Assembly: GCF_921293095.1 (NCBI RefSeq)
Contig: NC_060246.1
Span: forward strand, 10,620,001-10,684,000
Direction of reading: 5' to 3'
Origin: Ischnura elegans
Taxonomy: Eukaryota; Arthropoda; Insecta; Odonata; Coenagrionidae
Length of the DNA stretch: 64,000 nt
Shown: positions 1 to 64,000 of the stretch, piece by piece
How the letters are laid out: each line of letters opens with the position of its first letter
Position numbering within the stretch: the stretch's first letter is position 1
Translations under genes and position numbers: made by a program
The notes under the pieces: generated by a model
The model's database searches: none
Seen by the model: only the letters and a program-made list of their open reading frames with translations
What the model was told of the DNA's origin: nothing

Positions 1-50
1 CACATCAAGCAAGGGTTACGGTGTATAGGAACAAATCATTATCCCACAAT

Positions 51-297
51 CAGTGAGGTAGCCAGGAATGTCGTTCGGGGGTTGAGGGGTTCTAAAACCA
101 GGGGGGGGGGATTTTTTAAAAACAAGGTACTAAGTAAAGGATTTTAAACTCATTTTATCACTATTCATAATCAGAAAAAAATTAATTTTTCAAAGAAATC
201 TTTTATAAATTCATACGTTTTCAATATTTTTTTGTATTTATGAAGCAAATTATTTTTTGTCTTTATATTTCGGATCTCTCCCCTCGCTATACCACTG
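51..297. mobile_element. hAT-like MITE with CAGTG ends
   Basis: A short non-autonomous element. The left end reads CAGTGAGGTAGCCAGGAA and the right end, read inward on the other strand, CAGTGGTATAGCGAGGGG, so the termini form an imperfect inverted repeat. The flanking octamers cccacaat and cccataag agree at 6 of 8 positions, as expected for an old 8-bp hAT target duplication. There is no coding capacity inside, only AT-rich sequence and a G run. Confidence 0.5.
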
Positions 298-305
298 CCC
301 ATAAG

Positions 306-3136
306 TAAGGCTATTTGAGCTGATTTTATCTCCTGGTGATATAGTTACTCAGGAAATTAGCTGTTGAAAAGACTTCCAGGCTAAATGCTCACAATGGGCG
401 CCTGTGGAACGGGGGAAAATTCCATAGTTGATGACAGAGCCTTCTGAGAGCTCACATTCTATAGTTCAATTCCATGTATGTACTTGTTAACACTGGTATT
501 ATCTTTTGAAATAATAAACACAAAAATATAATAATTTCTCCAAATTACGGATATTAAACTATCTATCTTCAAGATAAACAGAATCTTACTGATGTCAGAA
601 GCCATCCAAATTAATACTGCTTAGCCATTCCAAGAACAACGATAATGTTATCATCTAATTACAGCACAACTGCGCCATTTTGAATGGAGATCTTATATCT
701 CTTCACTAATCTCAAGAGTACCAGGATCTCAGATAGGTATCAGTAGAATACCTAATTAACAATCTTCACTGTAGTCTTCCGACAGTGATATATGAAAAAG
801 CAGCTTCACTTTGCACTTATACCAGCATTGACCAATTCTCCTTTGAAAAAAGAAGATGACAAGACTTAGCAAATGTTGCAACCAGTCAAATCACAATAAC
901 TTGCAATATTCCTAAGCCATTCCCACCCAAAGGCTTTTCCCCAGAGTTGATGCAACTAGGTTACTGCACCACACATAACAGCCCTTATTATAATTCAGGG
1001 ATGAACACAAAAGAGGACCCTTATTGTGACATGATGAAAAATTTAATATCACAATCTGAAACATTTTAATGAATCATGATAAAGTGCAGAATAATCATAT
1101 TGTTTCATTTCCATCAACTAGAGTAACCTTACTTCCTTTTCTTATGTCACCTTCAAGTACAATATCATGGAGTTGCGTTACATATATATAAAATTACCCA
1201 CAATAAATGACTGGCATTGACCTTATACCTCTTCCTCCAAGGATATAATCTAGTAATATTTAGCACTGTCCTAATCAATTGTTGGTTGAACCAAAAGCAG
1301 CTATCTGGCAATCTTTATCCCGGAAAAGTTTTCTCATTCATTTTTACAGAGGGGTAATTCTGATTTAGCATGCAGCATGTTGCAAAATGATCTATTATGA
1401 ATCCTCTGAAAAAACCTGGTAATATCAGGCATTCCACATGGCATTAATTACTCATTATATATAGAAGTATAATATATATAGAGATCTCAACAGGCCCTTA
1501 CCGGTCCAGTCCCTTTCACTCATAATGTCCATTAACCCTGGGAATGCGAGATTGTTTTTAGCATTTACCCAAAATGTTTATTGCTACCAGGATATCTTGC
1601 ACTTGGGCACTTTCCAGGGCTGAAGGTGAAAATAGCTTTTCAGGTTATTGATATGGCTTAAAACCTCAAGGGATGGCTTTAGAAAATACACAGGTAACAG
1701 GATTCACATTGATTACACAATTTTGTAAATAATCTAGGGCTGATTTAATTTGGCATCTACGGTAGACTCATGAAGTAAAAATAATCAAATGGCTGAGCTT
1801 ACTAAAATTTACTTATATTTTTGAATATAAAATATCATAGGGATGTTCTAATTTAAAATTACTAAACCTGCGCCCCTGCAGAAATAAATTTATTTACGAT
1901 GCTCAGGTGCAATGTCCATATTTGACAAGTAATTTGTATTCCCAGACAAGTACTTCCCAGCTGAATTTGCTCTTTTCCAACACCTCGATTGCTTCCTGGT
2001 TGACTTTTCCTTATCAAACAGTCACTTCACTGCCTCCTCTTTTCACTATTTAATTCTTTTGTATGAAAACAAATTAAGAAAGAATTGTTATACCAAGTCA
2101 ACGGTCAGAGGACCTCTTTAACATCAACATTGGAAGTAATTACACTATCCTCTGTTAAACGCACATGATGACTCATACTCACGTATCAAAAGGAGACTTG
2201 AATGTGGAATCGGCCGCATTCTGATAAAAGTTATTTAAGGAATGCGAGATATTGTTGCAAATGAACATATGTATCAGTTAGTGCGCCGTTAACGTCAAGA
2301 ATATTTACTAGTTTTTGTTTTTTTAATTATTTAAAAACGGATTTTAGGAATCAATAGCAATATTTAGGAAGTAAGACATGCTGTCGCATGTTCTCTGATT
2401 AATTCTGTGCATTTTGGTACCTCATTTGTAGTTTGGTTGCGTATAAGTTGAGAAAAAGGTATCTATACAGTATAAATAATATAGAAGATGGACCACCACT
2501 ATTTGATAGTAATCTGCCATTTTATCACTGATATTGTGTTACCACATAGAAAGAAAATAAATAAGAATTATCAGATTAAAAGAATGAACCAATAACAAAA
2601 TATTATCTCATGCTCATGAGCGAAAATAAAAACAATATTTCAATAAAATTTATTTCATAAAAACAGTTTTCTTGTAAACTAAAAAGAATAAAATACATTT
2701 TCTACGATCGTGACAGGGTCTCTAGAATAATTGCTTCATAAACACCGAAACAAATTGGGAGAATGTTCCAACACAAAAGAAACGCTCAATAAAATTTAGC
2801 CAGCCATAGTTCATTTTATTCTGTAGTTTCACTATATTTAGATGTTAACTATGAATTAAGTGTTATAGTGGAACATGTGCCCAATATTTTTCGTTTTATA
2901 AGACGGAATTTAATTAGAGAGACAGTCAGGCCCATTTAAAAATTTTTTCCTGCATAGCCCATGAGAAAAGATTTTTTTAATAAAAATTTGTTTTGAAATA
3001 GTAGTACTATTTCATGGTCACCATATACGTAGTGCAGCACAGGTCAATTGAACACAACAAAAGAAACTTTTAGAGCATAAAATATTTATACAATAATTAT
3101 TTATACATTGAATACAAAATGTACGAATTTTTACAA
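306..3136. other. AT-rich non-coding stretch, 3' flank of TRNAU1AP
   Basis: No gene, structured RNA or recognisable transposon was found here. The part nearest 3136 is expected to be the 3' UTR of the minus-strand TRNAU1AP gene. Confidence 0.5.
2815..2820 (-). terminator. candidate poly(A) signal of TRNAU1AP
   Basis: AATAAA on the minus strand, about 320 nt past the TRNAU1AP stop codon. It is a canonical hexamer at a plausible 3' UTR length, but the region is AT-rich, another AATAAA lies at about 2649-2654, and a TATAAA variant lies closer to the stop. Confidence 0.35.
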
Positions 3137-3255
3137 TCAGCATTCCAAACACTCAACAGGCAACCACTTAGAACTTTCAAGGGCATCCCAGAGGAGGTAG
3201 TCACGGTCACAAAGTTCCTTATTCATCTTCTCCACATCTACTGGTACATCATGTT
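3137..3255 (-). CDS. TRNAU1AP: TRNAU1AP exon 7 (C-terminal tail)
   Basis: Starts in phase 1 after AAATTTCAG and encodes EHDVPVDVEKMNKEL, then DYLLWDALESSKWLPVE, ending ECLEC with stop TGA at 3139-3137. The NKE...YDAL...W.P pattern is the conserved C-terminal motif of SECp43. Confidence 0.9.
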
Positions 3256-6200
3256 CTGAAATTTAAGGTTTACATGAGTGCTCTAATAGAATGTAAAAAT
3301 TATACACTATTTGCATATAGAATTGTAATTGCTAGAATAAAGCATCTTGTTAAAGCTACCATTAACTACACATAGGTATTATCAATTGAAATATACACTG
3401 CTCAACATTTTAATAAATAAATATTTTATAATTCCTTTACTGCATGCATGCAATCTATATTTGACAAAATAAAGTTGCACTAACATTGATAGAAGCCTTT
3501 CAGCCTCACTTATACTGAATGTGTAATGTTACCTAACAATTAAAAGATTTTTACCAGTGTGAAAATACAATGCAGCAGATGACTTGCAAGCAGGAAAAAA
3601 GCCAGGACAAATTTTATCCACCTAAACTCTAGATTATGTAGCACTATGAAATACATACAAAAGTTCTGGGATGTTATATATACGGGAGCCCAGTAAAATG
3701 AAGTCCTGCGCTCACAGACATTTCAGCCATTCCCTATCTTATGAGGCCTTTCTACTATGCAAGAAATCCATAATGAAGTCCCATTGAAAAGAAACCGTAC
3801 ATCTAAAATGCCTTTTCTCAATGGGTTTAACCACCCAGACTCAAAACCCCAATTCATTTGAAGAATATGGTAGATGGAAGCATGAGAGGGAAGAAGATAA
3901 GTTACGGCACAAACAATCTCCATCATTTAGCCATCCAATCTCCATCATTTAGCCATCCAAGCTGTATACAACTTAGCAAGTAATGCTCGCGCGTCAGCTT
4001 TTTGTTTGCTATATTGCAAGATTAATAGCAAAATGCATTTTTTAAAGAATATTAAGATTTAAGCTTAGACTCTTGAGATGAGAGTGAAACATACCTTACC
4101 TTAAGTGTCACTTTATTATGAAGTGGCTCTTTGAGAAGACACCCATTTAATATTGACTATGGATTGACCCAAATATTAGTTTACAAAAAAATGATAATTT
4201 TACTGGCTGCATTAATTGCGCTTTTCAGAAGCATGAAATTCATCAGTACAATTTGTAATTTTCTGATACAAGTATAGTCATAACGGCAGTGTTTGTGCTT
4301 TCAATTCTTTTAAATCCTTTGAAATAGGAGGATTGGAACCTGAACAAGACAGAAAAAGACTAAATAATATCATCCCTTACATTTTCAACGATGATACTGA
4401 TGTTCAAGTTGCCTAATAAGTCCCTTGCACTCAAATATATTCCCTTTAGATACAGTGCAAAAAAGGGGGAGGACAATAAATGGAAATATAAAGCGTGTAG
4501 AGGAAAAACTAACCAACTAGCTCCATGTCTTCCTCCTCCCTGGCAAGTGCTTCCTCATTGGAGACTGTCACCGGAGGTGCTGGATCCACCATATGCTGTT
4601 GAGAATGCTGGCTATAGTCCATAGACGTAGGAGGTGCATGCGCAGAACCATCTGATGCACCATTCGCTACTGGAGTTCCTGCTGCCACAGCTCCTTGCCC
4701 ATAAACGTTGGGATCATAATATCCTTGATGATAGCCCTATTCGAGGGTAAAAACATAGCACTGAATTCAGTTTTCAAACATAAGCTACTCTAGCAAGATC
4801 ATACAATTTACCAAGAAGGCAATTAAGTTACCAACACAACAGCCAAATGTTCAAGTACCCTACCTTCACTGAACTGTTATAAAACAATATATGTACAGCA
4901 TCTTGAATTTGCAAATCCAAACTTTCATGACTCATGAATGTTTAAAGCTTACACAAAATATTTACATAGGCTTCGCCGCTCCTGATCGTGTGGCATTAGC
5001 TGGTGAGCTCTTGAATTGTAGTGAGCTCATGAAAAAGTAGTACATACTGAGTGCAACTATACTTCAGTTACGGAATTACCATGGTATGTCACACTGTCGA
5101 TCTGACATTCAATAAAGTTGAATTGGTGCTACAAGAGTCCATACCGGAAAAGGCACCTTCGTCCGACACAGTCGATTGTAGAACAAAATTCAAAACATCA
5201 AATTACTTTGCATAATTAGTGAAAAAGTCTTGAGAGACAATTGAAGAAAAGTTTGGGAAACAAGTGTGAGCAAGATAACACTGATGATGCAAGAATTACT
5301 TCGGACAGATATTCCAGATTTAATTACTAATGGCTGTCCTGCACATTCTATTACTTTACTGGAAAATGAAGTGAAATCAAAAACAGTCCTCAAAAATATA
5401 GTTTAAGCACAGATGATTTTTGGCAACCATCATCGACCCCTTGGATGGTAAAAAGAAAATGACAGGTAGAGGCCATAAATACCCAACTCAACTCGATGGA
5501 ATTCACCAGAAGAATGTGTCAATACATACATAAAAGTATAATGAAATAAAGACTGAACATGACAACATTCCCACAAATATTGACACCTTCTATGGCAGTC
5601 TAATTTACAACAGTCAGTTGTAAATTAGACCATTTTTAAGCAGACAAAGCTAACATCGCTGAAGCTGCACAGTTGTGGTTAGATCTCTATGAAAGTGATG
5701 ACTTGGAACCATATAAAATTGAGAGAGAGAAGCGAACGGAACAAGCTCTACAGCCAATTCGTTTATTTTAGCTAATTTGTCGAGTCCTATATAAACAGGC
5801 AAGAGACTTTTATCAAAGCAAGGAACTAAAGCAGAATAATGGATTATAGGAAGAATTTTCAATTTTTCTTAGGGAGTACATATCCAGGACAATTGTGTTT
5901 ATGATTCAAGTATTAATTCAACGTGAATTAAAAGTGAAGGTTTCAACAGAATTCAACCCCATTTCAAGATGACAAAAGCCAACAAAGTACAACCCAAGCC
6001 GTAGGGCTGTGATATTAATTGCAAGATGGAAAAATTTGAATTGCTAAGAAATAAAATTCTCTTTTTTATCTTGTACATCCTCAACAACAGATAGTGATCC
6101 ATCACTGAAAAATCAGTTAGTGTTCCTTCCCTATTACAATGATGGCACTGACCAGCAAGAAATGATTGATGAAATGAGATGGTGACCAGTGTATTAACTA

Positions 6201-9200
6201 CTTACATTTTCATAACATATCTTAAGGCACTTAACATGAAAGCTAAATTTTCACTCACCATATATAAAGCATAGTACTCATGTGAATGCACAATGAATAA
6301 ATGGTTGATTAAAGCGCTACTTAACATGAGTATTGGACGATAAACTTCGAATCGGCTAGTATTAACAATAATAACACAAAAATAGGATAAATCATATTCA
6401 CTGAGTTGACGGCAAGATTTTAATGCACAAATAGAAATCAAAAAATTATACTTTCCTGCGATTTATACTTTTTTCCCTTTTTCCCCTCAAAACTATAACA
6501 GAGAGATGTTAAGAGAGAGACATATATTAAAGCAAAATTGGCCGTCAATCACTAATTTTTGTTGTATAAATCCTCAGTGTTACCAGTGTGTTGTCTGAGG
6601 CACACAAAAATAGCTAGACATGCACAGGTGAATCCCTCACCAAATATTTATAGCCTTCACATGCTGCTGACATTTCCCTCACTTTGAAAGCATTCGCATA
6701 TATCAACTCTCTAGGGTCTCTAGGTTCAGTAAAAATAAATGGGATCAAAAAAAACATTTTTCTATAAAGCTGCATCAGTATTTTGAATCATTAACCATTA
6801 CTTAACTAAGGGGTTATTCCATTCAAATTAATGTTGGAAGTTTGATGTCACCATATTGGATATTTCTCAAAAACATGTACATTCTAGACCCATACAAATA
6901 ACTAAAAAATTGGCCACTTATTTTTTTCTAAAAAATTTTCATGAAGCAACAGTCAGTTAAAAAAAAAACAATCAAAAATGTCCATCACAGAATACTATGG
7001 GAAAAGACAAATTTCAAAATGCAGGAATTTGTACCTATGCATCGATTTTCAAATTGCACTAATTTGGACAAAAGAGAGACTAGGATGTTGAATTTTTATT
7101 TTGGATTAACATCTCACGATTACAAGTTATAAGTAAGAAAAAAGTTTTACACTGAATGAGAAGTGTTATATTAACTTCAGGAGTGTTTAAAAAACACAAA
7201 ATTGAGCCAACTTTGACAATTTTTTCACAGCCACGAAAAATTCTTTAAAAACAAATATTTTAGATCTCTGATACTGTGAAAACGATGAAGTTGGGAATAA
7301 TAAATAGTGGATTAAAGCATCTTGGGGTTGCGTTCATGCTTTGTCGTCTGTTCCATGTCAAATGGAGCTTAAAAGGCAGAATAGGTGTACAAGATGAAGA
7401 GGCAAAATAAACTAAAGAGTGGGTGATGAGGGAAATGGGATGGGGGAGTTGAGAAAGATGATGGTTATTATTTCCCATCATTTTGGACCTATGTGCTGTA
7501 TCTCCATACGTATGGTGTCTTGACTCCTACTTTCACTGAAACACTATGCATGCAGGTCAGCAATAACCATGGTTACGGATAAAATATTGTGTCATGTTCA
7601 CAAGCATTTTTCTTGAAATGACTACACACAGATATCTGGTGCCATTCTCACCTGCCAGGCTCCATAGTTCTGCCAATAGGGGTCATAGTATTGCTGTTGA
7701 GGTTGGCTATAATCAGTCGAAGCGGGTGCGGCAGTAGCAGTTGAGCCCACTGCTGCAGTTCCTGTTGGTGTCGCTGGCGCTGTGGAGCCAGTTGGTGTTG
7801 TGACAGCATGTGTGGTCGTTCCAGCACTGCAATTTTCAGGGATATGGGCTGACATGCTCTTAACATTCAAAGTTTCGCAGGAAAAGCTCAAATTATCAGA
7901 ATTGCTATATCAAAAAAATCACGTAAAAGTTTTAGTTATGAAGGCCTTTGCAAGTCAATAAATGGGATTAAACTTAAAATGGTGACATAAATAAATTCAA
8001 CTATTGTAATCATGGAAGGTAAAAATTATGATCAAAAAATCTTTTTGAAAACTCCATAGATTATAATTTTTAATTGTTAACAGTTTCTTTGATTTTGATA
8101 TCTCACAATAATTCTTCCAACTGAATTATTCACAAATACAATTGATTTTAAATGCAACCCTTTTGAATACAACACACCTTTCATGTGCTCAGGAATTTTT
8201 CCCTGATATCTTAAAAATGATTAAGTGGTACATATTACTTTGATTACTTACTTTTTTCCCTTGAGAGTGAATGTATCAACAAAAACAACATCCCATTGCC
8301 CAGGGTATCATAATCATGATTCATATTGAAAAAGAATCATTAATGAATTATTCATCCTGGCTACTTTGCCACAAGAATTTATTTAATGGTACTACTAGTT
8401 AATCCTCTCTCCAGCATGTTAGGGTCCTAACTACATCTATAAAACTAAGGCTAAAATCAAAAATTTATGAAATGATACTGAGTCAATGTAAGGAGTATAA
8501 GGTACGTACATTGAGAGTGAGGCTGTGTTTGGTTTGACATGTTGCGTATGGATGGTGAGAATTCTCGTCATTTTTTTCCCGATCGTTCCGGACGGATGAC
8601 GAAGATTCTCGTCATTTTGGCGCATCAATCTAAACAATTTTAAAGTGTATCGCAAGCGAATACGTATTGTCGAATACGTATGAATCTTCGTCATCCGTCC
8701 GGAACGTTCAGGGAAAAAATTACAAGAATTCTCGCCATCCGTACGCAACGTGTTAATGTAAAAAAAGTCCATGATTTTGATATTATCACAACCTATTTCA
8801 GATTTAAAAAATACAATCACTGTGAGAAAACTGTTCAATAATGCAATTATTATGAATATAAATAGCGCACATAATTACAAACCAAGGGTTATTTCCAGTT
8901 AGATATGTAGTTTAAGTTATACGTAATTAAAATCCATGCAAACAATGGGGTGCTCTCATTAAATTAAAAAGGTAATTCTTTTACATGCCTAGATAAGTAA
9001 GTTAGTTATTAACGTATGCGAAATATGACTTCATAATTCTCAATACTTTTGTTGCTACAGAGCTTCAAAGTTAGCAAAAATTACTAAATTCTTTCGCGCT
9101 ACAAGAACGCACTGTGACGTCAGAATGAAATTAAGCAGTTTTGCTCCATGGCAATAACAAAACAATAACGTCAATAACAAACATCTACAATGATACTGAT

Positions 9201-12200
9201 TCATAACTTAAAGGGTTTGTGGAAACAGTTGTGAATAGTTTAATAGTTTTACAATGCATGTATGGTGCAATGGTTGACTCAGACTTCAAAAAGACGCATT
9301 CTGGGAACATTCTGAAGGTAGATTAATTTAGTAATTTTCTAATACTGTGGAAATCGCTGTAGCTATGGATAATGAAAAAGTAATAAGAGCTATTTGTCAA
9401 GACTGTACTGCATCTTCCAGTATGCATACATTCTTTAAACCTGTCAATTATTCAAAATAAATATTTCACATTGTAACACCTAATTTTGAGTGGTTTGTTT
9501 TGGTATTTGGTGTGACGTAATACAAGCAATAATAAGCAGCAGAGGTGGAGTGAGGTAATTGTTGGGATTGTTGACGGCGCGAGAGGAGATGAAGAGGGGG
9601 GGGTCGGATTGTGATAGTTATGGCGGACGGGTGTTCCCTCGCTCCCGAGTATGTATTATTTAAAGTGAAATAAAATGTTTGAAAGTAACGTGAAAACGAA
9701 GTGAAATTAATTGAAACGTTACAACATGACTGATGATTTAACATACAAAAATATAAAATGTACTGAGAGATAATGGGTTTTCTAAAACTGGGACAAATAG
9801 TCTACTCTCTACTGGCACCACGTAAACGTATTGTTCACTGGACTCTGACGTCACAACCAGCCAACATGGAGATGGGTCGTTTGGAGCACAAGATTCAAAG
9901 ACAATTTTCAAATTGAATTTTACGAATAATACGCACGTTAGAGAAGAACTGCTTTCATTGTAATTTTCAGCACAAAGGATATTTTTCTATCGCATAGTCA
10001 TCCATTTTCAATCGAATTCCCCATTTGGATTCATTTCATTACCACATTCATCAGTGAGCCCATGCACTGTGTCTGTTGGATCCTAATGCAGCTTAATCTC
10101 TAAACAACATACATTACCTCGAAAAAAAAAAAAACCATTCATTAAGTTTTCAATGGAAATATATGGTCCTAACATGGAGGCGATTGGGGAAAAGAAACCT
10201 GGACAGGCGGTTCCAGTTTTTCCTCAACGGGAGAAACGAATTAACTGCCAACCATTAGGAAATGGGTAAATTGGGTGAAAGACAGATCTTTTTCAGCTAA
10301 TATTTATCTCGTTGGATACAGAGTAAATGCAAATTCAGTAAACACCTTTGGCAATGGTATGTCATGCTTTAAGTGACTGATGGGTGGGCTACTGATAGAA
10401 GTGTCCCCAAACTTAAATTCTTGAAATGCAAGATGGCCATGGGAAAGGAACTTGCTGATTTACCCGGAATGTGTGAAATCACGTGTCTACTTGACTTCAT
10501 ACATTCATTCAAAATATGCAAGTCTATGGTGAGCTCTTTTTTCTCCTATCCAATCAACACTCAGGTCGAATCACTGACCAAGTGAGAGTGAGTTAATCGA
10601 ACATCCATGCTGTAATCTTTGCGCATTAAGATCAATGAAAATATGAGAGAATTTTAACACCAAAACTATGCTTCACATCCTTCAGGAAAACATAAAAAAT
10701 TTCATGGCTCATAGTAGTAATACCACAATGAGGCAATAAAAAAGTTAATGTACAAACCTAATGCAATGGTTTTACATGCAACAGAAAAATCAGAATTCAT
10801 AAACTTTAAATACTTCCAAAAAGAACCGGCACTTTGTATCACCTCATGAACAGCTAAAGGTCTAGATCAATCATAAATAATGAAACACTGAATTAGTACA
10901 GAAACATTGACTCATTATGAAGGTCTAGGAAAATAGCATACCTGGGGGAATGATATCTATGAGGTTTGGGGACAGCATTGCTAATCTTAATTGCTTTTGT
11001 TCCCAATCCCGTGTGTCCATTCATCTCGGTGAGGCAACGCTTCTGTTCATCCTCTTGAGCAAAGCGGATAAAACCGTAACCCTTGCTAAACCCACTAGCA
11101 TCCAGTATAACTGCAAATGCAACAAACAACATTATGATTAAACTGAAGTACAATAATTAAAGACACAAAAAACACAAACAGAAGGCATTCTACCAGTATC
11201 ACAATATTTATTAATAGATAGGCAAAATTCATGCTATTAATACCACTGACACCATCTTCTGCATAATAGCCATCTTCATTATTATTAGTAACTCCTTTAA
11301 TATCCTAATTAATTATCAATAAATGACAATACAATTAAAAATATATACTTGTATCACATTAAGCGTCCAACTTGTTAACATAAGAACATCAGAAATTCAT
11401 CAATTTGAACTGTGGCTTATTACTGCGCGTGGAATTGGAAGTTCAAAAATAACTGATATTGACAACTTCAAAGCAGTAATTGGCAAGAGAGAAGGAAATT
11501 CATAACAAATTCACATGAGTTTTAATTTTATTCAATATAATTCAGGTCACTTTTTGCCAATTTCTTCTTACAAAAATATAAGACAGGATGAGCTAATTTT
11601 TCATTCAGAGATACTGATGTATGATTAAGTTTACAGCCAACACGCACTCATGCAGGTAGGAAAATCAAACCTTAAATGCTTAAATAAGATACTAAAACAC
11701 TTCATTTTTTCATTTTAAACACAAGGAATTAATGAATTGTATTCAAGTAGGTATACAGAGGAGAATCTCATTCTAGTAAGTAAGACATATAGCAAGAACC
11801 GTGATATAACGACTGATTAGTAGTGTACATCCATGAGACCTATACATAAGTAACATATACGTACATAGGGCGAGGCTTAGAAGTCTCTCTCATGGTATGG
11901 CTTCTGCTATACGAAGTAATTGAATTCTAAGAGCAGTACATAACTTGTTAACATGACAGTAAATAGGGGTCATTCATTTACCCGTGATGGTGGATATATT
12001 TCTCTGAAAACTGGTTTATGACGTTTATTTTGCCAGCCATTGAGGTCTAACCATCACAAATACAGTATGTACTTGTGTAACTCCATTGATTAAATCACGA
12101 GGCATATCTTCACTAAATATTATATGCATGAGGGGAAAAAGTCTTTGTAAAATATCCATGACATTAAGCCAGCATATCTTTGTACGAGGAGAAGACTAAG

Positions 12201-15200
12201 TGAGGGAGCCCTGCTGCCTGTTGTCAATTGGGGACATTTTCGAGAGCTCACCCAGGTGGCACATACAAAGGACAATCAAATAACGTTTTTCTATCAGTAT
12301 TGTGAGTAAACTACTAGTGGGGACGCAAAATGTGCTATGTCCACATATTGAATTGTTAGAGCATCCCATAATTATTAAAGCCATAGGGTGTATCAACAAC
12401 TTGTCTAGGTCACACAGCCGACTCCATGCCTCCTCATCAGTGTGACTGCCAACACGTTATACCATTCAAAACCAGTCCATGATACTCACTCACATCTCAT
12501 TATTAGAACATCAATTTAATTTACCACTTCTTATTTCTTGAAGCAAAACTCTTGAAGTCGATAATTCATGCCTTATAAATAAAGGATGCTAACAGAGTGC
12601 TGCTTCAGGCATGAAAAACATGTCGAGGTGCACAAGTTATTCAATAGAAATCCCTGACATATTATTCGTGATATTGCAGTGTTCTCTAATGTTTTTCTTC
12701 TCCCCAAATGCACGGAATGGAATGGGTTGAAGTATCTATGCAGTTAAACGACAGTGGAGAGTGACGGTGTGGATAAAAAATTAGTTGTGCCAGGTTTGTG
12801 CCAAGGATAGGTTAGACCAGCCTACAAATCGTTGATAGGAAAATACTAGTCGATATTAGTCTTCACCTTTCACAGCCACTGATCTCTGCCGTCGAACGTT
12901 TAAAAAAAATGTGTTCTGCCTGTTCCCCTCCTGTGTGAATTAGCTTTTGTCACAAAAGAAAATAAATGAAACAGCAGCAGCATCCTATCGAGGAAAATTA
13001 AGTATTTGGACCTGGAAACCAAACTTAAAATAGAACATGAGTGAGAAAGTGATGTCTTCATACACGGATTTCAGAAGACATTTCCATGTCAGATTGCCTG
13101 GGTCATTTTCAATCATGAAGAACAAAAAGAAAAGCATGAGCATCAGTGATTGATGACAATGAGCAATGGCTCAGGACCCTTAATGCTCAAGTAAGTGCAC
13201 TGCCCTGAAGACATACACTTCATAAAAATGAGTAGTAGCTGGGTAATTTTAGAGGTATTGGCCAGCTTTTTTCTCTTTACAGCCCATTAAATGAGGGAGC
13301 TGTCAATCATTCTCAAGTGTTTTGCAATGCTTTCCAGGAAAACACAACGAAAGAAAACAATCCTAGTTTGCAACTTGGTTATTTTGGGTGCAACTTGTTG
13401 AGTAAGATGAAACTTGGGCACCATATATTTTGTGTAACATTTACAACAGCTCGTAACTGGTTAAGGAATACTGTGAATTTGGTATGCCTATGGTTTGAAT
13501 GGAAACTTTAAACCATGTACATGACTGTATTTCTGTATGGTGAAAATTGCGCGAATATAATAGAATAATCATAGTAAGATGCATATCCTAATACAGCCTA
13601 TGCAGTCCCCAGTTCCACACACTCTTGTTCGGAAAAAACAAGAGGATTAATTACACAGGATGCTGATTTGATTACCATTACATTCCTTCATATTTAATGT
13701 AGTAAGATCTGGAATCGCAGAAGATATCAAATCAAGGTAAGAGAGAGGAATGATGCAATATGAAATAAAATTGTGAGGAAACAAATATAAGTCAATTAAA
13801 AAAATATGGTAAGAAATTCTGTTTATCCTAAAGGAACAGCGAAAGGCAGTCATTAAAGGTAAAATACAGAAATTATAAACTCAAACATAATATCAACCAC
13901 AAAGGCATCAAAGAGCAATGGGAGCATTTTACCAACCGATACTACATTAAAACAAAATTTCTGATAATTTATCAATGCATAAAATATTGATGGATTCTGG
14001 AATAAAGGTAGCATGATTTAAAAAGACCACCATTTAATAAACACCACCACATTATCCACCTCATAATAAAGACTAGCCTAGGTAAGAATTACCATTCTTG
14101 AGAAATAGATTGAATTAGTTTTAACACATATTTGCTATAATACTAATGCCAGATATATAATAAGACAAAAAGACAACAAGAAATTGAGAAAGCAAAAGAA
14201 CGATGTAACAGGTATCTTATAGTTATAGCTCTGAAAATCTTGCTTCACCTAAATAGTATCTGTCACTGAATATTTCACAGAGATATATCATCGAAAAGCT
14301 CTTTTTAACCTAAATATTTAATGTAGTCAAGATGGAACAAGATAAATGGATGGATAAAATGTTTACTAATAATCAGAACCCAGTCCAGTTGTCCCAATAG
14401 ACATAAATAGTCCTTCCATCTACAATTTAACTACTATTTCATTTGACCACCAACATACTAATAAAAGAATTAAAATTGATTTCTCCCCGAAAGCCTTCTA
14501 TAACCCTATCACGACAAAAGGAAATATTTTAATGGATAATATGAACTGCAAAAAATTGAAGGGCAACAGCATAATACTCATGCTCACCCACTCTCCTCCA
14601 AGAGAATCATTGGGACGGATGGGAAAAAAGCACGTAATCATTACGAAAATGAATTAGATGAAACCAATAGTATTTATTTGTCAGAGGTCTGGACGGATGG
14701 AGGACTTATGGCGGAATGCAACAACTATACTCCGATAGCGGTTCAAAAATAATGCGAAAAGTTGGTCAGGCAAATTTGTCATTTCGACGAAGCCCTCGAG
14801 AACTTTACACACCAACAATGTGAGTGGTAAATAAAACAAATTTAGTTATATTTAAACAAAACAAAAGTATTTAAATAATACAAAAAAGGTTTAACACTAC
14901 TCGCAAGCAGTGCATTCACTCAAGGTTGTCAAGTACATCCACTTAATGAAAATATAAAATTTACCTTTGGCGGTTCGAATAGATGGATACTTGGAAGCAA
15001 ACGTTCTATATAGGGTGTAGTCATCCACATCGGAACTAAGGTCACCAACCCAAAGGGAGAATTCTCGGTCTTGAGGTGGTCTCCCAGTTGTACTCGCGTG
15101 GTTAAGTTTGAACCTGACAGGCTGCAAACATGAGTCAAAAGAATGATGACATCAAGGTCAATTATTCGTCCACATACATGAAAAAGTGAAATATTTTACA

Positions 15201-15614
15201 CCTGAAAAATACTAGCTGTAAAAAAAAAGAGCACAATCCCAATGTCATTCACGATTAATGCCGATTCTGTTACCTAAGTATACGACTTACTGGATTACTG
15301 TTAGGGATAACTTTGCCGTTCAATTTGTGCATGGCGTTCAACGCCGCTTCGTCTGTGATAAAATGTACAAAACAATACCCAGCAGGCTCTCCCGAATACT
15401 TATTTCTCATAATCTTCACACTTTGAGGGTCCTCTCCGAGCTTCTGAAAGGCTGTCTTAACAAACGTCTCATTCATGTACGACTCCAACTAAAATAAATC
15501 AATGGGACACTGAAGCAAACAATTATGGGATAACCACTCAAACCTTCAAAAGTAAAAGTCATAACGTACCCCACCCATCCATAATTGACAGTGTATTGCA
15601 CCAGTAGCAGCCAT
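3137..15614 (-). CDS. TRNAU1AP: TRNAU1AP / SECp43, tRNA-Sec associated RNA-binding protein (whole gene, 7 exons)
   Basis: Homologue of the tRNA selenocysteine 1-associated protein, which binds tRNA-Sec and takes part in selenocysteine incorporation. The spliced CDS is 1086 nt (361 aa). Exons in order are 15614-15570, 15488-15291, 15121-14965, 11110-10942, 7826-7652, 4736-4514 and 3255-3137. Every join has GT/AG borders and matching phase (0,0,1,2,0,1). Visible domains are RRM1 (about residues 10-80, RNP-like motif GYCFVHF), RRM2 (about 100-180, SLWVGDL and KGYGFIRF), a low-complexity Ala/Thr/Pro then Tyr/Gln-rich middle, and the C-terminal family tail with LLWDAL and SKWLPVE. The length is somewhat above the vertebrate protein (about 290 aa) because of the expanded middle. 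No frameshift or stop is seen, so the gene looks functional. It shares its 5' region with the divergent SUN gene. Confidence 0.93.
3914..3957. repeat. 22-bp tandem duplication (2 copies)
   Basis: Two identical 22-bp units beginning CAATCTCCATC at 3914 and again at 3936, inside the last TRNAU1AP intron. This looks like a recent slippage duplication. Confidence 0.8.
4514..4736 (-). CDS. TRNAU1AP: TRNAU1AP exon 6
   Basis: Begins GYHQGYYDPNVYGQG and continues through an Ala/Pro/Ser-rich stretch to an acidic EEALAREEEDMELV end. The acceptor follows CGAATAG. The donor used here is GTTG|GTTAGT because it gives the phase 1 that exon 7 needs; a GT three codon positions earlier does not keep the frame. 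Confidence 0.85.
5050..6180 (+). pseudogene. degenerate hAT-like transposase remnant
   Basis: Three-frame reading of the plus strand gives islands such as QLWLDLYESDDLEPYKIERE and, in another frame, LFLANLSSPIYTGKRLL (via the shifted frame), which resemble the C-terminal region of insect hAT-type transposases (a helix-rich block followed by an ANLL-like segment). Stops and frameshifts are frequent, and no ends or target duplications were found. It lies in the intron between TRNAU1AP exons 5 and 6. The family call is a recollection of pattern and is weak. Confidence 0.35.
5598..5630. repeat. perfect 14-bp hairpin
   Basis: GTCTAATTTACAAC at 5598-5611 is followed after 5 nt by its exact reverse complement at 5617-5630. 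It lies inside the hAT-like remnant. Confidence 0.7.
7652..7826 (-). CDS. TRNAU1AP: TRNAU1AP exon 5 (low-complexity middle)
   Basis: Starts in phase 2 after AATTGCAG. It encodes an Ala/Thr/Pro-rich run, then DYSQPQQQYYDPYWQNYGAW, the Tyr/Gln-rich motif typical of the family middle region. It ends at CAG|GTGAGA in phase 0. The Ala/Thr/Pro part is longer than in vertebrates and probably disordered. Confidence 0.88.
8534..8756. mobile_element. TTAA-type MITE (piggyBac-like), long TIRs
   Basis: A 223-bp foldback element. The right end is TTAACACGTTGCGTACGG read inward and the left end TTGACATGTTGCGTATGG. The two arms match over roughly 80 bp, including the GAGAATTCT and GTTCCGGACGGATGACGAAG blocks. 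The TTAA at 8753-8756 and its one-base variant at 8534-8537 suggest a piggyBac-type target site. It has no coding capacity. Confidence 0.65.
8757..10941. other. TRNAU1AP intron, nothing recognised
   Basis: Intron between exons 4 and 5. It contains simple AT-rich sequence, short G runs near 9597 and an A run near 10125. No convincing gene or element was seen. Confidence 0.5.
10942..11110 (-). CDS. TRNAU1AP: TRNAU1AP exon 4 (RRM2 core)
   Basis: Starts in phase 1 after TTTGCAG and encodes VILDASGFSKGYGFIRF then EDEQKRCLTEMNGHTGLGTK, the RNP1 strand and second helix of RRM2, followed by a basic PKPHRYHSP end. The donor is CCAG|GTATGC, phase 2. Confidence 0.93.
11111..14964. other. TRNAU1AP large intron, nothing recognised
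   Basis: Intron between exons 3 and 4, about 3.85 kb. I found no coding exon, transposase fragment or structured repeat on either strand. Confidence 0.5.
14965..15121 (-). CDS. TRNAU1AP: TRNAU1AP exon 3 (RRM1-RRM2 linker and RRM2 start)
   Basis: Starts PVRFKLNHAS (last RRM1 strand), then SLWVGDLSSDVDDYTLYRTF, the RNP2 strand and first helix of RRM2. The acceptor is TGTTTGCAG. It ends in phase 1 at the donor GGTAAA inside the codon following TAK. Confidence 0.92.
15291..15488 (-). CDS. TRNAU1AP: TRNAU1AP exon 2 (RRM1)
   Basis: 66 codons, phase 0 at both ends. The acceptor is TTTATTTTAG and the donor GTAAGT. It begins LESYMNETFVKTAF and includes VKIMRNKYSGEPAGYCFVHF, the core of RRM1 with aromatic RNP1 residues, and ends in the HKLNGKVIPNSNP turn. 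Confidence 0.93.
15570..15614 (-). CDS. TRNAU1AP: TRNAU1AP exon 1
   Basis: Encodes MAATGAIHCQLWMGG, 15 codons ending in phase 0 before the donor GTACGT. The LWMGG end is the start of RRM1 beta-1, as in the vertebrate protein. This ATG was chosen because it gives the expected short N-terminus directly before the first RRM strand. Confidence 0.9.
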
Positions 15615-16803
15615 TTGAATATTAAGTGTTCTATTAAATACGTCAAGAAAATGAATGAATAAATACAATCTAGAAAAAAAACGTTTAACGGAGTTTTCAC
15701 AAATATCAGCAGCCCTCACCCAAATTTTCACAATCCGAAAGATCTTTCGATTCGAGGGTACAAATACGGCAAGCCGAAACTTGTGCAAACCATTCACAAA
15801 TTTGTCACCAAAACACAACAAATCACTGCGACTCAACAATTCCAAACAATTCGCTAAGCCGACGGTCGCCGACGAGTAGCTGGCGTCTCATACCAGGATG
15901 CACCGCGGCACAATGGACATGCGGGACATGCGCGCGATGTGCTTTCGACGTAAAAAAAGAAGTACGAAATTCGAGTGAAAACCTTCTTGCTTCTTCTCGG
16001 CAAGGAGCTTGTCAAGGCCCTTATATACGGTACGGGCCATGGAGCTTGTAAATATCATAAATATCGAGAACTCAGGATGAATATCTTCACGGATGCCCAA
16101 ATGTTACGGTGTAACGTTCACCAATATAGTTTATATGACAAAGTATTGCATACAATATTTATGGTCATAGTAAGTACCAAGAACCTGATAGGGTTATTGG
16201 TAAGTACCACGGTCTTAGAATATGATAAGTACTGTCAAGGCTGACCCTCACTATTGAGATTGGAGGACGTTATTTTTGCACCGATGGGAAACAGTCACAC
16301 TCACCTCACGCCGTCATATCGATGAATTCTTTCTATGCATATGACTTTAAATGATAGATTTTTTAAAATTTACTTATTTGTTGTGCTAGCAGTAATGGAA
16401 TAACATGCAAAAATTCACCGTCGCCACTTGAAAAAAGAAAGCCTTGTCGTTAGAATCGGGGGAGCAGGTACATTTTTAGCCTTTTTAAGATGAAGAGGCA
16501 AAACTCAAAGGCAAGTATTTCAGTGACAACGACAACGAATGAAATAAAACAGTTCACAAGAATCTCAAAGAATATTAATATCTGTCCCCGGAAAACCACA
16601 GCCGTAAACAAGCGTCGTGCATCAACTGTCAAATCACACACTAAAAGAACAACGCGATCACGGTTGCGATGTCACAGCAACATCCATTCTATTTTTTCAC
16701 TCCTTTTTGCCTGTATGTTCTTTTTAACGTACAGGGCATAAAAATTCTTATTCTGATTACATCAGGTAGCAGACGTTTACCTTTGACGATAATTAAAGCA
16801 ACA
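15615..16803. promoter_or_regulatory. shared divergent promoter region
   Basis: The 1.19 kb between the start codons of TRNAU1AP (minus) and the SUN gene (plus). It must hold both 5' UTRs and transcription starts unless an upstream non-coding exon exists. It is locally less AT-rich near 15850-15960, with several CpG dinucleotides. No clear TATA box sits at a convincing distance, although TTATATAC occurs near 16021. The regulatory role is inferred from layout. Confidence 0.45.
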
Positions 16804-16972
16804 ATGGACTCACGAGCACTTGGTAACCATATAGTCAATATCGAATCAATCAATGAAGAATATTATATAGAATTCCATTATGATGGCTACCTCATGAAAT
16901 GTAACTCCGGTAACTTGTCGCGTGATGAATTTTCCTATGGTAGTCCCAGGTTTCTCTTGAATGGTGCCGTGT
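16804..16972 (+). CDS. SUN gene putative first coding exon
   Basis: Begins MDSRALGNHIVNIESINEEY at an ATG in the context ACAACAATGG and reads open to a donor. The strongest donor is GTAAGT at 16975 (phase 0), but only the overlapping GTGTAA at 16973 (phase 1) joins in frame to the exon at 17209. A 7-nt microexon near 17080 would also reconcile the frame. No known domain is recognised in the 56 residues, and the frame is open upstream to an earlier ATG at 16669. Membership in the SUN gene is inferred from position. Confidence 0.5.
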
Positions 16973-19900
16973 GTGTAAGTTCACTAGAATTCAAAACTTT
17001 GCCTCGAACTTCTATCAGATAAGGAGAAAGTGGCTGAATTTTCACCTTGTAATGGTATAAATTGAGAAATATTTCAGACAGCAAGTTAGGTGAAAATAGT
17101 TAAGTAGAATTGCATGATTGATATGGGTAAGTAGCGATGTATCTTTGAAAGATGTAAATGCAATGTACACATACAAAGACATAACTTTATCCATGTCCTG
17201 CATTTTAGCAAAAAGAAGGCCCCTTAGGACCCCACGTAGGATTTCACAAGAAGAGTTGGAAGAAAATTTGATGGATATTGGTGGAAACCTTGAAAGGCCT
17301 GATCCAGCATATTTTGTTAGGAAAAGGAGCGGTCTTGGTATCTTGGCCTTGTATGTGGGAATAGCAATGCTCATTGGCAAGGAATTTACTCAGTTATCAA
17401 TTTTTTGTCCTAGTGAACCGTATGATTTAGGGGTCAAACGTGAATGTTATGACCAGAACTAATTTGATATTTGTGATCCAACATGCTGGTTAGTGAATAC
17501 TTTCTTTCTAGATAACAGTGAAATAGCAATAATTTTTATGAGCCAAACTGTTGATATTTCACTTATACCTATCATTCATACGTAGGTTACCCTTCAGAAA
17601 TAAATGCAGGCGTATTGTGTTGATCTCTGGTACGTTATCATCTGCGATTGATGAACTGTATCCTACCCTGGTCTATCAAATTTTGAGGGAGGATTTTATA
17701 CAGTTAAAACAGGAAACTATAAATTGAATGATAGAGCCATACTGAACAAGATTTTTAAAAATCAACAGAATATACAGTAAAAACTATTGTTCTGGTACAC
17801 TCCAGTAGTGCCATGGTGATCTAAATAGGATAGGACTACAATGATTAAAAGATAGGACTAACATGGACTTCTTCAGAAAGGTCCTGCAGGAAGTAAAAAG
17901 TCTGCTAGTTACTCTTATTGGGGAAATTTTCCGAATTTAGATCTCTATCCAACATTTTATTCATAGCAAAAGTAGTTTTAGTGCTGCCATGGATTATTCT
18001 GAATCAATCAGAAGGTGCCTTAGCTATCAGACATACAGCAGGGCCTGACAGGAGTTGTGCAATTTCCACATTTACAATTTTGCATACACATTTACGTTTG
18101 CAATTTTACACACACACAAATTGTCTGTGATTAGCACACTAGACATCTTCGCCGGGAGTTATCCGCATTCTTTTCAATGCATTGACCTATTCTGTTTTGA
18201 ATGACATGCTGGGGTATGTCATTTTTCCCAGGAAATCCAGCATGTGTGCACCGATATTTATGCCCAATGTCATCAGGCTTGGTACCTTTCATCATTTCTT
18301 GCCTCAGTAAAATTTTTACAATCTCAGACTGGAATTCTGAGGAGTTACCTCACCCGTGACCATGGTGTAAAATTGCCACGCATTTACCATTGCACTATTG
18401 AGCCCATTTATGAACAGAGGCCACCACCATTTTTTGCCCTTTACCTGGATACGGTAACATGCAACAGAATTACCGTGGAAATCTACCCCTCCCATACCCC
18501 AATTGTAATCATTGGTGACATATGGTTGCGGATTCAGTTCGCTTTTCTTCAGCCTCTGGTTATACCTTTTCATCCTTACAATGGATTCAATATTCCCATT
18601 GTTAGAAGCAACAGTGATGACAGAATTATCACGCCATCGAACTATTAGAAGATGTTTTGACATGTCAAAATCTCCTTTAGGTTTTATTGCTAAATTCCTC
18701 AAAGCCATTAGTGGGCAGTTTCCCGTAGGGTTTTCTCTCACTGTTCCCGTTGCAAAATAGCCTTTTTCACTAAGAGTTGCTAGTAGACTGTAACTGGTGA
18801 AGAAATAATCAAAATACAAAGCATGACTTTTTGGAGACTTACAAAAATTCAATAAATTTAGAACAACCCTTTCTCCTAGTAGTAAAGAATTATCACGTCC
18901 TGGTTCGGCTCCTTACAATGGCAAAAGCTGACAGAGATAGCCTGTTGTTGAGGCTAGACACCACAATTTATAGCCAAATCTAATTGGTTTCCCATGGATG
19001 AACAATTTAGCTGAGTGCCGCCTGTGATGTGGAACTATTTGTTCAAAAAAATTCCAAACTGAATGAAATTTTTGTTTAGTCTATTGAGAAAAGGTCTGAC
19101 TTTCAAAAACTTATCACTTTTGTCTAGTTGAGAATTATCGGACAGGTGTAGATATTTTTTAATTTTATCAAATCTATTCCGCTTCATGCATTGCCTTTTG
19201 ATTGGGATAGACATATCCTCTTGGTTTTCCCAGTACAACTTAACGCATGGTAATGTATGGTACCCCGACAGTTAGGATCCCGATGAATTTTTTTAAATCT
19301 GCAATACTCAGGGTAAACATATGGTTATTTTCCTCCTTGGCATATTCATTTGAAGAGTTCAAAATTAATTCAAGTCATTCATTTCTGAGGAATAAGTAAA
19401 AGATCTCAATTAATACTGAGTAATGAGAGTTTCTATCGCTTTTTGCTCACAGAAATTTGGGGCTCGAACGGAAGTAGACTCAATTTTTTCCCATTTAGGA
19501 GAACCCGTTTGCTTTTCATGTCTTTTCGCTGGGCTTGCGCATATACTGGATGACTGTTCTTTAGATTCTTCTGGAGTAAACTGTGACTTACCTTGTACTG
19601 CATTTGAAATTATTACACAAGTCCCAGAAATGTCTGAAGGCAGGGGAATACTGCCGTCATTTATAACTATCTCCTCATCGTCCATATAAAGGAGAGACTA
19701 GAGGAACACTCCACCTTCTATCATAAGTAATCCTGCAGCAATTAAATCGTTTCTCAACCTCTCATTCCACAGTCTCTAAAATTGAATACATTGAAAGCTG
19801 AATTCAATGTCTACTAAGTAACACATTCAACGACATGGGAACGACCTTGCTCTATATTGGTCCCGCATAGGTGCACAACTAAGTGACAAAGTCTAATCTA

Positions 19901-22900
19901 AAATTTGTACCGACGACCATCATGGAATTTCAATTGCCATTCACCTATGACTTTGTTTATTCACAACCTTGAATCACAAAAAATGCAGCTAAACTGCTAC
20001 TAGAAGAGTACGTTGTCCACTAAAGCCACATTGAAGAGCTGCTTAATGCTTAGAGAAAAGCCCTGTGTTCTACCAGAGATTTCTCATCCTTGCGTAAACG
20101 CAACATTACTTTTAAAAAACCAGCTTTATAACTATGACTATGAAAGTTTAAGACAAAAATATACATAATGAATAACGAAACTTAAAACTAAGAGAAAACA
20201 TTTCCGATAGCAAGATTCCTCAATAAATCTTAGTAAAAAATTGTTTACAATTTGTAGTGCTTCAATCCTTAGAAATTGGCAAATTTCAACTTTAAGAAAT
20301 AATTATTATTTTAATAAATATTTTGATGAAAATGATATATTGAGAACTAGAGATGTTTAAATAAGTCAATGAACCGAAGAAAAAATTATCCCGAAGTTAA
20401 GGTTTGTTCTGAAAATTATGATTCAATAATGTTGCGTACACGCAATGCTGGGGACGCAATTAATGGGTTAAGCAATTCTACCATTCACACTTATCATTAC
20501 AGATTACACTTCTCAAGTCGAAGCTGAGTTTGTTGGTAAAAAAGTCAGATGCAGTGCTGACATATAATTAAGTTCAGCACACATATGTCACATACGTACC
20601 AAATGCCTTCCTTTTGATTCATTTCCCCTATCCCATCAATTGCTACTCAAATGTATAGCAAACAGGCTATCACGGCATCACGATCCTATCAACTGTAATG
20701 TACTGAGGCACATCAAAGTAACAGTAACAGAGTTATCCTTTCTAGTTCATCAAGAACTTGGTCAGGTAGCGTCAACCACCCATAATACAATTGATTGTTT
20801 GAGGCGTAACTTGGTGAAAGAGATTCATAATTAAATTAAAAAAGAAGAACTTTGTGCTCTCACATTAATATTTATTCACGACCATGGTTTCAACGTTAGA
20901 CGTCATCATCAGGTGAACTCTACAGAGGTCCATCACATCCTTTTATACCAGGCTAGGAGGGGGAGGGAGGAAGGTAATTAGGTTGAACAGATTGGTCAAC
21001 AGAGAAGAGGGAGGGGGAAAAAAAACTTGGTCATATGGTATGAAAGAAGTTAGGGGGAGGAGGCTCCCTTAGAGAGGGCATGGCAGGTGGAGGGGGGATG
21101 GTTCAGGTGAGAGAGAGGCCGAAGAGTTCGTCATGTCATTAGCCCAGGAATTTAGGAGTGGGTTTAAGCCTCCCAAGTCTAAGTGGAGAAACTAAAGGAG
21201 TCATAACATCAATGTGCGTTTCAAAGAGCAGTGGAGAGCAAAATAGGATTAGATCTGACAGGGAAATCAGTGAAGGATAGCTGGAACATTATTGAAAGTG
21301 GACTTCAGGATACTTCAATAGACGTTCTATTTGAGGAGAGAAGAAAAAGCCATGGATATCAGATGAAGTCCTGGACCTCATTGAAGAGAAGAGAAAGCAC
21401 AAGAATGTGAAAACTAAAGGAGGACAGGCTTGATCCAAGAGAATGAGGAACAAGATTTGTCGCAAATGGAGTGAAGCCAGAGGAGTGTGGATGATGAACC
21501 TATGCAAGGATGTGCAAAAAAACCTCGTAAAAGGGAAAGTGGAAGCAGTCTATGGAACAGTGAGAACCATTTCAAGGATTACATTACAAGATAGAAGAGC
21601 ATAAGGGACAATTATGGAAATAATTTGATTGAAATCAAAAGCAAAGTAAAGAGATTTTAGGAATTCCTGCAGGACCTATACCATGGAAGCACAATCAGCT
21701 CAAAAATTGTCGAAGAGGAAACTGAAGTGGAAAAGGGTGATGACGGAGGCAGCATCTTAAGATCTGAATTTGACGCTGCAATAAGAAACCTGCAAAGCAG
21801 TAAGGCACAAGGAACAGATGATATTCCTGCAGAGCTAATAAAAAATTCATGAGAGAAGATTTTAACTCAGCTTTACAAAACCATCTGCGAAATGTACTCA
21901 ACAGGAGATGTACTAAGTGACTTTGAGAAGAACATTATCATTCGTACTCCAATGAAGAAGATAGCTGAGAAGTGCAAAGATTTTAGGACAATAGGCCTGA
22001 AGGCAAATGCATTGAAAATACTGACATGAATCAACAACAGGAAAATAGAACAGAGAGCAGAAGAATTCATGGATGAGGAGAAATAGGGTAGTTTCCTTCA
22101 TCAAAGAAAACGAAAGAAATTGATTGCGATTCGTTACCCACCATTAGCGTATTCATAATATACAAATTATTTGGTTTTAGAAATACCGGTTTAGACGAAT
22201 GGCAATGGTCAATTTTATCCTCATTTGAAAAAGGCCAGATTGGCGCCCATGCGATGCCACTCCACGTGACGTCACAGGGACCTAGTTTCTACACGAGTAG
22301 ATAGGAGTTTTACATCGTCTGAGATTACCAATGCATGCATGAGGCACAGAGCTCAGGGAAACGTCTCTTGATAATCACCTATTAAAACTGCCTATGGTCG
22401 GAAAGTTTCCTTCGTTTGATAAGGTATTAATAATCCTTATTTAAGCTCTACCAGCTAGCAGGGTACTCCGCTACCTGCTAGCCTCCTGCGTCGTATCAGC
22501 GCTCAAAGCCTCGCCCCAAGGTCACCTCACTTGCGGCAGCGGGAACCAGAACGACATCATACGGAGTTTTCCCGGCATTCATACTTACCCGTCGCGTTTT
22601 CGCGCTCTTGAAAATTCTCACTTTTAATTTAATCGTGAAAAATAGATATCGTCATTTAAAACTCTAAAAGCATGAAATACATACTCCAGGAGTAATAATC
22701 TTTCGATTTATGCAATAAAAAAATAATAGGAAACCACCCTATTCGGATTCAGGAGAAGCAATTTTGGCCCTTAAGATTGCTTATAGGGAAGAGAATGGAG
22801 AAGATCAAACCAACTTTCATTGCATTTGACGACTAGAAGAAGGGCTTTGACAATGTAGAATTAAATTCAATGCTTGAAATGCGAGAGGAAATTGGAGTGC

Positions 22901-25900
22901 TCTACAATGATTGTAGAATTGTGCTAAGTTTACATAAAAACCAAGAAGCTCCGATAAAATCTGGACCCAAATGTGAAGAAACAAGAAGAGGAAATGGAGA
23001 TAGACAAGGGTGTCCACTGTGCTCTGCTATTTGACCTCTACTGCAAAAGTTTTCCCAATATTTTTCCCCATTAAGTCACCTGGTGCACAGGACATAAGGG
23101 TTGATAAATATTTTTGTAAATAGTAGCTCAAAGGTTAAAAAGTGAATCGAACTTCAAAAGTAAAGACTGGTAACTCCACATAATTTATTTAAATAAGCCT
23201 AGTTTCTATTTAGAGAGTCGTCATTAGTTACATTGGTTAACAATGCAGAGGTATGTATGGCTTAACGTTTGGTTTAGGACAAGAACTATAGGTCTGCAGC
23301 TATATTTTTGTCCGTGATGATTATTTGCTTCAAAACCATGGTTGTTTCAATAAATTATATAGATTCATCAAGTCTTTGCTTTTCAATCACAATGATTATC
23401 AAATTCCATGATGTCATTCCTGAGATCACAACTTTAAAAGTGTATGTTCTAACAGACGACTGATCTTAATCAAATGCTCTATACTGATGAAAATGTACTT
23501 ATAAAATTAAAATAAAATTAGTTTTCCATTGATGTAGGCATATCACCATTGAATAAAAACACTGAAATTTAAACCCTCTTCCAGAATCTGATGCCAAAAT
23601 GTAAAATGTTCCCCATCATAAGGGACACAGTTATGCCATGGCTAAGATTGCTATGCTGTCAATTGGGTACCATCAATATCACTATGAGAATAGCTACGTT
23701 TCCTTAGAGGAATAACTACATTCAGCCTTAATGAAATGATGTACTTTTCCTTCTGTGTTCCTCCTCCCATGAAGTATCTTCCTCTGTAAAAAACAGCTTA
23801 TCACACATATGGCAACTTGGAGAATTCTGAGGACATACACAATGATGTATGTAATTATCTTCTAAAAGGAAGAAAGCTGGTAAATGAGGGGTCACAAGTA
23901 TTACCCACTTTTAGCAAAAATCTAGTTATGTATTTGTGGACACATTGAACAAGAAAAAAGTAACTGGTATAAATCATAGAACACAAATATGAAGAGAGGT
24001 GGTTATAAAAAGAACATCTGATGAAGGATGGCAAATTAAGGAAATCATAATTTTGTGTGTTTTTGGAAAATTTCTTGAATTTTGCAAGCATTTACTTCCC
24101 AAACTAAAATCGTTAAAAAATACTAACAGTTCAAACATTGATTCAGCCCAATGTTACCCAGTCTAAGAAAGTCGTCATTGCTACTGCCTCTAGTCGAAAT
24201 ACAGAGATTCTTGGTGATAGAGAGCTCAATTTTTCAGAAAGCATAGTAATCAATATAAAATCAGATAACCACTACATTAAAATGAACGATCATATCTGGG
24301 AATTTAGTAAGGAAGATGACTGTTCTTGTCCTACAGCAACATAAAATATAGTTATCATGAAAAAACAGGCTCATTAAGTAAAATATTCCAAAGTACTACA
24401 AATAAAAATGTTCAACTGTGTTAATGTACCAAGAGACAAGAATTTGCATTTGATCAAAATATCAAATTTTAACAAACCTTCAAAATTGCACAAAAGTTCA
24501 TTTTGTAGTTACTACATGTCCTAGTAACACAAGCTACCATTGTGCTTGAAAATATGAACTTTCTCCTAAAGCACAAGCATAAGGTTCAAATATTGCCATT
24601 GAAAAAACATTTAGTAAATTCATTGAATGTATAACCTTTGTATTTAGAAATTCATTTAGCCATCTAGGACCAAAGGCTCAAACATGGCAGGAAACACTTT
24701 AAATGAAATAGAGCTAAATATGTTTATAGTGAATGAATGGGTCATCAGAGTGAAGGAGTATATTCTTTCATAGAAGCTTTTGTGTCAATAAGGAAAAACT
24801 ACAGCACATCACTCTGCAAATGAATTAGCTCTGATGTTGTAAAAGTTACATCAGGTGTTCCACAAGGAAGCGTAATCGGCCCCCTGTTGTTCATTATATA
24901 CATTAATGATCTATGCTCCTGCATTGGCAGTAAAATACGTTTATTTGCTGACGACGCTGTCATCTATTGCAAAATTAGTGATCACTCTGACTATGAAATT
25001 CTATCATCTGACTTAAACAACGTTGATTTGTGGAGCCAAGACTGGGGACTCAAACTTAATCTGAGCAAATGCATGGGGGTACATTTCTTGCGGAATTCGT
25101 CCAACTCTAACCATGTTTATGCAGTGGATGGTATTAACATAAAGGCAACAGACGAAGTGAAGTACCTGGGAGTTACAATAACCTCGAACCTCACGTGGGG
25201 AACACATATAAAGAATATTTGTGGCATAGCCCTGAAGAAATTAGGATTCGTCAAGCGTATTGTGGGAAGATTTTCGGATGAGAAAGTGAAAGAAAGGTGC
25301 TATTTCGCACTCGTCCGACCGCACCTTGAATATGCAGCGAGCGTACGGGATCCGGTGCAGAAAGACTTAATCCGCGAACTGAATAAAATACAAAGGAAGG
25401 CTGCGCATTTCATCAAAAATTGCTACGGGCGTACAGACAGTGTTACCCAGATGTTAAGCGAATTAGGCTGGGAGCCATTGGAGACTCGGAGGCTGCGCGC
25501 TAGGCTTAGATTGCTTGAACAATTGAGAATGGATATCTTTAAGAGCGACATAGAGAACATAATATTAGAGCCGCACTATATTTCCAGGTCCGATAGAAGT
25601 GATAAATTGAGAGACATGTTTTGCCGAACGAATAGATATGGGAATTCATTTTTCCCCGAACCATAAAGGACTTTAATAAATGCTAGTCCCAACCTCGTTA
25701 GAGCACTTCATTTTTTTTAGCCGTAAACGGCTGGTGTCCTAACACCCCCTGCCACACGCCTTTTAGGCGGCTCGCGGGGTATTATGTAGATGTAGAAGAA
25801 TGAAATAGCTACTTTCTTCTAATGAAATGAAATTTTACAGTTTTTGCCGTGGTGTGTCCATATGACAGATGGACATCAAGGAAACAATCATATGAGATTA

Positions 25901-28900
25901 TGCAAAATGATATTCAGGAGATGAAAGAAGAATTCAATACTGTCAAGGTGAGAACTTTTACCTTACTTACAAAGACTGAGAGACAGAAAAGCGAAGTATA
26001 TTTATGTAATTGGGAGACATGAATGCAATGGACCACCATTAACCAGTTTCCATTTCAATAAGTATTAGAAGATAGGTAGGCGGTTAACCTCTTAAAAGTA
26101 CCCCAGTGAAGATCCCTATAGGATTTTTTCTCATTCTAATTTCATAATGGGAAACGCTTGTTCCTATAGGAGACTTTCATTTTCCAATTGGAATGCCCAT
26201 AATTTCTAAATTATTTTCCAAAACACTATAAGAAACTAATGGTCCATATTTACTAGTGCTTTGGAAAATACTATAGGAATTATGTAAAGTCCCATATGAA
26301 CATAAAAGTTTCTCATAGGAACATGAAAGTTTCCCACATGAACAAATTAAGTTTCCTACAGGGACAAAAGTTTCTTATTTTCAAATTACTATCAGAAAAA
26401 AAACCTATAGATATTTTCACTAGGATAGTAAATTTGTATGATGCTACCAGTGTGCAAGTGGTAACCACAATAAGTACAGTCAAACTTCTATGTAACTAAC
26501 TAATAAATGTCTTTATTTATTCTTTTCGATAAAAGTTGGCATGCTCTAACATAAGGAATACTTACAACTTGATAAATTAATTAGGGATGGATTATCAATT
26601 CTGCCAATCCATCAAATCAAAAGATGCTATCTGAAAATTTTGTGAATTGGAATTTGACATTTGATTTCGGCTTTGGATTTGTGAACATAGCAGATTTGAC
26701 CCATCCATATTTAATTATAAATATTTAGGAGTGCACTCAGTGGATGTTACTGCTCAAAGTAGTGAAATAAACACTGATCCCTGCATGCAAATCAAAAAGT
26801 TCAATTTGAAATCAAATGGCCCCTTCCCGCAAAATGTTCGCTCCATATCAGGGCTGGCTAAATAGTTAGGGCAAGAACCCTGGTTTTTTCAGGGTGTTAC
26901 AGGTTTCAAATTAAAACATATCAACTTGGCATTTTTGTCACTTATTAGAGCTTTGTTTTTCAAGAATCATAACCACTGAACCAAACAAATCTACCACCAA
27001 TTATCTACTATAATGCCCTCATATCTACTTCATACCAAGATATTTGCAGACTGCATATCCATTTTAGCTACTTACTTTCCGTGCAGATAAGAGACTGCAG
27101 TATTTTATAGATCAAATTGAGTATGAGTTCAATAAATGGTCAGTTTCTGAAGTCAACCCTTTAAAGTGCCCACATAGGCATAGTGCAATATTCTAACAAA
27201 ATGGCTGTAAAATCAGGGGAAATTTTTCCAAGATGTTCAATGCCAGCTGTAATAGTTGGAAATATGTAAATTATTTTTCTCCATTTGTGGCCACACATAT
27301 TTAAGTCACTCTTAGTCAGCAATAGGGCACTAATTGTCATCATTCATTCTGCCGTAGAAGGAAACAGAGGAATTTTGTAACCGTCTTCAAGAAGTACCAA
27401 TTATTTTCTATTTGTAATTAATAATTTACAATGTATTACTTCTCATCCTTATTATGAATGTTCTCATATTTAAATTATTCATTTGGCATTTAGGTACTTA
27501 TTATTCTTGGGGAGGAGGATATATTTGAGGTCATATGTTTGAGGTCAAGTTTTTGCCATTTTTATTTTGACTGATGTGCTTTTATGGGCACGCTAGATTG
27601 TCACTGGTAGGGCTACATATATCGTAAATTAAGGTCAAAAAATGGCTTCTACCGATTTGTTTATGCCACAGAAAAGGTGCCAAAAGTTGATTTCTAGTTG
27701 AAATTAAATTTTTTACCCTTTCATCAGGGTTTATATTATTTTGTAAGTAGTCAATTTGCGCGAAGCACCATACTGGAAGATTATAAGCATATGTTATTTT
27801 TGTATTTTGACCAATCAACAAAAACTGTTTTTGGACTTGTCCTTGGGCATAGGTGTTTTGAAAGTTTGTGGCCCATACGCAGAAACCCTTTTCTCGACCG
27901 AACAAGTCCCTTCCCTGCCAATCGGCAGCGATCTGAATGGTGATCTAAAGGTTAACTCACTGCTTTTGCCTTGTATTCGCTGCCAACCTCACTGTTTTTT
28001 CCTCATTTTGCTTTTATGCTTTAGACTTTTTCTCATAGTCGAGATAGAATTAGTTTTTTAATAGCTTAGAATTACATTAGTTCTTTTAATTTTTTTTACT
28101 TCAGTTTTTGCTTCATTTGATAACTTTCCCTTAGTTTTTTCCTTTTAGTACATCTCGTTAATAGGTCAAGCTAGGTCAAAGCTCTTAATTACTTAAGTTT
28201 TTGCCATTTTATTTTTTTAAATAAGTGCTGTTATATCTTTGAATTAGGATTTAAAGTGACTAGTTTTGTTTAGTTATATTTATTGTCATTAATTCTTTGG
28301 GGAGGGTTCAATGAGGATGGACTTCACATGCGAGGTAGGGGGTAGGAAGGCTATCGGTAGCCTGGCGTGCAAAATATCACATAATGCACTGAAGAAGGCT
28401 TGGTTGGACACGTGTGGCATCAACTATGAAACCATGGAGACGAAGCTCGAGCTTCTTGAAAAAATTAAAACCAACAAGGGTCCAGTTGTACATGAAGTAG
28501 ACTGAATACTGGCTTCCTATTAGCACACAAGCATAAGATTGCCACGTTATCACCCGGAACTGAATCCAATTGAAAACATTTGGGTGATTCTCAAAAATTG
28601 GGTGGCAAAACCCTATGTGACGTTAAAATTGGACGATATTTGGAAACTTGGGTAGAGAAAGTGCAATTGGACAAGAAGAGTGGCTGAAGATTTGTGAGAA
28701 AGTGAAGTAAGAAGAAATGACTTACATAAGTCAGGAAAAGGGTTAAGATGAAGAAGAAAGCCAAATCGTTATAAACGTAAGTGATTCTGAGGACAATGAT
28801 GCATGTGACAGTGAATGTGATGACTAGAAAAGATTTTTTTAATAAAATAAGATTTATCCATCTGTGACTTTTTCCCATGGGAACACCTGAAGGCTCATCT

Positions 28901-31900
28901 ATATAAGCACACGTCGCGAACTCTGGACGAGTTGAAGGAGGCAATTCACGTGGAAGTCACCTAAGTTGAAAGAACAATGTTGGAAAGATTTTACACGAAC
29001 TTTCAAGGATGCCTCCACCAATTATTACTATTATTTTATTTGCCCAGCGATCTAATATATACATTAAATAATGCTCCAGGTATAAGGCACGTCAAATCAT
29101 ACAATATACATATAAATACCAACATAACAAACAGTATATTTCCCTATACACATATTTACATTAAAGTGTTACAGAGCATCATCTAGATATTCATCAATTA
29201 AATACAGTAAAACCTCTATGTAGTGAACCTCTTTACATCATAAACCTCCATACATCATACCACCCCTACGGTCCCATCAGATTTACATGTAAATTTATAG
29301 GCAAACCTCTTTGTAGTGAACCTCTTTATATCATAAAACCTCCACTTATCATACCAAGGAGACATCCCCGCTGACTGCCTAATGCCTAATTGCCTCTGCA
29401 AATTGTACCAAGACTACTAGAGACAATTAACACTTTTTTCTTATATACCTTATTACATATGCTGTAATTTTCACGTTATAATCATTAGTTGTGGCCATTT
29501 TGCTAAATATGAGAGGATACCTAACAGTAAATAAGAAAAAAGATATCCAAGTATCCGAATCATTTTAAGTGACTGTTGAATTTAGAGAGAACACATCATT
29601 TTCTCCCGAATCATGGTAAAAGTCATGCGATAGCATTCGCTTTCTGTAATTATTAAATAATAAATATATGTTCATTGATGCATGCATGTGTGTTTAAACA
29701 CACAAATATAATGGATTAAAAAAAAGTGCCTTTCATTTCCAAAGGATATGAAAAAATGGTGCCTATCACTAAAACCTCTCTATAGTGAACCTCCATACAT
29801 CAAAATGCCCAAATTTTGGTCCCCTCCATTACGATGTGAAGAGGTTTTACTGTAATACATATTTCTCAGTAAAAGTTTTTTCAACTTATTTTTAAACAAA
29901 ATACCATCATTCACATTTTTAAGATCAGCAGGCAAATTATTAAAAATTTTTATTAGGATTATGAGGATATAAGCATGTCATTAAAGATTGGTCTGCTGGG
30001 AGATCTGTAACCTTTATGTGCAATGATTCTCATGGCACGTTTTTGAAAACGAAAAATTTTGATAAAATGGTGAGTTGATCCCCAAAAAATTACACTGTAG
30101 ATGGCATGAGAGTAGAAGTCACTATAATATAGTTTTAGCAAAGTTTTTCTTTCCACAGTGGAACTGAGCTGCCTAAGTAAGTAACATGTAGAACTGAGTT
30201 TCCTGCTGATGTATGTAGGTAATATGCTCATTCCAGGACATTTTGTAATCCAGAGATATTCCTAAGAATTCCACCTGCTCAATAGGTTTCTTATTCAGAC
30301 TTACACTAATGTTCTCAGATGGTGGACCACTAGTTTTAAAGTGCATTAATTTGCTTTTGTTAGGGTTGATAATTTAAAAGTTATCCTGTGACCATCTACT
30401 GATCACATTGGAAGCTGACTGAGCTTGCTCACTCAACGATTGATCAGCATCACTCCTTTCCCAAATCATCATCACAGATGATACACAATTCACAATAGAC
30501 TCACGAACACCCATGCCCAAACCTTATCATTATTTCTTTCCCCACCACCAAATTCATCAACCACACACCACTACTTGCATCTTTCCCTCGCCTCTGCCAC
30601 AGACTCATCACCAGCGTAGTAAATAAGGGAGAGAATTGGTATGTAAAATCTGCATCTTTATCGTGATGATGAGGATTATTAATAGGTAGCCTAAATAATT
30701 AAAACAAAATCAATACGTACCATTCAAAGCATTCAAATCCCTAAGCATTTTCCATCCCGTTAATAGGGTACATCAAAGAAGAGTTAAAGAGGGTATCCAT
30801 CTTCTATTACTGAATATATATTGCAATTACTTTTAAAATCCTAGCTAAGAGGATATAGCCATAATTCACACACATTTTTGCATGATATTTGTTAATTTAT
30901 TTTAGTTAGTAATTATGTTTGTTTTCTAACATTAGTAACATGTTTCATAAATTAATTAATAATTCAAACCATTGCTTTGCCAGAAAATATTAGAAAAAAG
31001 AGAAGACGAATTGAAGAGGTTACTGAAATTGACATGTGAACTGAGAGAAGATATCAAAAAAGGTACTGTAGTTGATCTGTACTTAATAAAGACCAATAAA
31101 ATTATTCTCAAATTGGCACAGAAAGTTTAGCCTTGAAAATTGTGGAAAATATTCGTTCATTCACATTGAATGGATCAATTTACATTATGTAAGAAAAGAA
31201 ACCTTGCCAGAAGGCAAGGTAGGGTGGAAAAAAAGCAAGTCCCAAACAAATACATACATATACAAAAGATAAGGAATGTGTGAGTCGAGTCGTTGGTTCT
31301 CAACTTGGGTGCTTAGAGTACCATTATGAATGTTGAGTTGAGTAGTATCAGCTACAGAGCTATAAAGGCCAGTAGGTTAAGAAATCTGTCGATATGAAGC
31401 GCTATCGTCAAACTCAAAAAATCATGGCAAATGTAGACTACAAACAATTTGGAAGGCAAATGTGATCGCAGGCCTGCATCTAATATTTTTAAGATAGACG
31501 ATTCGCAGCTGGACCTAGTAATAAGCCAAGTGCGTCAAACACTGAAGCACAGCCAGCCTAGGCCTTCTGTAGGCACAACAAAGGTGCCAGCCTCTTTGAT
31601 TTGGGACTTCTTTATCTCTATTATAATTGTGAAAATACCTTTACTTTGGGCTCTTCCAAGCAGTTTGGGTACATATTTAAATTAAAGTGTTGCAATACAA
31701 CTAGAGGTTCATTCATTTCAATTATTACATTGGAACTGTTCAAAACACATTAATTTTCATTCATTTCATAATTCTGATACAATTACCATCAACTTTTCTC
31801 ATCATATTTTCCTTTATACATCACGCCAAGTGTTCAGATGAGAAAATGCACTAGGGGATGGGAAGAATGAGAGTATGCTGGTGCATACATCGTTATATTA

Positions 31901-34900
31901 CCTGGTCCAGAAATTACCATACTTGACTCAACTTGATACTGGCTAGATACAACTCGGCTAAATATTCAACTCAAGATCAAAAAGTACTACTCTACTCGAG
32001 ATCAAAAAGTTAACACCATTAATACCATGAATTTATATTTAAAAAAAAAATAGGATGAACATGCTGCCATAGTAGATGCTCCTAATGCAGGAAAAATATA
32101 ATGTCAGAGTAGTCTCCTGAGAAGCCATTGAAAAGATCTCAGGATTGAGATCTGCAATTTTTTTTAAACATCTCCTTGTATATCCAGGTAATACACAAAA
32201 TATTACTCATATTTTGGGTTGGTTGGTAAAAATTCTTCCTGATTATTAAAATTAAATCAAGTTTAATTTAAATAAAAATTTGCAAGTTACAAAGTTTGTA
32301 GGCAAGTTTTCTCGGTGGAAGAGGCAAGGAAAACATTGAACTGAAGTCTTCTTTTCTAGGAATATAACATTAGTAGGAGAGTAAAAATTGAACCTTGTCC
32401 ATTCTGAAAATTTTAATAGTAAACAAGCTTCCTTACATTTTGACTGTATCTTTATTCAGGATACATTCCATGTTTATTTACACAGTCTAACCATATTTCA
32501 CTAGCCCTACACCTAGCTGAGTCAGGGTACCTGATATGTTGTTTCCTTGCTGATTGTCCTACATATAGGAATGGACCCCATTGTTTCAGTTCAGTCAAAA
32601 TAATTCTGCACCTTCCCCTTATACCTCTTCCACTGCTTCTTAAAAATGCAGGGGAAAAGGTAATGACTCCCCCGACAAAACAGAGTGTGACATGTACATA
32701 ACAGGAAACATACCAAGGGACCACATGTAAAACACACCATTATTTTCAAAAAGAAAACAGCAAAAAAAATGAGAAGACTTTAGGACCCTTAGCCTAACGA
32801 CTCATGCGTCCAGTATAACATATTAACAAGAATCATCTACAGGAGAATAGAACAGAAAGCAGAGAAGTTCCTGGATGAAGACCAAATTGGATTTAGGAAA
32901 AACAAGGCCACAAGGGAAGCCACGTTCGCTCCTCAAAGAGAAGAGAATGGAGAAGAACAAGCCTACATTCATCACGTTCGTGGACTTAGGAAAGCCTTTT
33001 AATAGTAAAAATAAGTCATGCCTGAGAATAGGGGAAACAAATTTTTTACTGGGGGAATGTACGTATCTCATAAACACTATGAGAAAGGTCAACAAAAAGG
33101 GATTTACTTTCATGTTTTTCATGGGAACAATGCTCAAGCCAAAGAAATTACTCAATTTTCGGCCTCATGGTGGTGAAGTTACCATGCGTCAGAATTAGGA
33201 CATTAACCTCTACCCATTGGATTTTTTATCCGCAAGACGGCGGCTAGGCAAGCCAGGCGTGCATGTCTGCCCACAGTATTATTTTATTTCTGTGGTTCAA
33301 AAGTGTTCATTTATGTTTTGTGTGTGTTTTCCAATGCAGATAGTGCTTTACTTTGTTGGCACGAGTTATAGAAATGCTGCTCGTGCAACTTTTGGATTAT
33401 TGTGCTATTGTGCCTATGACTCTCGGTCAACGTGACTTGTCGCTCCCAGGATTTGGCCTGCCTCCACCATGGCAACCGTTTTTCCTCCCTTCCTGTGTTT
33501 TCCTATTGTCCCTTCAAGTCCCTCCAAATAATTTAGGTTCTAATTGTGTGCTATATAATTATTGGTGTGTTTGTTTCTTAGCATCCTTTTTCGACTTACA
33601 ATGTGCACAATGAAATTGAGTGTTGGTAAATATCAAAATGTTCATAGTTTGAAAAACAAGCTTGGGGCAATGGACTCGTTTCTTCATGAACTACGAAATC
33701 ACCAAGTGATATCCATCACAGAGACGTGGCTTTGCGACAATGTTTCTGATGGCGAATTATCTATATCCACTTCTCATCAAATTTTCAGATATGATCGAGT
33801 CGGTAAGCGTGGCGGTGGTGTCCTTCTTGGTGTTGACAATCGTTTCTTGGTGCTACGTCGCCCTGATTTGGAGTTAGGCCCCGGGATAATATGGGTCAAA
33901 GTAACTCTTCCCTTTAATACAATGTCTTCTGTAGGGAGAAGGCTATTAATTGGTACATTTTATCCACCACCTTCTGGTGACATGACAACTTTGGAAAAGT
34001 GTTTCAACTCTGTGTCACTAGCCCATAGTGTGGGTGAAGTTATGCTCTTAGGTGACTTTAATTTAGGCATTGACTGGTCCTACCCTGTGAATGTTAAGTG
34101 TTTATCTGGCCTTGAGGAGTTTTTTGTTGATCATTTCATTAATGGCCTGGGCCTCAAGCGGTGCAATATGTTTCCCACGAGGGGGTTGGCAGTCCTGGAT
34201 CTTGTCTCATCCTCGCTCGAGTTGAAAGTTTGCCCTGCTGGCGACTATTTCTGCTCCGACCACGGGTCCCTAGAAATTTCGCTTGAATCCAGCGGGTGGC
34301 CACCCTTTAGACCAAGATCTACTCCGCCCCCTTCTCTACGTCCTCCCACCCCCATCTGGAAAAGAATGGATTGGGCTCATGTTAATGACTCCCTCAACTG
34401 CCTCCCATGATGCCTCTGGGAAGAAGGCTCTGTGGACGAAGCCCTTGATATGTTTTATGACTGGTTGGTAGGTGTCCTGAAGGATTGCATTCCGCATCGG
34501 AAACACCGTTCTGGAAAGTTCCCACTTTGGATGACCAGTGAGACAGTTTTTGTTTTAAAAAATAAGCTAAGTGCTTGGTGCCTATATAAACATTTTCCGA
34601 ACCCCTACACATTAAAAACTTTCAAGAATCTTCGGTGTCATGCCAATTATCTGACTAAGATAGACTTTAAAAACTATACAGCCTCAATTTCGTTTGACTG
34701 TGTTTCCAACCCAAAACGGTTCTGGTCTATGATCAACTCCAGGCATAATTCTGCTTCCACGCCTAAGGAAATGTCTTTTGGTGATGAAACTGCTGTTGGT
34801 CCTGGGTGTGCTGACCATTTTTTCCAAGTTTTTTTCATCCACCTACACCTCTAACCAACTTTTGGATATCTCTGTTCTTGATATTAAATGTGTTAGTTCC

Positions 34901-37900
34901 CACTCTCTCTCCTTATTTTCCACTTCTCCCGATGAATGTCTTAATTTGTTGACATCCCTTAAAACTAACCGTGCAACTGGTTCAGATCAGCCAGCCGCGA
35001 TGTTCCTAAAAAATGCAGCCCCTTCCTTGGCTGTACCCCTATCCATCATTTTCAACAGATGTTTTTCAACAGCATACTTTCCATCAGTGTGGAAAATTGG
35101 CAGCATTTTCCTCCGGAAAGAAATCTTCTGTAGAATCATACCGTCCTACTTCAATTTTGCCAATTCTATCGAATATTTGTGAGCGCATCATTCATCAACG
35201 TCTGTTGTCTTTCTCTCTTCCCTTAATATCTGACAAACAGCATGGTTTCCCTCCCGGATCATCGACATTTACAAATCTGTCCATTTTGGACAAACATTGC
35301 ATTGACGCTTTCGAGACTTCATCACAGCTGGATGTATGCTATATTGATTTTGCCAAAGCTTTTGACAAAATTAACCATCAATTACTGCTCTTCAAATTAG
35401 AGAATCGGTATAATGTCCATGGTAATGTTCTTTCTATCTTATCATCTTTCCTTCAAAACTGGCAACAACACACTATAGTAAATGGGTCGGGTTCTTTGAT
35501 GGCACCGGTTACATCTGGAGTTCCACAAGGGAGTGTCCTAGGGCCTTTTACTGTTTGCTTTATACATAGATGATCTGGTTAACATTATCTCCTCCACCAA
35601 TTGTAAAATATTACTATACGCAGATGACAGCAAAATTTTTAAACAGATGGATTCCCCGAGAGACTGCCTTGCTCTGCAGAAGGCTCTTCATGCCATAGAC
35701 CAATGGTCTGAGATTTGGAGTCTGAAAATTAATCCAGCCAAGTCAACCATCCTCCCATTCACCCTACGCATGTCTATCCTGAGTAAAAATTACCGATTAT
35801 CTGGACATGATATTCCTTCAGTCACCTCTCAGAAGGATTTAGCGGTTATTTTTTACTCTAAGCTGCTCTTCCGTGAGCACATTAAATCTTTTTCCACCTG
35901 TGCTATGTCTTTGGTGGGTATGAGTATCGCCATAGTGAGGTGTTGGATTTAATTGCTCTACGCACCTTCATCCTTTCCTGTGTCTCTCTGGTCCTAGAAT
36001 ACTGCAGCCAAATCTGGTCTACAGCCCCACCTTCTTCATTAAAGCTCCTAGAACACCCGTTGAATATTTTCCTTTCTATTGTCCGCTACCGCCACTTGCC
36101 TTTTCGTAACTTCTCCCTCAATAAGATTAGATCCTCTCTTGGCATTGCTACTTTATCTGATCGCCGTATCCTCAATGACCGGAGACTCTTCTTAAATATC
36201 ATTAATGACAAATACAGATCATCTGACCTTTTTTTTCCGCTTTGTGTTCCTTCGCGCACGACGAGGTCGAGTGACCTACCTATTTCATTGTTTCACCCCC
36301 CGCCTTTCTGTCTCTAAACACTCTTTTCTATTCAGACTTCCTTCTTCCATTAACTCCTATGCCAAATGTGTTCCAAATTTTGATCCTTTATTTCATCCCT
36401 CATCCATCTTCCACCATCACTATCGTAATTTTCCCACTATCCCTTGCACCACCTGATGAAATTTACTATTCTTTGTAAATATGTACCTACTTTTGAATAT
36501 TTTTTGTTCATTATTGGTTACATTGCTTAATATTATTAAATTGTTTCTCCTGTTATTGTGAGTCCTCTGTAATTGGCCTTGTGCTGTTTCTGAACTGGAT
36601 TAAATAAATAAATTCACAGATATTGGCCTTCATTGCTGGTTTTAATTCTAATTAGCCATTTACATGATGCCCTTTAAATTAAAGTGCCCGTACTGGTATG
36701 CTAGGCATCCAGCAGAGCTTTTCGCCAGACCTGTATGAGCACCCTACATGTTTAAAGCTCAATGTCAATCATCCATAACCTGATTCTTTTCTTTGATTGT
36801 AGGCATAAAAGAAAATTGAATTTGCTGACATGATTTTGTGTATTACTTTACAGATACAGAGGGGAGAAAAGAGATAATTACAAATATACTAACAGATTCT
36901 TTGAAACCATTGAATGAAATCATACTTAAAGGAGGTTTCTCAGCTGATGGCACAGGAAAAGTGGATTTTGCTCTTGAATCAACAGGTAAGCATTATTATG
37001 ACCTGTGGGAGGCTGCAGAATGGTGAGGTTGGCATATTACTTTACTTTTATGGAAATTCCTTCGCTTCATAAAGGAGAGAAACACAAGTAAACTATCTGT
37101 TAGGCAAGATAAGGGTAGTCTGAAGTCCTTGAAAAGATGTGGGTAAGTGAGTCCGGGGAAAATACATTAATTGCAATAACTGTTTGGTATCAGTGACAGC
37201 AGGACAGACTTTAGTGCCGTCTCTTTTCTTCCCACCATGAGGGCCACTCCTTCACTATATCACTAAAGTAAATAAATGTCAGTGGTGGGTGTTCTGATGA
37301 GAGTCCCAAACTCATTAGCGGGGATGATGATCCATTCTTTCTCAGTGAGATACATATAGCAGAAGAGAAACGGAAGGAGAATATTGCTGAGTGAGATGTA
37401 TTTACCATTATCAATCATAAAAATAGTAAATAAAGGCTAACTTTGAAAGATAATTATAAAAAATGACGCAGCACTGCTGCGGCGCCGTAAATCCAACGAC
37501 GTAACTAAATTTGAAAATCCATATGAGGGTTAAAATAGTATTTTAAAAAGAATTTCCATCTTGATAAAATAAAATAAAATCACTTTGTACTTTCCACACA
37601 ATTTTTAATGCTTTGCAACTGGTTTCCACGCGTTCTCTCTCATTTTCAAGCTAGACTGCTATCGCAAAACATTTAAAATTGAGTGGAAAGTACGAAGTGA
37701 TTTTATTTTATTTTATCATGTACAATTCCCACAAAGTTAATTCACCAACCATCAACTTCAATTTCCATCTTTTTGAATAGGAGGAAAAGTCGTGAATACT
37801 CCAAACACAGAGCCATACGCATTAAGTAGAGCTCATTCATTGTTTGGTTTACATCAATGCCAAAAAGGAAATCTCCAGGCTATTATTCAGGTAAGGTAAT

Positions 37901-40900
37901 AGATAAAAAAAACATGATATGGCTACATACTATACATATTGGGTAAGATCACAGTACTCACAGGAAAAAAAAGGTCCTTCAAAGCTGCCGCCCTATTTTT
38001 TTGCGCACCAGCCAATGCATCAGCCTCAAACTGAGCTGCATAACTTCTGTTATTTTATCACCTCCTTGCTTCTGCAAAACAGGACAAGAGAAATAAAAAC
38101 AAAGAAAAATACATAAATGAATATTCAATTATCCTCAAAATGACTCCTCTGTCTAATTTCGTCAGCAGTTATTAGAAAAAGAATGTTTGACAAAACAGTC
38201 TTTCCATTCATCACTTTTGCCCCAAACGACATTTTTTTAAAAGTGCTGTAAAACAACCCTATGAAAACAATTAAAAATATTTATTTTTAATATAAATCAT
38301 ATACATACACAATCCAGTCTGAGTAAATACATACTTGCTTGATTTTCAAAGTCTGTCTCTCACTGTTTTTTCTGGACTAAAAGCAAACTTTCAATGGCAA
38401 TTCTCATGCTAAATTAAATTTTATCTACCAAATTTCAATACAGTTCCCATGAAGTTCAAAATACCATCAAATGATGTACGTTTAGCGGCCATGTGAGGTA
38501 TAAAGGAATACAAAATTATTCATATTTACAATGATTACTGACAAAGTTACAGGTTACCCATACAAACAAGCCACATTGAATCACAGTTTTAGCTACATAC
38601 ATTTATCCTCTTCAAAAAAATTCATGATTAAATGCTGTAATAATAATAATTTTATATATTTATTTCATGGACTCAAGCCCTTTTACCAAATTACAAGAAT
38701 ACGTACTAACAAAATACATTTAGTCCAGGAAATGAAGCTCATAAAAGTGAAAAACCTTGCAATTTTTTCAAACTGAATCGATTTGCACCAAAATTTGGGA
38801 ATAGACTAATTATACCCCCTACTTCAAAATCTATATCATGCCGAAGGGCGCTTTTTATTTTTTAGGGGTGAAAACTACCCCTAAAAGCTGGAACTTAAAA
38901 AAATATTTTTTAAAGCTAAATACGAGTAAAATTTAGTTTAAATTATTTGTATAATTATTTTTTTTGTTTGGAAAATAATTTTAAGGCGTTTCAACCCATA
39001 ATAATCAATCCTTATAGGGGGTTAATGTAAAAAAGAATTTTCAAACTGAATCGATTTGCATAAAAATTTGTGATTATACTAATCATACCTCCTTTAAAAA
39101 TTTTTTTCAAACCGAATCGTTTTGCATAAATATTTGGGATTAGACTAATCATACCCCCTACTTCAAAGTCTATATCATGCCGAAGGGCGCTTTTTATTTT
39201 TTAGGGGTGAAAACTACCCCTAAAAGCTGGAACTTAAAAAAAATATTTTTTAAAGCTAAATACGAGTAAAATTTAGTTTAAATTATTTGTATAATTATTT
39301 TTTTTGTTTGGAAAATAATTTTAAGGCGTTTCAACCCATAATAATCAATCCTTATTGGGGGTTAATGTAAAAAAGAATTTTCAAACTGAATCGATTTGCA
39401 TAAAAATTTGTGATTATACTAATCATACCTCCTTTAAAAATTTTTTTCAAACCGAATCGTTTTGCATAAATATTTGGGATTAGACTAATCATACCCCCTA
39501 CTTCAAAGTCTATATCATGCCGAAGGGCGCTTTTTATTTTTTAGGGGTGAAAACTACCCCTAAAAGCTGGAACTTAAAAAAAATATTTTTTAAAGCTAAA
39601 TACGAGTAAAATTTAGTTTAAATTATTTGTATAATTATTTTTTTTGTTTGGAAAATAATTTTAAGGCGTTTCAACCCATAATAATCAATCCTTATTGGGG
39701 GTTAATGTAAAAAAGAATTTTCAAACTGAATCGATTTGCATAAAAATTTGTGATTATACTAATCATACCTCCTTTAAAAATTTTTTTCAAACCGAATCGT
39801 TTTGCATAAATATTTGGGATTAGACTAATCATACCCCCTACTTCAAAGTCTATATCATGCCGAAGGGCGCTTTTTATTTTTTAGGGGTGAAAACTACCCC
39901 TAAAAGCTGGAACTTAAAAAAAATATTTTTTAAAGCTAAATACGAGTAAAATTTAGTTTAAATTATTTGTATAATTATTTTTTTTGTTTGGAAAATAATT
40001 TTAAGGCGTTTCAACCCATAATAATCAATCCTTATTGGGGGTTAATGTAAAAAAGAATTTTCAAACTGAATCGATTTGCATAAAAATTTGTGATTATACT
40101 AATCATACCTCCTTTAAAAATTTTTTTCAAACCGAATCGTTTTGCATAAATATTTGGGATTAGACTAATCATACCCCTTTCTTCAAAGTCTATATTATGC
40201 CGAAGGGCGCCTTTTATTTTTTAGGGGTGAAAACTACCCCTAAAAGCTAAAACTTAAAAAATTATATTTTAAAGCTAAATACGGGTAAAATTTTGTTTAA
40301 ATTATTTGTATAATAATTTTTTTTGTTTGGAAAATAATTTTAAGGCGATTCAACCCATAATAATCAACCCTTATTGGGGGTTAATGTAAAAAAAAATATT
40401 TATCACATTGTATCTTCTTATTCACTTTCTTATACTCCTTTTATTATGTATTCACTTTTTTCTCTCATGATTTTAATCACTGCACAGAAAAGATATAACA
40501 ATAGGATAAACAGAACAAACTTCGTCATGGTAACATAAACAAATAAATGTACATTTATGTAGACATTACATGAAACACAATCAAACGGAGACTGTATGGC
40601 TTCCAGTCTTCCCACCACATGCATGCTCACAGGTAAGCGAGAGCTCACATACTCACACATGTGTATGTATATATACATCTTATGGGTATGTGTGTTTATT
40701 TTGTAGCAAATTTGAGTGTGTCGTTAGCTTCTAACGTAAAGTACAAAAAGTATATGCTGATTATGAGGAATATTATGCTCTGAATTGTGGATTTCGAATT
40801 TTTCGAAAATAAATTTGATTGGTATTTCAAGCATAGCTCCTTTATTTTTTATTATAGAAAGTTAATTTAAATTGTATTTTGTAGGGATTTTATTGACTAG

Positions 40901-43900
40901 AAGGTCATATGAATTAAATTTTTTTCGAGTCATTAATTTTGAAAGGGGAGGGATTTAAGGGTTTAAATAAGGTGGAGCTGGAGGTGGAAATAGAGGTTTT
41001 AATTATCAATATCTCACCAAATATTTATTGTATAGAAAATTAAAACACACTAAAATATTTGAAAATAAAGAAGCTACAATTTATTACTCTCGCATTTTTT
41101 TCATATCTCCAGTTTTTTTGGAGTTATTTTGAAAAAAAGAGCATTTTTAACAAAATTGTAGAAAATGACTTTTCACTTTTTCCTCCAATTTTTTCAAAAT
41201 TTAGAGTTGTAAATTAAGAAAACTTCTAGGATCAATTAACAATACTTAAATAAAGAGAAATACTGAAGGGCATTGATCAATTTTGTCTAGTGTGGTAATA
41301 AGGAGTTGTTTTCACTGATTTTTTCGTACAAAAAAGTAGGGACTGATCTTATTTTTAATCATAACTCGCTCAAATTTCATGATAAAAAATATTTGTTCTC
41401 ATTATAAGAAAGTTTTTTAAAAACACTTTTAAACAGATCATATAATTTTTCCTCGAAAATTATATTTTTCCCGCTATTTGGTATTGAATCTTTCAAATTT
41501 AGCGTATGACAAACAATAGATAACCATCAACAAGTTGTAGCTCGGTCCGAATTGGTCATAAAGGTAATATAAAATAAGATTTTTATTTAATTTTTTACAA
41601 GCTACAGTTTTGTAATTCACAATTTTCTAATAAAATTAATACTTTTCAAGTTATTTGCCTATAATCGATTAAAATCGTTGATTTTTTCGTCAAAAAACTG
41701 TTACTTTCAATCGCTAATAACTCGAAAAATATTAATTTTACGCAAAAAATGGAAAGAACATTTTATTCTTACAATTCAATTTTCTATCGATTTCTGTGGT
41801 CAAAATATAATTAAATATTTCCACCCCCGAGTTGGGGTGGAAACCACCCCCAGGGTAAAAGCGCCCGTCGGCATGATATAGATTTTGATTCTTGGTATAT
41901 TCCCTACTTATTGTGAAAATTTCAAGAAAATCGATTCAGTTTGAAAAAATTGCAAGCCAAAATGCTTCATTTCCTGGACTAATTCAAATTAAGAACAAAA
42001 ATACAAACACATATAAATATTTGAAACATAGATAGACAAATGCATGGAAGGAACATTAAATAAAATTTATTATTAAAATACAGCAGACTCCCGATTACCC
42101 GGCTGTGGTATATCTGTGCATGATTTCACTCTAGCTCAATATTGTCCGCGATCTTTATAAAAAAAAAAAAAAAATCGGACGCAAAATCATCGGAATTACT
42201 GCATTAATGCTAGGATATACATACCGGGATTTTTATTTCCGTTAGATACCCCTTCGTAAAATAGAAGCAATAGCACGCTAGCTGCATTCATGGGAGCATT
42301 GTGTTCCCGTTTTCCAAGCCTGGTAGTGCGCGACCGTGCTCCATGATCACAGATACACGTCCCGCAGCAGTTGCAACCCGGGCAACTTGTGCGAGATGCA
42401 ACTACGTGGCGTCGTGCCTGACAGTTTAGTTCCGACAATGAGCAGAGGTTTTGAGGCTTTCGTGCAAACCACTTCTCTTTATCCGTGATCACACAGCCAC
42501 GGATGTGTGGTTTTCAAAACCAGGCCTTATATTGAGCATTATTCATGCAAGTACCACAATGTTATTGCCGCGAAAAAGATCGCAAATTGGCAAAGAAAGC
42601 TCTCAATGAGTCCAGGAAGCACTCTAATGTAAAAGAATAACTGCATAAATACTAACATATAGTTTGTTTTACGTAAATTATGAACATTACTAGACATCAA
42701 AGTTTGGGTTATCCGTGTTTTCCGATTATTCGTGCCGTCTCTCCCCATCATTAGCCATTAGGATAATCGTGAGCGTGCTGCAGTTAAAAGTGTAATATAA
42801 ATAATAATAATGGTATCAGGTTATAGGTATTCTTCTAAAGGTCTAATTTCACCAAGTTTCCCTACTGCATATATGGTGTGGTGCCCCTTAAATTTGTTTT
42901 TACTTGTTGTAAAACTAATATACATGTATTCACTCATAACTTGCAAGAGTAAAAAAAAAAATATTCTAACCTTAAAAAGAATCAGAGTGGGTAGGGTTGA
43001 ATATGTTACTTCTGTTGTTGAAATTATATGGAGTGACCTAAAATTTTAGACTCATCTAATGTTCTTTCCTTAGTTATTTATTGTCAAATATGACCAAATA
43101 TAGAGCAAATGAAGACGGATGCGAAAGAGAAGAGACATAAATATGAGAAGCTGATAAGATAACTTACATCAGAGTAATTAACAGTGGCGTACCTCTGGGA
43201 GGGGATGAGGGGACAGATCCCCCCCCAAAGCCTCAGAGAAATAAAAATGTTTAAAACTCTTGTTTGGTTTTGACATGTAATAACTGCAACTGCTTTGAGT
43301 TAAATCTTTCATGCCAATATGATGTTGAAATCAGGCCTGTGCTGGACCCCTTCTTAGTGTGGTGGACAACCATGGCCAGATGGCGCCAGCATGAGGAGAA
43401 TTACCGGGGGGCACCAAAGATCTCCAGGCTGGAGGGCGCACCAGGATACTGCCAGCGGCCCTGCACAGGCCTGGTTAAAATGCATTTAATTTTTCAAAAA
43501 TTTTCCTGGACTGGGTTGCCACCCCCCAAAGCGTATTCCTAGCTACGCCACTGGGAATTACTATATCAATTCTAACTGATGGTGGCATGTAAATAAGTGC
43601 ATTGGTTCACAAATGGTGTGAATGAGCTACAACAAGAATAATTAGGCACAGAAATACATTGTGAAAATAATGGCTGACATAATACCAAGGTGTAGACTGC
43701 ACTTCCAACGAAAAGCATGTAAACCTATTAAAATGTAAAATTTACCATTCTCTGCTGAAAATCAGGGATTTTGAGAAGTCAAATGATGTCATAAAATCAA
43801 GTATGTATTGATCAAATAATATCTCATACTGGTTTCATGATGCTGAAACTCAGAAAAAAAGGTCGTAATGTCATGAGTAATCTCCATATTAGAATGTAAG

Positions 43901-46900
43901 GCTTAGAGTGTACAGCTAAAATAACTAATTTTATATTGCTTTAAAGCCAGGAGTACTTCCAGGACAATGTTGGGCATTCAAAGGATCAAATGGAAGAGCA
44001 GTGATTCAGCTCATAGGATACATTTATGTGACATCTGTGACAATGGAGCATATACCAGTTGCACTCTCTCCAAGTGGAAACATTGAATCAGCTCCAAGAG
44101 AGTTCTCAATATGGGTAAATAGTAAAACAGGGGATTATTTAAACACAACAAATAAGTAGGAATTAAGTTCCATAAGTAATGTGACCAAATTCATAAAAAG
44201 TTACTCATCGAATCATCATCATCATTAGTCAACAATCCTGGGATTGGTTTGACGCAGCTCTCCATTTCTCTCTTCCATCCGCTAACCTTTTCATAGCTAC
44301 ACATTTCTTCTCATATTCGTACAAACGATCAAAAATCTTCAAAATTGCACCCTCTTGCATTGATACACTTCTGGAGGCATTGTTTCCATGTCTGGAAGGC
44401 CTTTACTGGTATGTCCTTTACAGGGGCGCCGACTTATAAAAAATATTGGGGGGGCCCATATCGGAGGTCTTGCTCCGGGAAGAGGTTTAATTCAAAGTGT
44501 GTAACAGCATATCATGATTCATACCACTTGCTTTCAGTTAACCTGCATACTACATTATGTATTTGTTTTTACGCATTGTTGAATTTATTTTAAAAGGTAA
44601 CTAGCGTCAAGCATGGGAAATAAAAAATAGGTACCAATATATTTTTGTGATTTCACAAAGCATAATATAACTAAATTAAATGCAATGGTGGTTGGCGTAA
44701 CATGGTGGAACTCCTTCATGATGCACAAAGGTTAAGAAAAAGACTTCGCTGTTCGCTACAGCGTATCATCATCTGGCCAGATGATGATACGCTGTATCGA
44801 AACCGGTCGCAAATATATTTTATTTTGTGGAACAGCGAAGTCTTTTTCTTAACCTTTGTGCATAAGTAAATTACTTTATTGAAATAGTGAGGGGGCTCCG
44901 CCCCCTCAATAATTCAAGGGGGCTTGGGCCCCCTCAGGCCCCATGGAGTCGGCACCACTGGTCCTTTAGAGCCAAGGTGACATGCGCCTGGATGCTTTCA
45001 ATTGTGTCCCTCAACGTTTTCCTCTAATGACTCCTTTTAATTGAGGAAACTAAAAACAGTCAGTGGGAGCCAGGTCGGGGCTGTAGGGGAACCAATTGGC
45101 AGTGGATCCTGGACAGGAAGTCACTGACAACCAAGGCACTGTGACTCGGCACGTTGTCATGATGAACTTTCCACGCAACCTTGATGTCGCTTCGGAAGCG
45201 AGTGACCCTTCTTCTCAGTCTTTTGAGGACTTCCAATTAAAAAGATGAGTTCAGTGTGACCATGGCAGGTACCAATTCAGAGTGGACAATGCCTCCCACG
45301 TCAAAGAAGACAATGAGCATGGATGCTGGTTGGATCCATGGATTTGAGGTTGATGGCGGTCTACTGCAAGGTTCGTAGGTGATCTTCTCTTGGCCCTCCA
45401 TGAATGACTTGCGCCATTGAAAAACTTGTGATTGGGACAAGTAATCACCCCCAAAGGCCTGCTTAATTAATGGAAGCGTTTTGGTGGTGTACTTCCTAAA
45501 TTTGACGCAAAATTTGATAGCGTACCATTGCTCCACAGAACGATTCATTGAGCCGCGTTACATAAACTCAAATCAGGGTTCATGTAAATGCAAGTCCTGA
45601 CTCTCCAGCAGCTCATAGCCAAATGGGACCGAGTGTGTTTTGAATGTAACACCCCCTCAACCTATCCCAAAACACACTGTGGCATAACCATGCGTCAGGA
45701 AAAATTTGGTGGCATTACTTATGGAACGCAGAAAGGAACAGCAAAAATAAGTTTTGAAAATTTATTAAACATTTAATCTCAAAATAAATATTGTCTCATC
45801 TTAACAAAGTAATAAAATTTTTCTAGGAAATGGAAAATGTACGAAGATACATGATGAGACACTACTCTGCTGGATTAAAACTCTTGAACTTTTTATTTTT
45901 TCAACTAGGGTCTCATGAGCCAAGATGATGAGATGAATGCATTCTATTTTGGAAATTTCTCTTATGATAAAAATGGACCCCCAGCACAGACATTCAATGT
46001 TCAGGTATGTGGTTAAAGAAATGATTACTATCTAAAATGATGCATAATTTGTACTCAATAGCAAGAAACTGGGTATCTCAATGAAAACTCTGCAATGTAG
46101 ATGACCGTAATCTTATACATTTTAGATATAAGACAAACTCACGGACATAAGCTATGAAATCACAAATTTTGGACATGCTGGGGGTTACTCATACGCATGG
46201 GATAATATGCTCCAAACTTACTAAATTCCTGAACTAAAGTCAGAATCACAACTACAGAGTTGACCCCTGAACGGCTAGCGTGCCCATATGGGCACAGCTG
46301 CAGTGGTCTAAAGAATTTCGTATAAATTCCGACCCAAGCATTATATAGCATGTTGTTTTCGCCAAAAATGATTACAAAGTATCACTTTATTCGGTTCGTG
46401 TGCTTATACAGCCAGCATTTGTACCAGCAGTTGACTGTGGCAGGATAGGTATTCTTACTCACTCTGTTTGAGGAGGCAAAAGAGAAACAATGGTGAAGTG
46501 TCTTCAGCAAACACGATTTTTTTTCCTTTTATTTTTTATACTCGGCTAAGTATTTAATCTTATCCTCATAATGAATGTTGTCAACTTCAGTTTCTTTTGC
46601 CAGAATTGTGATATCTTTCGTATGAGACGAGGAATTTGAATTTATTTTTGAGTTATCCCATATGGGCACGCTAGCCAGTAGCCGGGGGTGTTTTTTTTTG
46701 GCGTGTGTCCTTCCCTACAAATGTCGTTATTGGGTACGTTATCAAATAATTTCAATGTAAAACGCTAAGTTTTTGTCAATCTTTCACTTTTTTCTTATGT
46801 CACTCGGTTTTAACGACTTCAATATTTTTTGCTGTATTTTTTTGTAATATTTCCATTAATATTTAGTACAAAAAATCTATTTTATACAATTCAACACTTT

Positions 46901-49900
46901 TATTCATGGTGCTTGCGTTATACTTTGCTCAACTATCTAAGTATGAAGAATGATAGGGCTACCTATTTTCTACCACTGGTATTCATACCCAACAATCTAG
47001 GGCATGGTGGAAAGGGGAAAGGATGTTTGATAAATACAATGATGAAGCTCATGGTGAAGCGCTTTGTATCGCGTATAAAACTTTGAAACAATAAAAAGTA
47101 GATAGAACCTTGATCACGTCGACCACATTGAACTCGTGTTCAACTTTCCCAACTAAGTCCAATCCCTAGTTGTAAGTCCCAAGGAGACAATCAAGGCGAA
47201 AGTTAATAAGCAATCATTACAAGCTCCGTCAGTTTTAGTCCTGAAAAGGATGGAGGAGACAGCAAAATGACCGATAAGTATGCATAGGCACGAGATGACG
47301 TGTCACCCGCTGAGAATATATTTCTCATAATGAATTTTGCTGCATTTCCAGTAAATTCCTAGTTGAGGTTTCCGAATTGTTCGTGACGGAAGAAATTTAT
47401 TTTTCTCTGTTCTAGTCAATTCTATTCTGAGTGGTTATTGCTGTCTGCAGGAAGAGAATTTTTGGGAGAGTGGCGATGATGTCTGAAACACCCTGGTGTA
47501 TAATGCCATTCACAAGGTTGCAAAATATAATGAGGGTTTTTCACTGTGCAGATAATAATCACTACGATAACAGCGGCAAAATGTGCACACTTAGGCCATT
47601 CATAAATATGATAAAGTACGTTTGTTCAGAAAACTATGAGCCAACCCCCGAGCTAAATTACAATGAATCCATGATAAAATATTTTGGCAATCATGGTTGC
47701 AAACAGTTCATATGGGGTGAACCTATAAGTTTTGGCTTTGAAATATAGTGCTTGAATACTCCTCAAGATTACTTGGTGGACTTCAGCATACAGCAGGGAC
47801 TGAGTGTTGAAGAAAAAAATAACTACCATAAATTCGTAGGTAAATGCTCTTCGTATTTGCTTATCATGTTGGACAATTTACTAGAGTAAGCGATAAATCT
47901 TACCTTTTTCATTTATTTTGACAATTGGTTTCCTAGCTTCCCTCTAATAAGTCAGTTAAAATCTCAATGATATGAGGGTACTGGAACATTTCTGAGAAAA
48001 AGGATACCCAAAGGTATCTCATTGATCAAAAAAACAGCCAGCTTAGCAGCCCCGCTGCTCCCATGCTTTCGCACGGGAGAAAAAAGGGAATATTTTTGTC
48101 ATTAAATAGAATGACTATTCGGTAGTGACTGTCAAGTCACCTTGCCAATGTGTACACCCACTCAAAAAGGTCACGAGATTCCAACGTGTTACCTCAAAAA
48201 TGGTACAAGTTAGGCAGCCAGCAGTGGTCTATAGCTACAATATCTAGATGGGCGGAACTGATCTCACGGATCAAAATATCAACAGGTACAGGAATGTTAT
48301 CAGAGGAAAAAATGGTGATGGTCCACATGAAGCTATCTCGTTGATGCTGCCATTCTAAATGCCTGGATCTGTATGGAATTGTGGTTCAAATATACCGCAG
48401 TAAGCCTTTAGGCGAGATTTTGCAAAAGTGTTTTTGTAACGAAGATGTACCTTTCCCAGACCTGGTGGTCGTATTTAACATTCCCTATCAAGTGCAACCA
48501 ATCATAGAAAGTCTGATGACATAAGGTATGATGGTAGTGATAACCAATTTGTCCCGTTTCGTAAACGCCGATGTTCTTATGAAGAATATTCTTCCTGCGC
48601 GCGCTGAGAATTTGCTAAATGCACAGGTCTTTGCCTTCAATGAAATTCTATCATACTCGGCAATTGAAAATCCAATTTATAGCATTCAAAAACTCTACCA
48701 GCAATATAGGACTAATTTTGTTAATAAACTCATTGATAACGTGTTTTTTTTTTCATTCAATAACTGTTTTCAAACCTGAGTTTTATACTGTTAAGTTCTT
48801 TGGACAGCCAAAAAAAATGTTTAAACTGAAAAATTATAGTATAATGATTTGAAATTACTTCAAATTGCCAAATAAAAGAAATATTATAGGTAAATGCAAC
48901 AATATATGGCGTATGATGCAATAAAAATGAGAATTATGATGGTTCGAGTGATTCTTCTGCAGAATGCAGACCGCTGGCCAGAACGGCTAGTGTGCCCATA
49001 TGGGCACACCCCCTCTCGCAAGAACGACTCAACAGAATTTTAAAACTAAGTGTTTATCTGAATGATTGGGCAGTAATTAAGCAGTTTTTAATGGAAAAAC
49101 AAAATAAAACTCTGATAAAAAACTTCGCTATTAAAGGGTTAAAAGTTACTAATGAAACTAAATTTCAGCATTCTTCAAAACAACATCCATTAACACTACG
49201 TGCACAATGCTGGAAAGGTACTTGGGCTGGCCAATTATCCCCAGTACTCGAAGTACCACCTGTTGGGATACTGATCATGACTGAATCAGTTTTTTACATT
49301 ATAGTTTTTCCTCAATTTAATTGCTGTCTGGATAGATTTTAGTGCTATGTACAGTGCAACCTCGATATAACGACACCCCACGGTGCACTAATAAACACTC
49401 GCTATAGCGAATTGTCGCTTTACCGGAGGTGGAGCAAATAATAGCCAATATACCTGTTGCGGACAGATATACAGAAACAGGAGTGGTGCGGCGACAGATA
49501 AACATCTATCCGATAAACGTAAGCATAAATCCAGACGAAAGGCGATGTTTTTTTGCATCACTAAATTTCCTTACTCGAACAACGACTAACTATTCAAACC
49601 ATTTATAAGCGCCGCACTGAATAAAAATCATGGAAAGCATTGTTTCGTCAATCATTATGCTAATGCACAACCGACGAAGTCATTTTTCTATGCACTTAAT
49701 TAGTTCATTTACGTGATCATTCTATTATTTTGGTATTTTCCACTGAAAATTCAAAAATTAACTGACAAAACAGTATCGCGGTTATTTAATGCCTCAAAGG
49801 TTTCCATTGGTGTATGTTTATTGTTTCTGTACGTTAACCGGCAGTGAAGTGAAATAACGCATTACATTTGTTTCTACCGGTGGAAGGTTGTATAACGTTC

Positions 49901-51489
49901 CCGCCTTGGAAGACTTTTTCTATCAGATAATGTAATATCTTCATCATCTACGGTAAAAAGTTTGCTAAGCTTGAAAAATGACGTGATTAAAATTACCGTT
50001 GTTGAAAAAAAGTTTCTTTCTGAGTGTTACGCTCGCGACGTATTTGAAATGATACACCGAGTTTACCACGGCACTGCAAACGAGAGTTAGTTGTTCTGTG
50101 AGTTCTTCCAGCGGCCACCAGGGGATGCTCGGCTACCCACGTAACAAAAGAGAGCGCCAGTACGACTCCGACCAATGACCCGAATAGTTCACCCTTGTAA
50201 ATCCGCAACGGAGAATAAATACGTCCATCCGGACAATTCACGCTGAGTATCATTGCTTCGTACATCCTACATCATCGCTAAGGCGCACTACCTACCTTTA
50301 GAGGCATCATTGCAAGAAATACCTCATACTGCAAGGGTTTTGTCGGGGAGTTGTATGTAAAAAAAAGTTCCGTTTCGTCTATGTTATATGACGCGGGGAA
50401 TACTTCTAAAGATACTTATGATCGGAGTCCTCTCTTCCACGACTTCAGGTTTACACCGCAGGCATCACCAGGGGAGTTGTGAGGGGAGATAACGCTTTGG
50501 TGCTTCGCATTAGTATAATCAACCTTCCGCACTCTTAAAATTCTCGATTCGCAATCTATCCCTAAAATACCCCGCTCCGCTTGGGCGTAGCCCCTTTCTC
50601 AGAAGTTCCCGCAGATTTGAATGGGCAAAACCACCCGAACAAAGCTCCTTATAACTCTTCATCGTCTGCATTCCTTGGGCGCTTTTGTTTTTTTTTAATT
50701 TTGCAGAGCGAATAGGAAGATAAATTAATTTCGACACTCATATTACTCCTTTATTTTTATTTTCTCGCTTAGACGTGTTTGGTGTTTTTTGGCCATGGTG
50801 ACTGCCATCAAATGCTTTCTATTCACGCAACTCACGGACGTGCGGGTATGCTGCCGACTGCTTTCTGCCGCCCGAGGAACAAAAGAAGATTAAGCATTCG
50901 CGAATACTAATGCCACAATATTTTCACCAAAATTAACTACTTATTTATCGAACGACAGTTTACCACATAACTTTGAGACTGAGCACTCCATTAACTTCAT
51001 TTCTAACAGATCGCTAGCAAATACAGAGGTTAAGGAGTCTTGATGAAAGTCTTCCGGCGGTGAAACCCTCGCTATGGCGAGAGCCAACACCAAAAGGGTC
51101 TCGTAAAAACGAATTTTTTAACACGCTTATTGTAGGGTCAATTGACGGTGCATCGGCTATCTCTCGTTATAGCGGGAGTGTCGCTATAGCCCGTACTCGC
51201 TTTAACGAGGTTCCACTGTACTATGCTCCACATAAAGCATTTAACTAAAACATCCATTTACATAATTACATTGTATAATCATATGTATTACCATTGTTAA
51301 AACTACAGTAATATTTAATAACTAAGTTAACAGTCACAATTATTTTTCCAGTACCAGAGCAAGCTGCCATACCCATTCATTGAACTAAGGATTTCATCAA
51401 ATCATGGAGAGAAAAGATATACTTGCGTATATCGATTAAGAGTTCATGGAGAACTGGTCAGCTTTGAATCACTCCATAATGTGATTTAG
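16804..51489 (+). CDS. SUN-domain inner nuclear membrane protein (whole gene)
   Basis: SUN proteins span the inner nuclear membrane and bind KASH proteins in the perinuclear space to form LINC complexes. Exons seen are 16804-16972, 17209-about 17412 or 17439, 30984 (or 30994)-31062, 36854-36985, 37781-37890, 43947-44114, 45909-46004 and 51352-51489, plus a candidate at 24130-24306. The protein has a basic segment RRPLRTPRR, a membrane span GLGILALYVGIAMLIG, a Glu/Lys/Leu coiled coil, and a SUN domain with VDFALES, PGQCWAFKG, APREFSIW and YTCVYRLRVHGE. The whole SUN domain is frame-consistent and stop-free. With the candidate exon the CDS would be 1263 nt (420 aa). The single compact SUN domain after a short coil suggests a SPAG4/SUN3/SUN5-like member, but a SUN1/2-like (klaroid) identity cannot be excluded. 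The 5' half model is less certain than the SUN half. Confidence 0.88.
17209..17439 (+). CDS. SUN gene exon 2 (basic tail and membrane span)
   Basis: The acceptor is TGCATTTTAG and it reads in phase 1. It encodes KRRPLRTPRRISQEELEENL, then DIGGNLERPDPAYFVRKRSG followed by the hydrophobic span LGILALYVGIAMLIG, the single pass expected of a SUN protein with the basic part in the nucleoplasm. The frame stays open to TAA at 17460. Candidate phase-1 donors are GTGAAC at 17413 and GTGAAT at 17440, and the end is not resolved between them. Confidence 0.7.
18160..19690 (-). pseudogene. piggyBac-like transposase pseudogene
   Basis: Three islands in order on the minus strand. An acidic N-terminus starts MDDEEIVINDGSIPLPSD at 19685. 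A middle island contains KRNRFDKIKKYLHLSD (19238-19035), the RF..I..YLHF.D motif of piggyBac/PGBD proteins. A C-terminal island (18852-18316) contains YFDYFFTSYSLL, with the conserved Asp-bearing FDN/FFTS region, ATGTVRENPTGNCPL and YNWGMGGVDFHGN. The islands are separated by stops and frameshifts, so the gene is dead. It lies in an intron of the SUN gene, opposite in orientation. Confidence 0.9.
20430..20471. mobile_element. probable terminus of the piggyBac-like element
   Basis: Read on the minus strand this end is TTAACCCATTAATTGCGTCC, a TTAACCC start typical of piggyBac-type termini, about 780 bp 5' of the transposase start. I could not find a matching end on the other side near 17.5-18.2 kb. 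Confidence 0.45.
20850..20965. repeat. dispersed repeat segment with GACGTCATCATCAGGTG
   Basis: The block around CCATGGTTTCAACGTTAG and GACGTCATCATCAGGTG has the look of an arthropod interspersed repeat end (LINE or Penelope-like). It directly precedes the RTE-derived sequence. The family was not established. Confidence 0.3.
21240..22083 (+). pseudogene. RTE-type LINE fragment, endonuclease-RT region (5' part)
   Basis: Multi-frame translation gives KPWISDEVLDLIEEKRKHKN, then FDAAIRNLQSSKAQGTDDIP followed by AELIKNS, and CEMYSTGDVLSDFEKNIIIR, the N-terminal RT blocks of RTE/endonuclease-RT LINEs. There are many stops. The sequence is cut at 22083 by an inverted-repeat element and resumes at 22742. 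Confidence 0.8.
22084..22741. mobile_element. 658-bp inverted-repeat MITE, copy 1 (TAGGGTAGTTTCC family)
   Basis: Left end TAGGGTAGTTTCCT and right end, read inward, TAGGGTGGTTTCCT. No open frame of note. A second copy of the same length lies at 59661-60322. The element sits inside the RTE LINE between the codons for the RT motif DEE and FGFRR, so its borders can be read from the interrupted gene. TA may be the target duplication. Confidence 0.88.
22742..23040 (+). pseudogene. RTE-type LINE fragment (3' part)
   Basis: Continues the interrupted RT with the FGFRRS block, then a degraded VDLEKAFDNV-like block near 22830 (read as FDD*KKGFDNVE) and TRRGNGDRQGCPLCS, the R-QGC-LSP motif region. It decays after 23040. 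It is the same copy as 21240-22083. Confidence 0.75.
23100..24129. other. SUN intron, nothing recognised
   Basis: Plain AT-rich intron sequence without visible element ends, exons or structured repeats. Confidence 0.45.
24130..24306 (+). CDS. candidate SUN gene exon (phase 1 to phase 1)
   Basis: An open segment following ACTAACAG and ending at a strong donor A|GTAAGG. It encodes a hydrophilic stretch including SKKVVIATASSRNTEILGDR and KMNDHIWEF. It is 177 nt, a multiple of three, phase 1 at both ends, which fits the phase-1 donors of exon 2 and the phase-1 start option at 30994. The acceptor has a weak pyrimidine tract and no family resemblance is visible, so it may be a chance frame. Confidence 0.35.
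24838..25800 (+). mobile_element. 5'-truncated CR1/L2-like LINE, RT C-terminal half and 3' tail
   Basis: The frame from 24838 is open through VKVTSGVPQGSVIGPLL, then the catalytic RT motif LFADDAVIY (block C), KYLGVTITSNLTWGTHI, and a C-terminal region with RTNRYGNSFFP, stopping at 25664. The 3' UTR carries a GC-rich CCGTAAACGG/GGCGGCTCGCGGGG part and ends in short TAGATG-type repeats at about 25785-25797, a tail style of CR1/L2-group elements. The RT part is uninterrupted, so the insertion is fairly recent. It is on the same strand as the host SUN gene. Confidence 0.88.
25800..27152. other. SUN intron with low-complexity block
   Basis: No exon or transposase seen. It contains the degenerate short repeats at 26100-26400, listed separately. 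Confidence 0.45.
26110..26400. repeat. degenerate minisatellite of AAGTTTCC-ATAGGAACAT units
   Basis: Variants of a roughly 18-22 bp unit recur, for example AAAGTTTCTCATAGGAACAT, GAAAGTTTCCCACATGAACA and TTAAGTTTCCTACAGGGACA around 26300-26370, with looser and inverted copies from 26110 onward (TCCTATAGGAGACTTTC). Confidence 0.6.
27153..27955. mobile_element. non-autonomous piggyBac-like element
   Basis: The left end TCAACCCTTTAAAGTGCCCA and the right end, read inward, TTAACCTTTAGATCACC form short inverted termini on TTAA-like sites (TCAA is one change from TTAA). An internal inverted TGGGCACGCTAG at about 27588 matches the subterminal GGGCACGCTAGCC at 46665-46676 in the second piggyBac, at a similar distance from the end. 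No transposase was seen inside. Confidence 0.5.
28310..28870 (+). pseudogene. IS630/Tc1-type DDE transposase remnant
   Basis: The first island contains NALKKAWLDTCGINYETMET and KLELLEKIKTNKGPVVHEVD (28311-28505). Downstream, in another frame, comes RLPRYHPELNPIENIWVILK (about 28538-28600), the HPELNPIE motif holding the last acidic catalytic residue of this transposase group. Later stops and frame changes show it is inactive. Confidence 0.8.
28860..29020 (+). pseudogene. second transposase C-terminal scrap
   Basis: Translation gives HLYKHTSRTLDELKEAIHVE (multi-frame), followed by TMLERFYTNFQGCLH, resembling the C-terminus of mariner-like DDE transposases of arthropods. It directly abuts the previous remnant and is probably a different insertion. 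Confidence 0.55.
29205..29852. mobile_element. pogo-like MITE with TA target site
   Basis: The left end is CAGTAAAACCTCTATGTAGT and the right end read inward CAGTAAAACCTCTTCACATC. TA flanks both sides (29203-29204, 29853-29854). Internal subterminal copies of AGTGAACCTC recur near each end (29214, 29317, 29786). It is about 648 bp with no coding frame. It separates the LINE at 29870-30480 from AT-rich 3' sequence near 29030-29200. Confidence 0.75.
29870..30480 (-). pseudogene. LINE RT C-terminal fragment (minus strand)
   Basis: Minus-strand frames give KLMHFKTSGPPSENISVSLN and VEFLGISLDYKMSWNEHI, then HQQETQFYML and AIYSVIFWGSTHHFIKIFRF with QKRAMRIIAHKGYR, the thumb and post-RT region of non-LTR elements. 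It is broken by stops, with no catalytic block left. The clade is unclear. Confidence 0.7.
30481..30983. other. SUN intron, nothing recognised
   Basis: AT-rich intron between a LINE fragment and the coiled-coil exon. No feature was seen beyond the acceptor tract at its end. Confidence 0.4.
30984..31062 (+). CDS. SUN gene coiled-coil exon
   Basis: Acceptor GCTTTGCCAG, then KILEKREDELKRLLKLTCEL and REDIKK, ending K|GTACTG in phase 1. The leucines are spaced as a short coiled coil, the trimerising element that precedes SUN domains. The final G plus AT of the next exon gives an in-frame Asp (DTEGRKE). An alternative acceptor at 30993 (TATTAG) would start the exon 10 nt later in phase 1, which fits the candidate exon at 24130-24306 better. 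Confidence 0.7.
31063..32770. other. SUN intron with one unexplained open segment
   Basis: Mostly AT-rich. At 31449-31610 a plus-strand frame reads FKIDDSQLDLVISQVRQTLK then HSQPRPSVGTTKVPASLI, more protein-like than its surroundings, but I recognise no family and no splice sites that would place it in the SUN gene. Confidence 0.35.
32775..33200 (+). pseudogene. second RTE-type LINE fragment
   Basis: Multi-frame translation gives LTRIIYRRIEQKAEKFLDED, then QIGFRKNKATREATF and TFITFVDLGKPF, the same RT blocks as the copy at 21.2-23.0 kb (RRLEQ-like, DEDQ-GFR, VDL-KAF). Several frameshifts. It ends close to the start of the next LINE. Confidence 0.8.
33205..36615 (+). mobile_element. nearly full-length non-LTR retrotransposon (EN + RT), frameshifted
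   Basis: An AP-endonuclease domain (33610-34300) shows ITETWL (acidic residue), VMLLGDFNLG and CSDHGSLEISL, the terminal SDH motif. The RT follows in other frames: VESYRPTSILPILSNI, CYIDFAKAFDKINHQLL (block A, catalytic Asp), TSGVPQGSVLGPF (block B) and LLYADDSKIF (block C, at about 35610). The C-terminal part runs to about 36450. The 3' end is a TAAA-repeat tail (about 36598-36612). One in-frame stop at 34408 and at least four frame changes make it inactive, but the motifs are well kept. It looks like a Jockey/CR1-group element. It lies in the SUN intron before the SUN domain, on the same strand. Confidence 0.9.
36854..36985 (+). CDS. SUN gene exon: start of SUN domain
   Basis: Acceptor TATTACTTTACAG, read in phase 1. 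It encodes DTEGRKEIITNILTDSLKPL, then GGFSADGTGKVDFALEST. The DFALES segment is the conserved beginning of the SUN domain. The donor is ACAG|GTAAGC, phase 1. Confidence 0.9.
37563..37717. repeat. foldback repeat with 35-bp arms
   Basis: The left arm 37563-37597 (GATAAAATAAAATAAAATCA, then CTTTGTACTTTCCAC) and the right arm 37683-37717 are reverse complements with one mismatch, around an 85-nt loop. It looks like a small MITE or hairpin repeat just upstream of an exon. Confidence 0.75.
37781..37890 (+). CDS. SUN gene exon: SUN domain part 2
   Basis: Phase 1 start after TTTTTGAATAG, giving GGKVVNTPNTEPYALSRAHS then LFGLHQCQKGNLQAIIQ. It covers the first strand, the loop region and LFG segment of the SUN fold. 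The donor is CAG|GTAAGG, phase 0. The loop Cys found in many SUN proteins is not at the usual place here, though a Cys follows at LHQC. Confidence 0.88.
38720..41982. mobile_element. 3.26-kb inverted-repeat element containing a tandem array
   Basis: The left end TTAGTCCAGGAAATGAAGC is matched by its reverse complement at 41964-41982. The inverted similarity continues inward for about 165 bp (shared TTGCAATTTTTTCAAACTGA and TCTATATCATGCCGA). No coding frame of note. The right half (40400-41800) is unique, very AT-rich sequence with many AAAATTAATATTTTTC-like motifs. The superfamily is not identified. It could be a decayed Polinton-type or other TIR element reduced to its terminal repeats. Confidence 0.75.
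38760..40395. repeat. 340-bp satellite-like tandem array, about 4.8 units
   Basis: The landmark CTTCAAARTCTATATCATGC recurs at 38822, 39161, 39501, 39841 and 40181, a period of 339-340 bp. Units 2 to 4 are almost identical, while units 1 and 5 are more divergent. Each unit contains the short inverted block TTAGGGGTGAAAACTACCCCTAA. The array begins within the left terminal repeat of the surrounding element, so it seems to have grown from it. Confidence 0.95.
42000..43170. other. SUN intron, nothing recognised
   Basis: No exon or element ends seen; a 15-bp A run lies near 42160. Short open frames here lack any family pattern. Confidence 0.4.
43182..43553. mobile_element. hAT MITE with CAGTGGCGTA ends
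   Basis: The left end CAGTGGCGTACCTCTGGG and the right end read inward CAGTGGCGTAGCTAGGAA are typical hAT (Tip100-like) termini. The flanking octamers gtaattaa and ggaattac agree at 6 of 8 bases. It is about 372 bp, with runs of C and no transposase. Confidence 0.75.
43947..44114 (+). CDS. SUN gene exon: SUN domain core
   Basis: 56 codons, phase 0 at both ends. It starts PGVLPGQCWAFKGSNGRAVI after TGCTTTAAAG and continues VTSVTMEHIPVALSPSGNIE, SAPREFSIW, the strongest SUN signature (GxCWAF-G, VT-EH-P, SAP--F---). The donor is TGG|GTAAAT. Confidence 0.95.
44215..44340. repeat. dispersed repeat segment (TCATCATCATCATTAGTCAA)
   Basis: The sequence with GGGATTGGTTTGACGCAGCT and CTCCATTTCTCTCTTCC resembles a common arthropod interspersed repeat, perhaps a truncated LINE UTR on the minus strand. 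The family was not established. Confidence 0.3.
44421..44960. mobile_element. 540-bp hAT MITE nested in the mariner, perfect 8-bp TSD
   Basis: Ends are CAGGGGCGCCGACT and, read inward, CAGTGGTGCCGACT. The flanks carry the identical octamer GTCCTTTA at 44413-44420 and 44961-44968, the hAT signature. It interrupts the mariner C-terminus, so it is the younger insertion. It contains a strong hairpin at 44723-44861. Confidence 0.95.
44723..44861. repeat. long hairpin with perfect 32-bp outer arms
   Basis: The arm at 44723-44754 (GCACAAAGGTTAAGAAAAAG and onward) is exactly complementary to 44830-44861. Inside is a second palindrome, GCGTATCATCATCTGG / CCAGATGATGATACGC. It is probably a foldback element inserted in, or part of, the hAT MITE. 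Confidence 0.85.
45909..46004 (+). CDS. SUN gene exon: SUN domain part 4
   Basis: 32 codons in phase 0, GLMSQDDEMNAFYFGNFSYD then KNGPPAQTFNVQ. The G-F-YD-(D/N)G---QTF pattern is the conserved strand pair of the SUN fold. The acceptor is TTTTTCAACTAG and the donor CAG|GTATGT. Confidence 0.93.
46260..49142 (+). mobile_element. second piggyBac-like element, about 2.9 kb
   Basis: The left end TTGACCCCTGAACGGCTAGC (TTGA one change from TTAA) and the right end AAAGGGTTAA (49133-49142) give TTAACCC-type termini. Palindromic subterminal GTGCCCATATGGGCAC lies at 46280-46295 and at 48992-49007, with an inverted partial copy at 46657-46676. A decayed transposase lies inside. It is in the last SUN intron. 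Confidence 0.75.
47410..48400 (+). pseudogene. piggyBac transposase pseudogene
   Basis: Frames give MPFTRLQNIMRVFHCADNNH (RF--I-R-LHF-DN motif) and LRPFINMIKYVCSENYEPTP then LNYNESMIKYFGNHGCKQFI, the Asp-to-Asn/Glu region around the first catalytic residue (usual DE-M--FKGR). Next come CLNTPQDYLVDFSIQQG, then YFDNWFPSFPLISQLKS (FDN, second acidic residue) and EGTGTFLRKRIPKG. A later DAAILNAWI block sits at about 48340. There are multiple stops. Confidence 0.88.
49352..51218. mobile_element. pogo/Tigger-like element, 1.87 kb, TA target site
   Basis: The left end CAGTGCAACCTCGATATAAC and the right end read inward CAGTGGAACCTCGTTAAAGC, with TA at 49350-49351 and 51219-51220. Both ends carry repeated subterminal CGCTATAGCG / CGTTATAGCG motifs. 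A minus-strand remnant at about 50737-50519 reads NADDEEL-GALFGWF in one frame and YFRDRLRIENFKSAEG in another, resembling the CENP-B-type HTH of pogo transposases. Confidence 0.8.
51352..51489 (+). CDS. SUN gene last exon: end of SUN domain
   Basis: 46 codons including the stop TAG. It reads YQSKLPYPFIELRISSNHGE, then KRYTCVYRLRVHGELVSF and a short tail. YTC-YR-RVHGE is the almost invariant C-terminal motif of SUN domains, forming part of the KASH-binding trimer. The acceptor is ATTTTTCCAG, phase 0. Confidence 0.95.
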   Translation, partial: YQSKLPYPFIELRISSNHGEKRYTCVYRLRVHGELVSFESLHNVI

Positions 51490-51800
51490 AAACTAAATTT
51501 AGTTTTTACTGTGGTAAGAACAAGTAGAAAAAAATATTTGAATAGGCTTCCTCTCTATTCATGCAATAACTTACATAAATGAAAAAAGATCTAACAAAAA
51601 AATAATAATATTTTAGGAGGATTCTAATCCAGGAAAGAAGTGATGATCTACTAGAAGTACCAGAGGCACACATTCCAAGAATTGTTCCCTCTTCTTGTTC
51701 ATGTGCACAAGAGATGAACTGGATTGATGATTCAGTTAAAGAGTTCATCAATAGAGTTTTTTTTGTACACTGAAGTGTGAAGAGCAAAAGACAATTAAAA

Positions 51801-51806
51801 AATAAA
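51801..51806 (+). terminator. candidate poly(A) signal of SUN gene
   Basis: AATAAA about 310 nt after the SUN stop codon. The sequence is AT-rich, so a chance hexamer is possible. Confidence 0.35.
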
Positions 51807-52270
51807 AATTATATCATACAATGTTTCTACATAAATGAGCAACTAATGTTAAAAAATGTACTGTCTTACACGTGACAGAGGGATTATAATGTTGTTACTC
51901 ATTCATGAAAATGTGCGACAGTGATAAGGCAAGTGATTCTTTTTGAAACTTAATTCGGAAACATTCCTTGCACCCAACACACATGTGATGGAATCAGAAA
52001 CAGTGGTGCAGCACAACTTTTAAAACACCTCATGAAATCATTACAAACTGTCATTACTATTACAACTTGTAAAGAAATATCTCTCTCTACAATACCAACA
52101 CAAAATACTTTTTCAACTACAAATATTTTCATAAAATAAATAAGATCATATTTTTTTATCGATCTCCTCCCAATCAAAAATGTTCAATTGGTTATCAACC
52201 AAAGTCAGATCTGAAACTGATTCAGAACGAAGGTTTCAGATATTGAACTGGCATGAAACTGGTCGATATA
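51807..52270. other. downstream flank of SUN gene, nothing recognised
   Basis: No gene or element seen; AT-rich. Confidence 0.4.
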
Positions 52271-52279
52271 GAATAGTTG

Positions 52280-52560
52280 TATATTTCAGATGCAACATTG
52301 GTTCCAGATTTTTAACAGAAGTTCCAGATGTGGAACAAACGTTCCTATCATGGAACAGATGTTCCTGTTATGGAGTAGGTGTTCCTGATATAGAACAAGA
52401 GGATGTTTCAGGTGTGGAACGTTGGTTTTAGGTATGGAACCTAAGTCCAGGTACGGAAATTATGAGGATTGAAATGGTACAGGTATATCAGTTCCAGATA
52501 AAAAACTTCTGCTCTGGATATGGAACCTGAGTTCCCGATGGAACTTTGAAACTTCATACC
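52280..52560. repeat. degenerate minisatellite of TGGAACNNNNGTTCC units
   Basis: Units of about 22 bp recur: GATGTGGAACAAACGTTCCT, ATCATGGAACAGATGTTCCT, GTTATGGAGTAGGTGTTCCT, GATATAGAACAAGAGG and further decayed copies to about 52540. Each unit is itself a partial palindrome (GGAAC...GTTCC). Confidence 0.75.
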
Positions 52561-52979
52561 TATATAGCAATGGCACTTTGTATACTATGGTAAACAAGTT
52601 CTGGGATATTATATTTTAAGCCTCAATATTCCTCTAACATCAAAACATGTTTTATTTTGATATAAAGATGAGTTCAAAGGGATTATGTGAAGGTGGTGAG
52701 TGGACCACAGGCATTCTGATGGCTTACGTTCAATACCCTGCTGAGATAGGGAAGTAGAACAGGTTTCCTAGACCCATACTGTTCAGTACCCATGACATAC
52801 GAATTTCCTTAATAAGGGTTGACTATCTCATCCATGCACCCTTATTAATTTCATGCTCTATTTCAGTCCTAGAAAACTTCTTGGCAATGTTACTGAATGA
52901 GGGCAGATCGGAAAGTAACTCGCAAAATACCTAATTTTTATTCCACTGGTATTGCAGCTGAAATTTTGAAAATTCACGA

Positions 52980-53590
52980 CTATATTAAAGTTTGAAGTTT
53001 GCGCTATAAGGGCATTCACCGAGTGAAATTCAAAGGGGCATGCGTGGCGTGTATGGGGATGACTGTCTAGACCGCAGCAATGTCTCCAGGTGGATTGCAT
53101 TCTTCCAAGAGGGCATTGACAATCTTAATGATCCACCACACTCTTGGCAACTGGTAAGAGATTCAACTCCATGCCATTGAGGCAGCAATCTTGAAGGACA
53201 GGCATGCGCTTACATTAAATGCTGCAGCCTATATTAAAACTTTGTTTGAGTTGTGTCATGCCCTTACCACGACAGATGCTAGAACATTATAATGGTGTCA
53301 AACTTCTTAAAGACAACGCCCATTCCCATGTTGCTGCTCCTGTTTGTGAGAAACTCGCTGAATTTGGGTGGGAGGTGCTCCAGCATCCACCATGCAGTCC
53401 AGACCTAGCATCATCTGACTTACAACTTTTTGGTCCCATAAAGAAATTCCTGACTAGTCAACGTTTTGCAACAGATGATGAAGTGAAAACAGCAGTCCAT
53501 AATAGGCTATCCTCCCAACAAACGGACCGCTACGAACAGAGTATATTGAAACTGGTACCGCATACAATGGGAGAAATGTGTTGAGAAACT
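52980..53590 (+). pseudogene. mariner transposase remnant
   Basis: An HTH segment near 53037-53150 reads MRGVYGDDCLDRSNVSRWIA then FFQEGIDNLNDPPHSW. After frame changes the C-terminal catalytic part (53300-53580) reads KLLKDNAHSHVAAPVCEKLA, EFGWEVLQHPPCSPDLASSD and LQLFGPIKKFLTSQRFATDD. The two Asp of the DDE/D triad in DNA-H and SPDLA-SD are visible. The middle of the protein is missing, so this is an internally deleted, dead copy, distinct from the mariner at 45 kb. Confidence 0.88.
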
Positions 53591-53599
53591 CGATATGTA

Positions 53600-54790
53600 G
53601 GAAATTAGTTCAAAGATGCAAGTTCATTGGTGATTTATTTAGTTTAGTCCGAGGCTGTGGGTGTCATGCCTGGATGAACTGACATGGAATGACCCATATA
53701 GTAAAAAAATACATAATATTTACTGCTTTTGTGACTACAATAAAGATTAAAACGAGCCAAGTTCACAAAAATTAGGGTTGTAGACGTGCAAACTTAATTT
53801 TTCGGATAGACCCAGGTGGACAGTTTCACAGGGGTTGTGGATGAATGTACCCACAAAAAATAATGACACATTTTTACCAAATTATTACAGCGAAAGCATT
53901 GAATTATTATTTACTAAAAAACTGATCTATAACTTTAAACCAATTCTTTATAGCACAGTACACTACTATACTTAATTCCTCTCAAGGAAAGTACAATAAG
54001 TTCCAAGCTATCGTTGGGCCAAGGTTTAGGAAGCTGAGGTCACGGATTACTGTTATTGAATTCGGCATCCAATGCATCATCCTCCAGTTTATCTTCTCCG
54101 GGTGTACCGTTTTCCCAAATATATTCGCAAATATTTTCTCAAGGGTCGGGAATAACACCTATAAAATATTGATTTCCTTAATTAATTGGGGTAGGCTAAT
54201 TGTAGGGTATCAATCGGTCGGCTGACACTTAAACAAAAAAACATAACGAAAATGTTCCAATTTACTAGCCATTATCTTCCATTTTCTGAGTGACATAAAT
54301 AGCACACTGATGCTGCTTTCGGCAGTGTATGAAATCAGCTTGGAAAATATTGGTAAGAATGAACTTGCCCAACGGGAACATGTGTAAAATTGTCAGCGGT
54401 GATCACCTAGAAGTTTGTTTTCTGTTAAAACATAGTTCTTGGTGATCCTCGACGATTACTTTCAGCGCAAATGATTATAATATTATATGTAAGTAGAAGG
54501 AACGCATTCCATATAATATCATTCATTAAAATTTAAAAGAATACTCAACGTTACCTAGGTTATTCAATGTAGAACAATCAACTTCTCCGAAGCTTCCAGA
54601 ATTTCCTGTCAGGGGTAAAAGCTAACTTCATCTAAAGGTTTACGGATTTACGGTAAGAAATCAAAACTTTGCGCAGATAACAGCACGTGCACGTTTTGAA
54701 TTCTCATATCTCACATATTTTATATTACACATACTTCTCATATTTATCTCAGGTGTTAATTAGCGAGTATACATTATACATCGACGAGAA
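53600..54790. other. intergenic stretch, nothing recognised
   Basis: No coding or element signal seen. The 54100-54700 part is plain AT-rich sequence. Confidence 0.45.
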
Positions 54791-54798
54791 AAATTATC

Positions 54799-55129
54799 TC
54801 AAGAAATTTAAACCCCGGATAGCTGATACAAGTTGGAACCAATATGACTATAATGATGTTTAGGTCGAAAACGCGCCATTTTAAAACTGCAGAAACATTG
54901 GGCCAAGCGCTCCGATTGGCCGCGAGTTTGCCCCGTTGCCGAATGCCTTGGATACATCGCGATCTCTGGCAGACGAAGTCATGAGGTGTCCGGCAACAGG
55001 GCAAACTCGCGCCCAATCGGAGTATTGGCGCGTTGTTCTGCAGTTTAAAAATGGAGCGTTTTCGACCTAAACATCATAAGCAATTTTGTTTCCTACTGGT
55101 ATCATCTATCCAGGGTTAAAATTTCTTGA
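54799..55129. mobile_element. 330-bp foldback element with about 150-bp arms
   Basis: Starts TCAAGAAATTTAAACCCCGG and ends with the corresponding reverse complement (GGTTAAAATTTCTTGA). The arms share ATGATGTTTAGGTCGAAAAC, CTGCAG, and GCGAGTTTGCCC / GGGCAAACTCGC blocks, leaving only a small central loop near 54950-54985. It is GC-richer than its flanks. No coding capacity. Confidence 0.88.
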
Positions 55130-55670
55130 CAAAATTTTTTTACAACCTTTACACTATAAAAAGTATTATCCATTAAAAGCTCATGTTTTGGTACCCCGTC
55201 GATTATAATTTTGATATTATACGTTGATTCCGAGTACTGCAATGCGTTAAAACCAGCGGTGTCATGGTGTCGTAACGCCGTTCTGGCACTGGTTAACAAA
55301 AGACATAATACTCAAATAACACCTTTACCATTTTTTTACTCCATAATTTCAAATATAAGCATTCGCAACGAAAAAAATTGGTAAAAGTTAGGCAATAACT
55401 TGCAATCAAAAACACACGGAGTAATATTTCACTTCTAAAAAAAGTTAAGGGGAGTGCGTTCCGGCAGTGCTAATTCTGTCATGACGTCACAGGTTAAAAT
55501 CCTAATTGCTGAAATAGAAGATAAAACCTGCTTCACCCGAATATTAACACTGATTCGTTCTGCTTTTAGCCCTAATGCTTAAATTTACCTCGGGGTGGAT
55601 AAACATCAATTAGAATTCGTTAAGCGTGCTCATTGAAAGAGATATTTCAATTTGTATATTTTATTGCAGC
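55130..55670. other. intergenic stretch, nothing recognised
   Basis: No gene or element ends seen. Confidence 0.4.
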
Positions 55671-55800
55671 AGAACGGTGGCGTAACAAGGAATATGCTTA
55701 GGGGGGATGATGGGGTGGCGACTCCCCCTCCCCCTTTGGGGGGTAAATCAGTCCATATTGGTGTTGCTTGTAAGTTAAGCAACACCAATCTGGACTAGCT
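55671..55800. mobile_element. MITE end with 20-bp hairpin
   Basis: AACGGTGGCGTAACAAGG resembles the CAGTGGCGTA ends of hAT MITEs in the window and is followed by the G- and C-rich runs those elements carry. A hairpin with arms 55750-55769 and 55777-55796 (AGTCCATATTGGTGTTGCTT and its complement with one mismatch) follows. No opposite end was identified. Confidence 0.35.
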
Positions 55801-56324
55801 ATAGTTATTACCGCTTTTATTTAAATTAAATTATTAAAGTAATTGGCGGATGGAAGAAATCGGAAATCCCAGTGAGTGAAGAGCGTTGAAGGAGCGCACT
55901 CCGTCCGTCTTTCAAGCATCGAGGCTGAGAGAGGGAACAAGGGACGAAGGGACTTCTTAAGCTTACAAAGGCATACGTTAGCTTAAGAAGGCATTGGACG
56001 AACACGTCCGATCTTGCATGTGACGTCGCACAGTGGTCCCAAATCGAAAAAAGCTGGCCAAAATTAATAAAGTCGTAATTTTACCTAAATTAAAAACAAA
56101 AATTGAAGTTCATTACTGATTTTGATCGCCTGAATCTGATTTTGGCATTATTTTTACGCTATCTATTCATTTTAGCATTTTTTGAGCTGTTATTACTTTA
56201 CAATTTTTAGGAAATCTCGATATAGATGTCATTGCGATTGGCGATAACGTGCTGTTATTGGAGATTTTAAAACAGTATAATTTTAAAGTAAAAGATTTAT
56301 AAATTGTAGTTAAAAGCCATGATA

Positions 56325-56400
56325 GAACTTACGACATAAAATTGTCGAGATTCGAACCCGCGACCATCAGCGTAGTCGGCGAGATACCGAAATCGGACAA
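56325..56400 (-). repeat. tRNA-like B-box segment, possible SINE scrap
   Basis: On the minus strand TCGCGGGTTCGAATCTCGAC contains a perfect Pol III B-box core (GGTTCGAATC), preceded by a tRNA-like GCCGACTACGCTGATGG. No convincing A box or acceptor stem was found. It lies in the 3' part of the Transib element, so it may be a nested SINE or a tRNA fragment. Confidence 0.35.
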
Positions 56401-56644
56401 ACTATTCAGACTCATACATTTTTGGCTTCCATGTATTTAAAAGTCACATTAGATTAAATAAATTGACTGATATTAAGCAAATTGAGGATAATAATGTTTC
56501 AATTTCAATAAAATCACTTTCACGTATCCCAAAAAGTCGAATTTCAAAAGAATCGTCGTCCGATGTCACCCCACCCGACTCTTTGTCGCTCTGCGAATCA
56601 CTTAAAATTAGCAGATTTTCACCTCACCTGATAGACTGACCTCG

Positions 56645-56975
56645 TTTTTTAGGAACTTCTGGTGTAATTAAAATGTACAGTTCATATATTAAAAGAAGTC
56701 TTCGAAAGATATCTTTATTATTTATCGCTCTTGAGGATTTTATTGCACGGTGCTCTGGGAATGTCCTCATGCCTATGTTCCTTGCCTCCAAAGCTTCCTC
56801 CGTTAAAAATTCCTTTGTAAGAAAGTATTATTTGGCAATTGCTGTTCCACGTATCAGCACTTTATGTACCATGGGCAGCATATAATACAACCATGAAGCT
56901 CGATGTACAGCTCAGCTATTTCCATGCTATATTGGCTGAAGACTTCATTATTCATCTCGTAGCCGCGGGAAAGGG
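56645..56975 (-). pseudogene. Transib transposase C-terminal remnant (RAG1-core related)
   Basis: Minus-strand frames, in order, give NNEVFSQYSMEIAELYIELH (about 56955-56896), then after a frameshift PMVHKVLIRGTAIAK, then LTEEALEARNIGMRTF, PEHRAIKSSRAINNKDIF and RRLLLIYELYI. The VHKVLIHG, (L)SEEA-EARNK and N-D-F-RLL blocks are those around the last catalytic Glu in Transib and RAG1 core proteins. The EE of LTEEA is kept. A stop after IAK and frame changes show it is dead. Upstream parts (57.0-59.0 kb) are too decayed to read confidently. Confidence 0.82.
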
Positions 56976-59245
56976 ATTTAAATATCACTGAAAGTCGAAG
57001 GATAAGTATTTCATCGATACCTACCTGAAATGAAAATTGAAAATCACATTAATAATTGCATTTCATGCATCTAAAGCATCTGTTCGTAGATTTTTGAAAA
57101 TTATGGAAACAGGTCCGATATTTCTTTCTAATTTATTATATTTTTAAACTTATACGTAAGTTCATCAATTCATTTATTGTCTGGAATGAAATCCTGAATT
57201 AAAACTCCACCGTTAAATGTATGATGATTGAGATAAATGCATGATCATTTTTACATACTGCATATATTCGCCGACTGTGCATGCATGCACGGTAATCATT
57301 TGCACTCAGTAGATGTGAGAGGGAGATTGAAATACTTCTGGAGGGAATTTAAATTCCTTCGGCAACCAGCTTTTGAACGTCACTTCGAAATGATCATCTA
57401 TCCTCGAGCTTTGATTCCACTTTATCAGGTATTTCGGGAAAAAATTCTTCGTATAAAGCGCGTCAGAATATTTTTGGCATGCTTGATTTCATTCAGTTGA
57501 AATCTTGTTTCCAAATATTCCACGACATATTCCTTCTTCTTCTATTCATTGCTTATGAATACTCTTTTCTCTCTTTATTATTATTGTACACCGCAAGGTA
57601 CGAAAAATTTGCGGCATCCATAATTCAAATTTAACAGGTGTATTTACGGCTGAAACGATGAATGTGATTTCAGAAAGTTGTCTATTTTTAACCGATCAAA
57701 AACCGGAAATTATGAGTTGACATTCAATAAAAGATATAAAAGCTTATATAGACTTGCCTCTGAGTTTATGGCGTATCCTGAAATTTGAATGCCAAACATG
57801 GGCAAACCAAGAGCTTTCATTACCTGGACGGGAGAAGTTTCTCGAGTTGGCATAGTGTTAACACAGTTCGGAGCACAGCACTTGTTCACTAAGAAAATCA
57901 TTAAATAAAACTGAGTGGGAAATATTCATCACATCCATGCAATGGTCACAGTGAGGGAGGCCGTCATCCTCACTCCGTTATTATTAAAAAATGCACATGC
58001 AAGATGTACGCACCCTTAAAAGGGTTTAGAAGAATATTTCCCTCCGCACTGCATCCTACCTACGTCTACAGGCTGTTGAAATGATCCTGCGAACAATTCT
58101 TGGCGGAAATGGCGGCAAGGGGATTAGGGAGCATTTATTTCTCTTAGCGCTAAGACCTTATTACGGAATAACGTGCTGACAACGCTGTACAGCATGTAAG
58201 GGATCTTTTCTCTACAAAAATATGAGGAAATTTTTGCAGAGAAAAGCATCTAGTAGTTACTGTAAGTTTCTCGCATAGTGACTTTGATTGTAGTTGATTT
58301 TTCTCATTAAGAGCATGACAACCGGCCTTCATTGGTTCCATGAATATCTGAAGGTGAGTGCACAAACGAGAAGTGTGCATACGATAGGCGTGAAAAACTT
58401 GATGTATGTAATCTCATAGGTTGTAGAATAATGCTAAGTACACACCATGCAAGTTCGACCACCGATACAGAAATGTTTAAGCGATAATGCCATTCGGTCT
58501 TCCGCCGGCCCCCGGCCAGCCGCCCTCAGCGGAGCGGTGCACCGCTCAACTTAAAACCCTCTAGATGTCGGATAGGCAAGTATAGGCAAGATTTTTTTTC
58601 TCCATATTGTTGTATATATTCTTCCCAAGGATTCTGCATAGGAATATTCGAGGAGCACGGAGGAGCAAAAAACTATATCGACACATTTTAATAAAAATAG
58701 GCCCAAAAATAGCTAACATTATAAATATTTGAATATTGTTATAAGAAATTCTGAAACGAAGAAAGATTACCATAATATTGTGCAAAAATGTGTAAAGTTA
58801 CCGTATTAAAATTTACAGATGAATCCCATGAAATTAAAATGGTCATTTTTTAAGTAGAATTTCCCTAAAATCGACTATTTCTACGCATCGGGCGTTTTAG
58901 GCTGACAAGCCCATGTTTGACGGCTTCTACAGGTCAACATAATAATCACACAGACCTATCAGGTACGAATTATTGTAGGCAATATCCTGAAGAATCCGAA
59001 TATATAATTCAAAACTTCTTCGTAAAAAGTCGAAAAAATGACTTTTGGCCAGCTTTTTTCGATTTGGGACCACTGTGCGTCGTTGCCTTCAAAGCGACGC
59101 GACGGGGCGAAGAAGCAACAATGTGATCTATGCAGTATATGGAGTTTCCAGTCTATGTTGTCTTGCTTGAATGCGCTAGTGATACGCTTGTTTCTTCCGA
59201 AATTGTGCTGTTTGGAATATGTTGAATATTAGTGGCCATGTTCAT

Positions 59246-59543
59246 GGGCGTACCTAGCGAGGGGCATGAGGGGGCAGCTGCCCCGCCCCGCTAAAAGCAA
59301 AAATTACTAAAGTCTTTAAGGAAAATCAGAAAGTTTTCAACAATTTTTCTTTAATATAGTAGTTAAAGACATATAACGAAACTGAATTTTTAAGCAAATA
59401 ATTATAAAAACAAATATGGCGCTGTTATAATTGTCTTAAAATGTTGGTTTCAGTCACCTTTTCCATGCTTAAAATGTAAAATGTTACAGCTTGAATGACT
59501 ATGGCTGCCCCCCCCCCCAGTTTTGATCCTGGGTACGCTCTTG
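59246..59543. mobile_element. hAT-like MITE, decayed ends
   Basis: The left end GGGCGTACCTAGCGAGGGG, a long G run, and the right end with a C run then GGGTACGCTC resemble the CAGTGGCGTACC elements at 43182, with the first bases changed. No coding frame. Confidence 0.45.
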
Positions 59544-59660
59544 GCCTTGTTTTAACTATAAAGCGTTGTGTCAATCAATTAGACCCCAAAAACTTTAATG
59601 CTGTCAGCTATGTGTCACGTTAGGTCTCCTTCTTTTTTGAACCTCGCGCGCGTCATACAA

Positions 59661-60322
59661 TAGGGTAGTTTCCTTCATAAAAGAAAACGAAAGGCATTGA
59701 TTGTGATTCCTTGCCCACAATTACTGTATTCATAATATACAAATTATTTGGTTTTACAAATCCCAGTTTAGACGAATGGCAATGGTCAATTTTAACCGCA
59801 TTTCAAAAAGGTCAGATTGGCGCCCATGAGATGGCCCTCCACGTGACGTCACAGGGACCACGTTTCTATACGAGTAGATAAGAGTTTTACATCGTCTGAG
59901 ATTACCAATGCATGCATGAGGAGCAGAGCTCAGGGAAACATGTCTTAATAATCACCTGCTAAAACTGCCTGTGGTTGGGAAGTTTCCTTAGTTTGATAAG
60001 GTATTAATAATCCTTATTTAAGCCAAGCGCTACCTTCTAGCAGGGTACTCTGCTACCTGCTAGCAGCCTGCTTCGCGGCGGCGCACATATCCTCGCCCCA
60101 AGGTCACCTCACTCGGCGGCACGGGGAACCATAAAGACGTCACACGGGCTTTTCCCAGCATTCATACTTAGGCGTCGCGTTTTCGCGCGCTTGAAAATTT
60201 TCACTTTTTATATAATCACGAAAAATAGATATCGTCATTAAAATATCTGAATAGTGAAATGCGTAGTCCAGGAGTAATAATCTTTCGATTTAGGCAATAA
60301 AAAATAATAGGACATCACCCTA
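59661..60322. mobile_element. 662-bp inverted-repeat MITE, copy 2 (TAGGGTAGTTTCC family)
   Basis: Full-length second copy of the element at 22084-22741, in the same orientation, from TAGGGTAGTTTCCTTCAT to ACATCACCCTA. Shared internal blocks include TCCACGTGACGTCACAGGGA and ACGAGTAGATA. I estimate close to 90 percent identity by eye. Flanks are caa / ttg next to TA. Confidence 0.9.
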
Positions 60323-60544
60323 TTGCTGAAAGCTATCGAGCTATCTTCGGGATCAATAGGTGTTACGCCTGGTATTTGGCCTTCAGAAACTGGGAGAGTT
60401 GAAGCTGGTAGACCGAAAAAGGCCAGTCGGTGAGACGGGGTGAGGATAAAACACGTCTCTATTGTTCCCATGTAACTTGATATTTTCCGTCGAAGATAAT
60501 GATTTTTGGTCTGTGAGGTCTCGGAAAGGAGGCACGGGCTGTTA

Positions 60545-62523
60545 GGCCCCTTTCAGACGTGACGGCTTTTCGCCGGCCGCCGTCCACGGCACGGCACAAT
60601 GCCTTTAAATAACCATAGTTAGCAATGGGTGTCTTCAGACGAGTCGAATCACGCCGTGGACGACACGACGCCAGTCGAATCCAGTAGAATTCAGAGTAGC
60701 GTGATCAGCGAAGAAATGCGGACATGAATAATATTTCACAGTTCCCATATTTTAAATTGTGTTTTTGAACGAGATGGGAGATTTTATAGTGGACGTTGAC
60801 GCTTTTCAACCAAATCCAAGTCATGCAATTGCGTGTGCGATATGTCCAGCAGCTATCAACCTATCTAGAGCCAATCATTTATTTAAATGGAGAAATAGAG
60901 AAAAAAGGCTAAAATATGTGTATTCTATTAGGTAAATAATAAGACTTATGATGTACGCAAAAATAGTCTATATGACTTTATGTACATATCAATTGTAAAT
61001 TACACCGAGTCAAGACATTCCATACGATTGGGGAGCTGCCGCGGACTGCGCGCGCGGCAAAAACATCGATTTTTATTTTTAGTTGATTCTAATGGTCATA
61101 TTTGATTTCTTTTGATGGGCACTCTAAAACGTTTGATGTAATTTAATGTAAATATCTTGAGATAGCACGGTGATCCTTTTCTTATAATCCCAAATAAACA
61201 CAAAATTTCGACGAAAAATAGTCCTACAATTTGTATCGTATCGACGATAAATATCGATAAATATAACGAAGAAATTAGGTTATATGAAATGTAAATTGGA
61301 TGTGGCACTAAATAAATTATATCTTATACGTAATTAACTTGTTAAAAAATTCACTTTCCAACGTCCGTCGAGCACGGCATTCCCCGCGGACAGCTGAAAG
61401 CTCCAAACTGCGCCGCACGTTCGAAAAATCGATCTTAATTTCGGCGTCGCGGGTGGTCGCTTTCTCCTTTTGGTATCACTCTCTATAGGTTTTGTTGCAT
61501 ACGTGGTGTAAATATCTCGAGGTAACTCGGTGATCCTTTTTTTATAATCCTACATGGACATAAAAGTGGAGCCTGAGGAAAAGAGGAGCCTAGTAATTTA
61601 AACTTTTTTAAAGGAACTCTACCAAGAATGCATAACCTCAAGGATGCGGAAACAGTTAACTACCAAATCGAGGTATTGAACATTCTGGAGAGGATACAGC
61701 AGTTGCGAGCAGTTTCTTCTCCTCTAGCAGGATCAATTCATTCTCCGACATCACTTCATTCTACGCCGTCAAACTAGTCAACTTATTCTGTGAGGGAAGT
61801 GGTATAGTGTTTTGGGATTTGGGATGAAGCGAAAGGTTTCAACTTTATCAATATTTGATGTATTTTGTAAAAATTCTTTGTATTTTTTTCTTCCTGTTTG
61901 ATTTTTTAAAATTATTTGAAAGTACTGGAAAGAATTTCTGATAGATAATGTTTTGAGAAGTAAACAATAAAAAATTCTAAAATCGGACTGAATGAAAAAA
62001 TCACTATGATGCATTCCCCAGCTCACATGAAAGTGTTAAGATCTATTACATTATCTTTCTTTAGTAATGAAATTTTATGTTTCCTTTGTCTAAAAACAAT
62101 TTTATGAAAAATAATGCTTAAATAAATAATTTTAAAAAGAAATTAAATAATAATAACCTATCAAATGAGTTACTCATTGGCTAGTTACAGATTTCATATT
62201 TGTATCGAGGTTCCCTAAACTAAATTTTATATATAAGCAGTATAGATAAAATTTATATCAGCAGTATAGATAAACAATTAAAATAATAATTTAAATTATT
62301 ATTTTATAATTCGCTCCTATTCATGATAACGACTCAAGAACTATTGAATAAATGTCGCTGATGGCCGTGCCGATTGCTTGCCGTACTGTTCTCCGTATTT
62401 AACGGCGCGCCGCGCCGTGAACGGTGACCGGCGGAAAGTCGTCTCGTCTGAAAGCTTCCTGAATTTCACGGCGCGGTGCCGTGGACGGCGGCCGGCGAAA
62501 AGCCGTTGCGTCTGAAAGGGGCC
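60545..62523. mobile_element. PIF/Harbinger-like element with about 50-bp TIRs
   Basis: The left end GGCCCCTTTCAGACGTGACG and the right end read inward GGCCCCTTTCAGACGCAACG continue matching through GGCTTTTCGCCGGCCGCCGT and CCACGGCAC. Flanking TTA (60542-60544) and TAA (62524-62526) fit, imperfectly, a 3-bp TWA Harbinger target. An internal second GC-rich inverted block occurs at about 62400-62450. Most of the interior is AT-rich. A short frame at 61610-61770 may be the tail of a MADF-type accessory protein. Confidence 0.7.
61610..61777 (+). pseudogene. possible MADF-type protein tail in Harbinger-like element
   Basis: A plus-strand frame reads MHNLKDAETVNYQIEVLNIL then ERIQQLRAVSSPLAG, a helix-rich segment like the C-terminal part of MADF/BESS proteins carried by PIF/Harbinger transposons. 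No upstream start or MADF domain is readable. This is a weak call. Confidence 0.35.
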
Positions 62524-62526
62524 TAA

Positions 62527-63140
62527 GGGGCTTAGAGTGGCGAGGGTGGTTTTTTGAAATATACGCCGTGGTTATTATCTTACGGCGCGCGCTGAGATTC
62601 CCCCGATTGTTGTCCAATCTCTTGGGAAGATTCACGCTATGTGCCCGTCGTATTTTGCCTTAAAAATTTCCACGGCTATTGCAAAACTCCTACGAGAGCT
62701 TATAAACAAAATTTTTCGTGAGCAGGGCAAGCATCGCAGTGCAACGGCGCATGCAAAGAGAGGATCGAAACCCATTCTACTCCCTCTAATGGGTCGTTGC
62801 CATGGCCCTTAGGGCGTATATAAGGGCTTTGGTCGTTGCATTCACGAAAGCATCGGTTTAAAATTTCGGATTCAGATTCAATTTCTTCGACGAATTTGGA
62901 TCCTAGGTATTAGGTGAAGGGTATTATCTGTGAATATTTGGATTTGGGCTGGGGATGATAATTTTAACCTTAAGGTTAACCTATTAAGCCTAACCTAAGG
63001 TTAAATAATTATTTCTTCATTGAATAGTACGCGCAGTTTATGACATCTAAGTGCATCATATACATGTTATTGCTCATCCTCTTGTTGCTAAGAACTACCT
63101 AACCCAACCGAAATGATTTTTGAACTATTCCACTACAATC
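62527..63140. promoter_or_regulatory. non-coding stretch with a TATA-box-like site
   Basis: GGGCGTATATAAGGGC at about 62812-62827 looks like a core TATA box, but no gene follows within the readable distance before the LINE fragment at 63146. TTAACCTTAAGGTTAA near 62965 is a short palindrome. A promoter function is only suggested. Confidence 0.25.
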
Positions 63141-63145
63141 CCTTG

Positions 63146-63610
63146 AAAATTAGTGATCACTCTGACTATAAAATTCTTTCATCGGACTTAAACAGCGTTC
63201 ATTTGTGGAGCCAAGAGTGGGGTCTCGAACTTAATCTGCGCAAATGCGTGACGGCTCATTTCCTGCAGAATTCGTCCAACTCTAACCATATTTATGCATT
63301 GTATGGTATTAAAATCAAGGCAACAGACAAAGCGAAGTACCTGGGAGTTACAATAACCTCAAACCTCTCGTGGGGAACACATATAAGGAATATTTGCGGC
63401 ATAGCCCTGAAGAAATTAGGATTCGTCAAGCGAATTGTGGGAAGATTTTCGGATGAGAAAGTAAAAGAAAGGTGCTATTTCGCTCTGGTCCGACCGCACC
63501 TTCAATATGCAGCGAGCGAATGGGATCCGGTACAGAAAGACTTACCCGCGAACTGAATAAAATACAAAGGAAGGCTGCGAGGTTCGTCAAAAACCGCTAC
63601 GGGCCTACAG
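63146..63610 (+). pseudogene. CR1/L2-like LINE fragment, second copy
   Basis: Same family as 24838-25800, starting abruptly at KISDHSDYKILSSDLN and ending after NKIQRKAARFVKNRYG. A one-base loss near 63547 shifts the frame (DLPAN versus DLIRELNK). The upstream catalytic FADD block and the 3' end are missing. It is about 90 percent identical to the first copy by eye. Confidence 0.88.
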
Positions 63611-64000
63611 TAGAGCGGATCGGAAAAATCGATTTTTTTTCAATTCCATCTGGCCCAATGAAAAAAAGTTGTGGGACCGATCAAAAATAAGGCCTGAAAA
63701 ATTTGAGACCTCTACGTGAAGCCCTGACCCTCGCTCAAATGCAATTTAGGGGGGGAAGGTCAACATTCGAAAAAGATAATATTTTATGGTCGTCCCCTTT
63801 AGATTTTGTCGAGTTACTGCCCTTCTAGTGCATTTTGTGCATTTTGACGTATCTGCCACCGTTTAGCCACAAAATGCCTAATTTGAGTCTGAGTCCGCGA
63901 AGAAAATATTCCAACGCCCACGCAGCGTCGCGGATACAAGAGCGGCAGGCCCGGCAGGCCGATTCTTTTTCCCTCCCCGCTCGCTTCTCCCCCTCCCACG
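63611..64000. other. window end, nothing recognised
   Basis: GC content rises toward the end (63890-64000). No feature can be supported. A gene or element may continue past the window. Confidence 0.35.

Follow-up and report, generated by a model that had tools for sequence, protein, structure and literature searches.

Structure of the element

The window analysed here, a 64-kb stretch of DNA from Ischnura elegans, contains a 3,049-bp element at 56029-59077 that is delimited by its ends and by a target-site duplication and is placed on the minus strand from the orientation of a transposase remnant inside it. Its terminal inverted repeats are perfect (35 of 35 positions identical): the left arm, CACAGTGGTCCCAAATCGAAAAAAGCTGGCCAAAA, occupies 56029-56063 on the plus strand, and the right arm, its exact reverse complement, occupies 59043-59077 on the minus strand, each starting with CACAGTG. 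Direct reading of the flanks gives CGTCG on the left (56024-56028) and again on the right (59078-59082), and the chance of a 5-mer match between two random places is 0.0016. An A-tract, AAAAAA, begins 11 bp past the heptamer at both ends. A preliminary description of this DNA had reported an inverted repeat of at least 35 bp at both tips, CGTCG flanks, a first heptamer equal to the consensus recombination signal and an A-tract starting 11 bp after it, and each of these observations was confirmed.

Formally, the perfect inverted repeat measures 37 bp (56027-59079), reaching 2 bp into the duplication because CGTCG both begins and ends with CG, and in this form it is the longest of the 15 listed maximal perfect inverted repeats of at least 20 bp in the 64-kb window. 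An alternative parse, in which the ends read GCAC... and the duplication is the 3-bp GTC, is equally compatible with the letters, and CAC ends with a 5-bp duplication are preferred because of the transposase remnant. Two attributes by which Transib elements are recognized are present, namely ends that begin with CAC (CACAGTG twice) and a GC-rich 5-bp duplication (CGTCG), the borders and the duplication being read from one insertion. A blastn search for a second copy within the window found none, its matches being the element itself, its two arms and one short internal palindrome. Counted over both strands, the window contains 11 copies of CACAGTG, where a crude estimate predicts 15; as a bare motif the heptamer is common, and its location at both tips is what matters. 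The CpG observed/expected ratio of the element (1.08) is not distinctive among 3,049-bp windows (mean 0.67, SD 0.24, maximum 1.35).

Transposase remnant

Approximately 145 codons on the minus strand, from 57021 to 56588, correspond to the C-terminal 30 percent of the Transib transposase from Helicoverpa zea (PDB 6pqn). The main, C-terminal piece at 56588-56896 lies in a minus-strand frame of 56030-59077 (residues 728-830, window 56896 to 56588) and matches 6pqn_A residues 383-487 in phmmer with an E-value of 2.4e-8, the sole significant match to PDB sequences over six frames; the only other PDB row for this frame up to E 10 is a kinesin-binding protein at E 1.2. The upstream piece at 56890-57024, in another minus-strand frame, corresponds to 6pqn_A residues 339-383. 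When the full frame is searched, HzTransib is at the top with E 0.46, followed by seven proteasome rows of similar E that are taken as noise, and the 64-aa ORF at 56854-57048 searched alone returns HzTransib residues 339-383 at E 0.0079 as its sole PDB match up to E 10. The two pieces adjoin in both the transposase and the DNA, with a frameshift between them. A frameshift-tolerant alignment across both pieces reaches a score of 204, with 56 of 144 aligned positions identical and two of the 144 being stops, compared with a mean of 44.6 (SD 5.1, maximum 57) for 40 shuffled queries. Protein homology, through both E-values and a joint score above every shuffle, thus bears out the assignment to Transib made in the preliminary description.

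The damage to the remnant comprises one frameshift and two in-frame stops (56828-56830 and 56624-56626), the second of which may be close to where the intact protein would end. Within 55800-59300, the longest listed stretch free of stops spans 89 codons, and the intact transposase gene that characterizes an autonomous Transib was not found there. The N-terminal two thirds of the transposase, where both catalytic aspartates lie, were not detected in PDB sequence searches of six frames: the other four frames returned no rows (one searched up to E 1, three up to E 10), and the first frame of the upstream part, 57025-59076, gave eight rows up to E 10, comprising seven proteasome proteins and one takeout-like protein and no Transib. 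An HzTransib fragment spanning the first aspartate (residues 97-122) gave scores of 28 and 32, one for each strand of the element, no better than its 40 shuffles (mean 30.5, SD 3.5, maximum 39), and for a longer HzTransib fragment the plus-strand score of 47 also fell within its shuffles. In a tblastn search of both HzTransib fragments against the window, the best 25 matches listed all belonged to the short fragment and were at chance level (best E 0.69). A 100-residue slice from 56800-57100, covering about one third of the matched stretch, gave 0 matches, and no Pfam family reached the cut-off in six frames, with only a ribbon-helix-helix family appearing below it (E 0.2). Since the searches upstream of the remnant gave no Transib match, this N-terminal portion is either lost, replaced or diverged beyond recognition, and as far as we could find the element would represent a copy without a usable transposase. 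The ends, the duplication and the remnant, all observed directly, argue strongly that this is a Transib DNA transposon copy whose ends are intact and whose enzyme is dead, an assignment in which we have high confidence, and the element is an ordinary member of the known Transib group.

Among characterized transposons, Hztransib provides the closest protein comparison considered here, with the C-terminal 30 percent of its transposase alignable to the remnant (56/144 identical), and it also shares similar length, inverted ends and a GC-rich 5-bp duplication with the element. Excerpts of its original report describe a 3,518-bp transposon with a deduced 489-aa protein and the duplication GCTCG (PMC1852546), whereas the element studied here has 3,049 bp and a broken, partial gene.

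Catalytic glutamate and relationship to RAG1

The catalytic triads of Hztransib and RAG1 have been given as D126, D225 and E436, and as D600, D708 and E962, respectively (PMC6941560, in part). Counting along the printed 6pqn_A sequence places the GFDGASNQ aspartate at residue 109 and the third glutamate in EEASEARN at residue 419; because both numbers are 17 below D126 and E436, this third glutamate is E436. The window reads EEALEARN at the corresponding position, and the GAG codon at 56786-56788 (minus strand) encodes the glutamate that aligns with HzTransib E436 and RAG1 E962. The glutamate of the DDE triad is present in the remnant, and the aspartate-bearing part was not detected. A profile built from an HzTransib fragment and the window ORF 56624-56827 (A1) returned 33 PDB rows, including HzTransib itself by construction, 15 RAG1 chains, one RAG1L and 16 unrelated proteins. 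In the printed RAG1 alignments, the remnant glutamate meets the glutamate counted as E962 from the range of the full-length chain 9jpu_A. The RAG1 link of this profile is weak by itself, as RAG1 begins only at E 0.012, and unrelated rows start at E 0.065.

These matches bear on whether the element might belong to the RAG-like (RAG1L-RAG2L) transposons or be a close ancestor of RAG rather than a plain Transib, which would accord with the consensus heptamer, the GC-rich 5-bp duplication and the 15 RAG1 rows and single RAG1L row of the profile (best RAG1 E 0.012). Such an identity is nevertheless very unlikely. Searched up to E 10, the main remnant frame hits HzTransib (E 2.4e-8) and none of the RAG1 chains. 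The RAG1 matches of the profile are near noise, because HzTransib is itself part of the profile and muscarinic receptor rows, from E 0.065, interleave with the weaker RAG1 rows. RAGL transposons are recognized by a RAG2-like gene beside a RAG1-like gene, and no RAG2-like match appeared in six frames (searched in Pfam to E 1, and in the PDB to E 1 for two frames and E 10 for four). ProtoRAG and protostome RAGL transposons share with the element a CAC start and 5-bp duplications, but they carry RAG1L and RAG2L, the latter without a match here, and ProtoRAG ends have CACTATG with 27- and 31-bp spacers in place of CACAGTG (PMC8289069, PMC7204232, both in part). The protostome RAGL end consensus, CACTWMCAAACKTYKBB, is likewise unlike the ends of the element (PMC7204232, in part).

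Comparison of the ends with V(D)J recombination signals

The consensus heptamer of recombination signals is CACAGTG (PMC8289069, in part), and both ends of the element agree with it at 7 of 7 positions. Agreement with the nonamer, ACAAAAACC, is lower: at a 12-bp spacer it reaches 4/9 at both ends, and at a 23-bp spacer 3/9 on the left and 4/9 on the right, so that no 12/23 signal was found. A match of 6/9 is obtained at spacers of 10 and 11 bp. The best of spacers 11-13 gives 6/9 at both ends, a value that 14 percent of 20,000 shuffles attain for the left end and 6 percent for the right, and the best of spacers 22-24 gives 5/9 on the left (40 percent of shuffles) and 6/9 on the right (6 percent). 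The two ends are identical over 35 bp and show no 12/23 asymmetry.

It is therefore highly improbable that the ends act as a pair of 12-spacer recombination signals with the A-tract as nonamer. The AAAAAA tract 11 bp past the heptamer at both ends and the 6/9 matches at spacers 10 and 11 are what suggest such a function, but a spacer of exactly 12 bp gives 4/9 at both ends, the best value over spacers 11-13 is within reach of shuffled sequence, and the two ends are alike, which leaves no 12/23 pair. Transib ends whose nonamer-like stretches sit at symmetric spacers of 20-22 bp are described in a figure legend of PMC8355894, and the ends of the element, with raw counts of 3, 5 and 5 of 9 on the left and 3, 5 and 6 of 9 on the right at spacers 20, 21 and 22, appear to match this layout loosely; the symmetric ends shared with that group are likened by description (PMC8355894, in part).

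A CAC-first heptamer at both tips is also shared with the Transib families bearing consensus-like heptamers (Kapitonov and Jurka 2005, as cited in excerpts of PMC8355894 and PMC6941560). Since heptamers and nonamers that equal the consensus signal have already been reported for some Transib ends (PMC6941560, PMC8355894, both in part), an exact heptamer in Transib ends is not new. The seven-base identity reflects the CAC-first cleavage site that these enzymes have in common and not a special closeness to the RAG ancestor. The preliminary description had placed the insertion close to that ancestor in cleavage signal, a claim that is not supported, given that only the heptamer agrees, that the nonamer reaches 4/9 at 12 bp with symmetric ends, and that consensus-identical heptamers and nonamers are on record for some Transibs (PMC6941560 and PMC8355894, in part). 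In the literature searched, no co-mention of Transib and CACAATG was found, and a text search for CACAGTGGTCC within any word returned matches of which those listed point, by title, to unrelated work.

The parse permitted by the 37-bp perfect repeat, 2 bp inside the CGTCG copies, would make this a non-Transib element, with GCACAGTG... at its ends and GTC as a 3-bp duplication, into which a Transib piece was later inserted, but this is exceedingly unlikely, as it requires a second, independent Transib event inside the element, whereas the CAC ends, the GC-rich 5-bp duplication and the transposase are concordant without any extra event. The sequence CAGTGGTCCC resembles hAT ends, and a hAT element was considered and rejected because the 8-bp flanks differ under a hAT parse.

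Insertion mechanism, age and mobility

For the Transib copy favoured here, a transposase, supplied by another copy or by the same copy before its gene died, would have bound the 35-bp inverted ends and nicked at CAC, leaving hairpins on the flanking DNA, and the blunt transposon ends would then have been joined to a GC-rich target with a 5-bp stagger to give CGTCG on both sides. This chemistry is carried over from work on HzTransib and RAG: Hztransib is reported to follow the RAG mode of cleavage, in which the flank is left as a hairpin and the transposon end is blunt (PMC6941560, in part), CAC is critical for RAG cleavage, and 5-bp, GC-biased duplications are common to Transib and RAG (PMC8289069, in part). 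The insertion at CGTCG would fit this pattern of cleavage and duplication.

The absence of differences between the arms (0/35) limits their divergence to at most 8.2 percent (95 percent bound, assuming independent mutation of the arms). By rough estimate, one frameshift and two stops in approximately 145 codons need no more decay than this, and because gene decay need not exceed the arm-divergence bound, movement after gene death is possible. The term fossil, applied to the insertion in the preliminary description, suits the transposase gene with its frameshift and stops and is less apt for the insertion itself, whose arms are identical and whose duplication is intact. Later movement would need another copy, since no usable enzyme was found in the element, which would now be mobile only if that copy supplies transposase. 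A broader scenario, in which this is a Transib lineage whose two tips match the V(D)J heptamer exactly and could be cut by vertebrate RAG1/2, and whose defective copies still moved in trans after gene death, is conceivable but improbable.

Transib is the accepted source of RAG1 and recombination signals. An additional family bearing the exact heptamer is one more data point on the freedom of heptamer positions 4 to 7, and the element by itself raises no new question. Autonomous Transib copies number one or a few per genome in the genomes having them (PMC4411706, in part). In contig collections comprising viruses and prokaryotes, where blanks say little about animals, the exact 18-base end was found in 0 viral contigs and a 23-base end in 0 GTDB genome contigs; the HzTransib fragment gave 8 pattern stretches in viral contigs, and the A1 profile gave 67 in viral and 286 in genome contigs, with 0 confirmed in each case.

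Other repetitive features of the window

Within the element, a minus-strand stretch at 56346-56385 (GGTCGCGGGTTCGAATCTCG) resembles the 3' half of a tRNA-derived SINE; Rfam gave no match up to E 1 in 56200-56500, and ARAGORN no tRNA match in the window. Outside it, piggyBac-like transposase remnants (Pfam family DDE_Tnp_1_7) lie at 18316-18909 (E 2.9e-25) and 47431-47745 (E 1.3e-9). Reverse transcriptase pieces (RVT_1) occur at 24824-25663 (E 2e-16) and 35010-35570 (E 9.8e-18), the latter with an endonuclease-like ORF at 33559-34407 (E 1.2e-4, below cut-off) about 600 bp upstream. Together with the low GC of the window, the piggyBac-like and reverse transcriptase pieces would fit an animal host, perhaps an insect. 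A 3.2-kb stretch at 38756-41956 has 29-bp perfect inverted ends (CTTGCAATTTTTTCAAACTGAATCGATTT) and has inside it a 340-bp tandem array (4.8 copies, 38763-40397) with a unit that holds sequence much like the ends; the stretch may be a transposon carrying or seeding a satellite. Two further inverted repeats were observed, namely a compact palindromic stretch of 143 bp at 44721-44863 with 34-bp perfect arms, and a GC-rich 31-bp perfect repeat at 60562-62506, whose arms are about 1.9 kb apart from outer to outer edge and which resumes outward past a short mismatch (TTAGGCCCCTTTCAGACG on either side).
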